In this document: positions 1 to 48,085 of the stretch, piece after piece
Layout: the number at the start of each line of letters is the position of its first letter
Numbering within the stretch: position 1 is the stretch's first letter
Source of the DNA: Gammaproteobacteria bacterium
Lineage (GTDB): Bacteria; Pseudomonadota; Gammaproteobacteria; Beggiatoales; Beggiatoaceae
NCBI GenBank assembly: GCA_003645255.1
Contig: QNES01000010.1
Location: forward strand, 1 to 48,085
Direction: 5' to 3'
DNA length: 48,085 bases
The notes under the pieces: generated by a model
The model's input: the letters and a program-made list of their open reading frames with translations, nothing else
What the model was told of the DNA's origin: nothing
The model's database searches: none
Made by a program: the position numbers and the translations under genes

Positions 1-120
1 CCGGATCATCAATACCGGGTCCACCATTGTCAGCTATTTAATGATTGTTATTTAAAACTGCTTTATAACTTGATAACATATTAATAATATCTGCTTTTAA
101 AGAAAAGGGGCACTATAGCC

Positions 121-164
121 AGCGTAGGGTGGAAGGTGGGTTTAGCTACCTACCCTACGCGAGC
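121..164. repeat. GTAGGGTGG-type repeat, hairpin copy
   Basis: GCGTAGGGTGG on the left faces CTACCTACCCTACGC on the right, forming an imperfect inverted repeat. The element overlaps the end of the PIN-domain reading frame and supplies its last residues (ARVG) and stop codon. Related copies lie near 871, 1213, 3222, 38223 and 47747. Confidence 0.75.
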
Positions 165-578
165 TTTATCCATTCCACGCTCGTTATGAAAATTACCTAA
201 AAACTGTATTGAATCTGATAATTCTTTGATTTTTTGTACTTTTCTAATATGTTTTTCATCAGCAGTCATGAATATTGCGTTCTTCAAAAGTGCAAGAGCA
301 TGAAAAGTGGCATCAAAAGAAGAAATATATCCCTGCCCCTGTGTGTCCATATTCGCAATTTCATCAGCCTTATTAATAAGTTCTAAAGAAGGATGAATTA
401 TTTTTATAATCCCCATTTGTATTTGTTCTTGAAACTCAGCAAAATTTTCTTCTGACTTTTCTTTCGGCATTTGCATTTTTGAAAAGACACTTCCAAGCTC
501 ATACCATATGAGCGAAGGTGCCATTAGTTCCGCTTTTTCATCATATAAAAGTACATTATTTTTCATAACCACTGTCAC
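150..578 (-). CDS. PIN-domain (VapC-like) protein, N-terminally truncated
   Basis: PIN-domain proteins are usually toxin endoribonucleases of type II toxin-antitoxin pairs and need four acidic residues. Three are recognisable: E in LIWYELGSVF, D in SFDATFHALAL and D in TADEKHIRK. The first strand, normally a short hydrophobic run ending in the catalytic Asp (VDASV-like), is absent: the frame begins MTVVMKNNVLLYDEKAEL, so the N-terminal segment with that Asp appears deleted. The possible starts (GTG at 578 or ATG at 566) overlap the end of the upstream small gene, as in toxin-antitoxin operons. The C-terminus runs into a genomic repeat that provides the stop. It is probably an inactivated toxin; family assignment is fairly sure, activity is doubtful. 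Confidence 0.65.
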   Translation of the reverse strand: MTVVMKNNVLLYDEKAELMAPSLIWYELGSVFSKMQMPKEKSEENFAEFQEQIQMGIIKIIHPSLELINKADEIANMDTQGQGYISSFDATFHALALLKNAIFMTADEKHIRKVQKIKELSDSIQFLGNFHNERGMDKARVG

Positions 579-819
579 GGGATTTTCGTATTATTTCAGT
601 CGCGGACAATCCAGAAGTTGTTTCTATTTTTCTGCTTTTGACAAAATGATGAAACGCTTTTTTCCGTTGCTGTCTTTTTATCATTTTTTCTTGATAAATT
701 TTTCTTAATTCTGTTATTTCAGAGTTTGCGTTGGGAAGAGCTAGTAAATTATGAATAAACTCCTGATTAGATGGCTCAATGCCCTCGTTACAATCAAGTG
801 TATTAATGTCATTTAACAC
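556..819 (-). CDS. Small hypothetical protein upstream of PIN gene, putative antitoxin
   Basis: An 87-residue product with a central basic stretch (YQEKMIKRQQRKKAFHHF) and a C-terminal GLSATEIIRKSRD segment. It starts at GTG 819, preceded by a GAGG Shine-Dalgarno sequence that lies inside the last codons of the upstream gene, and its end overlaps the start of the PIN gene. Position and size fit an antitoxin whose C-terminus would occlude the PIN active site, but no DNA-binding fold is recognisable, so the role rests on context. Because the neighbouring toxin seems damaged, this gene may be a relic. Confidence 0.55.
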   Translation of the reverse strand: MLNDINTLDCNEGIEPSNQEFIHNLLALPNANSEITELRKIYQEKMIKRQQRKKAFHHFVKSRKIETTSGLSATEIIRKSRDSGYEK

Positions 820-1073
820 ATATCACCTCGTATTATTTTTGAATACTTCTTAAAAGAAACACGCCAGCAAGCGTAGGGTGGGTAGAAAACCCGCCAAACC
901 TCTATCCAGCCTACTCGTGCTAGAACATCTATTGCTGAATGACGTGCTGTTGCTGGGTAATGTGGGAGCAGAACAAACACATCTACCCATTCGCCAACCG
1001 GCAATTTTAGATCAGTGACTTCAATTCTGCCACCTGGTAGAATTGCAGTTTTAAGGTGCATGGCAGACTGCAT
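813..1073 (-). CDS. Small antitoxin-like protein with an in-frame repeat insertion
   Basis: The first ~48 residues (LKTAILPGGRIEVTDLKLP..., then a hydrophobic VDVFVLLP strand and RHSAIDVLAR) resemble small beta-strand proteins commonly found upstream of PIN toxins. After IDVLAR the sequence changes to WIEVWRVFYPPYACW, which is the translation of the genomic GTAGGGTGGGTAG repeat. The reading frame nevertheless stays open through SFKKYSKIIRGDMC and overlaps the GTG start of the next gene. ATG at 1073 follows an AGAGGT ribosome site at good spacing. The ordinary C-terminus of the family is therefore disrupted or replaced. Function is inferred from neighbourhood only. Confidence 0.55.
   Translation of the reverse strand: MQSAMHLKTAILPGGRIEVTDLKLPVGEWVDVFVLLPHYPATARHSAIDVLARVGWIEVWRVFYPPYACWRVSFKKYSKIIRGDMC
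871..920. repeat. GTAGGGTGGGTAG repeat copy inside a coding frame
   Basis: GCGTAGGGTGGGTAG followed by AACCCGCC and ending in CCTACTCGTGC. It matches the copy at 1213-1303 in both ends and lies within the 86-residue gene at 813-1073 without breaking its frame. Confidence 0.75.
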
Positions 1074-1097
1074 ATTTTTTACCTCTTATGTGTGAAG

Positions 1098-1124
1098 AAT
1101 AATTGGGTTCAGAGTAACATTAAT
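1098..1124. repeat. Solo end of the GGGGTCAGAGTAA inverted-repeat element
   Basis: AATAATTGGGTTCAGAGTAA followed by CATTAAT matches the terminal inverted repeat of the two full 128-bp elements at 38692 and 41835 with one change. No second end is found nearby, so this is a decayed or partial copy in the promoter-side region of the 813-1073 gene. Confidence 0.7.
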
Positions 1125-1150
1125 TGATTAACTTTTATTTTTGAAATGCC

Positions 1151-1216
1151 GCTCGCTCGTTTCACATTTCCAAGCTCTGAATCCATTGTTCAATAAAGGC
1201 TTTCGTATTTTTTAGC
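1151..1216. repeat. 66-bp perfect direct repeat, left copy
   Basis: Positions 1151-1216 are identical base for base to 3267-3332. Read on the minus strand the unit encodes the last codons of a reading frame (KNTKAFIEQWIQSLEM then TGA). The pair brackets the two genes at 1381-3176, with a GTAGGGTGG-type repeat immediately inside each copy. Confidence 0.9.
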
Positions 1217-1303
1217 CAGCGTAGGGTGGGTAGAAAACCCACCAAACCTCAATGAATACGATAATTATTTTTAGGTGGGTTTGACTACCCAGCCTACTCG
1301 TGC
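1213..1303. repeat. Compound GTAGGGTGGGTAG inverted repeat
   Basis: A left half (GCGTAGGGTGGGTAG...AACCCACC) faces a right half (GGTGGGTTTGACTACCCAGC then CTACTCGTGC). The segment 1252-1303 matches 38223-38274 in inverted orientation along 52 bases with only two differences, so this is a genuine dispersed element. The rest of the 1074-1380 gap is AT-rich and contains no gene. Confidence 0.85.
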
Positions 1304-1380
1304 TACTTTAAAAGTAGGTACGTTTCTCAGATGTTTAAGAAGTCTATTGTAATTTTTCGCTTGTCGATCTATCCCTATTT

Positions 1381-2091
1381 TCATTTTTTTGCCCAAAGCG
1401 CGGTTAATATGGATTCTGATTGCTGTCTCGGTATCAGTGGTTGTGACTTAAACAAGCACTCATGTATTTGCTGATAGTATGTCAAATAACACATAGATTG
1501 TGCAGCCTGAATGAGTTTCAACCATCTTTTTTCGGTTCTAATTGTTTTCCATTGTGCTGGATAAAAATTCGCTAAAATCATTTCACAAGTTAAAATCAAT
1601 TCCATTGGTGGCATCGCCCAACGTGGACGACTGATTTTTAATTCTTCTTTTCTATTCGCTAGCGGTTTATGTCCACCACTTTGGAGGTGAAAAATGGGTC
1701 CATCTTGATAAGTGCCATCTTCTTTCCGATTAGCTAGATCAATATGCCAACGGGATTGTAAATGACCCGCAAGATCAAAAATCTCAATTTTAGTATCAAG
1801 CCTTTTAAAAAGTGGAAGATCATTTCTTTTAGGGGGTTCAACTGCGACATCAAGATAAACATGAGGAATGATCTTTCCTAACTTTTTATCAGATGTTGGT
1901 ACAAATTTAATAGGTGCTGACGGTTTAATTGCATATTCCCAGGTTCGTGAAGAACTTAATTTAATAAGTTGTGTACTTGCACGGTCAAGACAATTCTTAC
2001 TATCAGGAGAAATTAGCTGATTTTGGCAAAGTAAATTACTCAAAGAAGCTAATAGTGAAGCCATCTCTCTTGCGCTTGGAATGATATTCAC
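1381..2091 (-). CDS. Hypothetical protein, second gene of a repeat-flanked two-gene cassette
   Basis: About 236 residues, not assigned to a family. It has an N-terminal helical segment (REMASLLASLSNLLCQNQ), a middle part rich in beta strands (IIPHVYLDVAV, IEIFDLAGHLQSRWHIDLA) and a helical C-terminus (MELILTCEMILANFYPAQWK). A short unit with LANRKE is present twice, about 25 residues apart, in the middle. I place the start at GTG 2091 because AGGAG sits six bases upstream and lies in the last codons of the preceding gene; TTG at 2097 would touch the ribosome site. The start follows the stop of the upstream gene by two bases, so the two genes are translationally coupled and probably act together. 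Confidence 0.7.
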   Translation of the reverse strand: MNIIPSAREMASLLASLSNLLCQNQLISPDSKNCLDRASTQLIKLSSSRTWEYAIKPSAPIKFVPTSDKKLGKIIPHVYLDVAVEPPKRNDLPLFKRLDTKIEIFDLAGHLQSRWHIDLANRKEDGTYQDGPIFHLQSGGHKPLANRKEELKISRPRWAMPPMELILTCEMILANFYPAQWKTIRTEKRWLKLIQAAQSMCYLTYYQQIHECLFKSQPLIPRQQSESILTALWAKK

Positions 2092-2093
2092 AT

Positions 2094-3176
2094 TCAACTC
2101 CTCATTTCACCATTTAAAATCATCTCGACAAAGAATCTTTCTCCATCATCAATTGTCAATCCGCTTTCGACAAATTCGCCAGTTTCAACACATTTCCAAC
2201 AAATATGTCTTCTTTGGATAAAGCTATGAGGCATTGAATCAGGTTCATAAGCAATCACAGAAAATTGTTGCTCAGTAGGCTGATGACAAGAATCACAAGC
2301 AAAGGCAAATAAAGCATCAGTATGTTCCTGCCAGCGCGATTTTGCAGGCAATAATTTCAATCCCAGTTTCTTATTCAAACAAACTACCCGTTCTTTAGCC
2401 GTCATATTACCCAGGGCTTCTTCACATAATTGTTTGCCCCAATCTTGTAAACGGTGTTCCCACCAACGGTTCCAACCTTCACTAAATACGCCAGTATAGA
2501 TCACTTTGGCTGTTTTTAGCACTTCAAATAAGCTATCAATTTCTTTGTCGGCTTTCGCTACGCCTAATTGCGCTAAGACATTATTTTTATCCAATAAAAT
2601 TCCTTGTCTCCCTATCACATAGCGCAAAATCGCTTGGGCAACCTGATGGGGTGCTTTAAGCCTATCCAGTTCACGTATAGCTTGATAAGCCACCACAACT
2701 CGTTCTGACTTATTTAACCCAAAAAAAGTTGCCCAGCGTTCAGATTTTTTCGTCCATTTTTTGATCATACGCTGATAACCCTTGACGAGCGATAATATTT
2801 TTGGGCGATTATCAGCGATTTTTTTTGTCATAAAATGACAATCGAATAAGTCATGGGCAGTGACATTATTCAGAAAACCGTTGATTTCATTTTCATTGTA
2901 AAGCAAAACAATGGGAAAATCTTTCTCCAGATGTTCTGAGGTATAAGAACGCAGGAACTGGGCTAAAGTTTCAGCTTGGTAGGCATTGTGCTGGATTTGT
3001 TGATGGTAATTTAATGCCACCAAAGCTGGCTGAGTTTCTACAATGTGGTTAGCTAAACTCATCAACTCCCCTGGTTGTTGAAATTGAACCTTCAGTCCAT
3101 TTTTACCCGGCGTTGACATCCGTTCCGCAAAGTGTTTATCGGTTTTTTGAGCATCTATAAAAATACCTTGATACAT
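2094..3176 (-). CDS. Receiver-like / winged-helix / zinc-ribbon protein of unknown function
   Basis: About 360 residues starting at ATG 3176 (AGGA nine bases upstream). A longer frame to 3302 exists, but its extra 42 residues are translated from genomic repeats (VVGLTIHPTLA) and are rejected. Residues 1-140 alternate strands and helices like a CheY-type receiver (GIFIDAQ, PALVALNYHQQ, FPIVLLYNENE), yet the phospho-acceptor position reads N in ALNYH, so it would be a non-phosphorylated pseudo-receiver. The middle (QAILRYVIGRQGILL...VYTGVFSEGWNRWW) looks like a winged helix. The C-terminus carries CDSC and CWKC pairs, a likely zinc ribbon. Such mixtures occur in conflict-type systems, but that role is inference. 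Confidence 0.7.
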   Translation of the reverse strand: MYQGIFIDAQKTDKHFAERMSTPGKNGLKVQFQQPGELMSLANHIVETQPALVALNYHQQIQHNAYQAETLAQFLRSYTSEHLEKDFPIVLLYNENEINGFLNNVTAHDLFDCHFMTKKIADNRPKILSLVKGYQRMIKKWTKKSERWATFFGLNKSERVVVAYQAIRELDRLKAPHQVAQAILRYVIGRQGILLDKNNVLAQLGVAKADKEIDSLFEVLKTAKVIYTGVFSEGWNRWWEHRLQDWGKQLCEEALGNMTAKERVVCLNKKLGLKLLPAKSRWQEHTDALFAFACDSCHQPTEQQFSVIAYEPDSMPHSFIQRRHICWKCVETGEFVESGLTIDDGERFFVEMILNGEMRS

Positions 3177-3221
3177 TTTTAAATGTCCTATTTTTTCCAA
3201 AATACTATTTTTTGTTAAAAT

Positions 3222-3255
3222 AGCCAGCGTAGGGTGGATAGTCAAACCCACCACA
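3222..3255. repeat. GTAGGGTGG-type repeat copy
   Basis: AGCCAGCGTAGGGTGGATAG followed by TCAAACCCACC. It lies just upstream of the start at 3176 and just inside the right 66-bp direct repeat, mirroring the arrangement at 1213. Confidence 0.75.
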
Positions 3256-3266
3256 AAAATAATAAC

Positions 3267-3332
3267 GCTCGCTCGTTTCACATTTCCAAGCTCTGAATCC
3301 ATTGTTCAATAAAGGCTTTCGTATTTTTTAGC
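3267..3332. repeat. 66-bp perfect direct repeat, right copy
   Basis: Identical to 1151-1216. Here the minus-strand frame continues upstream beyond the repeat, so this copy is the more complete one and the left copy looks like a duplicated end. Confidence 0.9.
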
Positions 3333-3388
3333 ACACTAAATATCACCTTAATTTCCTCATTAGTCGCATTTAAACCAGTATGTACCCA
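3278..3388 (-). pseudogene. 3'-terminal remnant of an unidentified gene
   Basis: On the minus strand a frame reads VHTGLNATNEEIKVIFSVLK then NTKAFIEQWIQSLEM and a TGA stop, with no start; upstream it enters a CCTGCCATG hairpin repeat. The last 16 or so codons are duplicated exactly at 1151-1216. It looks like the tail of a gene cut by repeat insertion. No family can be named, and the frame is short, so confidence is low. Confidence 0.35.
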
Positions 3389-3422
3389 AACCTGCCATGT
3401 TTTTTTTAAACCTGGCAGGTTT
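3388..3422. repeat. CCTGACAGGT-type hairpin copy
   Basis: AAACCTGCCATGTTT (3388-3402) faces AAACCTGGCAGGTTT (3408-3422), one mismatch in 15. A second inverted repeat follows at 3427-3437 / 3457-3467 (TTCGAGGTTTT and its complement). Either could act as a terminator for the minus-strand DUF29 gene. Confidence 0.75.
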
Positions 3423-3501
3423 AGTATTCGAGGTTTTCGTTTTTTGAAGAAAAATTAAAACCTCGAAAGGGTATTATTTAATTTTCATTCCTTACATCAT
3501 A

Positions 3502-3945
3502 TTATTCAGCCGGTGAAGGCCAAAATTCAGGGTTCGTGAACTGTTCATAAGTCCAAGGACATGTTTCAGGGTAACGAGAAATAGGAATTCCCGTTTCCTT
3601 TTCGGCTCCCGACTTTGCTAATTCATATGATCGTTTAATAGCTTCGGAAAGTTTAGACTTCAATCCTGGGTTTTCTTTGAGATGCCAGTTAAGTCGCTTA
3701 CGTTGTTCAATAATAGTTAATTCCCAACTTCTACGCCCTATATAATAAGGTTGATATTCCCATTTCAACAGATGCATTAGCAAGTTCTCAACATAAGACT
3801 CTAGGGCACGCTTCTCAGATTTTCCCATATCTTCAATTTCCTCAACCAGATGTTCTAAATCAATCTCATTAAAACGTTTTTGCCTTAATAACATTGCCTG
3901 TTCCAAAGTCCAAGTATAAAAATCCTGTTGGTAAATAGCATTCAT
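3502..3945 (-). CDS. DUF29 family protein
   Basis: 147 residues with the usual DUF29 pattern: YQQDFYTWTLEQAMLLRQKR near the N-terminus, then DLEHLVEEIEDMGKSEKRAL, and a helical YVENLLMHLLKWEYQP segment leading to RRSWELTIIEQR. The family is widespread and multi-copy in cyanobacteria and large sulfur bacteria; its function is unknown and the fold is all-helical. The start is secure, since AGGAGG lies seven bases upstream of ATG 3945. The gene stands alone, downstream of an AT-rich gap. Confidence 0.9.
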   Translation of the reverse strand: MNAIYQQDFYTWTLEQAMLLRQKRFNEIDLEHLVEEIEDMGKSEKRALESYVENLLMHLLKWEYQPYYIGRRSWELTIIEQRKRLNWHLKENPGLKSKLSEAIKRSYELAKSGAEKETGIPISRYPETCPWTYEQFTNPEFWPSPAE

Positions 3946-4543
3946 CTAGGCACCTCCTTTTAAGGAAAAGGGGACGCTACCTTGTATACCAATAATCTAA
4001 AACTTGTCCAGCCTCATCTGGAAAATCTTAACACATACAAAAATGCTGCGTCCCTTTATTTATTAGAGTTGCATATCATAGCAACCGTACATCAACTATT
4101 ATAAAGCTTAAAATACTTATGTCAATCATTTTTTTGCCTAAAAAATATAACGTCGTGATTTTACTAATAATTGTCTTAAAAAGTTTTTCACCCAAATAAT
4201 ATATTTACGAAAATAGCTTTTCCTTGCACTGGTTCCGTTTATTGATATTATGAATTAGATTAACAATTAAAATTAACAATTAATAATTAATAAAGCGGTT
4301 CATTCTTAAATGACGGACATAAGCCATCATATCATAAATACATTTGGACTCACCTTGTAAGCTATTGATTTATAAAGTTAGCAAAAAAAACGACGGAATG
4401 GAGTATTAACTTAAAATTCAAATAAAATCGAGTGGGTAGGGCAAAATGATATTGAATTACCGTTTTTTGGAAAAAACTCTAATCACCATTAATCCATACA
4501 ATAGATCTCAAAAGTGCGCACCCTACGCTTCTAATTTAATTCT
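3946..4543. other. Intergenic region without a recognisable gene
   Basis: About 600 bases of AT-rich DNA between divergent genes. Two related bits, GGAAAAGGGGACGC near 3963 and GCTGCGTCCC near 4044, can pair over roughly 80 bases. Partial GTGGGTAGGG (4433) and GCACCCTACGC (4517) repeat ends occur before the LRR gene. AATTAACAATTAATAATTAA (4267-4290 area) is simple AT-rich sequence. No RNA gene was seen. Confidence 0.6.
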
Positions 4544-5361
4544 ATGAATAACAAAGAATTACTTAACATTATCAAAAAAACGGCTAAACGTAAAGCGACA
4601 GTGCTTCATCTCTTTAATGAGGGATTAACGGCATTACCTCCTGAACTCTTTAAATTATCTCAGCTTGAAGAATTAGGATTAAGTGGCAATCAATTAACAA
4701 CTATACCACCTGCGATTGCAAAATTGTCGAAGCTCAAGGTGCTATATCTTAGCAATAATCAATTAACAGCCCTGCCGCCGGCAATAGGTAAATTGTCTCA
4801 CTTAAAATTATTATATTTGAGCGGTAATCAATTGGCGGCTTTACCGCCTCAACTCTCAAAGTTGTCTCGGCTTGAAGCCTCTATTTGAATGATAATCAAT
4901 TGATTGCATTGGATAAATCCATTTCAAGATTATCCCATCTTCTCATGCTAAACCTTGATAAAAATTTACTGACAACGTTGCCGCCCCAAATAGGTAAATT
5001 GCCTCACCTTGAGATGTTATATCTTAATAACAATCGACTAAACGTTTTACCACCTGAAATGTCCAAATTGCCTAATCTGAGGCAACTTTATTTGAGCGGT
5101 AATCAACTGACAGGGCTACCGTATGAATATGACAAATTTTCTCAGCTAAAAAAACTGACTCTGTTTGAAAATCCATTACCGATTGAATTAGCGTTTTTAA
5201 AATTAGTCAATCAACCGGCTAAAATTATCAACCGTTTGAATCGACAGATGTTGATACAAAAATTGGAAGAGGAAAAAAGATATAATTCAAGAACTAATTT
5301 GATAGGGGGAGGATTGATAACCGTTTTTATAATTATTATTTTGGTTTTATTGGTGGGGTAA
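4544..5361 (+). pseudogene. Leucine-rich-repeat protein with C-terminal TM segment, frameshifted
   Basis: Two abutting frames together encode about eleven LRR units of the L..L.LS.NQLT.LPP type, with N-terminal helix MNNKELLNIIKKTAKRKA and a C-terminal hydrophobic anchor (LITVFIIIILVLLVG). The first frame ends at 4888 within a repeat (LSRLEASI). The second resumes in the next frame with LYLNDNQLIALD, exactly what the repeat consensus demands; restoring one base near 4880 joins them into one ~272-residue protein. The only possible start for the second part is a TTG inside the repeat, so independent translation is unlikely. It is either a real one-base deletion or a sequence error. Such proteins usually mediate protein contacts; the partner is unknown. 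Confidence 0.8.
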
Positions 5362-5382
5362 GTTTGGGATTGGTTTTAAGGT

Positions 5383-5409
5383 GGTGGGTGCGACAAATAG
5401 CCACCCACC
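5383..5409. terminator. Hairpin between convergent genes
   Basis: GGTGGGTG (5383-5390) and CACCCACC (5402-5409) form a GC-rich stem between the LRR gene and the convergent gene ending at 5421. It lacks a clear T-run, so a bidirectional terminator role is a guess; it also resembles the GTGGGTAG repeat family. Confidence 0.4.
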
Positions 5410-5420
5410 CACTTAACGAT

Positions 5421-6242
5421 CTATGAATAGATATCATCAAGCAATTCCTTAATCTTGTTGAGATTCTGTTCTCTGTAATATTCGAGCATTTCTATACCTT
5501 CAGCAGTCGCACTGATAAAAGTCAAGAAAGAATATTTGCCATATTGAGGCAACTGAGTGATATGAAAAATGCTTCCACGCGTTCCTTCGCTGGCAGCGTT
5601 TTGGAATATAACGTGATCTAACGTACCCGCATCAGGGTAAACTTTCTGCGTTTTATCAAGCAAAGCAATTAAATCTTTCAATTGCATTGCAAAAGTATCA
5701 GTTTTTACCGTCCTGTTTCCTTTCGGATCGCTCGAATACGCGACTCTCGTTCTACCCGATGTGAAAGTAGAAAATATGACAGCATCAATTTCATTATCTC
5801 GATCCGCAATGTCATTGAACACTTTTACCAGTTCTTTTTCGGCATTTTGCTTTTCCACAATATAAACCTCTTGTTTTTCCATCTTATCATAAAAAGAAGA
5901 ACTAGGCTTATCCGGCTCCAACCCAAGTTCTTCACTTGTTGGTATATCCGTTGCTTCGCCCTTCTTCACCATAATACCCTTGAAACCACTGATAACTTTG
6001 TTAAGGACATCCATAAATTTATCCCGTATTTCAGAAGGTACAAAAAAAATATCATTGCTACCGGTCACATTTCTAGGTAGCAATGGCTTAATCCATCGTC
6101 CTAGCTCATCAATACTTTTCTGTTCAAATATCACTAGCTTATCTTGGTGATTAGAAAATATGATTTCACTAGGAAGACAAAGTTGAGCATATCTTGTATC
6201 AAACCACACATCCTCACTTGCTTTGTAAAAAACAATCTTCAT
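5421..6242 (-). CDS. Protein with tentative roadblock/LC7-like C-terminal domain, partner of a ParA-like ATPase
   Basis: 273 residues. The first ~130 residues are of unknown fold (MKIVFYKASEDVWFDTRYAQ...). A charged linker (KMEKQEVYIVEKQNAEKELV) precedes a C-terminal ~125-residue part with the order strand (IDAVIFSTF), strand (TRVAYSS), long helix (FAMQLKDLIALLDKTQKV), then three strands (DHVIFQNA, GSIFHITQL, YSFLTFISA) and a final helix, which fits roadblock/LC7 proteins. That match is by pattern only. It starts five bases after the ATPase stop, with GGGATAA as ribosome site, so co-translation is expected. Roadblock proteins usually partner small GTPases; here the partner would be a deviant-Walker ATPase. 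Confidence 0.6.
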   Translation of the reverse strand: MKIVFYKASEDVWFDTRYAQLCLPSEIIFSNHQDKLVIFEQKSIDELGRWIKPLLPRNVTGSNDIFFVPSEIRDKFMDVLNKVISGFKGIMVKKGEATDIPTSEELGLEPDKPSSSFYDKMEKQEVYIVEKQNAEKELVKVFNDIADRDNEIDAVIFSTFTSGRTRVAYSSDPKGNRTVKTDTFAMQLKDLIALLDKTQKVYPDAGTLDHVIFQNAASEGTRGSIFHITQLPQYGKYSFLTFISATAEGIEMLEYYREQNLNKIKELLDDIYS

Positions 6243-6247
6243 TTGAT

Positions 6248-7333
6248 TTATCCCAACAAATTGAGAAAATTTTTGTAAATGTCAAACTTTTTCATATTTG
6301 ACACGGGATCTGCATTCACCCTATCCGTATAATACTGCAAATCAGCATGATAATATGCGAGAGGTATCACATTCATGGGACGTGTTGGCTTTTCTTCGCT
6401 TCCTTGAGGAATCGCATTGATAAGCATATCCAAAAAAAAGCTATGTATATCATCATTATCACCACTCAGTAAATCATTACGGGCGAATTCCAATTCTTCT
6501 ACCCAGTCTTGAAAATAAATATAATCTCCCTTTGGTAATTTTGCCATGTTTTCCAATTCGTTAATGGAAATATTTTTTTCATCTTTCTTTTTTGCATTAA
6601 GAAACTTAAAAATAGCATTGGTATCCTGAGTTTCTTCCAATTCGGACGAAATTAATGCGACTGGACTAAAAACATGCATAAGAGGTGCAGTATTATTCCG
6701 CATAAAATGTTCTTCAATCGCGCTAGCAGTTGCAGATACTATTCTCGCATCAGCTTCCGAACCCGGTTTAAGTAAGTTTTCCAACTGTCTATAAACCCAC
6801 AAAAACCAAACAGTTATACTGTCACCATCATCTAACAATTTTTGGTAGCTCTCATAATATTTTTCATCATTGGAAAAAATATTACAAAAGTGATAATTAG
6901 TGTCGATAATAACACTTCCTAACTCTGGCAACTTGAGTTTTTTCTCAATCCCTTTGGTAGAATCTTTGATTGTAGCAAGCAGATCCGCAAACAAAGTGGG
7001 CGGATATAAACTAAACTGATTAGAAGGCCATCCAATAGCGTAATTTTTCTTTTCACTTCTGAATGTTCTTCTTAATGAGGTAAACGTTTTTTGAACAACT
7101 ATTTTATCGGCACCGAATAGTTCAGTATCTTTAGCAGCCTCGTGATTGATAATCATCGTTCGATCACGTTTTTTACTATCAAGAAGTATAGCAGAAGTAT
7201 CTGCATTCATCGCATTGAAATCAAGCGCTAAAGCACTGCTTTGCTCCTTCTCAAGATGACGGGCTAAGATCATCAAGGTTAGCAAAGTTTTACCGACACC
7301 ACCTTTACTACCTGTTACAATATGCCAATCCAT
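6248..7333 (-). CDS. ParA/MinD-type deviant Walker A ATPase
   Basis: 361 residues opening with a strand and a deviant Walker A motif, GSKGGVGKT (residues 8-16, signature lysine present), as in ParA/MinD/ArsA ATPases that dimerise with ATP. ALDFNAMNADTSAILL corresponds to switch I, and GSVIIDTNYHF to the Walker B strand. The remainder is unlike plasmid ParA and longer than usual, with charged helical segments (KFLNAKKKDEKNISINELEN). GGAGG eight bases upstream fixes the ATG at 7333. It is not next to parB or oriC markers and is unlikely to be the chromosomal segregation gene. It is better read as the motor of the local three-gene unit at 5421-8090. Confidence 0.8.
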   Translation of the reverse strand: MDWHIVTGSKGGVGKTLLTLMILARHLEKEQSSALALDFNAMNADTSAILLDSKKRDRTMIINHEAAKDTELFGADKIVVQKTFTSLRRTFRSEKKNYAIGWPSNQFSLYPPTLFADLLATIKDSTKGIEKKLKLPELGSVIIDTNYHFCNIFSNDEKYYESYQKLLDDGDSITVWFLWVYRQLENLLKPGSEADARIVSATASAIEEHFMRNNTAPLMHVFSPVALISSELEETQDTNAIFKFLNAKKKDEKNISINELENMAKLPKGDYIYFQDWVEELEFARNDLLSGDNDDIHSFFLDMLINAIPQGSEEKPTRPMNVIPLAYYHADLQYYTDRVNADPVSNMKKFDIYKNFLNLLG

Positions 7334-7403
7334 ATTTTAGTATTCCTCCAATGGTTATAAAAAGAAAGTATTGCAACAACCACAAGCAAATCATTTATCA
7401 TAT

Positions 7404-8090
7404 TTAGCGAAAAAGACGATTCACAGTCTTATATCTATTCCTCTCATTATCAGGAGACTGTCGTCTATTTTTCCATATTCCCCACAATTGTTCAAAAAAG
7501 TAAATAAAAAATACCAGCACAAAAGAAAGTACCACCCAAATTCTATACCAAGGAATATCACGAATGAACGAAAAAAATCCGCTTTTTTCCTTAACTTCAC
7601 ATGATATGGAAGTGTTTTCAACCGTAAACACTTTACACTCAAATTTTGGCTTATTTTGTTCATTGCCACTAAATTTAAACTTAAATGTAAAACGATTATT
7701 GTCTAAAAACTCAAAATGAAAATTATCTTCATTGTATTTTTTTTCCAAAAAATTTTTTGACACCTTATAGGTATCAGGGGTGGTATTTGTAATTGGTTTT
7801 AAGTCAAATTCTGGATAGTGATCATATTGAAAACTCACTTGCTTCAAATTATCAGGTATAGGAAAAAGTTTGATCATATCAAGCAAATAATTTTCATCAG
7901 CAACAGCCCCCGTTACGACATAAGTGAATGTATCGGGTGTGGATTCCGATTTATCAAATTCTAAAACAATTGGTTTTTCTATTATAAGATACTTTTCTAA
8001 AATATCAAACAATTGAAAATATGCCATTAGAAAACCTAACACAATACCCGCATATTCAAATCTGAATTTTTTTCTTTGATGATTTGGCAT
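7404..8090 (-). CDS. Two-TM membrane protein of unknown function
   Basis: About 228 residues from ATG 8090 (MPNHQRKKFRFEY...); a longer frame to 8147 begins inside a perfect palindrome and is less likely. One membrane segment lies near the N-terminus (AGIVLGFLMAYFQLFDIL) and one near the C-terminus (IWVVLSFVLVFFIYFFEQLW). Between them is a ~140-residue beta-rich domain (FTYVVTGAV, FTFKFKFSG, FECKVFTVENTSISCEV), probably periplasmic. The short C-terminal tail is basic. No good Shine-Dalgarno sequence precedes any start. The ParA-like gene begins about 70 bases downstream on the same strand, so this could be its membrane anchor or receptor. Confidence 0.6.
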   Translation of the reverse strand: MPNHQRKKFRFEYAGIVLGFLMAYFQLFDILEKYLIIEKPIVLEFDKSESTPDTFTYVVTGAVADENYLLDMIKLFPIPDNLKQVSFQYDHYPEFDLKPITNTTPDTYKVSKNFLEKKYNEDNFHFEFLDNNRFTFKFKFSGNEQNKPKFECKVFTVENTSISCEVKEKSGFFSFIRDIPWYRIWVVLSFVLVFFIYFFEQLWGIWKNRRQSPDNERNRYKTVNRLFR

Positions 8091-8136
8091 AATGTTAACC
8101 ATTTTCAACTGAATAATTATATAGTGTTCATCCGGA

Positions 8137-8162
8137 AACAATCCCAAAGCTTTGGGATTGTT
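8137..8162. repeat. 26-bp perfect palindrome
   Basis: AACAATCCCAAAG at 8137-8149 is followed without spacer by its exact complement. It lies between the GspB-like gene and the membrane-protein gene. It could be a transcription terminator (TT follows on one side only), an operator, or a member of the hairpin repeat families seen elsewhere. Confidence 0.8.
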
Positions 8163-8215
8163 AAACTCTAGCCTCGATTTCTAAAATTAAAAACGAATAG
8201 GAGGGCAGGATAGGT

Positions 8216-8458
8216 TCATGGATGTACCTGTTGGACTACAGTTGCTATAATATGGACTTGTGGCGCTGTCAAGTTTTTTTTAGGCCAAAGCAAAACCGTG
8301 AATAAGAGTATATTCATTAACAATATTATAGTTATCCATAGCCAAAAACTGGTTTGAAGAAAAGAGCGCCTTCCTTTATTATCAATATCGTTATTAATAA
8401 ATTGAGCCATTTCACGCTCATATTCCGCTTTTTGAAGGGCATCAAGTATATAAGACAT
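8216..8458 (-). CDS. GspB-like protein, truncated
   Basis: 80 residues starting MSYILDALQKAEYEREMA, the signature N-terminus of GspB/PulB-type accessory proteins of type II secretion, followed by a single membrane segment (FWLWITIILLMNILLFTVLL). GspB normally continues through a proline-rich linker to a periplasmic C-terminal domain that interacts with GspA or the secretin. Here the frame stops just after the membrane helix (HIIATVVQQVHP), so that domain is missing. It may be a remnant or a short anchor-only version. No other secretion genes lie nearby. It precedes the ATPase operon on the same strand, separated by a palindrome. Confidence 0.65.
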   Translation of the reverse strand: MSYILDALQKAEYEREMAQFINNDIDNKGRRSFLQTSFWLWITIILLMNILLFTVLLWPKKNLTAPQVHIIATVVQQVHP

Positions 8459-8611
8459 TATTCAATCCAATCAGTGACTAATAACATGAATTTAAAGTAT
8501 AACATAAAATAAAACACTCAGTGAAAATATCACCAGCAAAAATGTCAATAATGTGATACAATTAAAAGCTCTCATTTAAATTTCCTTTTATCTAAAAAAA
8601 ACGGAAACAAT

Positions 8612-9403
8612 ATGACGAAAAAAACGGAAGATGCTCAGCAATCAGATGATATCCCTACTCATGATTTTTTTGAAAATCTGGATTTAGAAGATGCAGATGA
8701 TCTTGAAGATGCCCTGGATAACTTTATTTTTGCTATCAAATCAGATTACTTTTTATGTTGGGAAGCAGTGGAACAAAAAGAACAGGGGAACTCACTTACT
8801 GAAGTTCAAGATAAAGTTCTAACTAATCTCATCAACAGCAATGATGGATACACAGGTCCCTTTATTTATATCAATGATATAGCTAGGCCCATTGAACCCT
8901 GGTATGAAATTGCCCAAAAAATAGCCTATCATTTTCTTCAAATGCCATTTAGAACTTATGAAATGAAGTATGAAGTCATTTGCAAAGGATGGTCTGTTCT
9001 GTCTGATATTTTGGAAACCCATTGTCAAGATTTATCTTTACCCAAAGGGGCAAAAACGCCGCTAGATGTTATCCCTCTTAATCTTTTACACTATCTTAAT
9101 TTGCAATTTTGTTTTGCTGAAGAACTCACTGGAATAGGGCAAGAAGAAGAATGGACGTTTGAAAATGAGGAGCAATACTATCGTATAGATGACTTTATTC
9201 AACTTTTAAGAGAATACAAGGAAAGCGTCCAATATTTTAATTTCACCTTAGAAAAGTTACTAACTAAGGTTATTATGCCCCCAAAAGATGAAAAAATCTT
9301 TGCTAACTTAATGATGAGCTATTTGGGGATGAATTCACCTGAAGAAAAGCTTGTTAGATTTTTACAGGATGAAAATTTTTCTGAAACTTCATTTTTGGCG
9401 TGA
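8612..9403 (+). CDS. Acidic hypothetical protein
   Basis: 263 residues, no recognised family. The N-terminus is strongly acidic and probably disordered (FFENLDLEDADDLEDALDNF). The rest is predicted to be mainly helical, with aromatic-rich segments (YEIAQKIAYHFLQMPFRTYE; LNLLHYLNLQFCFAEEL; YFNFTLEKLLTKVIMPP). There is no signal peptide or membrane segment, so it is likely cytoplasmic. The ATG at 8612 is preceded by a weak GGAA. It is divergent from the GspB-like gene and convergent with clpA. Codon use is like that of its neighbours. Confidence 0.7.
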   Translation: MTKKTEDAQQSDDIPTHDFFENLDLEDADDLEDALDNFIFAIKSDYFLCWEAVEQKEQGNSLTEVQDKVLTNLINSNDGYTGPFIYINDIARPIEPWYEIAQKIAYHFLQMPFRTYEMKYEVICKGWSVLSDILETHCQDLSLPKGAKTPLDVIPLNLLHYLNLQFCFAEELTGIGQEEEWTFENEEQYYRIDDFIQLLREYKESVQYFNFTLEKLLTKVIMPPKDEKIFANLMMSYLGMNSPEEKLVRFLQDENFSETSFLA

Positions 9404-9414
9404 TTAATGGCAAA

Positions 9415-9505
9415 GGGCAAACACTTATGTTTGCCCCTACATAATCTTTTTCGGGGCGAACCTTTGTTATCGCCCTACATAATGCCCTCTTTGGGGCGAA
9501 CCCGC
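9415..9505. repeat. GGGGCGAACC repeat cluster overlapping the clpA 3' end
   Basis: GGGCAAACA (9415-9423) and TGTTTGCCC (9428-9436) form a hairpin. It is followed by two degenerate direct copies of a unit containing GGGGCGAACC (near 9453 and 9494) and CCCTACATAAT. The last codons and stop of clpA are inside this cluster. It may serve as a bidirectional terminator. Confidence 0.7.
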
Positions 9506-11769
9506 GTCTTCGCCTTTTTTTTTGCTACTTCAAATTCAAATTGAAATTCACCATCAACTTCTTGTACGCGCACATGTCCCCCTTTTTCTAGTTTCCCAAA
9601 CAGGAGTTCTTCAGCCAACTGTTTTTTGATTTTGTCCTGAATCAAACGCGCCATCGGTCTAGCCCCCATTTTGGGATCATAGCCATGTTTTGCTAACCAA
9701 TGGCGGGTTGCCTCATCTATGTCAATCGTGACTCGTTTTTCTTCTAATTGGCTTTCTAATTCAATAATGAATTTATCCACGACATGCCCAATCGTTTCAG
9801 GCGTTAAGGGCTTAAATTGCACAATGGCATCCAGGCGATTACGAAATTCAGGCGTAAAGCCATGTTTAATGGCTTCCGACATATCGCTGGAATGATCTTG
9901 CATACTAAATCCTATCGAAGCACGACTCGCTTGTTCAGCTCCAGCATTGGTCGTCATCACTAATACGACATGGCGAAAATCGACCTTGCGTCCATTAGTA
10001 TCAGTCAATGAGCCGTGATCCATGACTTGTAATAAAAGATTAAACACATCGGGGTGCGCCTTCTCAACTTCATCTAGCAATAGCACGGCATAAGGACTTT
10101 TATTAATCGCCTCCGTAAGTAAGCCGCCTTGATCAAAACCAACATAACCAGGGGGTGCCCCAATTAAGCGGGATACGGTATGCCGCTCCATATATTCAGA
10201 CATATCAAAGCGAATTAACTCTATACCCATGATACGAGCTAATTGGCGCGTTACCTCTGTTTTACCTACCCCAGTCGGTCCAGCAAATAGAAAAGAACCA
10301 ATCGGTTTTTCGGTATTGCCTAAACCGGAACGAGACATTTTAATGGCTTGTGCCAAGGTATCAATTGCCTCTTCTTGACCATAAACAACCATTTTCAAAT
10401 TATTGTCTAGCTTCATCAAGGTTTCTTTATCGGAAAGAGAGACATTTTTTTCAGGGATACGAGCAATTTTGCCGACAATAGATTCTATTTCAGGTACGTT
10501 AATCGTTGTTTTACGTTTTTCCTGCGTATATAAACGTTGGATTGCGCCCGCTTCATCAATCACATCAATGGCTTTGTCGGGTAAATGTCTATCATTGATA
10601 TAACGTGCTGATAATTCAGCGGCGGCGCGTATAGCTTGAGATGTATATTTGATTTCATGGTGTTCTTCAAAACGCGATTTCAAACCTTGTAAGATTTCTA
10701 CACTATCTTCAACGGAAGGTTCATTGACATCAATTTTTTGGAAGCGACGTGATAGGGCATGATCTTTTTCAAAAATACCACGATATTCCTTATAAGTAGT
10801 TGAACCAATACATTTCAGTTCACCTGAAGCTAATCCTGGTTTAATCAGATTGGAGGCATCCATCGCGCTTCCAGATGCGGACCCGGCACCAATAATGGTA
10901 TGGATTTCATCAATAAACAAGATGCTATTAGGTTCCCTACTTAATTGGATCAAAACAGCTTTAAGGCGTTTTTCAAAATCGCCACGATATTTAGTACCGG
11001 CTAATAAAGCCCCCAGGTCTAAGGCATAGATGACGCTATCTTCCAAAATTTCTGGGACGCTTTTTTCGGTAATCAGCATTGCTAAACCTTCAGCAATCGC
11101 CGTTTTTCCGACACCCGCTTCGCCAACTAATAAAGGATTATTTTTGCGCCGTCTGCATAAAATTTGTAAAGTGCGTTCTATTTCACTTTCCCGTCCAATG
11201 AGGGGATCGATTTTGCCCGCTTTCGCCTGTTCATTCAGATTGACAGCAAAAACTTCTAAAGGCTTTTTAGTCGGGGCGGCACCTTTACCATTATGTTCTT
11301 CTTCCTGTTCTGAAGAAAAGGCGTTATTGTCACTATCAGCTTTGGAAATACCATGGGAAATATAGTTGATAACATCTAAACGAGTGACATTTTGTTTTTC
11401 AAGAAAATACACTGCTTGAGATTCACGTTCTGAAAAAATCGCTGCTAACACATTTGCACCGATGACTTCCGCTTTACCTGAAGATTGCACGTTAAAAAGT
11501 GCCCTTTGCAAGACTCGTTGGAAACCGAGTGTGGGTTGCGTTTCGCGCTGATCTTTTAGGGCTAATTTAGGAGTGGCTTCGGCTAAAAATTTCAACAGAT
11601 CTTTTTTGAGTTGGTTCATATCTGTGCTACAAGCCTGCAAAACTTTAACCGCCGCCTTATCATCTAGTAATGCCAATAAAAGGTGTTCGACAGTCATAAA
11701 TTCAAAACGCTTTTGACGTGCATTTTGAAAAGCACTATTTAAGTTATTTTCAAGTTCTCTATTTAACAT
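9475..11769 (-). CDS. clpA: ATP-dependent Clp protease ATP-binding subunit ClpA
   Basis: 764 residues, close to the 758 of E. coli. ClpA unfolds substrates in the cytoplasm and threads them into ClpP. The N-domain (residues 1-145, MLNRELENNLNSAFQNAR...) binds ClpS. AAA module 1 has GEAGVGKT and ILFIDEIHT; module 2 has GPTGVGKT and VLLLDEVEK. The ClpP-docking loop is recognisable in ASIGFSMQD, in the position of the family IG(L/F) tripeptide, just before FTPEFRNRLD. clpS lies upstream on the same strand, 135 bases away, the usual order. The C-terminal residues KTRVRPKEGIM are encoded by a genomic repeat, so the original tail has been replaced; core function should not be affected. Confidence 0.98.
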   Translation of the reverse strand: MLNRELENNLNSAFQNARQKRFEFMTVEHLLLALLDDKAAVKVLQACSTDMNQLKKDLLKFLAEATPKLALKDQRETQPTLGFQRVLQRALFNVQSSGKAEVIGANVLAAIFSERESQAVYFLEKQNVTRLDVINYISHGISKADSDNNAFSSEQEEEHNGKGAAPTKKPLEVFAVNLNEQAKAGKIDPLIGRESEIERTLQILCRRRKNNPLLVGEAGVGKTAIAEGLAMLITEKSVPEILEDSVIYALDLGALLAGTKYRGDFEKRLKAVLIQLSREPNSILFIDEIHTIIGAGSASGSAMDASNLIKPGLASGELKCIGSTTYKEYRGIFEKDHALSRRFQKIDVNEPSVEDSVEILQGLKSRFEEHHEIKYTSQAIRAAAELSARYINDRHLPDKAIDVIDEAGAIQRLYTQEKRKTTINVPEIESIVGKIARIPEKNVSLSDKETLMKLDNNLKMVVYGQEEAIDTLAQAIKMSRSGLGNTEKPIGSFLFAGPTGVGKTEVTRQLARIMGIELIRFDMSEYMERHTVSRLIGAPPGYVGFDQGGLLTEAINKSPYAVLLLDEVEKAHPDVFNLLLQVMDHGSLTDTNGRKVDFRHVVLVMTTNAGAEQASRASIGFSMQDHSSDMSEAIKHGFTPEFRNRLDAIVQFKPLTPETIGHVVDKFIIELESQLEEKRVTIDIDEATRHWLAKHGYDPKMGARPMARLIQDKIKKQLAEELLFGKLEKGGHVRVQEVDGEFQFEFEVAKKKAKTRVRPKEGIM

Positions 11770-11904
11770 GATTTTAGGACATCATTAATTAGGACAGTGC
11801 CTTTTAATATTTTGGATTGGGAATTTAATTGGAATTAATAATTCTTTGTATAAATTATTAATGACCTTTTATCATTTATTTCTTGGAATCATTCGGAAAA
11901 AATT

Positions 11905-12219
11905 TCAGGCTTTTTCCATTATACATAGGAGAGGATGTTGGTTTTCACGCGCATAATCGTTGACTTGAGCAGCCTTCGTTTCCGCAACTTCACGGGAAAA
12001 AGTACCACATAAGCCTTTGCCCTGAACATGTATTTGTAACATAATATGGGTAGCGGCATCTTGATTCATGCCAAAAAAGATTTCTAAAACATGAACAACG
12101 AAATCCATAGGGGTGTAGTCGTCATTCAATAGTATCACTTTATAGAGTGGAGGACGTTTAAGTTCAGGCTTCGCTTCTTCCTCAAGAACATCATCTTCAT
12201 AATCAGGAAATTGTATCAT
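11905..12219 (-). CDS. clpS: ATP-dependent Clp protease adaptor ClpS
   Basis: 104 residues, the usual size. ClpS delivers N-degron proteins to ClpA. Its hallmark pocket is present: [16 protein letters not shown] (Asn-Asp pair and the downstream Met/Val gate) and the [19 protein letters not shown] segment carrying the N-end-binding histidine. The N-terminal tail ([17 protein letters not shown]) is acidic and flexible, as in the family. No Shine-Dalgarno sequence is visible; instead a CAGTTATCAGTTAT-type repeat ends about six bases upstream of the ATG. The gene heads the clpS-clpA pair. Confidence 0.97.
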
Positions 12220-12224
12220 TGTTT

Positions 12225-12246
12225 CAATTATCAGTTATCAGTTATT
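12225..12246. repeat. CAGTTATCAGTTAT tandem repeat upstream of clpS
   Basis: AATTATCAGTTATCAGTTAT-type units (heptad TCAGTTA). On the minus strand this reads AACTGATAACTGATAATT directly before the clpS start. Sister copies lie at 12811, 21733 and 23418. Confidence 0.8.
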
Positions 12247-12253
12247 ACTAAAA

Positions 12254-12285
12254 AGAAATCCGATTTTTTCAAAAATCGGATTTCT
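12254..12285. repeat. ATCCGATTTTT hairpin, between divergent genes
   Basis: Perfect 15-bp arms, AGAAATCCGATTTTT at 12254-12268 and its complement at 12271-12285, with a 2-base centre. Because clpS and the RDD gene diverge here it cannot be terminating either of them. It belongs to a dispersed family (13421 half copy, 32237, 37598). Confidence 0.85.
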
Positions 12286-12340
12286 AAACCAATTATTATA
12301 TCAATCAAATATTGATTTTTATGTTTCAAAGGTTTCAACT

Positions 12341-12778
12341 ATGGAATTTCAAATTAAATTGGAAGAGTTATATTGTGTTGGTTTATTGCGCCGCTTTATG
12401 GCTATATTTTATGATAGTTTACTATTATTTGCAGTACTATTTGTTGCAGCTGCCCTTGTTTATCCGTTAACCCACGGGCAAATTAGTTTAGCTTTTAGGA
12501 TTTATTTATTGATCATCTGGTTTCTTTACTTTGCATTACCCTGGTTAAAGGGAGGGCAAACATTAGGAATGAAAGTCTGGCGTATTCAATTACAATCTGT
12601 CAATGGCAAAGCACTCAATTGGCGGCAAGCATTAATACGTTTTTCAATGGCTATTATGTCATGCTTAACCTTTGGTTTGGGATTTTTTCATGCTATCGTA
12701 GATAAAAAACACCGTACTTGGCATGATCGCATATCAGATACTTGTATTGTTTTAATCCCCAAATCTGTCAATTCTTAG
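12341..12778 (+). CDS. RDD family membrane protein
   Basis: 145 residues. The hallmark first helix contains GLLRRFMAIFYDSLLLFAVL (the R..D pattern of RDD proteins), and a second hydrophobic segment is FRIYLLIIWFLYFALPW. GGQTLGMKVWRIQL and WRQALIRFSM are the conserved loop motifs, and the HAIVDKKHRTWHDRISDT ending is typical. The protein sits in the inner membrane; the family is linked to ion/compatible-solute transport in some bacteria, but for most members, including this, the role is unknown. AAAGG upstream of the ATG is an acceptable ribosome site. tsaC follows on the same strand. Confidence 0.9.
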   Translation: MEFQIKLEELYCVGLLRRFMAIFYDSLLLFAVLFVAAALVYPLTHGQISLAFRIYLLIIWFLYFALPWLKGGQTLGMKVWRIQLQSVNGKALNWRQALIRFSMAIMSCLTFGLGFFHAIVDKKHRTWHDRISDTCIVLIPKSVNS

Positions 12779-12810
12779 AAATCAAGTTTTTTCAAAAGGT
12801 TTTAGTAAAA

Positions 12811-12827
12811 TAACTGATAACTGATAA
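12811..12827. repeat. AACTGATAACTGATAA repeat upstream of tsaC
   Basis: TAACTGATAACTGATAA ends five bases before the TTG start of tsaC, leaving no Shine-Dalgarno sequence. Complement of the clpS-side copy. Confidence 0.75.
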
Positions 12828-12831
12828 AAAA

Positions 12832-13386
12832 TTGAATACCTGGCATTTTAAACAAGCAATACGTATTTTGACAGCCGGGGGCATTATCGCCTACCCCACT
12901 GAAGCCGTATATGGTCTCGGTTGTGATCCGCTCAATGAAAAAGCGGTAGCCCGTTTACTCGCATTGAAACAGCGTCCCTGGCAAAAAGGTTTAATTTTGA
13001 TTGCGGCTGATTATACACAATTAGCTCCCTTTCTTGAACCTTTAACGCCAAACATCAAAAAAAGAGTATTTAGCAGTTGGCCCGGCGCCGTCACTTGGCT
13101 ATTACCGGCTAAATCTGAAATTTCTCCCTTACTTCGTGGTCAATCCAGCAAACTGGCTGTCCGAGTGACAGCACATCCCCCTACAATCAAGTTATGTCAA
13201 CACTGGGGAAGGGCATTAGTTTCTACCAGTGCCAATATCAGTACGCGACAAGCAGCTAAAACGGCTTTCAAAGTCCGGCATATATTTTGTGATAGACTTG
13301 ACTATATTGTCCCAGGGGCAGTGGGAAAGCGACAACGTCCAAGTGAGATTCGTGATGCCTTGACTAATAGCATATTGCGTTTTTAA
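12832..13386 (+). CDS. tsaC: L-threonylcarbamoyladenylate synthase TsaC
   Basis: 184 residues, near the E. coli TsaC/YrdC length of 190, without the extra Sua5 domain. It makes threonylcarbamoyl-AMP from Thr, bicarbonate and ATP for the t6A37 modification of ANN-decoding tRNAs. Family motifs are clear: GGIIAYPTEAVYGLGCDPL near the N-terminus, LKQRPWQKGLILIAA, WPGAVTWLLPA and the STSANIS nucleotide-binding turn near the C-terminus. The only start that keeps the whole domain is TTG 12832 (MNTWHFKQAIRIL); no ATG or ribosome site precedes it. The product is cytoplasmic and normally essential. Confidence 0.93.
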   Translation: MNTWHFKQAIRILTAGGIIAYPTEAVYGLGCDPLNEKAVARLLALKQRPWQKGLILIAADYTQLAPFLEPLTPNIKKRVFSSWPGAVTWLLPAKSEISPLLRGQSSKLAVRVTAHPPTIKLCQHWGRALVSTSANISTRQAAKTAFKVRHIFCDRLDYIVPGAVGKRQRPSEIRDALTNSILRF

Positions 13387-13420
13387 AAGTACCACTTTAT
13401 TCTTTTTTTTAACTTGTTCA

Positions 13421-13436
13421 AGAAATCCGATTTTTC
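13421..13436. repeat. Half copy of the ATCCGATTTTT hairpin abutting a start codon
   Basis: AGAAATCCGATTTTTC is one arm of the hairpin family at 12254 and runs directly into the ATG at 13437, occupying the place where a ribosome-binding site would be. Confidence 0.7.
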
Positions 13437-14732
13437 ATGAAATACAAATTATTATTGACAAGTGCCATTACATTGGCTTTAAATTCAGGGGCTTATGCGA
13501 CTAATGGCTATTGGTCACATGGCTATGGAGCCAAATCAAAATCAATAGCAGGAGCTTGTGTCGCTATGAAACTTGGCACAATGTGTGCCGCCAGTAATCC
13601 TGGCTCATTAGTGAAAGTGGGCAACCGTATGGATTTTGGCATGGGCTTATTTTTACCTTCACGGGGATTTACGGCTAATGATGATGCTTCAGCCGTTGGA
13701 CCTCCAATGGGTCCCACTTCTATTCCCCCTGGGGAATACGAAAGTCGCAATGATTTTTTCCTGATACCTCACTTTGCCTATAATCGAATGTTAGATGATA
13801 ATAGTTCCCTGGGTATCGCCATTGGCGGTAACGGTGGCATGAATACGGAATATGATAGTGCCGTATTTAGAAACTTTAGCAATCCGATGGCTCCTTCCAC
13901 GCAAGCTTCTTCTCCAACCGGGATAGATCTAGCGCAAATGTTCATGGGAATCACTTACTCTAGAAAAATCACCGAGGAACATTCCTTTGGGATTACCCCT
14001 ATTTTGGTCATTCAAAGTTTTGAGGCTCAAGGTTTGCAACCGTTCAAAGCCTTTTCACTTCATCCAGACAAAGTGACCAATAATGGACATGATATGTCTT
14101 ATGGTGCTGGGATACGTATCGGTTGGTTGGGACAAATCACCGAACGTCTCACTTTGGGCGCATCCTATCAATCCAAAATGTGGATGAGCAACTTTGATGA
14201 CTACAAAGGGCTGTTTGCTGAAGAAGGCAATTTCGATATTCCCTCTAATTATGACCTTGGTTTAGCCTTTAAAGCGACACCCAAACTGACCCTGGCTTTT
14301 AATTATCAACGCCTTGAATACAGTCGCGTTAATGCTATGTCCAATGCTTCTGATCTCGTTTTTATGCCAGGACAAACTTTATTGGGTACTGATGATGGAC
14401 TTGGGTTTGGTTGGGAAGATATGAACGTTTTTAAATTTGGGCTACAATGGGAATATCAGCATAACTTGAGCCTTCGTATGGGTTACAGTCGAGCAGATAA
14501 CCCCTTTCCAAATACGCAAGCTTTATTTAATACGCTGGCACCCGCCGTTGTCAGAACACACTACACTATTGGTTTTGGTATTCCACTTTCACAACGAATA
14601 GAACTAAATGCGGCATTGACTTACGCCCCCAACGAAAAGATACACGGGGTAAATAAAAATACGGGTCCTCAGACAGGATTTATTGAAATGGCTCAGTATG
14701 AACTTGTTATCGGTTTTGGCGTAAAATTTTAG
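13437..14732 (+). CDS. FadL/OmpP1-family outer membrane transport protein
   Basis: 431 residues with a signal peptide (MKYKLLLTSAITLALNSGAYA, cleavage before TNGYW). The start of the mature protein, TNGYWSHGYGAKSKSIAGA, followed by NPGSL, is the FadL N-terminal hatch pattern (NG.W..G.G.....AGA....A....NPA). The rest alternates amphipathic strands of a beta-barrel and ends in YELVIGFGVKF with the terminal aromatic needed for outer-membrane assembly. The family carries long-chain fatty acids and other hydrophobic compounds; the substrate here cannot be told. The ribosome site is replaced by half of a hairpin repeat. A hairpin follows the stop. Confidence 0.9.
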   Translation: MKYKLLLTSAITLALNSGAYATNGYWSHGYGAKSKSIAGACVAMKLGTMCAASNPGSLVKVGNRMDFGMGLFLPSRGFTANDDASAVGPPMGPTSIPPGEYESRNDFFLIPHFAYNRMLDDNSSLGIAIGGNGGMNTEYDSAVFRNFSNPMAPSTQASSPTGIDLAQMFMGITYSRKITEEHSFGITPILVIQSFEAQGLQPFKAFSLHPDKVTNNGHDMSYGAGIRIGWLGQITERLTLGASYQSKMWMSNFDDYKGLFAEEGNFDIPSNYDLGLAFKATPKLTLAFNYQRLEYSRVNAMSNASDLVFMPGQTLLGTDDGLGFGWEDMNVFKFGLQWEYQHNLSLRMGYSRADNPFPNTQALFNTLAPAVVRTHYTIGFGIPLSQRIELNAALTYAPNEKIHGVNKNTGPQTGFIEMAQYELVIGFGVKF

Positions 14733-14743
14733 GTACCTACAAA

Positions 14744-14776
14744 AAACCTGACAGGTCTTCAAGACCTATCAGGTTT
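14744..14776. repeat. CCTGACAGGT hairpin between the porin gene and ppgK
   Basis: AAACCTGACAGGTCTT (14744-14759), one central base, then the complement with one mismatch (14761-14776). Placed 11 bases after the porin stop, so it may attenuate or terminate transcription before ppgK. It has the same 16-1-16 architecture as the hairpins at 17768 and 20843. Confidence 0.8.
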
Positions 14777-14799
14777 AAAGTATAGGAGATTTAAAAAAA

Positions 14800-15564
14800 A
14801 TGACAACAGAAATTTTAGGAATTGATATTGGTGGCTCCGGCATCAAAGGGGCACCTGTTAACATCAATACAGGGGAACTCATAGCAGAACGTCATCGTAT
14901 TATTACACCCCAGCCTTCATTACCAGGGGCAGTCGCTGAAGTGGTAGCGGAAATGCTTCAACATTTTAACTGGCAAGGACCTATTGGTTGTACCTTTCCA
15001 GCGGTTATCAAAAATGGCGTAGTCTATACTGCAGCTAATGTGGATCACTCATGGATTGGTACCAATGGCGAAGCATTAATTCAAAATAAAACCGGTTGCC
15101 CTACCTTATTATTAAATGATGCAGATGCGGCGGGCATTGCTGAAATGACTTATGGAGCTGGTAAAGGACATCAAGGTGTTGTGATTATGCACACATTTGG
15201 TACCGGTATCGGCAGCGCGATTTTTGTCAATGGGCAATTAGTGCCTAATACTGAATTTGGTCACCTGGAAATACGCTGCAAAGAAGCAGAACATAGAGCC
15301 TCTGCCCGTAATCGCACTGATGAAGATTTAAATTGGAAAGCCTGGACATGGCGGGTTAATGAATTTTTAGCGCGTATGGAAGCTTTATTTTGGCCAGACT
15401 TGTTCATTATCGGTGGCGGTGTCAGTCGAAAAAATGATAAATTCTTGCACCTATTACAGGCGCGTGCTGAAATTGTACCTGCTCAAATGTTAAATCAGGC
15501 AGGTATTATTGGAGCGGCGATAGCGGCGGGTAAACAGTTTCAATCAACTGAAGCCTTAGAATAA
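14800..15564 (+). CDS. ppgK: Polyphosphate glucokinase (ROK family)
   Basis: 254 residues, the usual PpgK length. It phosphorylates glucose with inorganic polyphosphate (and often ATP) to give glucose 6-phosphate in the cytoplasm. The phosphate-binding DIGGSGIKG lies at residues 9-17, the sugar-binding catalytic NDADAAG near 107, [11 protein letters not shown] in the second phosphate loop and NTEFGHLE, typical of the PpgK branch of ROK kinases. The C-terminal [13 protein letters not shown] adenosine/polyP segment matches as well. TAGGAGA 14 bases upstream of the ATG is an adequate ribosome site. Large sulfur bacteria store polyphosphate and glycogen, and glgA lies elsewhere in the window, so this is a plausible bridge between the two stores. 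Confidence 0.93.
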
Positions 15565-15602
15565 ATTCTAAGGCTAATAGCTAAAGTCGGTTAAAACCGA
15601 CT
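15553..15602. terminator. Two hairpins at the end of ppgK
   Basis: GCCTTAGAAT / ATTCTAAGGC (15553-15574, 2-base loop) contains the ppgK stop codon. AGTCGGTT / AACCGACT (15585-15602) follows 10 bases later. No clear T-run follows, so rho-independent termination is uncertain. The remaining ~200 bases up to 15808 contain no gene. Confidence 0.55.
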
Positions 15603-15808
15603 AAGGAACGTGCCTGAAATCACTTTGACAACTTTAGGGTTGCCCTCGTTATTTAAGGCGGATAGGTGCACTTGCTGAATATACATAAAAACTTAAAAAA
15701 GCTTGTATTTTTATTTTTTATGTTAAAATGCTATTCCAGAGTAATAGAGAAATTGTTTCATGACCATTCCTAACCCAATTCTGAACACCTATAATTTGCT
15801 GAATTGAA

Positions 15809-17695
15809 ATGAAAAATAAATTATTAAAAAACATAACTAATAAATACCCAGAAGTTATCACCGTTCTTGATAGTTGTCCCAACTTAATAATCGCAGATAA
15901 CACCAAGCAACTGTTAGACTTAGCTTGTGGCGATGCCAAACAAGATTTCTTCAAAGTCGAGTACGAACTGCCAGATGCTAGTATTGTGACTGAAACCACC
16001 GTAGCACGAGTACGCAATGGCATTGCCGTTAACTATCTTGATCCTAACATGCGGCGACGTGATCCGGATTGTATGCTAATTGGGGATAACAAACCATCAG
16101 ATAAACCCAGATTTCATGACCGCTTCAATGAAGATTTTACCAAACTGAGACAAGAAACTTTTGCTTGGCTCGCTAGCCAAAACTTGGCTGTATTTGCTTT
16201 TAAAACGGGTGCTTATGATATGGGCGAAGATGCCCTTGCAATCGTTCCTGCAAATGCCGCATTTTTTGCATTGGGATTGGCTCTTCTACAAGGAATTGTC
16301 TCTTCTGAAGAAATAGGCGACTCCTTTTCTCCCAAAGTCATTATTTATGTGGCGCCGCCTTTTCGACAGACACATTTTGATGGTGAACAGATTGTCGTCC
16401 ATAATCGATTAGATGAAATTCACGAAATATTTTCATATAACCTCTATCCAGGTCCCAGTGCCAAAAAAGGTGTTTATGGTGCCTTGATACGCCAAGGCGA
16501 AGCAGAAGGGTGGGTAACCGCTCATTGTTCTGCAGTTCAAGTGGTTACACCGTATGATAATATTGTGACTTTTATGCATGAGGGTGCCAGTGGTAGTGGT
16601 AAAAGTGAAATGCTCGAACAACCCCATCGTTTGCCAGATGGCAGATTATTAAAAGGGCGTAATCTCGTTACTGGTGAAAAACGTTATGTAGAAATTCAAC
16701 GCACTTGCGATTTGCATCCAATTTGTGACGATATGGCACTGTGCCATCCCAATATCCAACAGGATAACGGCAAACTTTGGCTCATGGATGCTGAAGATGC
16801 CTGGTTTGTTCGTGTGAATCACATCAACGAGTATGGTGTTGATCCTGAACTGGAAAAACTAACTGCTATCCCATCAAAACCCTTATTATTCCTTAATATT
16901 GATGCGGTTCCTGGCAGTCGAGCATTAATTTGGGAACATATTGAAGATAGCCCCGGTGTCCCTTGCCCAAATCCGCGAGTTGTTATACCACGTTCAATCA
17001 TTCCAGACATTGTAGCGCGGGAACCCGTTAGTATAGATATTCGAAGTATGGGTATTCGGACTCCACCTTGTACACGAGAAAAACCGACTTACGGTATTAT
17101 AGGAATGGTTCATATTCTACCACCTGCATTGGCTTGGCTGTGGCGTTTAGTCGTCCCGCGTGGCTTTAGCAATCCCAGTATTGTTGACACTGAAACTATG
17201 AGTAGTGAAGGGGTAGGAAGTTATTGGCCATTTTCAACAGGTAAAAAAGTAGAGCAAGCAAATCTGCTCCTACGCCAAATTGAACAAACAGAGCGCACAC
17301 AGTACATACTGATTCCTAACCAACACATAGGGGCATGGAAAACAGGTTTTATGCCGCAGTGGCTCGTGCGTGATTATCTGGCACGAAGAGGAAATGCTCG
17401 ATTTAAGGAACCACAAATTATTGCAGCACGATGTGCTTTGCTCGGCTATGCACTTAGCTCTATACGTATTGAAGGTACCAGGTTATCACACTGGTTCTTA
17501 GAAGTGAATACACAACCAGAAGTAGGTAATGAAGGTTATGATCAAGGAGCAAAAATATTATTTGCCTATTTTCATGAACATCTTAAGCCATTTCTCCATT
17601 CCGATTTGTCTCCTCTGGGGCGGCAAATTATAGAATGTTGTCTCAACAATGGTAACGTAGCGGACTACAAAAAATTCTTCAGTAGCAAATCATGA
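15809..17695 (+). CDS. DUF4914 family protein, PEPCK-like P-loop fold
   Basis: 628 residues spanning the whole DUF4914 family. A kinase-type loop, HEGASGSGKSEM (K265, S266), resembles the phosphoenolpyruvate-carboxykinase loop, and downstream LWLMDAEDAWFVRV provides acidic residues as in a Walker B/metal site. A cluster with CDLHPICDDMALCHP and the C-terminal IRIEGTRLSHWFLEVNTQPE are further conserved-looking parts. There is no signal peptide. The biochemical reaction is not established for the family; a nucleotide-dependent phosphotransfer or carboxykinase-like reaction is an inference from the fold. The upstream neighbour is ppgK, 244 bases away with hairpins between, so they are probably separate transcripts. 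No Shine-Dalgarno sequence is obvious. Confidence 0.85.
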   Translation: MKNKLLKNITNKYPEVITVLDSCPNLIIADNTKQLLDLACGDAKQDFFKVEYELPDASIVTETTVARVRNGIAVNYLDPNMRRRDPDCMLIGDNKPSDKPRFHDRFNEDFTKLRQETFAWLASQNLAVFAFKTGAYDMGEDALAIVPANAAFFALGLALLQGIVSSEEIGDSFSPKVIIYVAPPFRQTHFDGEQIVVHNRLDEIHEIFSYNLYPGPSAKKGVYGALIRQGEAEGWVTAHCSAVQVVTPYDNIVTFMHEGASGSGKSEMLEQPHRLPDGRLLKGRNLVTGEKRYVEIQRTCDLHPICDDMALCHPNIQQDNGKLWLMDAEDAWFVRVNHINEYGVDPELEKLTAIPSKPLLFLNIDAVPGSRALIWEHIEDSPGVPCPNPRVVIPRSIIPDIVAREPVSIDIRSMGIRTPPCTREKPTYGIIGMVHILPPALAWLWRLVVPRGFSNPSIVDTETMSSEGVGSYWPFSTGKKVEQANLLLRQIEQTERTQYILIPNQHIGAWKTGFMPQWLVRDYLARRGNARFKEPQIIAARCALLGYALSSIRIEGTRLSHWFLEVNTQPEVGNEGYDQGAKILFAYFHEHLKPFLHSDLSPLGRQIIECCLNNGNVADYKKFFSSKS

Positions 17696-17767
17696 CATCT
17701 TGTATACTCTAAACATTCAAGTTTTCGGATTATGTCTATGGCTATAATTTGAACTTTTTAGGGCGCT

Positions 17768-17800
17768 AAAAATCCGATGTCTTTAAGACATCGGATTTTT
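17768..17800 (+). terminator. Perfect hairpin with T-run after the DUF4914 gene
   Basis: AAAAATCCGATGTCTT (17768-17783), one base, then its exact complement (17785-17800) ending in TTTTTT. This is a credible bidirectional rho-independent terminator between convergent genes, and a member of the 16-1-16 hairpin family. Confidence 0.75.
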
Positions 17801-17867
17801 TAAAAGTTGAATAGTCTTGCCCTACGTGAACCGTTATTTTTTATTTGCCATTCCCACGCAACAAAAA

Positions 17868-18572
17868 TTATTCAACAGGCATTTTTGCCCACAAAGCTTC
17901 CTTATCTACCCACCAATCATCTTGTACCATCACATTGAGTATCTGAGCTAAACGCCCTAAAAATTCATCAGGTGTATTTAGTTCAAGTTTTTTTCTCCAA
18001 GCATCAAAATCGGCTTGGTTTTCAACATTGCTATGCCGACGCGCTACTCTTGCAAACAATTGATTAGTAAAAAACAATAAATTTTCCCGTTTGGATTCTT
18101 CAACCCGTAAACTGGCTAAATAATGTGCAGTAGTCGCTGCAATCGCACCACCATCAGAGTCATCAGGCGTTTCATCGACGATATGCTCTAACATAACGGC
18201 ACTGAGTTCGGGATCAATAGGAAAAGTAACGGCTAACCACACACCATTACCCAAAGCGACTAACGAGTCAGATTGATCAGCCGCAAACATAATATTGCAT
18301 GCTTGCACCGCTTTTTCCCAATCCTCCGTGGCAGCAAAAATTTTAAAAGCTTGTTGGGCTACCTGCCAAGCCTCGAAATTTTTTTCTAATTCTAAAGCTG
18401 TTAGTCCATAGTCCAATAAAAATTCCGCACGCTTAGGTTCTAATTCAGGAAGTTCTGCGAGTTGACGATCAAGCTCGATCAATTTTTTTTCTAACACTGA
18501 AGTGGCGACAGAAATGTCTTCAGCATCCTCTGCACCTTGTATTGAGGGATCTAAATTCTTATGTTTCATCAT
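17868..18572 (-). CDS. Conserved hypothetical helical (TPR-like) protein downstream of yrfG
   Basis: 234 residues. A coiled-coil-like N-terminus (TSVLEKKLIELDRQLAELPE) leads into paired helices (AEFLLDYGLTALELEKNFEA / WQVAQQAFKIFAATEDWEK / AVQACNIMFAADQSD) that look like TPR repeats. Further helices and a C-terminal VMVQDDWWVDKEALWAKMP follow. There is no signal peptide or membrane segment. ATG 18572 has GGAA upstream; it begins 21 bases after the yrfG stop, so the two are probably one operon. TPR-like folds bind other proteins; the partner is unknown. Confidence 0.75.
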   Translation of the reverse strand: MMKHKNLDPSIQGAEDAEDISVATSVLEKKLIELDRQLAELPELEPKRAEFLLDYGLTALELEKNFEAWQVAQQAFKIFAATEDWEKAVQACNIMFAADQSDSLVALGNGVWLAVTFPIDPELSAVMLEHIVDETPDDSDGGAIAATTAHYLASLRVEESKRENLLFFTNQLFARVARRHSNVENQADFDAWRKKLELNTPDEFLGRLAQILNVMVQDDWWVDKEALWAKMPVE

Positions 18573-18593
18573 ATTTTTCCAGTTTATGACTAA

Positions 18594-19274
18594 TTAATGC
18601 TTTGGCATTATTTCACGAAAACAACGAATAGCCCTAAACTCCCCCACCTCATTAGGTGACGATTGAGAGTCGGGTTGATAAATACTTAATAAATAAGTAA
18701 TACCATAATTAGCTGCTGATCGTAATACCGGCAGGGAATCATCGATAAATAAAGTGCGGGCAACATTAAATGGCTCAATCGTTTGCAATTTGTGCCAAAA
18801 TGCACCGGCTTCTTTAGGTAAACCTAAATCGTGGGCACACACAATTCTGTCAAAATGCTCACCCAATTGAGTATGTTGCATTTTCAAAGATAAACTTTTG
18901 TGGTGGGCATTAGTCACTAGTACCACTCGTTTATGATGTTGGTGCAATGCCTGTAAAAATTCAGGGACATAAGGATGAATGGCAATTAAATGCGCCAAAT
19001 CCTTTTTGAGTGCCCCAACATCCATATCAAGTTGTGTCGTCCAATAATCAACACAATACCATTCCAATGTACCTGACATGTCTTTATAACGGCTCATTAA
19101 GCTTTCAGTAGCGGCTTCCAAAGACAGATTATGTTGTTTTGCATAACACTCTGGTAAATATTTTTGCCAAAATTGATTGTCATAATTCAAATCCAACAAA
19201 GTACCATCCATATCCAAAAAAACGGTATCGATGCTATTCCAATTTAAAAAAGGAGAAGATACGGGTAATGACAT
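18594..19274 (-). CDS. yrfG: GMP/IMP nucleotidase YrfG-like, HAD superfamily
   Basis: 226 residues, close to E. coli YrfG (222). HAD hydrolases form an aspartyl-phosphate: motif I is VFLDMDGTLLDLNYDNQFW (nucleophile Asp and acid Asp both present), motif II VLVTNAH, motif III K in LGLPKEAG, motif IV TLFIDDSLPVL. The YrfG-specific cap segment, TLEWYCVDYWTTQL, matches the enzyme's TLNWYCLDYWSEQL. It dephosphorylates GMP and IMP in purine turnover. No clear ribosome site precedes the ATG at 19274. The TPR-like gene follows in the same orientation. Confidence 0.92.
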   Translation of the reverse strand: MSLPVSSPFLNWNSIDTVFLDMDGTLLDLNYDNQFWQKYLPECYAKQHNLSLEAATESLMSRYKDMSGTLEWYCVDYWTTQLDMDVGALKKDLAHLIAIHPYVPEFLQALHQHHKRVVLVTNAHHKSLSLKMQHTQLGEHFDRIVCAHDLGLPKEAGAFWHKLQTIEPFNVARTLFIDDSLPVLRSAANYGITYLLSIYQPDSQSSPNEVGEFRAIRCFREIMPKH

Positions 19275-19438
19275 AGGTAATTAATCTAATTGATAAATCG
19301 AAAAAATATCCCATAACAAATAAACCATTTTTCACTAAATGTACCTTTACAAAATAACATAATTAGTTTATTTTAATTGGGATAGTTAAATACAATGTGT
19401 ATTTTAAAAAGTTCCTTATGAAGAACTTAGGAGGTTGT

Positions 19439-20803
19439 ATGAAAAGAATTTTGCTCAATTATCTCGGAAAGTGGAAGGACAAAAAAAAACGAAAACCACT
19501 TGTCATCAGGGGAGCAAGGCAAGTTGGTAAATCATATCTTGTTCGCCTGTTTGCCAGGGAGTATGCGTTAGAACTTCTGGAAATAAACCTTGAACTTAAC
19601 GACGACTATATTGCTTGTTTCCAGTCAAAAGAGCCAAAGCAGATCATTTCCCTGCTTGAACTGAAAGCCTCGCAGAAAGTGATTCCTGGCAAAACGCTGC
19701 TTTTCCTGGATGAAATCCAGGCGGCTCCACAGGTATTAGCTACCCTGCGTTATTTTTATGAAATATTGCCCCAGCTTCATGTTATTACCGCCGGTTCATT
19801 ACTGGAGTTTGTTTTTGAAGAGCACTCGTTTTCAATGCCGGTTGGTAGAGTTGAATACATGCATTTGGGACCTTTAACCTTCAAGGAATTTTTAGATGGA
19901 ATTGGAAAAGAGCAACTCAGACAGTTTATTGAAAATTATCATTATAGCACACCATTTCCTGTTGTGCTTCATGATGAATTAATAAAGATGTTCAAACTTT
20001 ATCTAGCCATCGGCGGCATGCCTGAGGCAATCCAGGTATATAACGATACTGGTTCATTGCTGGAAGTTGACATAATAAAACAGTCAATATTGTTAACCTA
20101 TCGAGATGATTTTAGTAAATATGGGCGACGCTTTAATCATAGCAGGATACAAAATGTTTTTCAAAAACTGCCTTTTCAAATCGGTCAAAAATTAAAATAT
20201 GTCAACTTAGCTCAGGATGAAAAGAGTTCTGATTTAAAAAAAGCGATGCATTTGCTAGAACTAGCTAGAATTTATTATCCCGTTTATCACACAGCAGCAA
20301 ATGGCATTCCATTGAGAGCACAAACCAATGAAAAGATGCAAAAGCCTTTATTTTTAGATGTCGGCTTACTGACCAAAGCTTGTGGTATGAGTTATATAGA
20401 CATTGAAGCGGCTGATAAAGTGACGCTGGTTAATTCTGGTTCGGTTAGTGAGCAATTTATTGGTCAACACCTTCTTTATGCTAGCCCCTGTTATGAAGAA
20501 CCTGAACTTTTTTATTGGTGCAGGGAAAAGAGGCAGTCTTTGGCAGAAATTGACTATATCCTGAGTTATGGGCTTCAAATAATTCCGGTGGAAGTGAAAG
20601 CCGGCAAAACTGGAACTCTTAAATCTCTCCATGTCTTTATTAAGGAAAAAAAGCTGGATTATGGAGTTCGCTTTAATGCCGATAAACCATCTTGTTGTGA
20701 CATCCAAATTTCTTTGCCTGGTTCTCCTGGGATGTTCAGGCTACTTTCTCTTCCAATGTATATGGTAGAAGAGTTACAAAGGATTGTGAAGCAAAGCCTT
20801 TAG
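19439..20803 (+). CDS. AAA ATPase with DUF4143 C-terminal domain
   Basis: 454 residues from ATG 19439, five bases after GGAGG; a longer frame to 19397 is rejected because it lacks a ribosome site. The N-terminal ATPase has Walker A RGARQVGKSYLVR, Walker B TLLFLDEIQAAP and the ITAGSLLEF sensor strand. The C-terminal DUF4143 part contains FYWCREKRQSLAEIDYILSY and IIPVEVKAG, a degenerate restriction-nuclease-like (D..EVK) core. These ATPases are common and often laterally acquired; functions are mostly unknown. It stands alone between yrfG (divergent) and trmL (convergent). It is intact and full length. Confidence 0.93.
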   Translation: MKRILLNYLGKWKDKKKRKPLVIRGARQVGKSYLVRLFAREYALELLEINLELNDDYIACFQSKEPKQIISLLELKASQKVIPGKTLLFLDEIQAAPQVLATLRYFYEILPQLHVITAGSLLEFVFEEHSFSMPVGRVEYMHLGPLTFKEFLDGIGKEQLRQFIENYHYSTPFPVVLHDELIKMFKLYLAIGGMPEAIQVYNDTGSLLEVDIIKQSILLTYRDDFSKYGRRFNHSRIQNVFQKLPFQIGQKLKYVNLAQDEKSSDLKKAMHLLELARIYYPVYHTAANGIPLRAQTNEKMQKPLFLDVGLLTKACGMSYIDIEAADKVTLVNSGSVSEQFIGQHLLYASPCYEEPELFYWCREKRQSLAEIDYILSYGLQIIPVEVKAGKTGTLKSLHVFIKEKKLDYGVRFNADKPSCCDIQISLPGSPGMFRLLSLPMYMVEELQRIVKQSL

Positions 20804-20842
20804 CTAGACTATAGATATACTTGGCTAAAAATTAAACTTTTC

Positions 20843-20875
20843 AAAAATCATAAGTCTTAAAGACTTATGATTTTT
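20843..20875. terminator. Perfect hairpin between convergent ATPase gene and trmL
   Basis: AAAAATCATAAGTCTT (20843-20858), one base, exact complement (20860-20875) ending TTTTT. Outer and inner segments (AAAAATC, GTCTT) equal those of the hairpin at 17768, while the middle differs. A bidirectional terminator is likely. Confidence 0.75.
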
Positions 20876-20898
20876 AGTGCTCTAAAACAAAAAAATTT

Positions 20899-21360
20899 TC
20901 ATCCTGTATCAAAGCCAAATTGCCTCCAAGCCTCGTAGATAATCACAGCGACGGCATTAGATAAATTCAAACTACGATTACCTGTGTGCATGGGAATGCG
21001 TATCACTTGTTCAGGTGGATGTATATCCAGTAAAGTTGATGGTAGCCCCCGTGTTTCTGGACCAAATAAGAAGGTATCTTTAGCTTGATAATGGGGTTCA
21101 GTATAACAAGTTTTTCCTTTCGTTGAGCAGGCAAAACAACGTGATGGTTGCACGGTTTCCAAAAACGCTGAAAAAGATTCATATTCTTGGATACCTACCC
21201 ATTCGTGATAATCAAGTCCTGCTCGTTTGAGTTTTTTATTGTTTAATTCAAACCCAAGAGGGTGAATCAAATGTAATTGTACCCTGGTATTGGCACATAA
21301 GCGAATAATATTGCCTGTATTAGGTGGTATTTCTGGTTGGTAAAGAACGCAGTGAAACAT
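20899..21360 (-). CDS. trmL: tRNA (cytidine(34)-2'-O)-methyltransferase TrmL
   Basis: 153 residues, typical for TrmL. This SPOUT enzyme methylates the ribose of the wobble base in tRNA-Leu isoacceptors using SAM. Motif 1 is PPNTGNIIRLCANT, motif 2 DTFLFGPETRGLP, and motif 3 VIRIPMHTGNRSLNLSNAVA, forming the trefoil knot. It is a dimeric cytoplasmic enzyme. No Shine-Dalgarno sequence is seen before the ATG. The gene is divergent from the RpoC-like gene. Confidence 0.95.
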   Translation of the reverse strand: MFHCVLYQPEIPPNTGNIIRLCANTRVQLHLIHPLGFELNNKKLKRAGLDYHEWVGIQEYESFSAFLETVQPSRCFACSTKGKTCYTEPHYQAKDTFLFGPETRGLPSTLLDIHPPEQVIRIPMHTGNRSLNLSNAVAVIIYEAWRQFGFDTG

Positions 21361-21732
21361 GTTTAGTTAGCTGTTATTATTTGATTGGTTAAAATGTTTT
21401 AGGCTTAAATGCGAGTTGATATATCATATTAAATGGGTATAATAAAGTATTTATGATACCTCTTGCAAGAACCTCGATAGTATAAAAATTCAATTTTATA
21501 TCCGTTCATAAAAATAGATTCTTTGATGCGCAAGTTTCTTGCTGTAATTCAATTCTGGCTAACTATAACGAAAGTTTGCAGCGAAAAGACTATATTTACT
21601 GTAGGGGCAAACCTGCGTGTCGGCCCTTATGAAATTCTTCGTTACTGCGTTTCACAAAAAAGAAACCAAAAATATTAATAAACTTCTGTACACCTACTTA
21701 TCTTTTGTGGAACAAAATTTTCGTATGATGTC
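21361..21732. other. Intergenic region between trmL and the RpoC-like gene
   Basis: About 370 bases without a gene. It contains TGTAGGGGCAAACCTGCGTG near 21600, a GGGGCAAACC repeat fragment like the one at 9415. A TATAAT-like hexamer lies in GGGTATAATAAAG near 21434, and could belong to a promoter reading right. Nothing else is recognisable. Confidence 0.5.
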
Positions 21733-21770
21733 ATTAACTGATTACTGATAACTGATTACTGATAACTGAT
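21733..21770. repeat. Tandem AACTGAT(AACTGATT) repeat abutting the RpoC-like start
   Basis: Units of AACTGATTACTGATAACTGA repeated in tandem end exactly at the base before the ATG at 21771. No purine-rich ribosome site remains. The same unit family occurs inside the gene at 23418-23451. Confidence 0.85.
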
Positions 21771-24700
21771 ATGGATGATTTATCGGAATTATTGAATACT
21801 CTGGCTTATATAAAAGATTTTAATAAAATTTGTATCAGTTTAGCTTCTCCAGAAAAAATTCGTTCTTGGTCCTATGGCGAAATAAAAACATCAGAAACTC
21901 TCAAGTACGGTACTTTTCAACCAGAAAATCACGGATTATTTTGTGCAAAAACGTTTGGCCCAATTAATAATTATGAATGCTTATGTGGTAAATATAAAAT
22001 GTTGACTTATCAGGGCATTGTTTGTGAAAAATGTGGTGTTGAAGTCACCTTAGCTAAAGTACGCCGTGAACGTATGGGACATATAGAACTGGCTGTCCCC
22101 ATTGTCCATATATGGTATTTCAAATCTTTACCCTCCCGTATCGGATTATTGTTAGATATGTCCTGGCGAGATTTAGAGCGTATTCTTTATTTTGATGCTT
22201 ATGTGGTTATTGAGCCTGGTTTGACGGATTTAAAACTGAAACAAATTTTATCTGAAAATGCGTATTTGGAAGCTCTGAAAATTTATGAACATGAATTTGA
22301 AGCACGAATGGGGGGTGAAGCGATTTATGAATTATTAAGTGCTCTGGATTTAGTCGTTTTAAAAAATAATTTATGTGAACAAATCAAAGATACCCATGCT
22401 AAAATCCATCAAAAAAAATTAAAAAAACGCTTAAAATTAGTAGAAGCCCTGTTGCAATCTCACACAAAACCCCAGTGGATGGTATTAACCGTTTTACCCG
22501 TATTGCCCCCCGACTTGCGCCCCTTAGTGCCGCTGGAAAATATTGAACGTTTTGCAAGCATTGATTTAAACAATTTATACAGGTGTGTGATTAATCGTAA
22601 TAATCGTACTAAACGTTTACTCAAATTAAAAGTGCCAGAACTAATCATTCGTAATGAATTGCGTTTGTTACAAAAAGCCGTGGATGCTTTGCTGGATAAT
22701 GCTAAACAACCCCGGGCTATCACTCGTAAAAATAAGCGACCGCTTCAATCATTATCAGATATGATAAAAGGAAAACAGGGTAGTTTTCGCCAAAATTTGC
22801 TTAACAAGCGAGTGGACTATTCAGGGCGTACCGTGATAATTGTAAAACCAAACTTAAAATGGTATCAATGTGGATTGCCCAAAGAAATGGCATTAGAATT
22901 ATTTAAACCCTTTCTATTTAATCTTATGCGACAACGTGGATTAGCAGCATCCATTCGGATAGCTAAAAGTTTAATTGAACAAAGAAAACCTGAAGTTTGG
23001 GAAATGCTTAAACAAGTGGTTCACGAGCATCCGATACTACTCAATCGTATACCCACTTTATCTCGTTTAAGTATTCAAGCATTTGAACCGATATTAATAG
23101 AAGGTAAAGCAATCCAATTACATCCCTTAGTGGCTCAAGCTTTTAAAGCCAGATTTGACGGAGAACAGATGACTGTTCATATACCCTTAACAATAGAGGC
23201 ACAACTTGAGTCGCGTGTTTTGATGATGTCTAACCATAATATCTTATCCCCGGTTAATGGAGAACCATCAAATGTGCCCTCGCAAGAAATGATTTTAGGA
23301 TTATATAATATGACATATCAACGTCCTGGTGCAAAAGGCGAAGGTATGGTGTTTGCTGATATTAACGAAGTACAACGTGCTTATGAAAATGAAGCTGTGG
23401 ATTTGCAAGCCTCCATTCAGTTATCAGTTATCAATTATCAGTTATCAGTGAATAGCTATTTAAAACAAAATCATCCCGAACAAACCTCTAATAGCACAGA
23501 AGCTCATCGGAAACGTGTGAAAACAACTGTGGGACGTGCTATATTATCACAATGTTTACCAAAGTTTTTACCTTTTGACTTAATTAATCGTCCTCTCACG
23601 AAAAAAAACCTTTTCAACTTAATAAAGACCGTTTTTCAGTATCTTAATCTAAATGAAAGCAATCATTTTGTTGATAAGCTCATGCAAGTTGGATTGACTT
23701 ATGCTACCCGCGCTGCTATTTCTTTAAACCTTGATGATTTCATTATAGCAGAACAAAAACCTAAACTTATTGAAGAAGCTAAAACTCAAATTGATGATAT
23801 CCAACAAAAATATCAAAAAAATCAAATAACTCAAAATCAACGTTATTACCAGATAATTCACACCTGGGCAAAAACAACAGATAAAATAACTCATGCAGCC
23901 TTGAATACATTATATCAAGCCGTTCAACCCACATTGTCATCTAAAACTCAAAAAGAATCAAAAGCACTCAAAAATAAGCGCAATGCCTTATCTATAATGA
24001 TAGAAGCAGGTGTGCAAAGTGCTAAAGAAATAGTTCAACTCACAGGAATGCGCGGATTAATAATTAAGCCAAATGGCTCAATTCTCGAAACACCTATTCT
24101 AGCTAATTATCGTGAGGGCTTAGATATACATCAGTATTTTCTTTCTACTCATAGTGCTCGTAAAAAAATAATTGATACAACAATTGAAATCGCCAATGCA
24201 AGTTACCTAACTCGGCGGTTAATTGAAGTGGCACAAGATATTATTATTACGGAAACTGATTGCGGTACCCAGCAAGGAATCACTTTAACAGCCATCACTA
24301 AAAAAGGGCAAATAATAAAACCATTAAGTGAACGCATACTTGGACGTGTGGTTGCAGAAGATATGTTTCAACCTGGCAAATGGTTTATCAAAGCCGGTAC
24401 TTTACTTGATGAAAAGGGGATAATATTTCTTGAAAATAAGAAAATCAAAAAAGTCAAAGTACGTTCCCCGGTGACTTGCCAATCTCAGTATGGCATTTGT
24501 GCAATGTGTTATGGGCGTGATTTAGCGAATCGAAAAAAGGTGAATATTGGAGAAGCTGTTGGGGTGATAGCGGCTCAGGCTATTGGTGAATCTTGTATTC
24601 AACTGATTAAACAAACGCCTGATGCCCAGGATATTGCCAAAAAAGTGGCGGCGATTAGTCATCTTGAAGCAACCTCCCAGAACGGGCTTGAATTTCATCA

Positions 24701-25448
24701 TGATAAACTCAACACACTTAACATCACAAGCTCTTTGCCCCGTCTAGCCAATTTATTTGAAGTGTCTATTCCTAAAGGAACAGCTATTTTAGCCTATCGT
24801 TCAGGCATTGCTCGTTTTATTCAAAGCACTCAAACTAAACATCGTTTTAGTATAATTGACAAAAATGGTCAATACGATGAATTTTCTATTTCTAAAAGGC
24901 GGAACATCAAAATTTCTGACGGTCAAGAAGTGCAATTGGGTGATGTCATTGTAGAAGGTGAAACGAATCCTCATGATATACTGTATCTAAAAGGTATCAA
25001 TGAATTAGCGAACTATTTTATCAATGAAATACAAGAAATTTATGAATACCATAATATTACAATTAATGACAAACATCTTGAAATTATCATTAGGCAAATG
25101 ACGTGTACCATGACGATTATTAATCCTGGCAATACCACGTTCTTAAAAGGCGATATTGTCACTCGCGCTAAATTAATAGAAGAAAATCAAATAATTAGCA
25201 AAAGAATGTCCCTAAAAAACCATATTGCAACTTGGAAACCCAACTTATTAGGGATTACTAAAGCATCATTATCTATAAAATCATTCCTATCTGCCGCATC
25301 CTTCATGGATACGAAGCGAATATTACTCAACAGTGCTATTAACAACCAATGTGATAAATTGCATGGAATCAAAGAAAATGTTATCACAGGGCGACTGATT
25401 CCAGCAGGAACTGGTTTTAAAAATATTAGTACAACGGATAGGGAATAG
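21771..25448 (+). CDS. Orphan RpoC (RNA polymerase beta') paralogue with degenerate active site
   Basis: 1225 residues, colinear with bacterial RpoC from first to last segment, yet not beside rpoB. Preserved: zinc ribbon CLCGKYK...CEKCG, clamp and VLPVLPPDLRPLVPL, KRVDYSGRTVI, bridge-helix region STHSARK..., second zinc site (DCGT, CQSQYGICAMC), and the C-terminal LLGITKASLS...GRLIPAGTGF. Lost: the universal NADFDGD loop reads KARFDGE, so the first Mg-binding Asp is R461 and the third is E465, leaving D463. The trigger-loop tip LTMRTFH reads LIKQTPD (K947-D951). The large lineage insertion usual after the trigger loop in gammaproteobacteria is absent, explaining the shorter length. NRAPTL reads NRIPTL. 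The frame is open for 3.7 kb, so it is maintained or recently decayed. As a polymerase it should be catalytically dead; a regulatory or decoy role is inference. Confidence 0.9.
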   Translation: MDDLSELLNTLAYIKDFNKICISLASPEKIRSWSYGEIKTSETLKYGTFQPENHGLFCAKTFGPINNYECLCGKYKMLTYQGIVCEKCGVEVTLAKVRRERMGHIELAVPIVHIWYFKSLPSRIGLLLDMSWRDLERILYFDAYVVIEPGLTDLKLKQILSENAYLEALKIYEHEFEARMGGEAIYELLSALDLVVLKNNLCEQIKDTHAKIHQKKLKKRLKLVEALLQSHTKPQWMVLTVLPVLPPDLRPLVPLENIERFASIDLNNLYRCVINRNNRTKRLLKLKVPELIIRNELRLLQKAVDALLDNAKQPRAITRKNKRPLQSLSDMIKGKQGSFRQNLLNKRVDYSGRTVIIVKPNLKWYQCGLPKEMALELFKPFLFNLMRQRGLAASIRIAKSLIEQRKPEVWEMLKQVVHEHPILLNRIPTLSRLSIQAFEPILIEGKAIQLHPLVAQAFKARFDGEQMTVHIPLTIEAQLESRVLMMSNHNILSPVNGEPSNVPSQEMILGLYNMTYQRPGAKGEGMVFADINEVQRAYENEAVDLQASIQLSVINYQLSVNSYLKQNHPEQTSNSTEAHRKRVKTTVGRAILSQCLPKFLPFDLINRPLTKKNLFNLIKTVFQYLNLNESNHFVDKLMQVGLTYATRAAISLNLDDFIIAEQKPKLIEEAKTQIDDIQQKYQKNQITQNQRYYQIIHTWAKTTDKITHAALNTLYQAVQPTLSSKTQKESKALKNKRNALSIMIEAGVQSAKEIVQLTGMRGLIIKPNGSILETPILANYREGLDIHQYFLSTHSARKKIIDTTIEIANASYLTRRLIEVAQDIIITETDCGTQQGITLTAITKKGQIIKPLSERILGRVVAEDMFQPGKWFIKAGTLLDEKGIIFLENKKIKKVKVRSPVTCQSQYGICAMCYGRDLANRKKVNIGEAVGVIAAQAIGESCIQLIKQTPDAQDIAKKVAAISHLEATSQNGLEFHHDKLNTLNITSSLPRLANLFEVSIPKGTAILAYRSGIARFIQSTQTKHRFSIIDKNGQYDEFSISKRRNIKISDGQEVQLGDVIVEGETNPHDILYLKGINELANYFINEIQEIYEYHNITINDKHLEIIIRQMTCTMTIINPGNTTFLKGDIVTRAKLIEENQIISKRMSLKNHIATWKPNLLGITKASLSIKSFLSAASFMDTKRILLNSAINNQCDKLHGIKENVITGRLIPAGTGFKNISTTDRE
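23418..23451. repeat. CAGTTATCAGTTAT repeat within the RpoC-like gene
   Basis: CAGTTATCAGTTATCAATTA continues with TCAGTTATCAGTGA. It is in frame and encodes QLSVINYQLSV at about residues 550-560, in a stretch that aligns with a variable surface region of RpoC. It is the same family as the copies at 12225, 12811 and 21733. Confidence 0.85.
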
Positions 25449-25617
25449 GAGCGGATTTAGGATACGAAGTCACTTCGCTGCGCGGAGATCAATAAACGGA
25501 TTTAATTCATGGATGTCATTTATAGAATTTCAGTTACGACAGGTGAAACCTGTGTGAACTAAAGAATGCCCCTACAAATCTGTTGTACTAAACTTATAAA
25601 CTCAGAAAAATTCAAAA
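25449..25617. other. Short intergenic region
   Basis: Contains GCCCCTACAAATCTG, a GGGGC-type repeat end, and AAGTCACTTCGCTGCGCGG. No gene or convincing hairpin terminator is visible between the RpoC-like gene and the kinase gene. Confidence 0.4.
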
Positions 25618-28600
25618 ATGAATACAAATCGCTTACAATACGAACAAACTTTAACAACTTGTTCACGTCGCTTATTGGCTAGTTATTATGATGAAGAACC
25701 ATTATTCGACATTCTAACTTATTTACTCAAAGCCACTTCACTCAATCAAATTGGCATATTTGAAAATTTTACGGATGCTGAACGGGGCTTATGTACACAC
25801 TGTACCAATCAAATGGTCCATCCAGAGATACCATTGTCAAAACAATTGTTGAATCAAAATTGGTGTTATCAACCAGAATTGAAGCGTTGGGAAAACGCAC
25901 TTTCTCAAGGGCAACAAATTAGTGGCAATATAGCAGATTTTTCCTCTAGCGAACAAAAAATACTTCAATCGTTGGGAGCTTTATCTTTGCTGGTTATCCC
26001 GCTTGAAGTGGCTGAACAATGGTTTGGTTTTATTTATTTTGATGATCTGTCAAAGCATCGTATATGGGATGCTGACATTATTTATCTATTACAATCGGCA
26101 ACCGAATTAATTGGCATTTTTCTAACACGTCGTCAAAATGAAAGCCGTTGGCGTGAACACGAAACGCGCTATCATTCTGTCGTTGCGGCTATGCAAGATG
26201 GGGTAGTCTTGCAATATACTGACGGACGAGTAGGGGCTTGTAACGCCAGTGCTCGCCGTATTTTGGGTCTTTCCCAAGGACAAGATATTGGATTTACCTC
26301 CCTTGATCCCCAATGGCAAATCATTTATGAAGAAGGGATTCCCTTTCCAGAAGAGGAGCTACCTGCTCGGGTTACTTTACGCACCGGTCAACCTTGTTCC
26401 AATGTGGTGTTAGGCGTTTATAAGCCTGATGGTGATCTCGTTTGGTTGTCAATCAATTCTCAACCTTTGTGGCACAAAGGACAAATGCAACCTTTTGCAG
26501 TGGTTTCTACTTTCTCTGACATCACTCAACGTAAACAAATGGAGGATGCATTAGCATTAAGCGAAAAACGTTTTCGAGCCATTTTTAATAGTGCTGCCGT
26601 TGCTATCACGCTAATCAATCCGCAAGGAGAACATATCAAATTTAATACCCAATGCTTAGAAATGCTGGGTTATTCGGCTCAAGAAATGTTAAACAAAAAT
26701 CATTTTGATTTGTTTAAACAGGACGATTTTTTTGCGATTGACACGTTGATGCAAGATTTGAAGGAAGGTTTGATTGATCATTTTCGTACTGAAGTTCGCT
26801 TTATCCATAAAAGTGGGCAAATTTTATGGGGTGATCTTTCCGCTTCTGCTCTTCGTAGTGCTAAAAAAGGTTTAGAAGCGGTTACTAATATTATTATGGA
26901 TATCACGGAACAGAAAAAAATCGAAGAAGAACGTGATCGCTTATTTAATCTTTCAATTGATATGCAGTGCATTATTGGTTTTGATGGTTTTTTTAAACAA
27001 CTTAATAAATCTTGGGAACAGACTTTAGGGCACCGTCGCCAACATTTTTTGGCGAAATCTTTTTTAAATTTTGTGCATCCTGATGATAAACTTTCTACTC
27101 AGGCTTTTTTTGAAACGTTGTTACAGGGGCATTCGGTACAAGGTTTTGAAAATCGTTATCATTGCAAAGATAATTCTTACCGCTGGTTTGCTTGGAATGC
27201 CTATCCCCTGGTAAAACAAAAAAGGTTCTATGCGATTATCCGTGATATGACTGAACGTAAACATAATGAAGAAGCTATAAAAGATGCCCATGAGCGTCTT
27301 TTAACAATATTAGATAGCTTAGAATCATTGGTTTATGTGTCTGATATGCAAACTTATGAATTGTTGTATATGAATAAATATGGACGTGAGACCTTTGGAA
27401 AACCCAGTGATAGGCAACTTTGCTGGAAAACTTTATCTCAACATCAACCTTGTCATTTTTGTAATAATGCGAAATTACTTAATAACATCGGTGAACCAAC
27501 GGGAGTGTATACTTCTGAAATTAAGGTATCTGACAAATGGTATTTATCTCATGCTCGTGCTATTCCTTGGATGAATGGACGTTTAGTTCGTTTGCAAATT
27601 TCGACTGATATTACCGAACGGAAACGCACAGAAGAAGCCCTTAAAATCAGTGAACATCGTTATAGAACAATTATCCAAGAGCAAACCGAATTGATTTGTC
27701 GCTATTTACCAAATGGTCGTCTCAGTTTTGTTAATAATGCTTATTGTCGCTATTTTAATAAAACGGAAGCCGAGCTAATCGGATATCAGTTAATTCCCTT
27801 TTTCTTTGATGAAATGCAAGACATTATCCGAGAGATGATGGATAGTTTGAATCAGGAAAAACCTGTGTTAGAAATGGAACATTGCATGACAATTAATGGC
27901 ACTGAACGTTGGCAGCATTGGATAGGTCATGCCATGTTTGATGATCAAAGTGGCAAACTGGTTGAATATCAAGTAGTCGGACGCGATATTACAGAACGTA
28001 AACAGGTAGAAGCAGAATTACGTCGGGCTAAAGAAGCCGCTGAAGCGGCAACTCGTGCCAAAAGCGAATTTTTAGCTAATATGAGCCATGAAATTCGTAC
28101 CCCTATGAATGGGGTTGTTGGTATGACTGAATTACTCCTCAATACGGAACTCTCATCTAAACAACATGAATATGCACAAATTATTTATCAATCAACGGAT
28201 GCACTACAGACGATAATCAATGATATTCTGGATTTTTCTAAGATTGAAGCGGGAAAATTGTCCCTGGAACCCGTTGAATTTGATTTAGAATATGCGGTTT
28301 TAGAAGTGGCTCGCCTATTGTCTATGACGGCGGTGTCTAAAGGGTTTGAATTGATAGTACGCTATGCGCCAAATGCACCGCGCCATTTTATTGGGGATGC
28401 GGGACGAATACGACAAATTTTGACCAATCTGACTGGTAACGCTATCAAATTTACCGAGCAAGGGCATGTATTGATTAATGTGGATTGCGAAACTCAAGAG
28501 GCTGAGTTAGCTGATATGGTATTTCATATTGAAGATACAGGTATAGGTATCCCACCGGATAAAGTGAATACGATTTTTGAACAATTTACCCAAGCAGATA

Positions 28601-30555
28601 CGACAACTACTCGTCGTTTTGGTGGAACTGGTTTAGGATTAGCTATCAGTAAACAATTGGTCAAATTGATGAATGGTGAAATTCACGTTGTGAGTGAATT
28701 AGGTAAAGGTTCTACTTTTAGTTTTACGGTCCCCTTGCCGTTTGCTATGATTCATAAACCAGATCAATCTTCAAGCATTGCTCAAACTTTTCAGGAAACT
28801 GAGCTATTAAATTTCCAGTGCTTACAAGATACACGAATTTTGGTGGTGGATGATAATTCGGTCAATCAAAGAATTTTAATCGAACAACTAGAGGATTTGA
28901 AGATTCGTGCTCAAGCGGTGGATAGTGGCGAAGCCGCTTTAAATCATTTACGAAAGGCGCAAAGGCAACATGTTCCTTATTGGTTAGCCATTATTGATTA
29001 TTTCATGCCCGTCATGGATGGTGAACAATTAGGGAAAGAAATTAAACAAGATTCTGAAATTGGGGAAACCATACTGGTTATGCTGTCATCGGCTGATTTT
29101 CAAAAAGATAGGCAACAATTGCAACAAGCAGGTTTTTCCGCCCATCTGCTTAAACCTTTACCACGACGACAACTCCAACAAACATTATTAACATTACGAA
29201 ATGCGTTTGAGCAATCACAATCCTCGCTAGAATTTATTACAATGGAAAAAGTCAATAAATTTCAGTTGAGAATGCCTCAAAAAATTTATCTGAATTTGCC
29301 GGTATTATTAGTTGAGGATAACGAAGTTAATTACCTGGTGGCTATGAATATGTTAGATAAATTAGGTTGCCAAGTTACTTATGCTATGAATGGTCTTCAG
29401 GCAATAGAAAAATTAAAGCAACAACGTTTTGCTGTGATTTTTATGGATATACATATGCCTGAAATGGACGGTTTTGAAGCCACACGAAAAATTCGAGAAG
29501 GCGAAGCACAAGTTTCTCAAACCGAACAAAAGCATCAAATTATTATTGCTATGACAGCTAATGCAATGCAAGGTGATGCGGAACATTGTTTGGCGGCTGG
29601 TATGGACGATTATATCGCTAAACCCATCACGATAGAACGTGTTTTTGATGTTCTTAGCAAATACCGTTCATCTTATCAAAGCTATCTACCCAATTTGGAA
29701 TTAAAATCGATTTGTCTTTTGCCAAAATCTAAGCCTGAGTGTGCTAAAATGGCTTCAGTCGAAATATTTTATCGCTCTCTTCCCTCAATAAAGAGGGGGG
29801 AAACCATTAAAGAGCTGAAAACAAATAAAGTAGATAAAATAGATAAAAAAGTTTTGTTAGTGGAAGATAATCCTGTTGGTTGTATGGTAGCGACTAATAT
29901 GCTTGAAGAACTTGGATGTTTAGTCGAGATCGCAGAAGATGGCAAACAAGCTGTCGAAAAATGTGTTGATAATGACTATGAACTCATTTTGATGGATATA
30001 CAAATGCCTGTAATGGACGGCATAGAAGCTAGCAAACTAATACGTCGGCATTTACAGACACCGATTATTGCGGTTACCGCGAATCATCAATCCGTTGATG
30101 TTGAACGTTATATTGCCATTGGTATGAACGATTGTCTTCCTAAACCTTTAAAAATAGAAACTTTACGTATGATGATAGATAAATACACTTCGTCTGCTAT
30201 GACTGAGCTGCCCATTTTCGATACTGAACAAGCTAAACGTATAGCTATTGGTAATCTCAATATTTTGAAAAAGATTATTGAAAAATTTGCTCTGGATACC
30301 CCTAAGCAACTGGAAAAACTGCAAGCCGCGGTGCAAGCTGGGAATCAAAAAGATGCAGAGCGTATAACGCATTCTATAAAGGGGAGTGCACAGAGTGTCG
30401 GTGCGTCCCGTTTAGGTGAGCTCGCTTTTATCGGAGAACAAGCTAGTAAGCAAGGCGATTTAGCGCAAGTGGAAACATTACTGAATAGTTTGAATAATGA
30501 GTTTGCCCAGTTACAATCTTTATGGAAACATACTGATTGGGAAACTTTGATGTAA
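25618..30555 (+). CDS. Hybrid sensor histidine kinase: GAF, five PAS, HisKA-HATPase, three receivers, Hpt
   Basis: 1645 residues, no signal peptide or membrane segment, so a cytoplasmic sensor. Order: a GAF-like domain (~20-170), five PAS/PAC units ending in ITQRK, ITEQKK, MTERK, ITERKR and ITERKQ (~175-810), then HisKA with phospho-acceptor H824 in FLANMSHEIRTPMNG. The HATPase has NLTGNAIKF, DTGIGIP and FGGTGLGLAIS. Receiver 1 has D1127 (IIDYFMPVMDG), receiver 2 D1277 (FMDIHMPEMDG), receiver 3 D1460 (LMDIQMPVMDG). The C-terminal Hpt has H1585 in THSIKGSA. All phosphotransfer residues are intact, giving a complete multistep relay in one chain, but no output regulator is adjacent. Ligand unknown; PAS/GAF suggest redox, gas or small-molecule sensing. 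Confidence 0.95.
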   Translation: MNTNRLQYEQTLTTCSRRLLASYYDEEPLFDILTYLLKATSLNQIGIFENFTDAERGLCTHCTNQMVHPEIPLSKQLLNQNWCYQPELKRWENALSQGQQISGNIADFSSSEQKILQSLGALSLLVIPLEVAEQWFGFIYFDDLSKHRIWDADIIYLLQSATELIGIFLTRRQNESRWREHETRYHSVVAAMQDGVVLQYTDGRVGACNASARRILGLSQGQDIGFTSLDPQWQIIYEEGIPFPEEELPARVTLRTGQPCSNVVLGVYKPDGDLVWLSINSQPLWHKGQMQPFAVVSTFSDITQRKQMEDALALSEKRFRAIFNSAAVAITLINPQGEHIKFNTQCLEMLGYSAQEMLNKNHFDLFKQDDFFAIDTLMQDLKEGLIDHFRTEVRFIHKSGQILWGDLSASALRSAKKGLEAVTNIIMDITEQKKIEEERDRLFNLSIDMQCIIGFDGFFKQLNKSWEQTLGHRRQHFLAKSFLNFVHPDDKLSTQAFFETLLQGHSVQGFENRYHCKDNSYRWFAWNAYPLVKQKRFYAIIRDMTERKHNEEAIKDAHERLLTILDSLESLVYVSDMQTYELLYMNKYGRETFGKPSDRQLCWKTLSQHQPCHFCNNAKLLNNIGEPTGVYTSEIKVSDKWYLSHARAIPWMNGRLVRLQISTDITERKRTEEALKISEHRYRTIIQEQTELICRYLPNGRLSFVNNAYCRYFNKTEAELIGYQLIPFFFDEMQDIIREMMDSLNQEKPVLEMEHCMTINGTERWQHWIGHAMFDDQSGKLVEYQVVGRDITERKQVEAELRRAKEAAEAATRAKSEFLANMSHEIRTPMNGVVGMTELLLNTELSSKQHEYAQIIYQSTDALQTIINDILDFSKIEAGKLSLEPVEFDLEYAVLEVARLLSMTAVSKGFELIVRYAPNAPRHFIGDAGRIRQILTNLTGNAIKFTEQGHVLINVDCETQEAELADMVFHIEDTGIGIPPDKVNTIFEQFTQADTTTTRRFGGTGLGLAISKQLVKLMNGEIHVVSELGKGSTFSFTVPLPFAMIHKPDQSSSIAQTFQETELLNFQCLQDTRILVVDDNSVNQRILIEQLEDLKIRAQAVDSGEAALNHLRKAQRQHVPYWLAIIDYFMPVMDGEQLGKEIKQDSEIGETILVMLSSADFQKDRQQLQQAGFSAHLLKPLPRRQLQQTLLTLRNAFEQSQSSLEFITMEKVNKFQLRMPQKIYLNLPVLLVEDNEVNYLVAMNMLDKLGCQVTYAMNGLQAIEKLKQQRFAVIFMDIHMPEMDGFEATRKIREGEAQVSQTEQKHQIIIAMTANAMQGDAEHCLAAGMDDYIAKPITIERVFDVLSKYRSSYQSYLPNLELKSICLLPKSKPECAKMASVEIFYRSLPSIKRGETIKELKTNKVDKIDKKVLLVEDNPVGCMVATNMLEELGCLVEIAEDGKQAVEKCVDNDYELILMDIQMPVMDGIEASKLIRRHLQTPIIAVTANHQSVDVERYIAIGMNDCLPKPLKIETLRMMIDKYTSSAMTELPIFDTEQAKRIAIGNLNILKKIIEKFALDTPKQLEKLQAAVQAGNQKDAERITHSIKGSAQSVGASRLGELAFIGEQASKQGDLAQVETLLNSLNNEFAQLQSLWKHTDWETLM

Positions 30556-30594
30556 TTAAGTAGGTATACAAAAGTTTATTAACAATTTAGGTAG

Positions 30595-30622
30595 GGTGGG
30601 CAAAATGTTTTTATTGCCCACC
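30595..30622. terminator. GGTGGGCAA hairpin after the kinase gene
   Basis: GGTGGGCAA (30595-30603) and TTGCCCACC (30614-30622) form a GC-rich stem between convergent genes. It resembles the GTAGGGTGGG repeat family; a terminator role is likely but lacks a T-run. Confidence 0.5.
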
Positions 30623-30645
30623 GAGCGTAAAATAAGCAATTCCCA

Positions 30646-31281
30646 TCAGTATACTTCATTATCTTCTAACATATTTAATAAAATAGCGACAATGTTTTTT
30701 AATCTATCAGGCACAATATATTTGGTTAAATCCCTGATTATGACTTTATTTTCTCGATTTAATAATACAAAACCCCATTCTGTACCCAGTGTTACTGCAC
30801 CATATAAAAATTTATGCTGGGTTTCGACAATTTTATCTAAAGCGATTAATTCCATTATCAGTTGTTTAAATCCACCAATTTCTAAATCATTGTTTTTGGC
30901 TTCAATAATAATAAATTGGGTTTTAGCTTCAATTAAATAATCCAATTTGCCGCGTAAATTTTCACGACAATAAATAGTTTCTTCAGAATGAATTTGAATG
31001 TCGATTAAGTAAGACAATTTAAATAAAATTGGCGAAACAATAAATTCTCGCCTAGCAATTTCATTTTCAAATCCTGAAAATTTAGCGGCTTGATGAATTG
31101 TTTGATTTAAGTCATCTACATTTAAATTGTCATCCATTTTAAGCTTGTAATTAATAAATTCCCTTTTATAGTGATACTCAAATAATTCTACCAAATTTTC
31201 AGTGCTGATCTTTGATTTAAAATAATCACTAAAAGTATAGTTAGCAATTTCTTGTTCTAATTTTTTTCGATTTAAAATCAA
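30646..31281 (-). CDS. PD-(D/E)XK nuclease-like protein
   Basis: 211 residues. The core pattern RGKLDYLIEAKTQFIIIEAK gives the D...ExK catalytic signature of the restriction-endonuclease-like fold, with an upstream acid in the helix ARREFIVSP. The following GGFKQLIMELIALDK helix carries the Q..E..A pattern seen in such proteins. Members of this type are common in large sulfur bacteria and cyanobacteria, often as orphans without methylase. The start is TTG 31281 with TAGG upstream; an in-frame stop just upstream rules out a longer form. There is no neighbouring antitoxin or methylase. Function unknown. Confidence 0.7.
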   Translation of the reverse strand: MILNRKKLEQEIANYTFSDYFKSKISTENLVELFEYHYKREFINYKLKMDDNLNVDDLNQTIHQAAKFSGFENEIARREFIVSPILFKLSYLIDIQIHSEETIYCRENLRGKLDYLIEAKTQFIIIEAKNNDLEIGGFKQLIMELIALDKIVETQHKFLYGAVTLGTEWGFVLLNRENKVIIRDLTKYIVPDRLKNIVAILLNMLEDNEVY

Positions 31282-31524
31282 TCTAAATACCTATAAATTT
31301 TGGTGGAGACAAGGGCAACCATTGAGCAGTATAGAGTCTTTAACGATATCCGAAAACTTGAATGTTTAAAATATATATTCTACAAAATATAAAATCGCTC
31401 GTCAAGTCAAATTTTGTGAAAATGTCAAAATCATTGTGATTGGAAAATTTTGGTATAATTCTTGATAACGTTAAAAACATTCATTTGTTTAACATCCGCT
31501 TGTCAAAACTAAGGATTTAACAGT
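31282..31524 (+). promoter_or_regulatory. Upstream region of the DUF1566 gene with a TATAAT box
   Basis: GGTATAATTC near 31451 gives a perfect -10 hexamer 70 bases before the ATG; the -35 candidate (TCATTG, 17-base spacing) is weak. No other feature is seen in the 240 bases. Confidence 0.35.
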
Positions 31525-32202
31525 ATGTATAAAAAAAATGCTTTTATATTCAATGTGTTAGCATTATTATCTTCAGTAGTACTCGCAAGTGAGCCTAATT
31601 TGCCAAATACAGCTTCCGATGTCGCGCCGAGTGCGACGCTGAGTGAGGATTTGTTAGGTGAAAAAGCGGGGAAAGAAGCCGGTTGTGAACCGACTACTTT
31701 AGGTGACAGATATACAGATAATGGCGATGGCACGGTGCTTGATCATCGCACTTGTCTGATTTGGTTGAAAGATACAGATTGTTTGGGTAAGCAAACTTGG
31801 AGTGATGCTAAAGTCCAAATTTGTCACTTGAATGGGGGCAAAGATTGTGAACCGGCACTGCAGGATAAAGATGAACATTCCAATGAACATCAGTGTGAAG
31901 ATTATACCATTGGAACGGTCACAGATTGGCGACTTCCAACGCTTCAAGAACTGCAAAGTGTCATTGATTATGGATTTTTTAATCCGGTACTCTCCGATAC
32001 AAAAGGCACTGACAAATGGAGTAAAGACTCCAAAAAGGATGCCTTTTCATCGGTGCAATTGGATCTATACTGGTCAGCAACGACCAGTGCGCTTGGTGCA
32101 ACCCATGCGTGGCATATATACCTCACCGATGGCAATACCGGTTCCAGTGAAAAGAAGCGTACCAAAAACTATGTTTGGCCTGTTCGGGGTGAACGACAAT
32201 AA
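31525..32202 (+). CDS. Secreted DUF1566 (Lcl C-terminal) domain protein
   Basis: 225 residues with a signal peptide (MYKKNAFIFNVLALLSSVVLAS). A low-complexity linker leads to the DUF1566 domain: RYTDNGDGTVLDHRTCLIWL, DWRLPTLQELQSVIDY, YWSATTSALGATHAWHIYL and VWPVRG. The family occurs in many exported proteins of Beggiatoa-like bacteria and in Legionella; it is fold-related to FGE/C-lectin-like domains and may bind surface ligands, but no enzymatic residues are certain. Paired cysteines (CLIWLKDTDC, CHLNGGKDC, C in HQCEDY) may form disulphides outside the cytoplasm. AAGGA lies eight bases before the ATG. An ATCTGATTTTT hairpin follows. Confidence 0.9.
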   Translation: MYKKNAFIFNVLALLSSVVLASEPNLPNTASDVAPSATLSEDLLGEKAGKEAGCEPTTLGDRYTDNGDGTVLDHRTCLIWLKDTDCLGKQTWSDAKVQICHLNGGKDCEPALQDKDEHSNEHQCEDYTIGTVTDWRLPTLQELQSVIDYGFFNPVLSDTKGTDKWSKDSKKDAFSSVQLDLYWSATTSALGATHAWHIYLTDGNTGSSEKKRTKNYVWPVRGERQ

Positions 32203-32236
32203 ATAATGTAGAATTATAAGCATAATTGTTGCGGAT

Positions 32237-32269
32237 AGAAATCTGATTTTTTTCAAAAATCGGATTTCT
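32237..32269. repeat. ATCCGATTTTT hairpin after the DUF1566 gene
   Basis: AGAAATCTGATTTTT (32237-32251) and AAAAATCGGATTTCT (32255-32269), one mismatch in the arms. May terminate the DUF1566 transcript. Confidence 0.75.
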
Positions 32270-32319
32270 AAAATGCGAATTTCTACGGATAAAAAAAACA
32301 ATTAAAAAAAACAATTCAC

Positions 32320-32337
32320 CATTCCCAATTCCCAATT
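32320..32337. repeat. CATTCCCAATTCCCAATT repeat abutting the glgA start
   Basis: CATTCCCAATTCCCAATT ends at the base before the glgA ATG, leaving no Shine-Dalgarno sequence. Related copies: 34938-34954 within the aminotransferase 3' end and the complementary AATTAGGAATTAGGAATGG near 38876. Confidence 0.75.
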
Positions 32338-33768
32338 ATGCGCGTACTTTTCGTCACTTCTGAAGCCTATCCCCTGGTTAAAACAGGTGGTTTAGGCGAT
32401 GTGAGTTATGCCCTGCCTAACGCTTTGCGACAATTAGGCATTGATGTTCGTTTATTAATACCTGGTTATCCAGAAGTACTCAAACAACTTTCGCTGATTG
32501 AGGTGCATGAAAATATTCGGTTATATCCTTTAGATGAACCTATACATTTATTAGCCGGGATAATGCCGGGTGAAATCACCCCGGTTTATGTGATTAAATG
32601 TCCCAGTTTATATGAACGCGACGGTGGACCTTATCAAGATACGGAAGGAAAAGATTGGGTAGATAATGCCTTACGTTTTGGAATACTATCTAAAGTGGCA
32701 GCTTTATTTGGTCATCATCAGCTACTTTTTAAACCACAAATTGTCCATTGCAATGATTGGCAAACAGGTTTAGTGCCAGCTTTATTAACTTTTCATCCTA
32801 ATCCAAACACGCGAACTGTGATGAGCGTCCATAATATGGCTTATCAAGGTCTTTTTGGTTCCGAATTGATAGATGAATTTGGTTTGCCGCCCGAAAGTTT
32901 TAGTCTATCCGGATTAGAATATTATGGAAAAGTTTCATTTCTCAAAGCCGGATTATCTTACAGCGATTGGATAACAACAGTCAGCCCCAATTATGCCAAA
33001 GACATTCAAACGCCAGCTTATGGTTGTGGTTTAGAAGGGCTATTGACACAACGCCAAACTCACTTAACCGGCATATTAAATGGTATTGATACAAAAGTTT
33101 GGAATCCAGAAACTGATCAGCATTTAAGTCGTCATTACACCATTAAAAGTTTAGCCGCCAAAGCCCGTAATACTCAAGCTTTGCGTAGCCAATTCAAGTT
33201 AGCATCTTCAAAACAAATTCCACTGATTGGTATCATTGCTCGCCTTATTGACCAAAAAGGCATAGATTTAGTCGTACCCATCATCCCAGATATTATCAAA
33301 GCCGGCGCACAACTCGTCATACTCGGTAGTGGCGATAAAAATTTAGAACTAAGTTTATTACAATTGGCAAAACATTACCCAAAACAACTCAGTGTTACAT
33401 TGGGATATGATGAAAAACTAGCTCATCAAATTGAAGCCGGGGCAAATATGTTTCTGATGCCCTCCAGATTTGAACCTTGCGGTTTAAACCAAATGTACAG
33501 TATGTATTATGGTACAATACCTATAGTCAGGCGCACCGGCGGATTAGCAGACACGGTAGTAGATGCGAGTTCCGAGCATATCCAAAATAAAACGGCTACC
33601 GGCTTTGTGTTTGAAAATTCGGATGAATTATTTTCCTGTATACAACGTGCTTTGCAAATTTTCCGTCATAAAAAAATATGGCAACAATTACAAATCACGG
33701 GCATGAGTCGTGATTTTAGCTGGCAGAAAAGTGCCAGGCAGTATATATCATTGTATCATCAATTGTAG
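32338..33768 (+). CDS. glgA: Glycogen synthase (ADP-glucose), GT5
   Basis: 476 residues, the bacterial GlgA length (E. coli 477). It transfers glucose from ADP-glucose to the growing alpha-1,4-glucan. The N-terminal EAYPLVKTGGLGDVSYALP contains the KTGGL nucleotide-sugar motif; VHCNDWQTGLVPALL and SVHNMAYQG are typical of the N-terminal Rossmann domain. The C-terminal domain has ARLIDQKGIDLV and the catalytic SRFEPCGLNQMYSMYYG with the E in EPCG, then RRTGGLADTV. It is cytoplasmic. Other glycogen genes are not in the window. The start lies against a repeat. Confidence 0.97.
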   Translation: MRVLFVTSEAYPLVKTGGLGDVSYALPNALRQLGIDVRLLIPGYPEVLKQLSLIEVHENIRLYPLDEPIHLLAGIMPGEITPVYVIKCPSLYERDGGPYQDTEGKDWVDNALRFGILSKVAALFGHHQLLFKPQIVHCNDWQTGLVPALLTFHPNPNTRTVMSVHNMAYQGLFGSELIDEFGLPPESFSLSGLEYYGKVSFLKAGLSYSDWITTVSPNYAKDIQTPAYGCGLEGLLTQRQTHLTGILNGIDTKVWNPETDQHLSRHYTIKSLAAKARNTQALRSQFKLASSKQIPLIGIIARLIDQKGIDLVVPIIPDIIKAGAQLVILGSGDKNLELSLLQLAKHYPKQLSVTLGYDEKLAHQIEAGANMFLMPSRFEPCGLNQMYSMYYGTIPIVRRTGGLADTVVDASSEHIQNKTATGFVFENSDELFSCIQRALQIFRHKKIWQQLQITGMSRDFSWQKSARQYISLYHQL

Positions 33769-33815
33769 GCTGCACACCTTTATGGTTGCCCTTCTTATAT
33801 TAAGTGAGGTTTTAA

Positions 33816-34994
33816 ATGGTGATTGATAGCATTCCGCTCCTCATACCCGATTTACCTAGCACAAAACAATTGCTACCTTGGTTGCAGCGTATTGAGCATA
33901 ATAAATGGTATACCAATTTTGGTCCCTTGGTCCAAGAATTTGAATCTAAACTAGTCCAATTATTCACACAATGGAATCATGGGAATTATTATTTAACCAC
34001 CGTCAGTTCCGGCACGGATGCCCTTGAATTAGCATTGCTTGCCCTTAATATCCCAGAAAAACGCAGGGCATTATTGCCAGCATTTACCTTTCCAGCCACT
34101 GCTACTGCCATCAAACAATGTGGCTTACAACCTGTTTTTACTGACGTTGAACCAAGTTCCTGGTTATTGACACCTGCCATTGCCCGTCAAGTGCTAAAAA
34201 AAATGGCGTTTGATGTCGTTCTACCCGTCGCCACTTTCGGCTACCCACAACCGGTGGATGAATGGGATAAATTTCAGGAAGAAACCGGTATTCCAGTCTT
34301 GATAGATGCAGCGGCGGCTTTTGGCACTCAACCCCTTGGAGAACGCTGTATCATCACCTTCAGTTTTCACGCTACCAAGCCCTTTGGCATTGGCGAAGGG
34401 GGTTTAGTCGTGGCAAACTCTGCTGACTTTATTCATCAAGTCAACAAATTGAGTAACTTTGGTTTTGACTGTGGTATAATAAGCCAATCTGGTAGCAATG
34501 CCAAATTAAGTGAATATCATGCTGCGGTCGCACTGGCTCAATTAGAGCGTTGGCATCAAATCATTAAACGGCGCAAAAAAATCTGGGAGATTTATCGCCA
34601 CTATTTGGGTGCCATGGGAAATAAAATCAGTTTACAGGAGACACCTGACGATCCGGTGCCAGCCACTTTGTCTATTAAATTAAATGATATTGGGAATAAT
34701 TTATCTCAATTGGTAAAACAACTAGCCAAAAAAGGCATTCAAACCCGTCGTTGGTATTATCCACCCTTATCCGAGCATCCGGCGTTTAGGGATATACAAC
34801 GAGTGGCACCGGATGGAGGGGATTGTTTAGGGGTAACAAAAGAATTATCGATGAGTTTACTGGGCTTACCGTTTCATACTGATCTTAATGAGGAGATGAT
34901 AGATTATATTTGTTGTCACTTGTTATATTCAAAAAATCATTCCCAATTCCCAATGGCTTCGGAACAAAGTTTTCCCATTACACAAAATGATTAA
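33816..34994 (+). CDS. DegT/DnrJ/EryC1-family PLP aminotransferase
   Basis: 392 residues. Family members usually aminate keto-sugars for surface polysaccharides, or act on other ketones. Seen: GPLVQEFESKL entry helix, TVSSGTDALELAL cofactor loop, LLPAFTFPATATAI, and the Schiff-base lysine K188 in FSFHATKPFGIGEGG, with FGFD after it. The ribosome site GTGAGG is good. The last ~20 residues (after YSKNHSQFPMASEQSF) are encoded partly by a CATTCCCAATTCCCAAT repeat, so the natural C-terminus has been extended or replaced. The stop overlaps the start of the next gene by eight bases, so the two are coupled. The absence of other sugar-nucleotide genes leaves its substrate open. Confidence 0.9.
   Translation: MVIDSIPLLIPDLPSTKQLLPWLQRIEHNKWYTNFGPLVQEFESKLVQLFTQWNHGNYYLTTVSSGTDALELALLALNIPEKRRALLPAFTFPATATAIKQCGLQPVFTDVEPSSWLLTPAIARQVLKKMAFDVVLPVATFGYPQPVDEWDKFQEETGIPVLIDAAAAFGTQPLGERCIITFSFHATKPFGIGEGGLVVANSADFIHQVNKLSNFGFDCGIISQSGSNAKLSEYHAAVALAQLERWHQIIKRRKKIWEIYRHYLGAMGNKISLQETPDDPVPATLSIKLNDIGNNLSQLVKQLAKKGIQTRRWYYPPLSEHPAFRDIQRVAPDGGDCLGVTKELSMSLLGLPFHTDLNEEMIDYICCHLLYSKNHSQFPMASEQSFPITQND
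34938..34954. repeat. CATTCCCAATTCCCAAT repeat in the aminotransferase 3' end
   Basis: Same unit as the one before glgA, here read in frame as HSQFPM. Confidence 0.7.
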
Positions 34995-35640
34995 ATTAAC
35001 TTTTTCAAAAATAACGCGGGATGATCTCAAACAATTTGTCAATATTCAAGAACAGGGCATTGCCACTTATCCCTGGACTCAAGACGACGCAATTTCTATT
35101 GATGAAAAGGAACAAAATTATTTACAAGCAATCCAATCACATTTGCTCAATTATGACACTCACCTAATGAACGAAGCGACCATTTGGGCAAGGGCAATTT
35201 ATCCCTTGTTATTATTATCAGAGCAAGGTAATATTCAAGCTTGGGCTGAAGTCCCTTTGAAAGCACAATATGGTCATTTTGAACTTGAAGGTGTTGTAGA
35301 TGGTGTTTTAGGAAAATGCGTTAGCGGTTTTTTGGAAACACCTTATTTAGTCGTTGTAGAAGCGAAACGTGGATTGGAAAACGAAAATCCTCTTTTTCAA
35401 CTCTATGCAGAAATTTTAGCAGCAGCTTATTTGAATTGGAAAGATGATGGGCATGATCTCCAAACCATTTTTGGTGCTTATACCATTGCAGATACCTGGA
35501 AGTTTTTAAAAGCAGACATTAAGGGGATAGATACGGATCAAACGCAAATGCGTATTGAATCTTCAAGGGAATATGTTGAAAAACTGGAGCCTGAAACCAT
35601 TTTTCACATTTTGAAAGGGATTGTACTTAAAAAACAATAA
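34987..35640 (+). CDS. PD-(D/E)XK nuclease-like protein
   Basis: 217 residues. The core reads FELEGVVDGVLGK...PYLVVVEAKRG, the D...ExK signature, with a preceding acidic helix region (NEATIWARAIYPLLLL). The later QLYAEILAAAYLNWKDDG helix and IFGAYTIADTWKFLKADIKG strand complete the usual core. It starts inside the end of the aminotransferase gene. Homologous in general type, but not obviously in sequence, to the protein at 30646-31281. Orphan nuclease-like proteins of this class are frequent in cyanobacteria and sulfur bacteria; the biological role is unknown. Confidence 0.7.
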   Translation: MIKLTFSKITRDDLKQFVNIQEQGIATYPWTQDDAISIDEKEQNYLQAIQSHLLNYDTHLMNEATIWARAIYPLLLLSEQGNIQAWAEVPLKAQYGHFELEGVVDGVLGKCVSGFLETPYLVVVEAKRGLENENPLFQLYAEILAAAYLNWKDDGHDLQTIFGAYTIADTWKFLKADIKGIDTDQTQMRIESSREYVEKLEPETIFHILKGIVLKKQ

Positions 35641-35674
35641 CGACAATCCGTAACTACTCATAATAGAAACGAAT

Positions 35675-37588
35675 ATGACTACAAATCAACAAACTGAAAA
35701 AAACACTGATAAGAGTGCCAAACCTATCAATATCAGAGACATAGAAAGACTTGTCCTTCAGCAAAATTTTGAGGAAGCAAGTGCCTTGATAATAAAGCTT
35801 TTAGTCAGTGCCGAACGAAAAGGCGGTGTGGTGCTGGATGGGAAAAGCGATTTAGAGCATGATTTTTTAAGTGAATACACTCGTTTAGCCAGTGCGATGA
35901 CTGCCTTTTTTGCTCATCCTAAGATGGTTTTATTCTTTGATGGGTTCACAATCTTTGCCACTTATAAGAAACATTTGTTAGGCATTTTTCAATTGAGCGG
36001 TTTTAGAGGTACTGATCATTTATTGGCTTTAATTGGGAATCAAGAAGGGAAAGGAGATCAATTTTCCGTTCAAGGTGAGCAACAGATGATGAAATTTTTG
36101 TTATTCTACTCTTTTGATTCAGAAGTAGACATTGACTTTGCACACTTATTAAAAAATATTCCTAAGCTTGCCATGCCGGTTTATCTCTCATTGGTAGGAG
36201 AAGAATGTCTATTGACTCATTCTGCTTGTCAAAGACGTGACAAACTGTTAGAAGTGGGTCCCCTATTAGAAGAGATGCCTTTAGAGGATAAGCAGTTAAC
36301 CCGTTTGTCCAATCTCTGGATGTTTTGCAGCTACAGTGAAAGCAAAACGAAACATGACATCAAGGCACATCTCAATGTTGTGCTGCGAAAATTCATGGAG
36401 AAACAGGGCGTAAATGTACCGGCTTTACCAGCACAGCGCAGGAAAAAAGATCGCCCGGTGATATTGATTCCATCAGAACGGTTTACCGCAAGCCATGCGA
36501 TGTATCGTTGCTATGCGCCCGCTATTCAACAATTGCGTGAAAAATTCGAGTTGGTATTCATGTCAGAAACCCACCGCATGGATGACATCAGTAAAACCCT
36601 ATTCGACAAAGTGATTGAGGTTGATTTTGGCAAGATGCCCCCTAAAAAGTTAGTCGGAAAAGTGCTTAAACTGAAACCCGATATGATTTATTTTCCCAGT
36701 CTGGGCATGTCACAATGGACATTACTGTTAGCTAATTTACGCCTTGCGCCTATTCAGTTTATGACTTTGGGGCATCCGGCGACTAGCCATTCTCCTTTTA
36801 TAGATTACATTTTGATGGTAGAGGTGAATTATTCCCCTAATGTTGACTGCTTTAGCGAAAAAGTGGTGTTATTGGATACCGCCAATTTTCATCAAATGAT
36901 AGCCCCAGCGGGTGCTGTTGCCATTCCGCCTGATATACGGAAAAATCCTTCCGCCGTGCGGCTTGCCATCACAAGTACGAGTTTTAAACTCAATGCTTCT
37001 TTTATGGCAGTCTGCCAACGAATCTGGCAAAACAGTCAAAAACCAGTGGAATTTCACTTCTTTCCTTCTGAGAAAGGCATGTCTTACCAAAAGGTGAAAC
37101 AACGTATTCTAGAATGGATACCGGAAGCTAAAGTTTATCCAGGGGCTAACTATAATATATATATTGCTAATTTGAATGCTTGTGATATTCATTTAAGTCC
37201 TTTTCCTTTTGGGGGAACTAATAGCAATGTTGATTCCATGCAGCACGGTATTCCGATTGTCACATTAGAGGGAGATGAACCTCATGCTCGTACTGATTTG
37301 CCTTTTTTTGAAATGAGTAATCTACCAAAATGGTTGTGGACACATAGTGAAGATGAATATGTGGAAGCGGCATTGCGATTGGTTCATCATGATGAAGAAC
37401 GTGTTGCTATCGGCGAAGCTTTGCTGGCTCAAGATTTTGAAAGTATTCTCAGGGATCATGAATTTTGTCACCATGAAAAAGTGTTTGGTAAAACAGTAGA
37501 ATGGTTATACCAACATCATGAGGCTATCCAAAAGGATGGTAGGAAAGTGTGGGACGTGGAAGCACAAAAACTTCTGTTGCCAACTTAA
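35675..37588 (+). CDS. HMW1C-type cytoplasmic N-glycosyltransferase (GT41-like)
   Basis: 637 residues, like Actinobacillus NGT (about 620). HMW1C/NGT enzymes attach glucose to Asn in NxS/T sequons of proteins, usually adhesins, in the cytoplasm. An N-terminal all-helical domain (~1-250) is followed by a GT-B domain: FTASHAMYRCY, APIQFMTLGHPATSHSPFIDY, STSFKLNASF (matching the TTMKLNP lysine region of NGT), and NACDIHLSPFPFGGTNSNVD, where the N....D pair corresponds to UDP-binding Asn/Asp of NGT. The usual HST after the YR motif is YAP here, so the acceptor or sugar may differ. No adhesin gene is adjacent; the secreted 908-residue protein lies 1.4 kb downstream. No strong ribosome site. Confidence 0.85.
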   Translation: MTTNQQTEKNTDKSAKPINIRDIERLVLQQNFEEASALIIKLLVSAERKGGVVLDGKSDLEHDFLSEYTRLASAMTAFFAHPKMVLFFDGFTIFATYKKHLLGIFQLSGFRGTDHLLALIGNQEGKGDQFSVQGEQQMMKFLLFYSFDSEVDIDFAHLLKNIPKLAMPVYLSLVGEECLLTHSACQRRDKLLEVGPLLEEMPLEDKQLTRLSNLWMFCSYSESKTKHDIKAHLNVVLRKFMEKQGVNVPALPAQRRKKDRPVILIPSERFTASHAMYRCYAPAIQQLREKFELVFMSETHRMDDISKTLFDKVIEVDFGKMPPKKLVGKVLKLKPDMIYFPSLGMSQWTLLLANLRLAPIQFMTLGHPATSHSPFIDYILMVEVNYSPNVDCFSEKVVLLDTANFHQMIAPAGAVAIPPDIRKNPSAVRLAITSTSFKLNASFMAVCQRIWQNSQKPVEFHFFPSEKGMSYQKVKQRILEWIPEAKVYPGANYNIYIANLNACDIHLSPFPFGGTNSNVDSMQHGIPIVTLEGDEPHARTDLPFFEMSNLPKWLWTHSEDEYVEAALRLVHHDEERVAIGEALLAQDFESILRDHEFCHHEKVFGKTVEWLYQHHEAIQKDGRKVWDVEAQKLLLPT

Positions 37589-37597
37589 TGAATGTAT

Positions 37598-37629
37598 AGA
37601 AATCCGATTTTTTGAAAAATCGGATTTCT
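37598..37629 (+). terminator. ATCCGATTTTT hairpin after the glycosyltransferase gene
   Basis: Perfect 15-bp arms, AGAAATCCGATTTTT (37598-37612) and complement (37615-37629), two-base centre, ten bases after the stop. Same family as 12254. Confidence 0.75.
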
Positions 37630-37698
37630 TCAAAATAACTTAACAAAATGTAAAATAGGGGACAAACCACATTTTTTAAAGCCATTTCCCATAAAAAA

Positions 37699-37946
37699 AT
37701 GAAAAACTTATTCAAGAACGAGAGCTATCGTTTGAAAAGGTAGTCTCTTTTATCAAGAACGGGCATTTGCTTGATGTTATTAAGCATCCAAACAAAGATA
37801 AATATCCAAATCAAAAGATATTTATTGTTGAAATCAATGATTATGCCTATATGATCCCTTATGTAGAATCTGAGGAAGAAGTTTTTCTCAAAACCATTAT
37901 TCCCAGTCGTAAGGCAACTAAAAAATATCTAGGTGGTTCATCATGA
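37699..37946 (+). pseudogene. Small toxin gene (DUF4258/BrnT-like), frameshifted
   Basis: The ATG at 37699 opens MKNLFKNE and then hits a stop; in the next frame from 37725 the sequence reads LSFEKVVSFIKNGHLLDVIK, then QKIFIVEINDYAYMIPYV and FLKTIIPSRKATKKYL, ending at 37946. This is a well-known small toxin type (BrnT/DUF4258-like) whose end motif PSRKATKKYL is highly conserved. One missing base near 37724 explains the break. The stop overlaps the ATG of the next gene (ATGA), the usual toxin-antitoxin arrangement. Inactive unless the frameshift is a sequence error. Confidence 0.75.
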
Positions 37947-38192
37947 ATAATTTAAGCCCCGAAGAACAAGACATTCTTCAATCTTATGAAAATGACGAAT
38001 GGATTTCTATTGCAGATGATAAACTGCTGAAAAATTACCAACAAGTGGCAAGAAACACTTTCAAAAATGATCGTAGCGTCAACTTAAGCATTTCAAGAAC
38101 GAGCTTTGATTGAAGGCATTCCTTATCACATTTTAATGTCCAGTATTTTGCATAAATTTATCAACGGAAACTTGATAAAAGAACTGGCATAA
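37943..38192 (+). pseudogene. CopG-like antitoxin gene with internal deletion
   Basis: The frame from ATG 37943 (MNNLSPEEQDILQSYENDEW, then NDRSVNLSIS) stops at 38113. Another frame continues with ERALIEGIPYHILMSSILHK and FINGNLIKELA to a stop at 38192. Together these are both ends of a ribbon-helix-helix antitoxin; about ten residues plus a frame are missing between them. It pairs with the broken toxin upstream. Confidence 0.75.
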
Positions 38193-38222
38193 CAAATTTT
38201 GCTCATTTTCACTTTGTTCTTT

Positions 38223-38274
38223 GCACGAGTAGGGTGGGTAGTCAAACCCACCTAAAAATGATTATCGTATTCAT
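38223..38274. repeat. GTAGGGTGGGTAG repeat copy
   Basis: GCACGAGTAGGGTGGGTAGT... is the inverted counterpart of 1252-1303 over 52 bases with two differences. It interrupts the presumed nucleotidyltransferase gene whose end lies just downstream. Confidence 0.85.
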
Positions 38275-38401
38275 TTTTACGGAAAAAATTAAAATTAAGC
38301 TCTACGAATTATTGGGAGAGCAAAAGATTGATTTAATCATTACCAATGATACCTCAAAACCTTTTATTCAAATCGCGCTTGAACAAGCGGTGTTACTATG
38401 A
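38275..38401 (+). pseudogene. MntA-like nucleotidyltransferase antitoxin, 3' fragment
   Basis: An open frame without start reads EKIKIKLYELLGEQKIDLII then TNDTSKPFIQIALEQAVLL, which looks like the end of minimal nucleotidyltransferases of the MNT-HEPN type (the closing I...A...G..L pattern). The stop overlaps the ATG of the HepT-like gene. The 5' part has been replaced by a GTAGGGTGGGTAG repeat. Confidence 0.5.
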
Positions 38402-38583
38402 AACTCAAACAATTTTTATTATTGCAAGCAGAACTGGAATTAATGGATAAGGCGACTGAACATTTGCGTTTTTCTTATGAACGCTGTTTGGCACTTGATA
38501 GCAATGAATACTATACACTTGATGAATTAGAACATTTTGAATCGTTGACGAGCCGCTTTGCGCGGTTGATATATAGTATATAA
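38398..38583 (+). pseudogene. HepT-like (HEPN) toxin, truncated
   Basis: 61 residues: ELMDKATEHLRFSYERCLAL and YTLDELEHFESLTSRFARL match the first half of HEPN-type proteins paired with MNT antitoxins. After SRFARL the frame ends in IYSI, whereas the family continues with a second helical half holding the RxxxxH ribonuclease motif. The catalytic half is therefore missing. Confidence 0.55.
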
Positions 38584-38600
38584 AATTTATAATAACCTAC

Positions 38601-38684
38601 ATGAAACAAAAAAAACTCCTAAGCCCACAACAGGCTTCTAAACATTTTTCTGTACATGTTGGCACGTTAAGAGAGTGGGCATAA
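38601..38684 (+). pseudogene. IS607-type serine recombinase, N-terminal stub
   Basis: 27 codons reading KKLLSPQQASKHFSVHVGTL then REWA and a stop. This is the MerR-like helix-turn-helix that opens IS607 resolvases (LL....A...GV...TLR.WA). The catalytic domain is absent; a 128-bp inverted-repeat element begins eight bases downstream. Confidence 0.6.
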
Positions 38685-38691
38685 TAAGAGG

Positions 38692-38819
38692 AATAATTGG
38701 GGTCAGAGTAAAATTAATAATTTATAGAAATAACCCAAAAAACTATCAATCAATATCTATACCTAATTGGTGATAAATGGTTCGCTACATAAATTAATGT
38801 TACTCTGACCCCAATTATT
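38692..38819. mobile_element. 128-bp inverted-repeat element (MITE-like), copy 1
   Basis: Ends AATAATTGGGGTCAGAGTAA (left) and the complement on the right form 27-bp terminal inverted repeats with one mismatch. It is identical to 41835-41962 except for one base (GTTACTC versus GTGACTC). No coding capacity. Similar GGGGTCAGAGTAA ends are, to my knowledge, often found near REP-associated tyrosine transposases, but none is present here. Confidence 0.9.
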
Positions 38820-38964
38820 TTTTATTTTTAGCATTTTTTTAAAATAGTGTTATAATGAATTTATCCCCTATTTTTAATTAGGAATTAGGAATGGGTAATG
38901 CAGGTCTTCGGAAAACATATTTGGAACGAAGTTAGTTTTTTAAACACTGATAGGAGAAAAAAAT

Positions 38965-41691
38965 ATGCTACACCGTAGTATCGCTTTATTATTGTTGCTA
39001 AATTACTCACTGTCTGGGCTGGCGCAAAGTTGCACAGATGCCTGGGAAATGATTAATCCGAAAATAACCCTAGATTCTGTGAACACCCTCACTTATGCTC
39101 ATGATCGCTTTTTCGCTATTGGTTCAGGCGGTGTGATTTACAACAGTACAGATGGCGCTGTTTGGGAAAAAGAACGTGTTGGCACGAGTGACTATCTCAG
39201 CGATTTAACTTGGGGTAATGGATTGTATGTCAGCGTGTCTATCAATGGTAATATTTACACTAGTAAAGATGCACAAACATGGAGCCTAAGTTATCAGAAT
39301 GAAAACCAAGGTTCGTCTCTGAAAGCCATCATAAGGAACAGTAATCGTTTTGTTGCAATAGGTAGTGAATGGCATAACAGCAATCAGGCAATTGTCTTAA
39401 GTAGCCAGGATGGTTTATCCTGGCAACGCATCACTTTTCCTGAGTATGAATTCATGTATTTACATAGTGTCGCCAGCAACAGCGAAAGTTTTATTATTGG
39501 CGGCACTCAGTATCGGGAGAAATCACCCCCTGAAGCGATTTTTTTGCACAGCCAAGATGGTGTCCAATGGCAACGCCAAATTTTTTCTGAAGCGATTGTG
39601 ATTAATCGTATTATGTACGCGGGTCAATACTGGTTTTCATCTGGAAGTGGAGCGTCAGTTTCTGATAGCGGTTCTTTTAACAATAAGCTTTGGCGCAGCA
39701 GTGATGGTAAAAACTGGACAGTTGTCATTGATGGGGATGCTGCAAGGGTGACCAATGTAATCTGGGATGGCACCCAATATGTTGCTATGCAATCTAACCA
39801 AAATTTCACCGTCAGTGAGGATGGTGCTAACTGGCATAAGCTGGATACTCCATTTTATGGTAATAGCATGACTTGGGGCAAAGGCTGGCTGATGGTACTC
39901 AGCAATGGCAGCATTTATCGTAGCCAGGATGCACAACACTGGGATAACCCACTTAGCTTGACCAGCAACGTACTCAGTGCAGGCATTTGGGATGGAAACA
40001 AGTTTGTTGTAATAGATGTAGACACAGTGCTACACAGCGAAGAGGGTATTCACTGGCAGCAAAGCGCACAAAATAACCCGCTTGGAAACCAACAACTTTT
40101 TAAAAAACTGGTATGGAACGGCAGTCGTTATGTCGCCATCTCATACCGTTCTCCAAATCTGTTTATCAGCGAAGATGCGGCGCAATGGCAAGCTCATGAA
40201 ATAACAGGAGTGGAAAGGTTAAATGATCTCATCTGGGATGGCGAAAAATTTGTTGCTGTCGGTTACGATGGTGTAAATGCTATCGTTTTGACCAGTGCTG
40301 ATGGTAATCATTGGCAAACCGTTTATGTGCAAGCAGCAGGTGAGCAAAAAACGGAATTGTTATCTTTAACAACAACAGGCGCAGGTTTGCCTATCGCAGT
40401 CGGTTTCAGTCATGTTGGTGGGGCTTTTATAGCGAATAAAAGTGGCAGACCGCTGGTGGTCAAACAAGACGCGCAGGGCAAGTGGAATTATCAGTTGCTG
40501 GATTTGGGTGCGGACAGTGAGCGTTCCCAAAGTTTGAATGCAGTGGCTTGGAATGGTCAATCACTGTTAGCTGTTGGTTCTCAAAGCAATTATCGCAATG
40601 CAGACGGTACTTGGGTAGAATCCGTGCTATTAAGCATCAGCAGCAGTGATGGTAAGAGTTGGGAACAACATGAGATCAATTTGCCAGTTAGACCAGACTT
40701 GTTTAAAGATTTAGCCTGGGATGGAAAAAAATTTATTGCAGTTGGTTCAAACGGCATGCTGTTGACTACACCAGATGGAATATCATGGCAACAGCCTTTA
40801 AGCAACACCAATGCTTCTTTAAACCAGATAGTCGCAGACGGCGCTGCACCGTTAATTCTGGGAGATAGAGGTACCATTCTGCGTGGTCAGTGTGGGGAAG
40901 TAGCACAAATAGGACAATATGTTGACGATAAACTGTGGATTCGCGCTGTCATCCAGACGATGGAAAAAGGTCTGATAGAAGCTCGCTGGCAACTGGACGG
41001 TACAGATACCACAACGCGTGGCGACCGCGTCATATGGGGGCATTTCTATGCCGATCCGGAAAGCGTTGACTGGGGACATCCTGACAATCCTGATTTATTC
41101 GTCAAAATATGGTACGATGCCAGCGGTCGTCTGGATGTGAATTATTTCCATGTCTCAGTGCCGGAGATCATGGTGTATAGTGCTTACGATGGTGATCCTG
41201 CCCAGCCTGATAGTTACAGCCGCCTCAATATGTGGCAGCAGCGCTATGTGCGGCATTATTTTGAGCAAGGTCAAAGCTATCAGGAAATACCACCACTGAA
41301 TAGCACAGTCACTGATGATGGTACACCGCAACTGAGTTCTTCTACCCTGGATCAACTCAGGATTAGCACCCAGATTCACAGCGAAACCGCCGGCATATTC
41401 GATGGACTCTGGCAACTGGGCGGACAAGCACAAACATCGCGTGGCGACCGCGTTTTATGGGGGCATTTCTACGCCGATCCGCAGCAAGTGAATTGGGGCA
41501 ATCTGAATAACCCCGATATGTTTGTCAAAATCTGGTTTGATTTCAGCGGGCGTATTGATGTGAACTATTTTCATGTCTCTGTTCCTGACATCGGGGTGTT
41601 TTCTGATTATCCGGCAGACGGAACCTTTGATCAAAAACATCTAACTGGGATGTCCAGCCGCTATCAACGCCATGAATTTTGGCTGAAATAA
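38965..41691 (+). CDS. Secreted beta-propeller (BNR/Ycf48-like) protein with duplicated C-terminal domain
   Basis: 908 residues with a signal peptide (MLHRSIALLLLLNYSLSGLAQS) and TAGGAG before the ATG. Residues ~40-640 hold a dozen or so repeats of the form W.G..FVAVG..G.I..S.DG..W (for example KKFIAVGSNGMLLTTPDGIS), the pattern of sialidase-type/Ycf48 propeller blades. From ~650 to the end are two ~115-residue domains sharing RGDRVIWGHFYADP, NPDLFVKIWYD and GRLDVNYFHVSVP, about 140 residues apart, which I do not recognise; they look like beta-sandwich modules. There are few cysteines (C23, C in LRGQCGEV). Probably periplasmic or cell-surface. The gene is bracketed by the two 128-bp elements; base use is somewhat more GC-rich than its neighbours. 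Confidence 0.85.
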   Translation: MLHRSIALLLLLNYSLSGLAQSCTDAWEMINPKITLDSVNTLTYAHDRFFAIGSGGVIYNSTDGAVWEKERVGTSDYLSDLTWGNGLYVSVSINGNIYTSKDAQTWSLSYQNENQGSSLKAIIRNSNRFVAIGSEWHNSNQAIVLSSQDGLSWQRITFPEYEFMYLHSVASNSESFIIGGTQYREKSPPEAIFLHSQDGVQWQRQIFSEAIVINRIMYAGQYWFSSGSGASVSDSGSFNNKLWRSSDGKNWTVVIDGDAARVTNVIWDGTQYVAMQSNQNFTVSEDGANWHKLDTPFYGNSMTWGKGWLMVLSNGSIYRSQDAQHWDNPLSLTSNVLSAGIWDGNKFVVIDVDTVLHSEEGIHWQQSAQNNPLGNQQLFKKLVWNGSRYVAISYRSPNLFISEDAAQWQAHEITGVERLNDLIWDGEKFVAVGYDGVNAIVLTSADGNHWQTVYVQAAGEQKTELLSLTTTGAGLPIAVGFSHVGGAFIANKSGRPLVVKQDAQGKWNYQLLDLGADSERSQSLNAVAWNGQSLLAVGSQSNYRNADGTWVESVLLSISSSDGKSWEQHEINLPVRPDLFKDLAWDGKKFIAVGSNGMLLTTPDGISWQQPLSNTNASLNQIVADGAAPLILGDRGTILRGQCGEVAQIGQYVDDKLWIRAVIQTMEKGLIEARWQLDGTDTTTRGDRVIWGHFYADPESVDWGHPDNPDLFVKIWYDASGRLDVNYFHVSVPEIMVYSAYDGDPAQPDSYSRLNMWQQRYVRHYFEQGQSYQEIPPLNSTVTDDGTPQLSSSTLDQLRISTQIHSETAGIFDGLWQLGGQAQTSRGDRVLWGHFYADPQQVNWGNLNNPDMFVKIWFDFSGRIDVNYFHVSVPDIGVFSDYPADGTFDQKHLTGMSSRYQRHEFWLK

Positions 41692-41834
41692 GGTTGATAT
41701 TGGCTCCGCGTATTATGTGATTGGGGCAAACCATCACGACCCTGACTTTTCTGAAAACCTATATGCTAAATTCACCTGACTTCGCTGTCATGGAATAGCA
41801 ACTTCTTCAATAAGCCGGGTAGGGTGGGCATAGT

Positions 41835-41962
41835 AATAATTGGGGTCAGAGTAAAATTAATAATTTATAGAAATAACCCAAAAAACTATCAATCAATATC
41901 TATACCTAATTGGTGATAAATGGTTCGCTACATAAATTAATGTGACTCTGACCCCAATTATT
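41835..41962. mobile_element. 128-bp inverted-repeat element (MITE-like), copy 2
   Basis: 127 of 128 bases match copy 1, in the same orientation, about 3.1 kb apart. It ends seven bases before the stop codon of the convergent methyltransferase gene. The preceding 41692-41834 stretch has a GTAGGGTGGGCATAG repeat end and a short non-initiated frame, no gene. Confidence 0.9.
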
Positions 41963-41968
41963 TTTAAT

Positions 41969-42709
41969 TCAGCGAGGATGCTTGGCTTGCAAAAACCAAA
42001 TATCATGCAACTGACGACCGTTTTGAAGATATACCCGCTTTTGGCCATCTTCCCGTTCCCGCTGTTGCCAAAAATCAATGTATGGCTGCGTACATTCATC
42101 GGTTAGTTCCATGCTAATCATTTGGCGAGTCTCCCACTGATGCCAATGGGTATTAAGCATACTTTCCGTTTCCCGCCAACCTTGTAATGAGGTGGCAATA
42201 GTCAACAAATGTCCGTCAGGTTTGAGATAGGTGCTGCTTTGACTGAGCATTGTGTCCAGCACAGTGCGTCCATCTCGTCCAGATATTTCAAAGTCATTTC
42301 GGCTATTCTGCTCTTGAGTAAAACACTCAAACTCTGGTAACACTGGTGGATTGCTGAAAATCAAATCAAACCTACCAATATCCGCTGAACCTAGGGCTTG
42401 CAACAAATTAGAACAACGAAAGTCTGTCTTAACCATCTCTAGGCCGTTGTTGTGCCAGTTGTATTGAGACAAAGCAATAGCTTGCTGGTTTATATCTAAC
42501 CCAGTCACCAGCTTTGCACCTAGTTTCGCTGCCAAAATCGCAAGCACCCCGCTTCCCAAGCCAAGTTCAAGCACTTGATCGCCCGGTTTGATTAATTTAG
42601 CTAAGTGTGAAGCGATGTTCTGTGCAAAAGCAGTTGGTGCCCAAACCATGGGATGAAGCTGCAATTGGATAGAAATATCGCCAAAAGTAAAGACTGTATC
42701 AGTTTGCAT
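41969..42709 (-). CDS. Class I SAM-dependent methyltransferase, PrmC/RsmC-like
   Basis: 246 residues. SAM-binding motif I is VLELGLGSGVLAILAAKLGA, followed by GLDINQQAIALSQYN with the acidic ribose-binding residue. Motif IV reads FSNPPVLPEF, an NPP(x) signature used by enzymes that methylate planar nitrogens (glutamine side chains or adenine/guanine exocyclic amines). It lacks the N-terminal domains of PrmC and RsmC. It starts ten bases after the other methyltransferase ends; the two share an operon. Given the diaminopropionate genes upstream, it may decorate a small metabolite, but a protein or nucleic-acid substrate is equally possible. Start ATG 42709. Confidence 0.8.
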   Translation of the reverse strand: MQTDTVFTFGDISIQLQLHPMVWAPTAFAQNIASHLAKLIKPGDQVLELGLGSGVLAILAAKLGAKLVTGLDINQQAIALSQYNWHNNGLEMVKTDFRCSNLLQALGSADIGRFDLIFSNPPVLPEFECFTQEQNSRNDFEISGRDGRTVLDTMLSQSSTYLKPDGHLLTIATSLQGWRETESMLNTHWHQWETRQMISMELTDECTQPYIDFWQQREREDGQKRVYLQNGRQLHDIWFLQAKHPR

Positions 42710-42719
42710 TTCGATTACC

Positions 42720-43445
42720 CTAATCAGGAGCAGTGAAGACCATGTAACGTTTGTCCGGCGAGATCACTGGTTTGGTAAATCCTTCAGCTTGCAATGCACT
42801 CTCAAAGACTGAATTATCAATGTAGGCTAAGGTCAATTTTTGATAACATAACCGTTCATGATTGCTATTGCGAACAAATATATACTCTTTTTCAAAGACA
42901 CCATTGCCTTTGTCATGAATGCGTTGCTCATAGGTCACATCCTGCGGCAAGTCCATAATCTTATTACAATGTGCATCCTGCATACTAAGCACCAGTTGAC
43001 CTTTGGGTGCGATATGCCGAACAACGCAGCGGATACTTTTGAGTACTTCGGCTTGATCTGGTAAATGACCGCAATAGCCGAACTTCCCGTCCTCCCACCA
43101 GACTCCGTACCAAACCCCGCCGTTAGAAATAATAGCTTGGTAAGTTTGCCCGAGATCAAAATCTGTCACATCCGTTTGAAATAGCGAAACCTCAGAGCCG
43201 AGCAAATTTTTAGCCTGATCGAGCATGGCTTGGGTATGATCTATACCGGTGACTTGATAACCTAAATCTAATAGCTCTTTGAGCATCAGACCAGTACCAG
43301 CTCCTATTTCAAGGATTTTGGCCTTGGGAGGCAATATAGTGGCTAAAGTTTGTGCTTGAGCTTGGTAGTCATAATAACCTCCAAGCATAAGTAGATTATA
43401 ACACTCAGCCATAGTGTCGTATTGATTGATACTTTCTTTGGACAT
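42720..43445 (-). CDS. Class I SAM-dependent methyltransferase
   Basis: 241 residues. Motif I KILEIGAGTGLMLKELLDLG, then GIDHTQAMLDQAKNL (motif II) and AIISNGGVWYGV (motif IV area) identify a small-molecule-type SAM methyltransferase (Methyltransf_25/11-like). The YDTMAECYNLLM opening is the common lid helix. No good ribosome site is seen before ATG 43445. A 41-bp copy of its start region recurs at 45593-45633. Substrate unknown; likely part of the same locus as the PP-loop protein upstream. Confidence 0.85.
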   Translation of the reverse strand: MSKESINQYDTMAECYNLLMLGGYYDYQAQAQTLATILPPKAKILEIGAGTGLMLKELLDLGYQVTGIDHTQAMLDQAKNLLGSEVSLFQTDVTDFDLGQTYQAIISNGGVWYGVWWEDGKFGYCGHLPDQAEVLKSIRCVVRHIAPKGQLVLSMQDAHCNKIMDLPQDVTYEQRIHDKGNGVFEKEYIFVRNSNHERLCYQKLTLAYIDNSVFESALQAEGFTKPVISPDKRYMVFTAPD

Positions 43446-43531
43446 AAAATTTTATAAATAGTAAGTATTGTTTCGCAAAAAAATCAAGGAGTGCAGCATC
43501 AGACAATTTCCAAACTTAAAGCGCGACAAAT

Positions 43532-43544
43532 ACCTGTCAGGTTT
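43532..43544. repeat. Half of a CCTGACAGGT hairpin
   Basis: ACCTGTCAGGTTT in the gap between the PP-loop gene and the methyltransferase pair; one arm of the family at 14744 and 45360. Confidence 0.55.
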
Positions 43545-43642
43545 GGTTTTACAAAGTATCGCAACTTATGTTGATAGCCACACACAAATAACAACACAAA
43601 ATTGAGAGCAGTTCATGTTTTAGCTTCATCATGGTTCAGTAC

Positions 43643-45118
43643 TTATTGTTCCAGCACCGGACGAATTTTCTGCCACAACCAATCTGGCATGGTATGATGG
43701 GTTTGATACAACTGAGAATACTGATTCTCAATTTCTGCAAAATATTGTTCAACCGCTTCTGCACCGCCTTTTCGTAATGGGTTGAGGACCTCTCTCTCAA
43801 ATAACTCCATTGCCAGACCTTTCACGCCTTTTAAATGCAGCTTGTAAAAATATAATTGAGTTTCCTCTGGAAGCCCTACACATTCCCAAGCAACGTATCC
43901 GTTAAGCCCAAGAAGATCAGCCCAAACAGGTAAATTTTCTGCCATGTCCAAAAGATCATTTTTAAATGCCTTAATTGTTTTCTCTATATCGCCATAGGCA
44001 GAAAAACCAGAAAATACGTAACAACATTTTTCACATTTACAACACCAAGGCTTTTGTATATTACAAGAATTAGTGGCATAAGGTAGGCTGTCTTCAAACT
44101 TAAATAGCAATTCAAAAATCTTTACATCATGAATCGGTTTAGTTAAGCTGGCTGAATTAACACCTTGAAACATCCGTTTCATCAGCTGTGATACCGCTTT
44201 GTGATAAGTGAAACTTTTAGTCCATTGGTGAGAAATTTCTTCCTTGGATTCAGGCTCAATTAAGTTAAAAGCGTCAGCACTTTTTTCATGCCCTAAAACT
44301 AATAATGGAATACCATGGATGACTTGAATTGGTGTCATAGCCATAGTAGTTAACAGGGTTTCTCCTGCTTCAGTTCGAAAGTGATTATTGCCAAAATAAT
44401 CCTTAGCTCTCTTAATAACATCTGTTTGACGCAAACGATTTTCCAGCCATGGATAATAATCATCATAAAAGTAAACACCGTGACTATTTTTATAATTTAA
44501 ACGGCTGCTTACCTCTTTAAAAAGCTGTTCTTGGGCTAGATCATCACCATAAGTATCGTGAAAATATGTGACAATATCGTATTTTACTTCTGCGGCTTCC
44601 AAAATTTTACTGCATAATAGACTATCTTTGCCTGATCCTGAACCTAAAATAACTTCTACCGGATTTTCTACAGTGGCTACTGACCACAAAGGATAAATAG
44701 CATCTTTTCCTAGCTCTGAGGAATCGACTACAAATTTTGGATGCTGGTAGGAAATTTTTCCTAATTGATAACGATGTTGGCTCCAATGTCCTCGCATGGC
44801 TACTTTCAGAAATTCCAAAAGTTTCTGATCTATATATCGGCTGTATTTTTCAAAATTTAATCGACTGGGAAGTATAGCACCAAATCTCATGCTACAAAGC
44901 ACCGCTAGTAATGTTGCAAAATGTTTTGCACTCTCCAAAGATTTCAAAGCTGGATCGGAAAATTTTATGGAATTGTACCGTATTGAACAGCGAATTGGTT
45001 TACCTTCAACTAAATAAACAAACTGAATAATATCTTGATTAACCGATACCTGCTCTAAATAAACTTCTTCAACTAAAAAGTCATCAAATACATGACAACT
45101 AACTCTACTTTTTTCCAT
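43643..45118 (-). CDS. PP-loop ATP-pyrophosphatase family protein, MurL-like
   Basis: 491 residues. The PP-loop motif GSGSGKDSLLCSKIL (SGxGKDS) identifies an N-type ATP pyrophosphatase that would adenylate a carboxylate or carbonyl and release PPi. A cysteine cluster, CNIQKPWCCKCEKCCYVF, and the later LLGLNGYVAWECVGLPEE resemble, from memory, the UDP-MurNAc-L-Ala-L-Glu epimerase MurL, which uses ATP to epimerise a terminal glutamate. No murD2 partner is adjacent, however. The start ATG 45118 has GAGG at long spacing. It lies between sbnB/sbnA and two methyltransferases on one strand. Either a peptidoglycan epimerase or an activating enzyme for a diaminopropionate-derived compound. Confidence 0.7.
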   Translation of the reverse strand: MEKSRVSCHVFDDFLVEEVYLEQVSVNQDIIQFVYLVEGKPIRCSIRYNSIKFSDPALKSLESAKHFATLLAVLCSMRFGAILPSRLNFEKYSRYIDQKLLEFLKVAMRGHWSQHRYQLGKISYQHPKFVVDSSELGKDAIYPLWSVATVENPVEVILGSGSGKDSLLCSKILEAAEVKYDIVTYFHDTYGDDLAQEQLFKEVSSRLNYKNSHGVYFYDDYYPWLENRLRQTDVIKRAKDYFGNNHFRTEAGETLLTTMAMTPIQVIHGIPLLVLGHEKSADAFNLIEPESKEEISHQWTKSFTYHKAVSQLMKRMFQGVNSASLTKPIHDVKIFELLFKFEDSLPYATNSCNIQKPWCCKCEKCCYVFSGFSAYGDIEKTIKAFKNDLLDMAENLPVWADLLGLNGYVAWECVGLPEETQLYFYKLHLKGVKGLAMELFEREVLNPLRKGGAEAVEQYFAEIENQYSQLYQTHHTMPDWLWQKIRPVLEQ

Positions 45119-45536
45119 TCTTTATTATTACCTCACTTTGTTTTTCCAATTGCACCACGATGTTTACCCACAGCATCATATAAATCAACACAGCTTTTCC
45201 CTTAAAATAGGTAATCTGAATTTCTTTGTGAGTTGGCTGATATATTATATATGTTTACTTTACGCTTTTTCAACCACATTGATTATTTAGTGCAATAAAG
45301 GGGGGCTGAGTAGTTACAAATTAATGTTGTATAATGTTGTATAAAGACAGGAGTTACACAGACCTGTCATGTTTCCAAAACCTGACAGGTCTTTTCGCAG
45401 GGCCAAAACTTTTCTAGCTAACTATTAAATAGTTTCATAAAATATTTATTTTGTCAATGCGTAAGTCCTAAATGATAACATCACTGATGTAATTATTGTA
45501 GCGCATCAATATCTGAATCAAACTTACTTGCAACCT
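45119..45536. other. Intergenic region between the PP-loop gene and a duplicated gene start
   Basis: About 400 bases without a gene. It contains a duplication of ATGTTGTATAA (near 45323-45345) and the hairpin at 45360. A promoter for the PP-loop gene is expected here but none stands out. Confidence 0.45.
45360..45392. repeat. CCTGACAGGT hairpin
   Basis: AGACCTGTCATGTTT (45360-45374) and AAACCTGACAGGTCT (45378-45392), one mismatch, followed by TTTT. Could terminate the sbnA-sbnB transcript only if read from the plus strand; more likely just a dispersed repeat. Confidence 0.75.
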
Positions 45537-45629
45537 CTATCTACACTTATGATTGCCCATTTTGAACCAATCCCATTCAATGACCCCAGTACCCATAGCG
45601 TCGTATTGATTGATACTTTCTTTGGACAT
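45537..45629 (-). pseudogene. Duplicated start of the methyltransferase gene fused to unrelated sequence
   Basis: MSKESINQYDAMGTGVIEWD is followed by a stop after 30 codons. The first eleven codons and preceding bases repeat the start of the gene at 43445 (41 bases, one mismatch), then similarity ends. It is a rearrangement scar rather than a working gene. Confidence 0.7.
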
Positions 45630-45638
45630 AAAACAGTT

Positions 45639-46673
45639 TTAAGAATTGCTGTTAATCCATGACTCAGGTAAGAAAGATGGTACATTCATTCCTTTTCCAG
45701 TTTCTTTGGCAAACTTTGAAACCGATTGCGCTAAAGCAATATCCAAAATACCCAATCCAAATGGACTGAAAATCGAAATATCAGTACTTGCTTTTCGTAC
45801 TGGTTGTTTGCCTGATAAAATAGAACCTAATGAACAGCGGATAAAGTTACGATTTCCAACTTGTTGTTCCGCTAAGTGCAGTGATGTTTGAGCACGGCAT
45901 ACATGATCAATGTCATCTGTAACATTATCGCATTGCAAAATAATTTCCGGGGTTATATCCCGCAATGAAACATTTAAAATCGTACTACCAGGTTGGAGTT
46001 GTGAAATATCCGCAAGATAAGCTGTTCCAACGGTTGTTGCGAGTGAAACCAGTTCAGTTTGGCTCAACATCGCTGGTATATCCTTTACGATGGTAACTTC
46101 TTCTATCTGTTCAAATTGCTGCTGTATTTTGTCTCTAAAAAGCTCTGCACGATCAATGTCAATATCATAAAGAACTAACTGATTTAACTGTGGAAATACT
46201 GCCATGAGAAAACGGATAATCTCAAAGTTTATAAACCCACAGCCCAAAATACCGACTTTGGTTAATTTTTTATCAGCGTGTAAGCATTGAGCTGCAAGTG
46301 CCGCACTTGCCGCCGTTCGTTTTCCGTTAATGATGGATGCATCCATGAAGACTTCAGGCTGCCCGGTTTCCATCGAATTAAGAACAATTGTTGCCGATGC
46401 TCTATTTATCCCTTGTTGCAAATTTTTCGGAAATGAGGCAACCCATTTTATTCCGGCAACATTAAATTGACCGCCCAAAAAAGCGGGTAGAGCAATAATC
46501 CTGTTCAGCTTATCGTCAGGAAAACGTAAAAAAGAGGAATGGGGAACCGCACTTTCCCCACGTTCATGCACTTTATACGCATCACTGACAATTTGAATAA
46601 TATCCTTTTCTCGTCCTTCAAGAAGAGATATTACCTCATTTGCTGTTATTATTAAGAGATCACCTTGGTTCAT
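45639..46673 (-). CDS. sbnB: N-((2S)-2-amino-2-carboxyethyl)-L-glutamate dehydrogenase SbnB
   Basis: 344 residues, ornithine-cyclodeaminase/mu-crystallin fold. SbnB oxidatively splits the SbnA product into L-2,3-diaminopropionate and 2-oxoglutarate with NAD. Seen: the substrate region HSSFLRFP and GIKWVASFPKN, INRASATIVLN, KRTAASAALAAQCL, and the dinucleotide loop GILGCGFINFEI. These match SbnB rather than ornithine cyclodeaminase. AAGGTGAG lies eight bases upstream of ATG 46673. The gene follows sbnA by 15 bases, so they form one operon, as in staphyloferrin B and other diaminopropionate-using pathways. The rest of a siderophore pathway is not in view. Confidence 0.9.
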   Translation of the reverse strand: MNQGDLLIITANEVISLLEGREKDIIQIVSDAYKVHERGESAVPHSSFLRFPDDKLNRIIALPAFLGGQFNVAGIKWVASFPKNLQQGINRASATIVLNSMETGQPEVFMDASIINGKRTAASAALAAQCLHADKKLTKVGILGCGFINFEIIRFLMAVFPQLNQLVLYDIDIDRAELFRDKIQQQFEQIEEVTIVKDIPAMLSQTELVSLATTVGTAYLADISQLQPGSTILNVSLRDITPEIILQCDNVTDDIDHVCRAQTSLHLAEQQVGNRNFIRCSLGSILSGKQPVRKASTDISIFSPFGLGILDIALAQSVSKFAKETGKGMNVPSFLPESWINSNS

Positions 46674-46688
46674 ATTGAAAACTCACCT

Positions 46689-47669
46689 TTATAAAAAACG
46701 TTCTATGTTGCCAAAATGCTGCGTTACCCATTCATCAGAATAGATCGTATCCAAATAGCGTTCGCCTCGATCCGCAAAGATGAGTACACAAGTACTGCCA
46801 GCGGGAATCCGATCCTTTATTTTGTCGAAAGCCATGAGTACCGCACCAGAAGAACCGCCCGCTAAAATCGCTTCTGTTTTCAACAAACGCCGACAACCTA
46901 TCACACAATCCAAATCCGTCACAAGTACATACTCATTTAACAAATTTTCCTTAAGAAACTTGGATTTAATAGAAGCTCCCATTCCGGGAACAAGGCGTGC
47001 TTTTTTTTCTCCTCCAAAAATGACACTGCCTTCAGCATCTACAGCAATCAATTTAGTTTCCAGCCCTTGATCATGAATGTAGTGAGCACATCCCATAATG
47101 GTACCACAGGTGCTGACGGCTCCAAAAAGATAGTTGGGAGCTTCTTTAAGTTCTCCAACAATTTCAGAAAATGTACCATCGTAATGTGCTCTTGGATTAT
47201 ACTCATTCATGTATTGATTAGGCCAAAAGCTATCTGAAAACTTTTCCATCAATGCTTGAACTCGTTTAATACGTGCCGGTAGATATTCTTTGGTTTCTGG
47301 ATCAGGCTCTGAAATCATTTCAATTTCGGCACCATAGACTTTAATAATGTTAAGGTTTTGTTTCGTTGTCTTGGGATCGACAACGCAAATAAAACGAAGA
47401 CCAAAATACTGGCAAACTTGAGCTAATCCAATTCCCAGATTACCAGAGCTAGATTCAATCACCACAGTATTGGGACCAATTTCACCTTTTTCCATAGCCT
47501 GCTTAATCATTTTAAGCGCAGGTCTATCTTTAATACTGCCGCTTGGATTAAATCCTTCTAATTTTGCAAAGACTCGAAAAGGCGAATCCTTGTAAATTTG
47601 TGTTAACTGAATAAGAGGTGTCGCACCAATTAGGGACAAAATACCTTTATGTTGTATCAAAACTTTCAC
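46689..47669 (-). CDS. sbnA: N-((2S)-2-amino-2-carboxyethyl)-L-glutamate synthase SbnA
   Basis: 326 residues, PLP fold type II (cysteine synthase family). SbnA joins O-phospho-L-serine and L-glutamate. The PLP lysine is K47 in FNPSGSIKDRPALKMI; VIESSSGNLGIGLAQV is the asparagine loop; the phosphate loop is in FGAVSTCGTIMGC. The GGSSGAVLMA segment near the C-terminus is typical. The start is GTG 47669 or TTG 47660; the AAGGTG site overlaps the former and is seven bases from the latter, so the TTG is favoured by spacing. Adjacent sbnB makes the assignment to diaminopropionate rather than cysteine synthesis strong. Confidence 0.92.
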   Translation of the reverse strand: MKVLIQHKGILSLIGATPLIQLTQIYKDSPFRVFAKLEGFNPSGSIKDRPALKMIKQAMEKGEIGPNTVVIESSSGNLGIGLAQVCQYFGLRFICVVDPKTTKQNLNIIKVYGAEIEMISEPDPETKEYLPARIKRVQALMEKFSDSFWPNQYMNEYNPRAHYDGTFSEIVGELKEAPNYLFGAVSTCGTIMGCAHYIHDQGLETKLIAVDAEGSVIFGGEKKARLVPGMGASIKSKFLKENLLNEYVLVTDLDCVIGCRRLLKTEAILAGGSSGAVLMAFDKIKDRIPAGSTCVLIFADRGERYLDTIYSDEWVTQHFGNIERFL

Positions 47670-47746
47670 CTTTTTTCACGCATAATGGGAACCATTGCAT
47701 TTACAATATTAATAGTACAACGAATTGAATTAAGTAATCCTTTGAA

Positions 47747-47784
47747 GCGAGCGTGGGGTGGATAGAGGTACGAAACCCACCATC
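47747..47784. repeat. GTGGGGTGGATAG repeat copy
   Basis: GCGAGCGTGGGGTGGATAG followed by AACCCACCATC; same family as 3222. It lies upstream of sbnA, near its expected promoter. Confidence 0.65.
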
Positions 47785-47911
47785 AAATTATCATTGACAC
47801 TCTATAGATTAAAAATCTAATCAATTGTAAATTTCACCATTCACATTCTAACACATCATATCCAAAAATATTAACTTTTTAACGTTAATTTTTTTTGAAG
47901 AAACTAGCTTT

Positions 47912-48085
47912 CTAAAAATACAAGTGATGACTGTTCCTTTCATGTTCACTGGTTGAGAAATCTAGCATTTCATCCATTTGTTCAGCACGTTCTAGTATTT
48001 CATCTTCAGATTGTATGGGTGTTTGTGTCAGTTTCATTAAGTCGTTAAAATCTGAAAAATAGTTTTTAATTGCTTCATCAAACGA
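47912..48085 (-). CDS. 3' end of a hypothetical protein gene running off the window
   Basis: The last 57 codons are visible: SFDEAIKNYFSDFNDLMKLT, then PIQSEDEILERAEQMDEMLD and a short polar tail to TAG at 47912. The piece is acidic and probably helical. The frame is open to the window edge. No family can be assigned. It lies upstream of sbnA on the same strand, separated by about 240 bases and a repeat, so co-transcription is uncertain. Confidence 0.5.
   Translation of the reverse strand, partial: SFDEAIKNYFSDFNDLMKLTQTPIQSEDEILERAEQMDEMLDFSTSEHERNSHHLYF

Follow-up and report, generated by a model that had tools for sequence, protein, structure and literature searches.

An old beta' paralogue with an altered catalytic site in the Beggiatoaceae, a candidate brake on transcription

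The orphan rpoC-like gene in the window, a 48,085-nucleotide stretch of Beggiatoaceae DNA (contig QNES01000010.1), belongs to a paralogue family of giant sulfur bacteria that, as judged from its sequences, is old and selectively maintained, though relaxed relative to rpoC. Most sigma-, switch- and zinc-site residues are kept, while the parts that serve catalysis are eroded. We propose that the paralogue, together with the normal beta subunit, would form a dead polymerase that binds sigma and DNA, a natural dominant-negative brake on transcription; this is a reading that we hold with about equal measures of belief and doubt. The gene itself is not new; it was published in 2015 (MacGregor, PMC4679880). 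That report dealt with two species and contained no test separating a regulator from a decaying duplicate. To it, the present analysis adds 14 carriers among 42 family genomes, spread over 7 of 25 genera, a tree, estimates of selection, constraint at the level of residues and synteny with glgA.

The paralogue gene and its surroundings

The open reading frame has no internal stops, and its product is RpoC from end to end: a Pfam scan recovered five Rpb1 domains, the NCBIfam TIGR02386 score of 1406.9 bits (cut-off 963.5) places it in the RpoC family, and all eight Cys of the two zinc sites are present (Table 1). It shares with canonical RpoC (TIGR02386) the whole architecture, zinc sites, clamp helices, switches and C-terminus; unlike canonical RpoC, it lacks the catalytic Asp triad, the normal trigger-loop tip and SI3, and does not adjoin rpoB. 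The NADFDGD triad and MRTFH tip of a functional RpoC read KARFDGE and KQTPD in the alignment, and 1 of 38 near-invariant SI3 positions is kept. The sequence-only reading of this DNA had claimed the RpoC architecture, the two zinc sites, both altered motifs and the missing SI3, together with the orphan position and the preceding repeats, and the searches and alignments bear it out: rpoB lies on another contig (C42), and three TAACTGA units alternating with two TTACTGA units stand directly 5' of the start. Its broader claim of structural conservation with lost catalysis is well supported, most of the binding parts being kept; the decoy, storage and regulator functions that it suggested are candidate roles. 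An AlphaFold single-subunit model of residues 1–1190 (mean pLDDT 48.9, pTM 0.33) was discarded.

Table 1. Features of the paralogue locus (positions in the window)
Feature	Position	Strand	Basis
SpoU-family RNA methylase (which we take to be TrmL by name), upstream and divergently oriented; G001 and G002 have it too	20899..21360	-	Pfam, synteny
TAACTGA-TTACTGA-TAACTGA-TTACTGA-TAACTGA, one base 5' of the start codon	21735..21769	+	Sequence; agrees with the description in MacGregor 2015
rpoC paralogue, putatively catalytically dead beta'-like protein, 1225 aa	21771..25448	+	ORF, domains, alignment
Catalytic-loop remnant KARFDGE (residues 459-465), replacing NADFDGD	23145..23165	+	Aligned to E. 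coli 458-464
Three TCAGTTA units (reverse TAACTGA) within the ORF, in the stretch that codes for QLSVINYQLS	23417..23444	+	Sequence; in MacGregor 2015
Trigger-loop tip KQTPD (residues 947-951), replacing MRTFH; SI3 missing after the tip	24609..24623	+	Alignment
Hybrid sensor kinase, 1645 aa, with PAS repeats, HisKA, HATPase, three REC and Hpt; syntenic partner	25618..30555	+	Pfam, synteny
glgA-type glycogen/starch synthase (Pfam Glyco_transf_5)	32338..33768	+	Pfam; directly 3' of the paralogue in 4 other genomes

By description (repeats, internal LSVINYQLS and context), the window gene corresponds to BOGUAY 00100_0018 of Cand. Maribeggiatoa, reported as a putative alternate beta' whose catalytic Asp triad is incomplete, with TAACTGA repeats both upstream of and within the gene and a hybrid kinase downstream (MacGregor 2015, PMC4679880). 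The two agree in the repeat counts before the start, the incomplete D-D-D, the changed SI3 region and a directly downstream kinase whose domains include PAS, HK, three REC and Hpt, and in both genomes the normal rpoB and rpoC are internal to separate contigs (here C42 and C117). They differ in the GAF domain reported for the BOGUAY kinase (PMC4679880), which the Pfam scan of the window kinase did not find. The TCAGTTA-bearing stretch forms a loop of variable length among the aligned paralogues. The 2015 report speculated on a negative-regulator role and knew of one other case, Thioploca ingrica THII_0330, and "no others" (PMC4679880); a look-up of terms in PMC4853749, PMC5728499, PMC4914600 and PMC5108060 found no mention of a second rpoC.

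That this might be the only rpoC in the genome, an objection foreseen by the earlier reading, fails, as the canonical gene on C117 is intact (NADFDGD, MRTFH). Could the paralogue have a beta partner of its own? The rpoB on C42 was the sole one found in the window genome. A PF04563 search gave one rpoB gene per genome in 38 of 42 family genomes, including 13 of 14 carriers, and no match in G006, G013 (a carrier), G060 and G062; the two matches each in G008, G012, G016, G020 and G023 lie on one contig in one frame length. A dedicated partner was rejected, since no second rpoB gene was seen in the 38 genomes with matches. A second beta may exist in some lineages, given the two rpoB copies described in the single-cell genome of Ca. 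Thiomargarita nelsonii Bud S10 (PMC4853749). Separately, the insertion in rpoB is repetitive; an intein was considered and dismissed, the Pfam matches including no intein domain.

Catalytic and binding-side residues

None of the 14 paralogues, which come from 7 genera, has the first catalytic Asp, equivalent to E. coli D460; its place is taken by R, L, Q, N, K, S or H. All 30 canonical rows have it. Therefore, assembly error, raised by the earlier reading as a possible cause of the substitutions, is excluded; contamination was likewise rejected, the same loss recurring in 14 genomes at a locus that is syntenic across genera. For G030, the canonical row is the N-terminal piece L046 (NADFDGDQMAV); the C-terminal piece L047, which reads NAEFDGHQIV at a contig end, was taken as contig-end noise and left out. 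F935 was lost in 13 of 13 readable paralogues and the trigger-loop tip in every readable one, H936 being kept in 4 of 13. In the genus of the window, the trigger loop is cut short or destroyed, and the G009 copy lacks two central stretches and the catalytic loop.

Could these proteins form a polymerase that is still active but altered, having either a rebuilt metal site or no more than cleavage or some other chemistry? In favour, five of the 14 paralogues (G019, G024, G033, G035 and G061) retain both D462 and D464 and may have weak or altered activity, some copies keep H936 as noted, and a functional complex was left open in 2015 (PMC4679880). On the other hand, the residues that replace the first Asp are of seven kinds, Arg, Lys and Leu among them, the trigger loop is damaged and the G009 catalytic loop lost as described, and E. 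coli beta'D460A has been used as an inactivated enzyme (PMC5730371); we consider such activity very unlikely. In living cells that also produced wild-type beta', beta'D460A served to assemble and trap promoter open complexes, and in vitro it is trapped with or without substrates (PMC5730371). The paralogues have lost the same residue as this engineered subunit, which is inactive, promoter-trapped and usable beside the wild type; it is a laboratory point mutant, whereas the paralogues occur in nature and carry numerous other changes.

The roles given here to the clamp-helix, switch-2 and zinc-site residues follow the usual assignment of these positions. Among the 16 tabulated clamp-helix positions, seven (N266, R275, R278, N294, E295, R297 and Q300) are identical in 14/14 paralogues; I290 is changed in all 14 and R293 in 3. 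Four of the five tabulated switch-2 positions (K334, R339, R346 and R352) are kept in 14/14, as is R259, and R780 and R798 in 13/13; R337 and R311 are each lost in the window's copy and in G009, and 3 of 13 have another residue at K789. Zinc site 1 is kept in 12/12 readable paralogues and zinc site 2 in 13/13. Retention, the share of positions near-invariant in normal RpoC that the paralogues keep, is high in switch 2 (92%), the clamp helices (83%) and E. coli 1301–1325 (97%) and 876–900 (99%), and low (42–53%) in the trigger-loop tip (926–950), 676–725, the F-loop and SI3, alongside which the rim is eroded. Some non-catalytic regions are also poorly retained (1226–1250, 53%; 376–400, 64%), and the catalytic-loop region as a whole retains 78%.

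The unchanged clamp-helix positions and zinc sites would also suit sequestration without promoter binding, in which sigma (or beta or omega) is soaked up off the DNA by a decoy or storage form. A stand-alone 388-residue N-terminal beta' fragment in G184, from another family, which comprises no more than the zinc site, clamp and clamp helices, points the same way. We nevertheless find sequestration rather unlikely: the DNA-side residues are mostly kept, with R337 and R311 lost in two copies, and purifying selection extends to the C-terminal half, which plain sigma sequestration does not need.

Distribution, origin and selection

The paralogues sit on long branches of the tree and share a single origin and co-descent, which places one old duplication before the divergence of the 7 carrier genera. 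A recent duplication inside the window's genus was rejected (AU test, p 1.4e-87, for a group named after the tree was seen). The earlier reading had offered a recently relaxed duplicate as an alternative; the relaxation relative to rpoC stands, but the duplication is not recent. The search left 28 of the 42 family genomes without a paralogue, 4 of them having no RpoC match at all, and from this absence the gene seems dispensable. The frames of G001 and G002, flagged "1 TAA" in the search, are open (1209 and 1208 codons) and end near the C-terminus of the window protein; the G019 copy is frame-broken, as is its adjoining kinase. A separate 107-residue piece in G024 (C304) was not taken as a further gene, and four short G018 matches were excluded from the count, since they scored best against the G018 canonical RpoC among the queries listed.

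In a class-wide survey of 370 sampled genomes (5 from the family, 340 with a match), 8 including G000 had two PF04997 matches. Four of the other seven were followed, G118, G227 and G318 being outside that set. No dead full copy emerged among the four: both G317 copies have an intact NADFDGD, those of G116 and G403 are single genes in two pieces ending at contig ends, and G184 has only its N-terminal fragment.

The dN/dS of the paralogue was 0.08–0.24 in four close pairs, which indicates purifying selection, likewise in the C-terminal half, and disposes of the neutral evolution that the earlier reading had named as an objection. In the three pairs where both genes were compared, it was 1.8, 3.2 and 2.7 times that of rpoC, and evolution is thus faster. 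Long branches, relaxed rates, the broken G019 copy and the many genomes where the gene was not found are what a slowly decaying duplicate without current function might leave. Ratios far below 1, frames of more than 1000 codons open in old lineages and constraint patterned by function speak against decay, which we judge quite unlikely.

Proposed role of the paralogue

A hybrid kinase lies directly downstream of the paralogue in 6 genomes and glgA in 4 others. Kinase matches of at least 60% over at least 1000 residues occurred in 8 of 42 genomes, all carriers. Such neighbours would fit repurposing for a task other than transcription initiation, such as that of a scaffold that binds RNA or DNA in hybrid kinase signalling or glycogen metabolism. 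However, the neighbours differ between lineages, the other 6 carriers gave no such kinase match (with at most 12 candidates scored per genome), and polymerase-specific regions are conserved; repurposing is decidedly unlikely in our view.

In the dominant-negative reading, the paralogue would be a catalytically dead beta' subunit that competes with normal beta' for alpha, omega and the only beta seen in the genome. The resulting pseudo-polymerase would bind sigma and DNA, hold no catalytic Mg and make no RNA; promoters would be occupied, and beta and sigma tied up. Production or use of the paralogue probably depends on conditions to which the neighbouring regulators respond. We infer the assembly with beta, the promoter binding, the negative effect and the kinase link.

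Kinases offer well-known examples of pseudo-enzymes that regulate active relatives. For a cellular RNA polymerase, by contrast, a conserved dead catalytic subunit is not an accepted notion; if the proposal is true, the paralogue would to our knowledge be the first natural dominant-negative one. The single origin, the one Asp lost in every copy, the purifying selection and the many sigma- and DNA-binding residues kept give the dead-polymerase hypothesis a concrete, testable form. More tentatively, and with doubt outweighing belief, the lineage may possess a dead RNA polymerase dedicated to global regulation, kept since before the genera split and acting through promoter-bound dead holoenzymes, which in several genera would be under a co-inherited phosphorelay.

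The second RpoC-like gene and its published description

The window is the complete contig C10 of a 4.41 Mb assembly of 313 contigs (genome G000). In alignments, its rpoC paralogue carries KARFDGE at the site of the catalytic loop NADFDGD and KQTPD at the trigger-loop tip instead of MRTFH, and it lacks the SI3 insertion. These alignments and the full-length RpoC score bear out what the sequence-only reading had observed. An intact rpoC with NADFDGD and MRTFH, 56% identical to the paralogue, lies on contig C117 of the same genome, and a single rpoB was found, on C42. In the canonical RpoB (locus L065, 1696 aa), E. coli beta position 1133 is followed by a repetitive insertion of 310 aa (it measures 221 aa in genome G001 and 404 aa in G008), and no intein domain appears among the Pfam matches of the G000 protein.

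Has this gene been seen before? MacGregor 2015 (PMC4679880) reports, from the BOGUAY draft genome (Cand. Maribeggiatoa, orange Guaymas), ORF 00100_0018 with three TAACTGA interleaved with two TTACTGA just 5' of the start, three internal reverse units coding for LSVINYQLS, an incomplete catalytic D-D-D and an altered SI3 region; a hybrid sensor kinase comes directly downstream, and normal beta and beta' are encoded in the interior of separate contigs. A similar ORF was reported from Thioploca ingrica, "in no others", and a role as a negative transcriptional regulator was proposed as speculation. In the window, 3 + 2 such repeat units end one base 5' of the ATG, and the ORF contains three TCAGTTA units and encodes QLSVINYQLS. 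We equate the two genes by description, from their likeness in the repeats, the internal peptide, the downstream kinase and the separate rpoB and rpoC contigs; on the other hand, the published kinase has a GAF domain, whereas Pfam found none in the window kinase. Since the window gene fits this description, the gene and the negative-regulator idea are already known. A search of the open-licence literature brought up no later publication about the paralogue.

Coordinates of the paralogue and of other features mentioned in the text
Feature	Location	Coordinates	Strand	Remarks
rpoC paralogue	window	21771-25448	+	1225 codons, stop-free; RpoC score along full length
DegT-type aminotransferase	window	33816-34994		downstream of glgA, near the 637-aa protein
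637-aa protein	window	35675-37588	+	weak HMW1C-type glycosyltransferase domains; downstream of glgA
Canonical RpoB	G000, C42 (L065)	12037-17127	+
Canonical RpoC	G012 (L049)	6761-11695		1645 codons
Beta' N-terminal fragment	G184, C137 (L110/L114)	441-1607	+	stand-alone, 388 aa

Distribution, neighbours and origin

We searched the 42 genomes (25 genera) of the family, which are also all those of the order; MacGregor 2015 (PMC4679880) names the group Beggiatoaceae, and NCBI taxonomy places both Cand. Parabeggiatoa and Thioploca under Thiotrichaceae. The paralogue was found in 14 genomes from seven genera (G000, G001 and G002, which form the window's genus, and G003, G027, G009, G013, G030, G018, G019, G033, G061, G024 and G035), a lower bound, as several assemblies are incomplete, four of the remaining 28 genomes gave no RpoC match at all, and for six of the 42 the search used the N-terminal RpoC domain only. 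Nine copies are single open frames within a contig (that of G009 shortened to 1015 codons), four reach a contig end (G013, G024, G030, G035), and that of G019 is frame-broken. A beta-subunit domain search matched 38 of the 42 genomes with one rpoB gene each (five as two pieces of one frame), including every carrier except G013. This one-rpoB picture is not final, because a published Thiomargarita genome is stated to have two copies (PMC4853749).

A hybrid kinase (PAS, HisKA, HATPase, three REC, Hpt) directly follows the paralogue on the same strand in six of the 14 genomes (G000, G001, G003, G027, G019, where it is frame-broken too, and G033). The G002 contig stops after the paralogue, with the kinase at the start of another contig. 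In G061 the two genes are on different contigs and the paralogue is followed by other ORFs. The G009 and G030 loci run out at or close to a contig end. With at most 12 candidates per genome scored (E up to 1e-200), kinase matches of at least 60% over at least 1000 residues occurred in eight of the 42 genomes, all carriers, and the other six carriers gave no match; the near misses among non-carriers were G026 (58% over 1060 residues) and G059 (63% over 985). The kinase link is thus a co-occurrence and not universal. The glgA gene directly follows the paralogue in four genomes (G013, G018, G024, G035), and in the window it comes after the kinase and two ORFs (114 and 225 aa); the words glycogen, starch and glgA are absent from the main text of PMC4679880. 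A SpoU methylase gene lies divergently upstream in G000, G001, G002 and, ~3 kb off, G019.

A quick-search tree (LG+C20 PMSF) was built from 49 RpoC sequences: 30 canonical genes and 14 paralogues of the family, plus five outside sequences including E. coli. All 14 paralogues fall on one side of a single branch (SH-aLRT 100), which joins the canonical genes of a family sub-clade (SH-aLRT 88). Several branches are long (G009 3.4, G018 1.5, G000 0.9), so the order of the paralogues among themselves is uncertain. The AU test rejects a duplication confined to the window's genus, a grouping defined after the tree was seen (log-likelihood lower by 326, p-AU 1.4e-87). For the 12 genomes represented by both genes, distances in a paralogue tree correlate with those in a separate canonical tree (Spearman 0.60, a value reached in 10 of 5000 permutations). 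The tree, this correlation and the neighbours common to several genera point to one old duplication, vertical descent and loss in some lineages.

Other RpoC sequences were also unusual. The canonical RpoC frames of G012, G008 (L050) and G023 (L051) are long (1666 and 1503 codons in the latter two), the extra length falling mostly in the stretch from residue ~714 to ~738 in the window protein. G018 contains scattered short fragments (L061-L064 on C400, C297, C139 and C87) that are 60-97% identical to pieces of its own canonical RpoC and score higher with it than with the three paralogues compared; they are either shuffled gene pieces or an amplification or assembly artefact. A canonical C-terminal piece in G030 (L047, C234) reads NAEFDGHQIV at the extreme contig end, probably contig-end noise, while the overlapping L046 reads NADFDGDQMAV. 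Finally, a fragment in G184, of another family in the same class (one of its three genomes), comprises the zinc site, clamp and clamp helices without the catalytic half and is 44% identical to G184's own intact RpoC; it is possibly an independent remnant of a dead beta', or a decoy for sigma.

Selection and the residues kept or lost

Is the paralogue simply decaying? Nei-Gojobori dN/dS, a check proposed with the sequence-only reading, was 0.24 (G001/G002), 0.08 (G003/G027), 0.22 (G035/G024) and 0.13 (G013/G030, 328 codons) in close pairs and 0.24 in the more distant G000/G001, where dS is near 1. In 150-codon windows (G001/G002, G003/G027), the minima fall within the first 450 codons and at 751-900, and the maximum is 0.43. 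Judged from these values, the paralogue is under purifying selection and does not resemble a pseudogene. Constraint is relaxed 1.8 to 3.2 times compared with canonical rpoC (0.13 in G001/G002, 0.02 in G003/G027, 0.09 in G000/G001), and slow decay of a duplicate is the second most probable of four alternatives that we weighed.

Numbering follows alignment to E. coli beta', whose functional roles and region boundaries are taken to apply. The first metal-binding Asp, D460, present in all 30 canonical and five outside sequences, is replaced in 14/14 paralogues (R 2, L 1, Q 2, N 5, K 1, S 1, H 2; in G009 the residue is uncertain because of a shortened loop). Only five copies retain both D462 and D464, and among 13 readable copies trigger-loop F935 is lost in all and H936 in nine. 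Altered residual chemistry would be the least probable of the four alternatives.

On the other hand, in the clamp helices N266, R275, R278, N294, E295, R297 and Q300 (7 of 16 tabulated positions) and in switch 2 K334, R339, R346 and R352 (4 of 5) are unchanged in all 14; exceptions are I290, changed in all, R293, changed in three, and R337, changed in two including the window copy. Zinc site 1 is intact in 12/12 and zinc site 2 in 13/13 readable paralogues. Across the 692 near-invariant positions defined by 35 normal RpoC sequences, retention was highest in 876-900 (99%), 1301-1325 (97%), switch 2 (92%) and the clamp helices (83%), and low at the trigger-loop tip (926-950, 43%), 676-700 (46%), 701-725 (42%), the F-loop (53%) and SI3 (51%). 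The contrast is imperfect (lid 74%, 1226-1250 53%, whole catalytic-loop region 78%). By this alignment, erosion is greatest in the chemistry and substrate channel and least in the sigma, DNA, zinc and C-terminal parts. Sequestration of sigma is the foremost of the four alternatives, and a scaffold role outside polymerase ranks third.

A possible natural dead polymerase

E. coli RNA polymerase with beta'D460A, made together with the wild type in living cells, has been used to assemble and trap open complexes in those cells, and in vitro the enzyme remains trapped whether or not substrates are present (PMC5730371). Every paralogue has lost this same residue. Because D460 is lost throughout, much of the sigma- and DNA-binding parts is kept and no private beta was seen, the simplest and most likely reading is a natural dead polymerase: the paralogue would share beta, alpha and omega with the live enzyme and would brake transcription by occupying promoters and competing for subunits. 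We infer the assembly, promoter binding, sign of effect and trigger of such a complex. That the published gene belongs to a conserved family of single origin that is under selection is new with respect to the searchable open-licence literature, and it makes the regulator speculation of 2015 testable.

Follow-up and report, generated by a model that had tools for sequence, protein, structure and literature searches.

Whether five genes at positions 41969-47669 of this DNA form a single route that makes L-2,3-diaminopropionate (Dap), activates and possibly epimerises a derivative of it and methylates the product, all without an NRPS, was the question raised by an earlier note on the sequence. 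The window analysed was the complete contig C10 (QNES01000010.1; 48085 bp), so there is no sequence to inspect past position 48085. All five ORFs were present on the minus strand within 5.7 kb at the positions claimed, and the identities given to them (Dap-forming enzymes, two SAM methyltransferases and a PP-loop protein that resembles MurL and carries clustered cysteines) were borne out (Table 1). Our favoured reading, to which we assign a probability of roughly 0.5, is that the locus is composite, combining three modules (sbnA-sbnB, the PP-loop gene and MT1-MT2), and not one demonstrated pathway. The grouping of the five genes on one strand in so short a span counts against a composite.

Table 1. 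Features of the locus, by coordinate in the window.
Feature	Position	Strand	Basis or remarks
MT2, class I SAM methyltransferase, MTS type, NPP motif	41969..42709	-	Pfam MTS, 57.9 bits
MT1, class I SAM methyltransferase (Methyltransf_25)	42720..43445	-	Pfam
Copy 1 of 41-bp direct repeat, at MT1 start	43409..43449	-	98% identical to copy 2
PP-loop ATP-dependent enzyme, MurL/QueC/QatC-like family	43643..45118	-	491 aa; GSGSGKDS loop; Cys cluster C352, C359, C362, C365
Promoter-like site upstream of PP-loop gene	45244..45273	-	11/12 consensus match, region's best
Hairpin, 15-bp arms, between sbnB and PP-loop gene	45360..45392	-	Inverted repeat, 93% complementary
33 bp resembling Ca. Parabeggiatoa L129 8850-8882, which lies behind sbnB there	45561..45593	-	Comparison, 91% alike
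Copy 2 of 41-bp direct repeat, just behind sbnB stop and duplicating MT1 start	45593..45633	-	Repeat search
sbnB, dehydrogenase releasing Dap	45639..46673	-	TIGR03944
sbnA, N-(1-amino-1-carboxy-2-ethyl)-glutamate synthase, first step to Dap	46689..47669	-	TIGR03945; GTG start
Unidentified ORF upstream of sbnA, 3' end at contig edge	47912..48085	-	Sequence

SbnA scored 446.9 bits against its NCBIfam model TIGR03945 (cut-off 350) and SbnB 431 bits against TIGR03944 (cut-off 326.9), both equivalog cut-offs being passed by adjacent genes in the order sbnA-sbnB. The best solved relatives were S. aureus SbnA (5d84, E 2.7e-83) for SbnA, which has Tyr where 5d86 has Phe (NQYANE as against NQFANE), and 4m54, labelled a putative ornithine cyclodeaminase (E 1.2e-35), for SbnB. 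In these matches and in gene order the pair resembles that of staphyloferrin B biosynthesis (PMC3179956), but it has no adjoining staphyloferrin B synthetase genes, and PF04183 (IucA/IucC) was matched nowhere in the window's genome.

As the first module, sbnA-sbnB would make Dap, and in the closest relatives this lineage sits in NRPS/PKS assembly-line clusters. The closest sbnAB pairs (80-81%) were those of two Ca. Parabeggiatoa genomes, in one of which they lie downstream of an NRPS operon ending in a thioesterase and in the other between PKS/NRPS genes; the PP-loop gene, MT1 and MT2 were found beside neither, which weakens the proposal that the five genes are one NRPS-free pathway. Plasmid sbnB homologues of Streptomyces and Sandaracinus likewise sit with NRPS genes. 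The earlier remark that no NRPS is seen holds for the contig but not for the genome, in which condensation domains were found on three contigs (C263, C141 and C66), and it is owed partly to the sequence stopping at the contig edge, 416 bp upstream of sbnA. SbnAB might supply an NRPS whose genes lie in another part of the genome or past the contig end, the other three genes being unrelated neighbours, as these condensation domains and the NRPS company of the sbnAB relatives would suggest; we consider this improbable, given that the genome's own NRPS fragments share about 27-49% identity with the NRPS of Parabeggiatoa, that their use of Dap is hypothetical, and that the contig-edge ORF, when the two loci were compared, was not the NRPS thioesterase end found upstream of sbnA in Parabeggiatoa. 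Orthology of these fragments with the Parabeggiatoa NRPS was likewise considered and found unsupported at that identity. No NRPS gene directly precedes sbnA in the window, unlike in Parabeggiatoa, and this difference speaks against the composite.

The five genes do not form a single tight operon, since gaps of 520 bp (sbnB to PP-loop gene) and 197 bp (PP-loop gene to MT1) were found as against 15 bp within sbnA-sbnB and 10 bp within MT1-MT2. Composition, the hairpin and the promoter-like site also divide the locus into parts. GC3 was 0.30 for sbnAB, 0.28 for the PP-loop gene and 0.41-0.43 for MT1/MT2 (reference 0.33, sd 0.04); the hairpin folded as RNA with -20.8 kcal/mol (z -2.2); and the promoter-like site is a consensus match only, the total number of such matches in the region being not above chance. 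Rfam gave no match. Transcription is probably split, with the PP-loop gene, the second module, probably under its own promoter behind the hairpin. For the 41-bp repeat, 0 occurrences are expected by chance. A search of the 520-bp gap for a decayed methyltransferase gave no match beyond the first 12 codons of MT1. The duplicate suggested a possible ancestral operon sbnA-sbnB-MT1-MT2, but the 33 bp adjoining it match Parabeggiatoa DNA behind sbnB.

The chief novelty of the locus lies in the PP-loop protein, whose family, of the MurL/QueC/QatC type, has apparently not been described previously. The protein matched no Pfam family, PF06508 included, and its sole NCBIfam match was MurL (NF041275, residues 264-431, 57.9 bits where the cut-off is 700), so that the proposed profile comparison bears out a PP-loop enzyme with a MurL-like C-terminal half but not a MurL. 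With MurL, which consumes ATP and yields AMP (PMC8788868, PMC5808125), it shares this recognisable half, the PP-loop, and the motifs S-C-N...W-C..C.K-C and E-C.G; it differs in falling far under the equivalog cut-off, in clade, in neighbours, and in a YG....Q after the PP-loop that MurL lacks. That it is nonetheless MurL, acting in peptidoglycan synthesis, would accord with the profile match, with its being the one protein of this type in the genome, and with the finding of no glutamate racemase beyond a weak match (35 bits, on C127). We rejected this reading as very improbable. The family forms its own clade (100/100), separate from a 100/100 clade of canonical MurL (a comparison set of proteins from the same family of bacteria); Y190, G191, Q196 and D219, which 57-61 of the 62 relatives possess, are missing from canonical MurL, where E253 is His (11/11) and D331 is Glu; and the relatives adjoin EgtB/EgtD and transporters, no mur genes having been recognised among their neighbours. 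The position beside murD2 that would have pointed to a peptidoglycan enzyme was not seen among these neighbours either.

Further relationships were drawn from the cysteine cluster and the predicted fold. The spacing C352-x6-C359-x2-C362-x2-C365 is invariant in 61/62 relatives and lies in register with the QueC zinc motif C(x)8CxxCxxC, the sequence match being weak. An AlphaFold model (pLDDT 92.4) had as its closest solved folds QatC (Z 16.8) and QueC (Z 14.6), matched over 214-315 residues of the model, and Cap9 (Z 13.4), with the QatC alignment covering model residues 15-440. The likeness to these proteins (PF06508 scaffold; PMC13329287, PMC13279940) may extend to the zinc motif, which the cysteine spacing resembles, and, for QueC, to its YxQxHxxE, which the YG....Q of the window protein resembles; both QueC and QatC activate a carboxylate with ATP. 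The differences are the lack of a PF06508 match, an identity of 10-14%, and the absence of nearby 7-deazaguanine or defence genes. Because the PP-loop is conserved and MurL and QueC provide precedent, the protein most likely adenylates the carboxylate of a small metabolite, which would be amino-acid-derived and usually N-methylated; the activated acid could then be attacked by an amine to give an amide, as with QueC/QatC, or be epimerised, as with MurL. We infer that Dap need not be its substrate.

Relatives of the PP-loop protein were located by an alignment-based contig scan, a single-sequence scan having given none. The closest was that of Moorena bouillonii (71%), with Parabeggiatoa at 44-45%; the PP-loop genes of both lie directly behind a common methyltransferase (37% identical between them), and at the DNA level Moorena resembles the window across the PP-loop ORF but not across its flanks. 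No SbnB was found in the Moorena and Okeania genomes, which hold the nearest PP-loop proteins. The neighbourhood search cut both ways: the sbnAB pairs and PP-loop genes most similar to those here occur apart, but the Bacteroidetes MAG-29 carries a contiguous egtB-egtD-PPloop-sulfotransferase-sbnA-sbnB run, so the link recurs in another phylum. With no condensation domain in that genome, the run favours a shared pathway and tells against the composite. In such a pathway SbnAB would make Dap, the PP-loop enzyme would join an activated carboxylate to Dap or epimerise a Dap derivative, and MT1/MT2 would methylate the product, independently of an NRPS. Strand and gene order fit this, as do the lack of an IucA/IucC synthetase and the MT1-start duplicate 11 bp behind the sbnB stop, next to which MT1 may once have stood; SbnB being rare (3/274 and 3/398 genomes), PP-loop and SbnB neighbours would arise by chance with a probability of ~0.002 over 66 loci (a rough estimate). 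We nevertheless hold a single pathway to be rather doubtful, because the nearest relatives of its parts are separate, the MAG-29 PP-loop protein belongs to a different clade (29% identity), and the window's genome has NRPS genes.

Across the PP-loop family the recurrent neighbours were EgtB (19 loci), DUF427 (18), EgtD (15), radical-SAM (8) and OpuC/betaine-type transporters (7), which recalls the ergothioneine genes egtB/egtD and the OpuC-like transporter EgtU (PMC9732360); in the window neither egtB nor egtD lies around the PP-loop gene, and PP-loop genes of its clade pair with other methyltransferases. It is conceivable, though unlikely, that a new ATP-dependent carboxylate-activating family builds or tailors ergothioneine-type N-methylated metabolites, a subset (the window, MAG-29) coupling them to Dap without an NRPS. 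Should the family's role be the one its neighbours point to, there would be an unexplored route by which a MurL/QueC-related enzyme modifies ergothioneine-like betaines at the expense of ATP in sulfur bacteria, cyanobacteria and Bacteroidetes, sometimes together with Dap. In a literature search on MurL, QueC or ATP pyrophosphatase together with ergothioneine/EgtD, over a collection with few subscription journals, none of the 15 papers listed out of 65 named MurL, QueC or ATP pyrophosphatase.

In the composite reading MT1 and MT2, the third module, would be two small-molecule methyltransferases, of which one or both probably act on the metabolite of the PP-loop enzyme, since its family often travels with methyltransferases. 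A regex test for methyltransferases <=1.5 kb from PP-loop genes was not significant (10/174 vs 8/251, p 0.15) and carries no weight either way, because the regex overlooks some that Pfam recognises (L060, several EgtDs). Neither protein was placed in a specific family by Pfam and NCBIfam. Dap genes near methyltransferases recall the hypothesis that BMAA arises by methylation of Dap (review, PMC9414260), but MT1 relatives occur without sbnAB, and use of Dap by MT1/MT2 is hypothetical here; sbnAB adjoining methyltransferases is not by itself evidence for a methylated-Dap product. The weak solved relatives of MT1 include amino-sugar N,N-dimethyltransferases; a further relative lies near the PP-loop gene of Okeania (36% over 127 aa), and others occur in two family members. 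MT2 scored below the cut-offs for PrmC/HemK protein methyltransferases (PrmC 65.9 bits vs 199; HemK family 59.8 vs 115.5), and the genome has a 30% identical paralogue of it on contig C127.

The occurrence of a PP-loop protein family in ergothioneine-type gene clusters is both more novel and better supported than the proposal of the earlier note that sbnA, sbnB, a PP-loop gene and two SAM methyltransferase genes (MT1 and MT2) form a single NRPS-free pathway to a methylated derivative of L-2,3-diaminopropionate (Dap), the product of SbnA and SbnB. The underlying observation of five genes was sound in position, strand and enzyme class: SbnA (446.9 bits, curated cut-off 350) and SbnB (431 bits, cut-off 327) exceeded their thresholds, the 491-aa third product was MurL-like, and profile searches placed MT1 and MT2 among class I methyltransferases with no specific family assignment. 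As MurL itself, the PP-loop protein gave a partial profile match of 57.9 bits, far below the cut-off of 700, and it had no Pfam match.

SbnB is rare, being present in 3/274 genomes of the class, 3/398 of the phylum and 3/43 of the family, counts that include the window's own genome. The other two family genomes were Ca. Parabeggiatoa-type, with SbnA and SbnB 80-81% identical to those of the window. In one (G783, identical to G019), sbnA-sbnB lay directly 3' of a thioesterase-ended NRPS gene preceded in the same run by two more genes, one for a 5044-aa NRPS and one coding for 2265 aa; in the other (G790), PKS/NRPS-type genes flanked the pair on both sides. These closest relatives did not share the five-gene neighbourhood; neither had MT1, MT2 or a PP-loop gene beside sbnAB. 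More distant pairs were accompanied by NRPS genes (Streptomyces, Sandaracinus) or an ATP-grasp gene (Thioflavicoccus). The earlier note had seen no NRPS, which holds upstream of sbnA on the contig but not for the genome (4.41 Mb, 313 contigs), where condensation domains were found on three contigs; the absence is partly an assembly edge, because the window is the whole of contig C10. Records of related genomes put this genome in Thiotrichaceae, and IucA/IucC was not found in it. Orthology of its NRPS fragments with the Parabeggiatoa NRPS was not supported (about 27-49% identity), and the contig-edge ORF upstream of sbnA does not encode the end of an NRPS.

Within the locus, gaps were short between sbnA and sbnB (15 bp) and between MT1 and MT2 (10 bp) and long on either side of the PP-loop gene (520 and 197 bp). 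The longer gap, which separates this gene from sbnB, held a hairpin of 15-bp arms and the best promoter-like site in the region. GC3 was 0.30 for sbnAB, 0.28 for the PP-loop gene and 0.41-0.43 for MT1/MT2, and directly 3' of sbnB lay a 41-bp copy of the start of MT1, adjoined by 33 bp common to the DNA behind sbnB in Parabeggiatoa. These features fit a locus pieced together from acquired modules.

The closest relatives of the PP-loop protein were from Moorena bouillonii (71%), Calothrix (54-55%), Okeania (52-53%) and Ca. Parabeggiatoa (44-45%). Seven proteins of this kind formed one clade (support 100/100), outside the canonical MurL clade (100/100) and distinct from the large clades into which cyanobacterial and other homologues fell. 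Moorena and Parabeggiatoa shared a methyltransferase-then-PP-loop unit (methyltransferases 37% identical), with no sbnAB beside it in either; Calothrix carried a 417-aa methyltransferase gene 3' of the PP-loop gene, and the Okeania surroundings encoded 2OG-Fe(II) oxygenases and methyltransferases, together with a Sulfotransfer_5 protein and a relative of MT1 (36% over 127 aa). SbnB was absent from the Moorena and Okeania genomes and the best Calothrix matches reached 27-28%; the window-type enzyme therefore has no general need for SbnAB-made Dap. At two Okeania loci (L086, L106), 2-4 tandem copies of one methyltransferase family lay directly 3' of the PP-loop gene. In a small subclade from Chlamydiae, Verrucomicrobia and Legionella (L096, L100, L101), the gene lay directly 3' of a DAO-type FAD oxidoreductase gene.

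An AlphaFold model of the protein (pLDDT 92.4, pTM 0.91) matched QatC most closely among solved folds (Z 16.8, 315 residues aligned, model residues 15-440), followed by QueC (Z 14.6) and Cap9 (Z 13.4). Near-invariant among relatives (61/62) were C352/C359/C362/C365 and a Y190-G191...Q196 motif, the latter absent from canonical MurL proteins (n=11). QueC carries a C(x)8CxxCxxC zinc motif and a YxQxHxxE motif (PMC13329287), and QatC has a zinc site (PMC13279940). QueC converts a carboxylate with ammonia in ATP-dependent steps, a protein N-terminal glycine is the proposed substrate of QatC, and MurL, which releases AMP, has been proposed to work by adenylation followed by epimerisation (PMC8788868). 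Because of these chemistries, carboxylate adenylation would be the common first step, and amide formation or epimerisation may be the second.

Gene neighbourhoods were surveyed at 66 family loci (L049-L114), 61 with an intact PP-loop ORF. EgtB was encoded nearby at 19, DUF427 at 18, EgtD at 15, a radical SAM protein at 8 and OpuC/betaine-type transporter parts at 7, and further methyltransferases also recurred, in Cyanobacteria, Thiotrichaceae, Bacteroidota and others. These neighbours suggest that the usual chemistry of the family concerns N-methylated amino acids of the ergothioneine type. The radical SAM neighbour matched Radical_SAM and may, from general appearance only, be B12-dependent.

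One of these loci bears on the single NRPS-free route to methylated Dap, which we consider unlikely. A Bacteroidetes MAG (MAG-29, L081) carried egtB-egtD-PPloop-sulfotransferase-sbnA-sbnB on a single strand, with EgtB at 556 bits (cut-off 360), EgtD at 303 bits (cut-off 291), and SbnA and SbnB 50% and 46% identical to those of the window. Chance linkage was put at roughly 0.002 (66 loci x 0.01 x 12 kb/5 Mb), taking SbnB in ~1% of genomes as an assumed Bacteroidota rate. With no condensation domain in that genome, this run keeps such a route alive, but in another PP-loop clade than the window's, and the nearest relatives split sbnAB from the PP-loop gene. In a related MAG (L083), the place 3' of the PP-loop gene was taken instead by genes for a Lys/Orn monooxygenase and for a fusion of a cupin with methionyl-tRNA synthetase, as if the PP-loop unit accepted different amine-building modules; the fusion presumably resembles N-N bond-forming hydrazine synthetases.

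Coordinates of the window locus and of features in and beyond the window
Location	Coordinates	Strand	Feature
Window	41969-47669	minus	sbnA, sbnB, PP-loop gene, MT1, MT2
Window	41835-41962		inverted repeat of 27 bp (93%), immediately downstream of MT2
Window	38965-41691	opposite	908-aa secreted-looking repeat protein, weak DUF6242 match
L083, MAG related to MAG-29	5389-16359		egtB, egtD, PP-loop, Lys/Orn N-monooxygenase, cupin-MetRS fusion, aspartate-dehydrogenase-like protein
L050, Okeania	9983-13668		PP-loop gene in two copies, interleaved with 2OG-Fe(II) oxygenases; second copy split, cut by contig end
L037, family member	9824-11858		MT1 relative directly 3' of HMGL/homocitrate-synthase-like gene; near nif-type genes (judged by eye)
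L130, window genome contig C127	148-7143		another cluster: MTS methyltransferase (30% to MT2), second methyltransferase, Asp/Glu racemase family protein, two proteins resembling radical SAM proteins found beside PP-loop genes in kin
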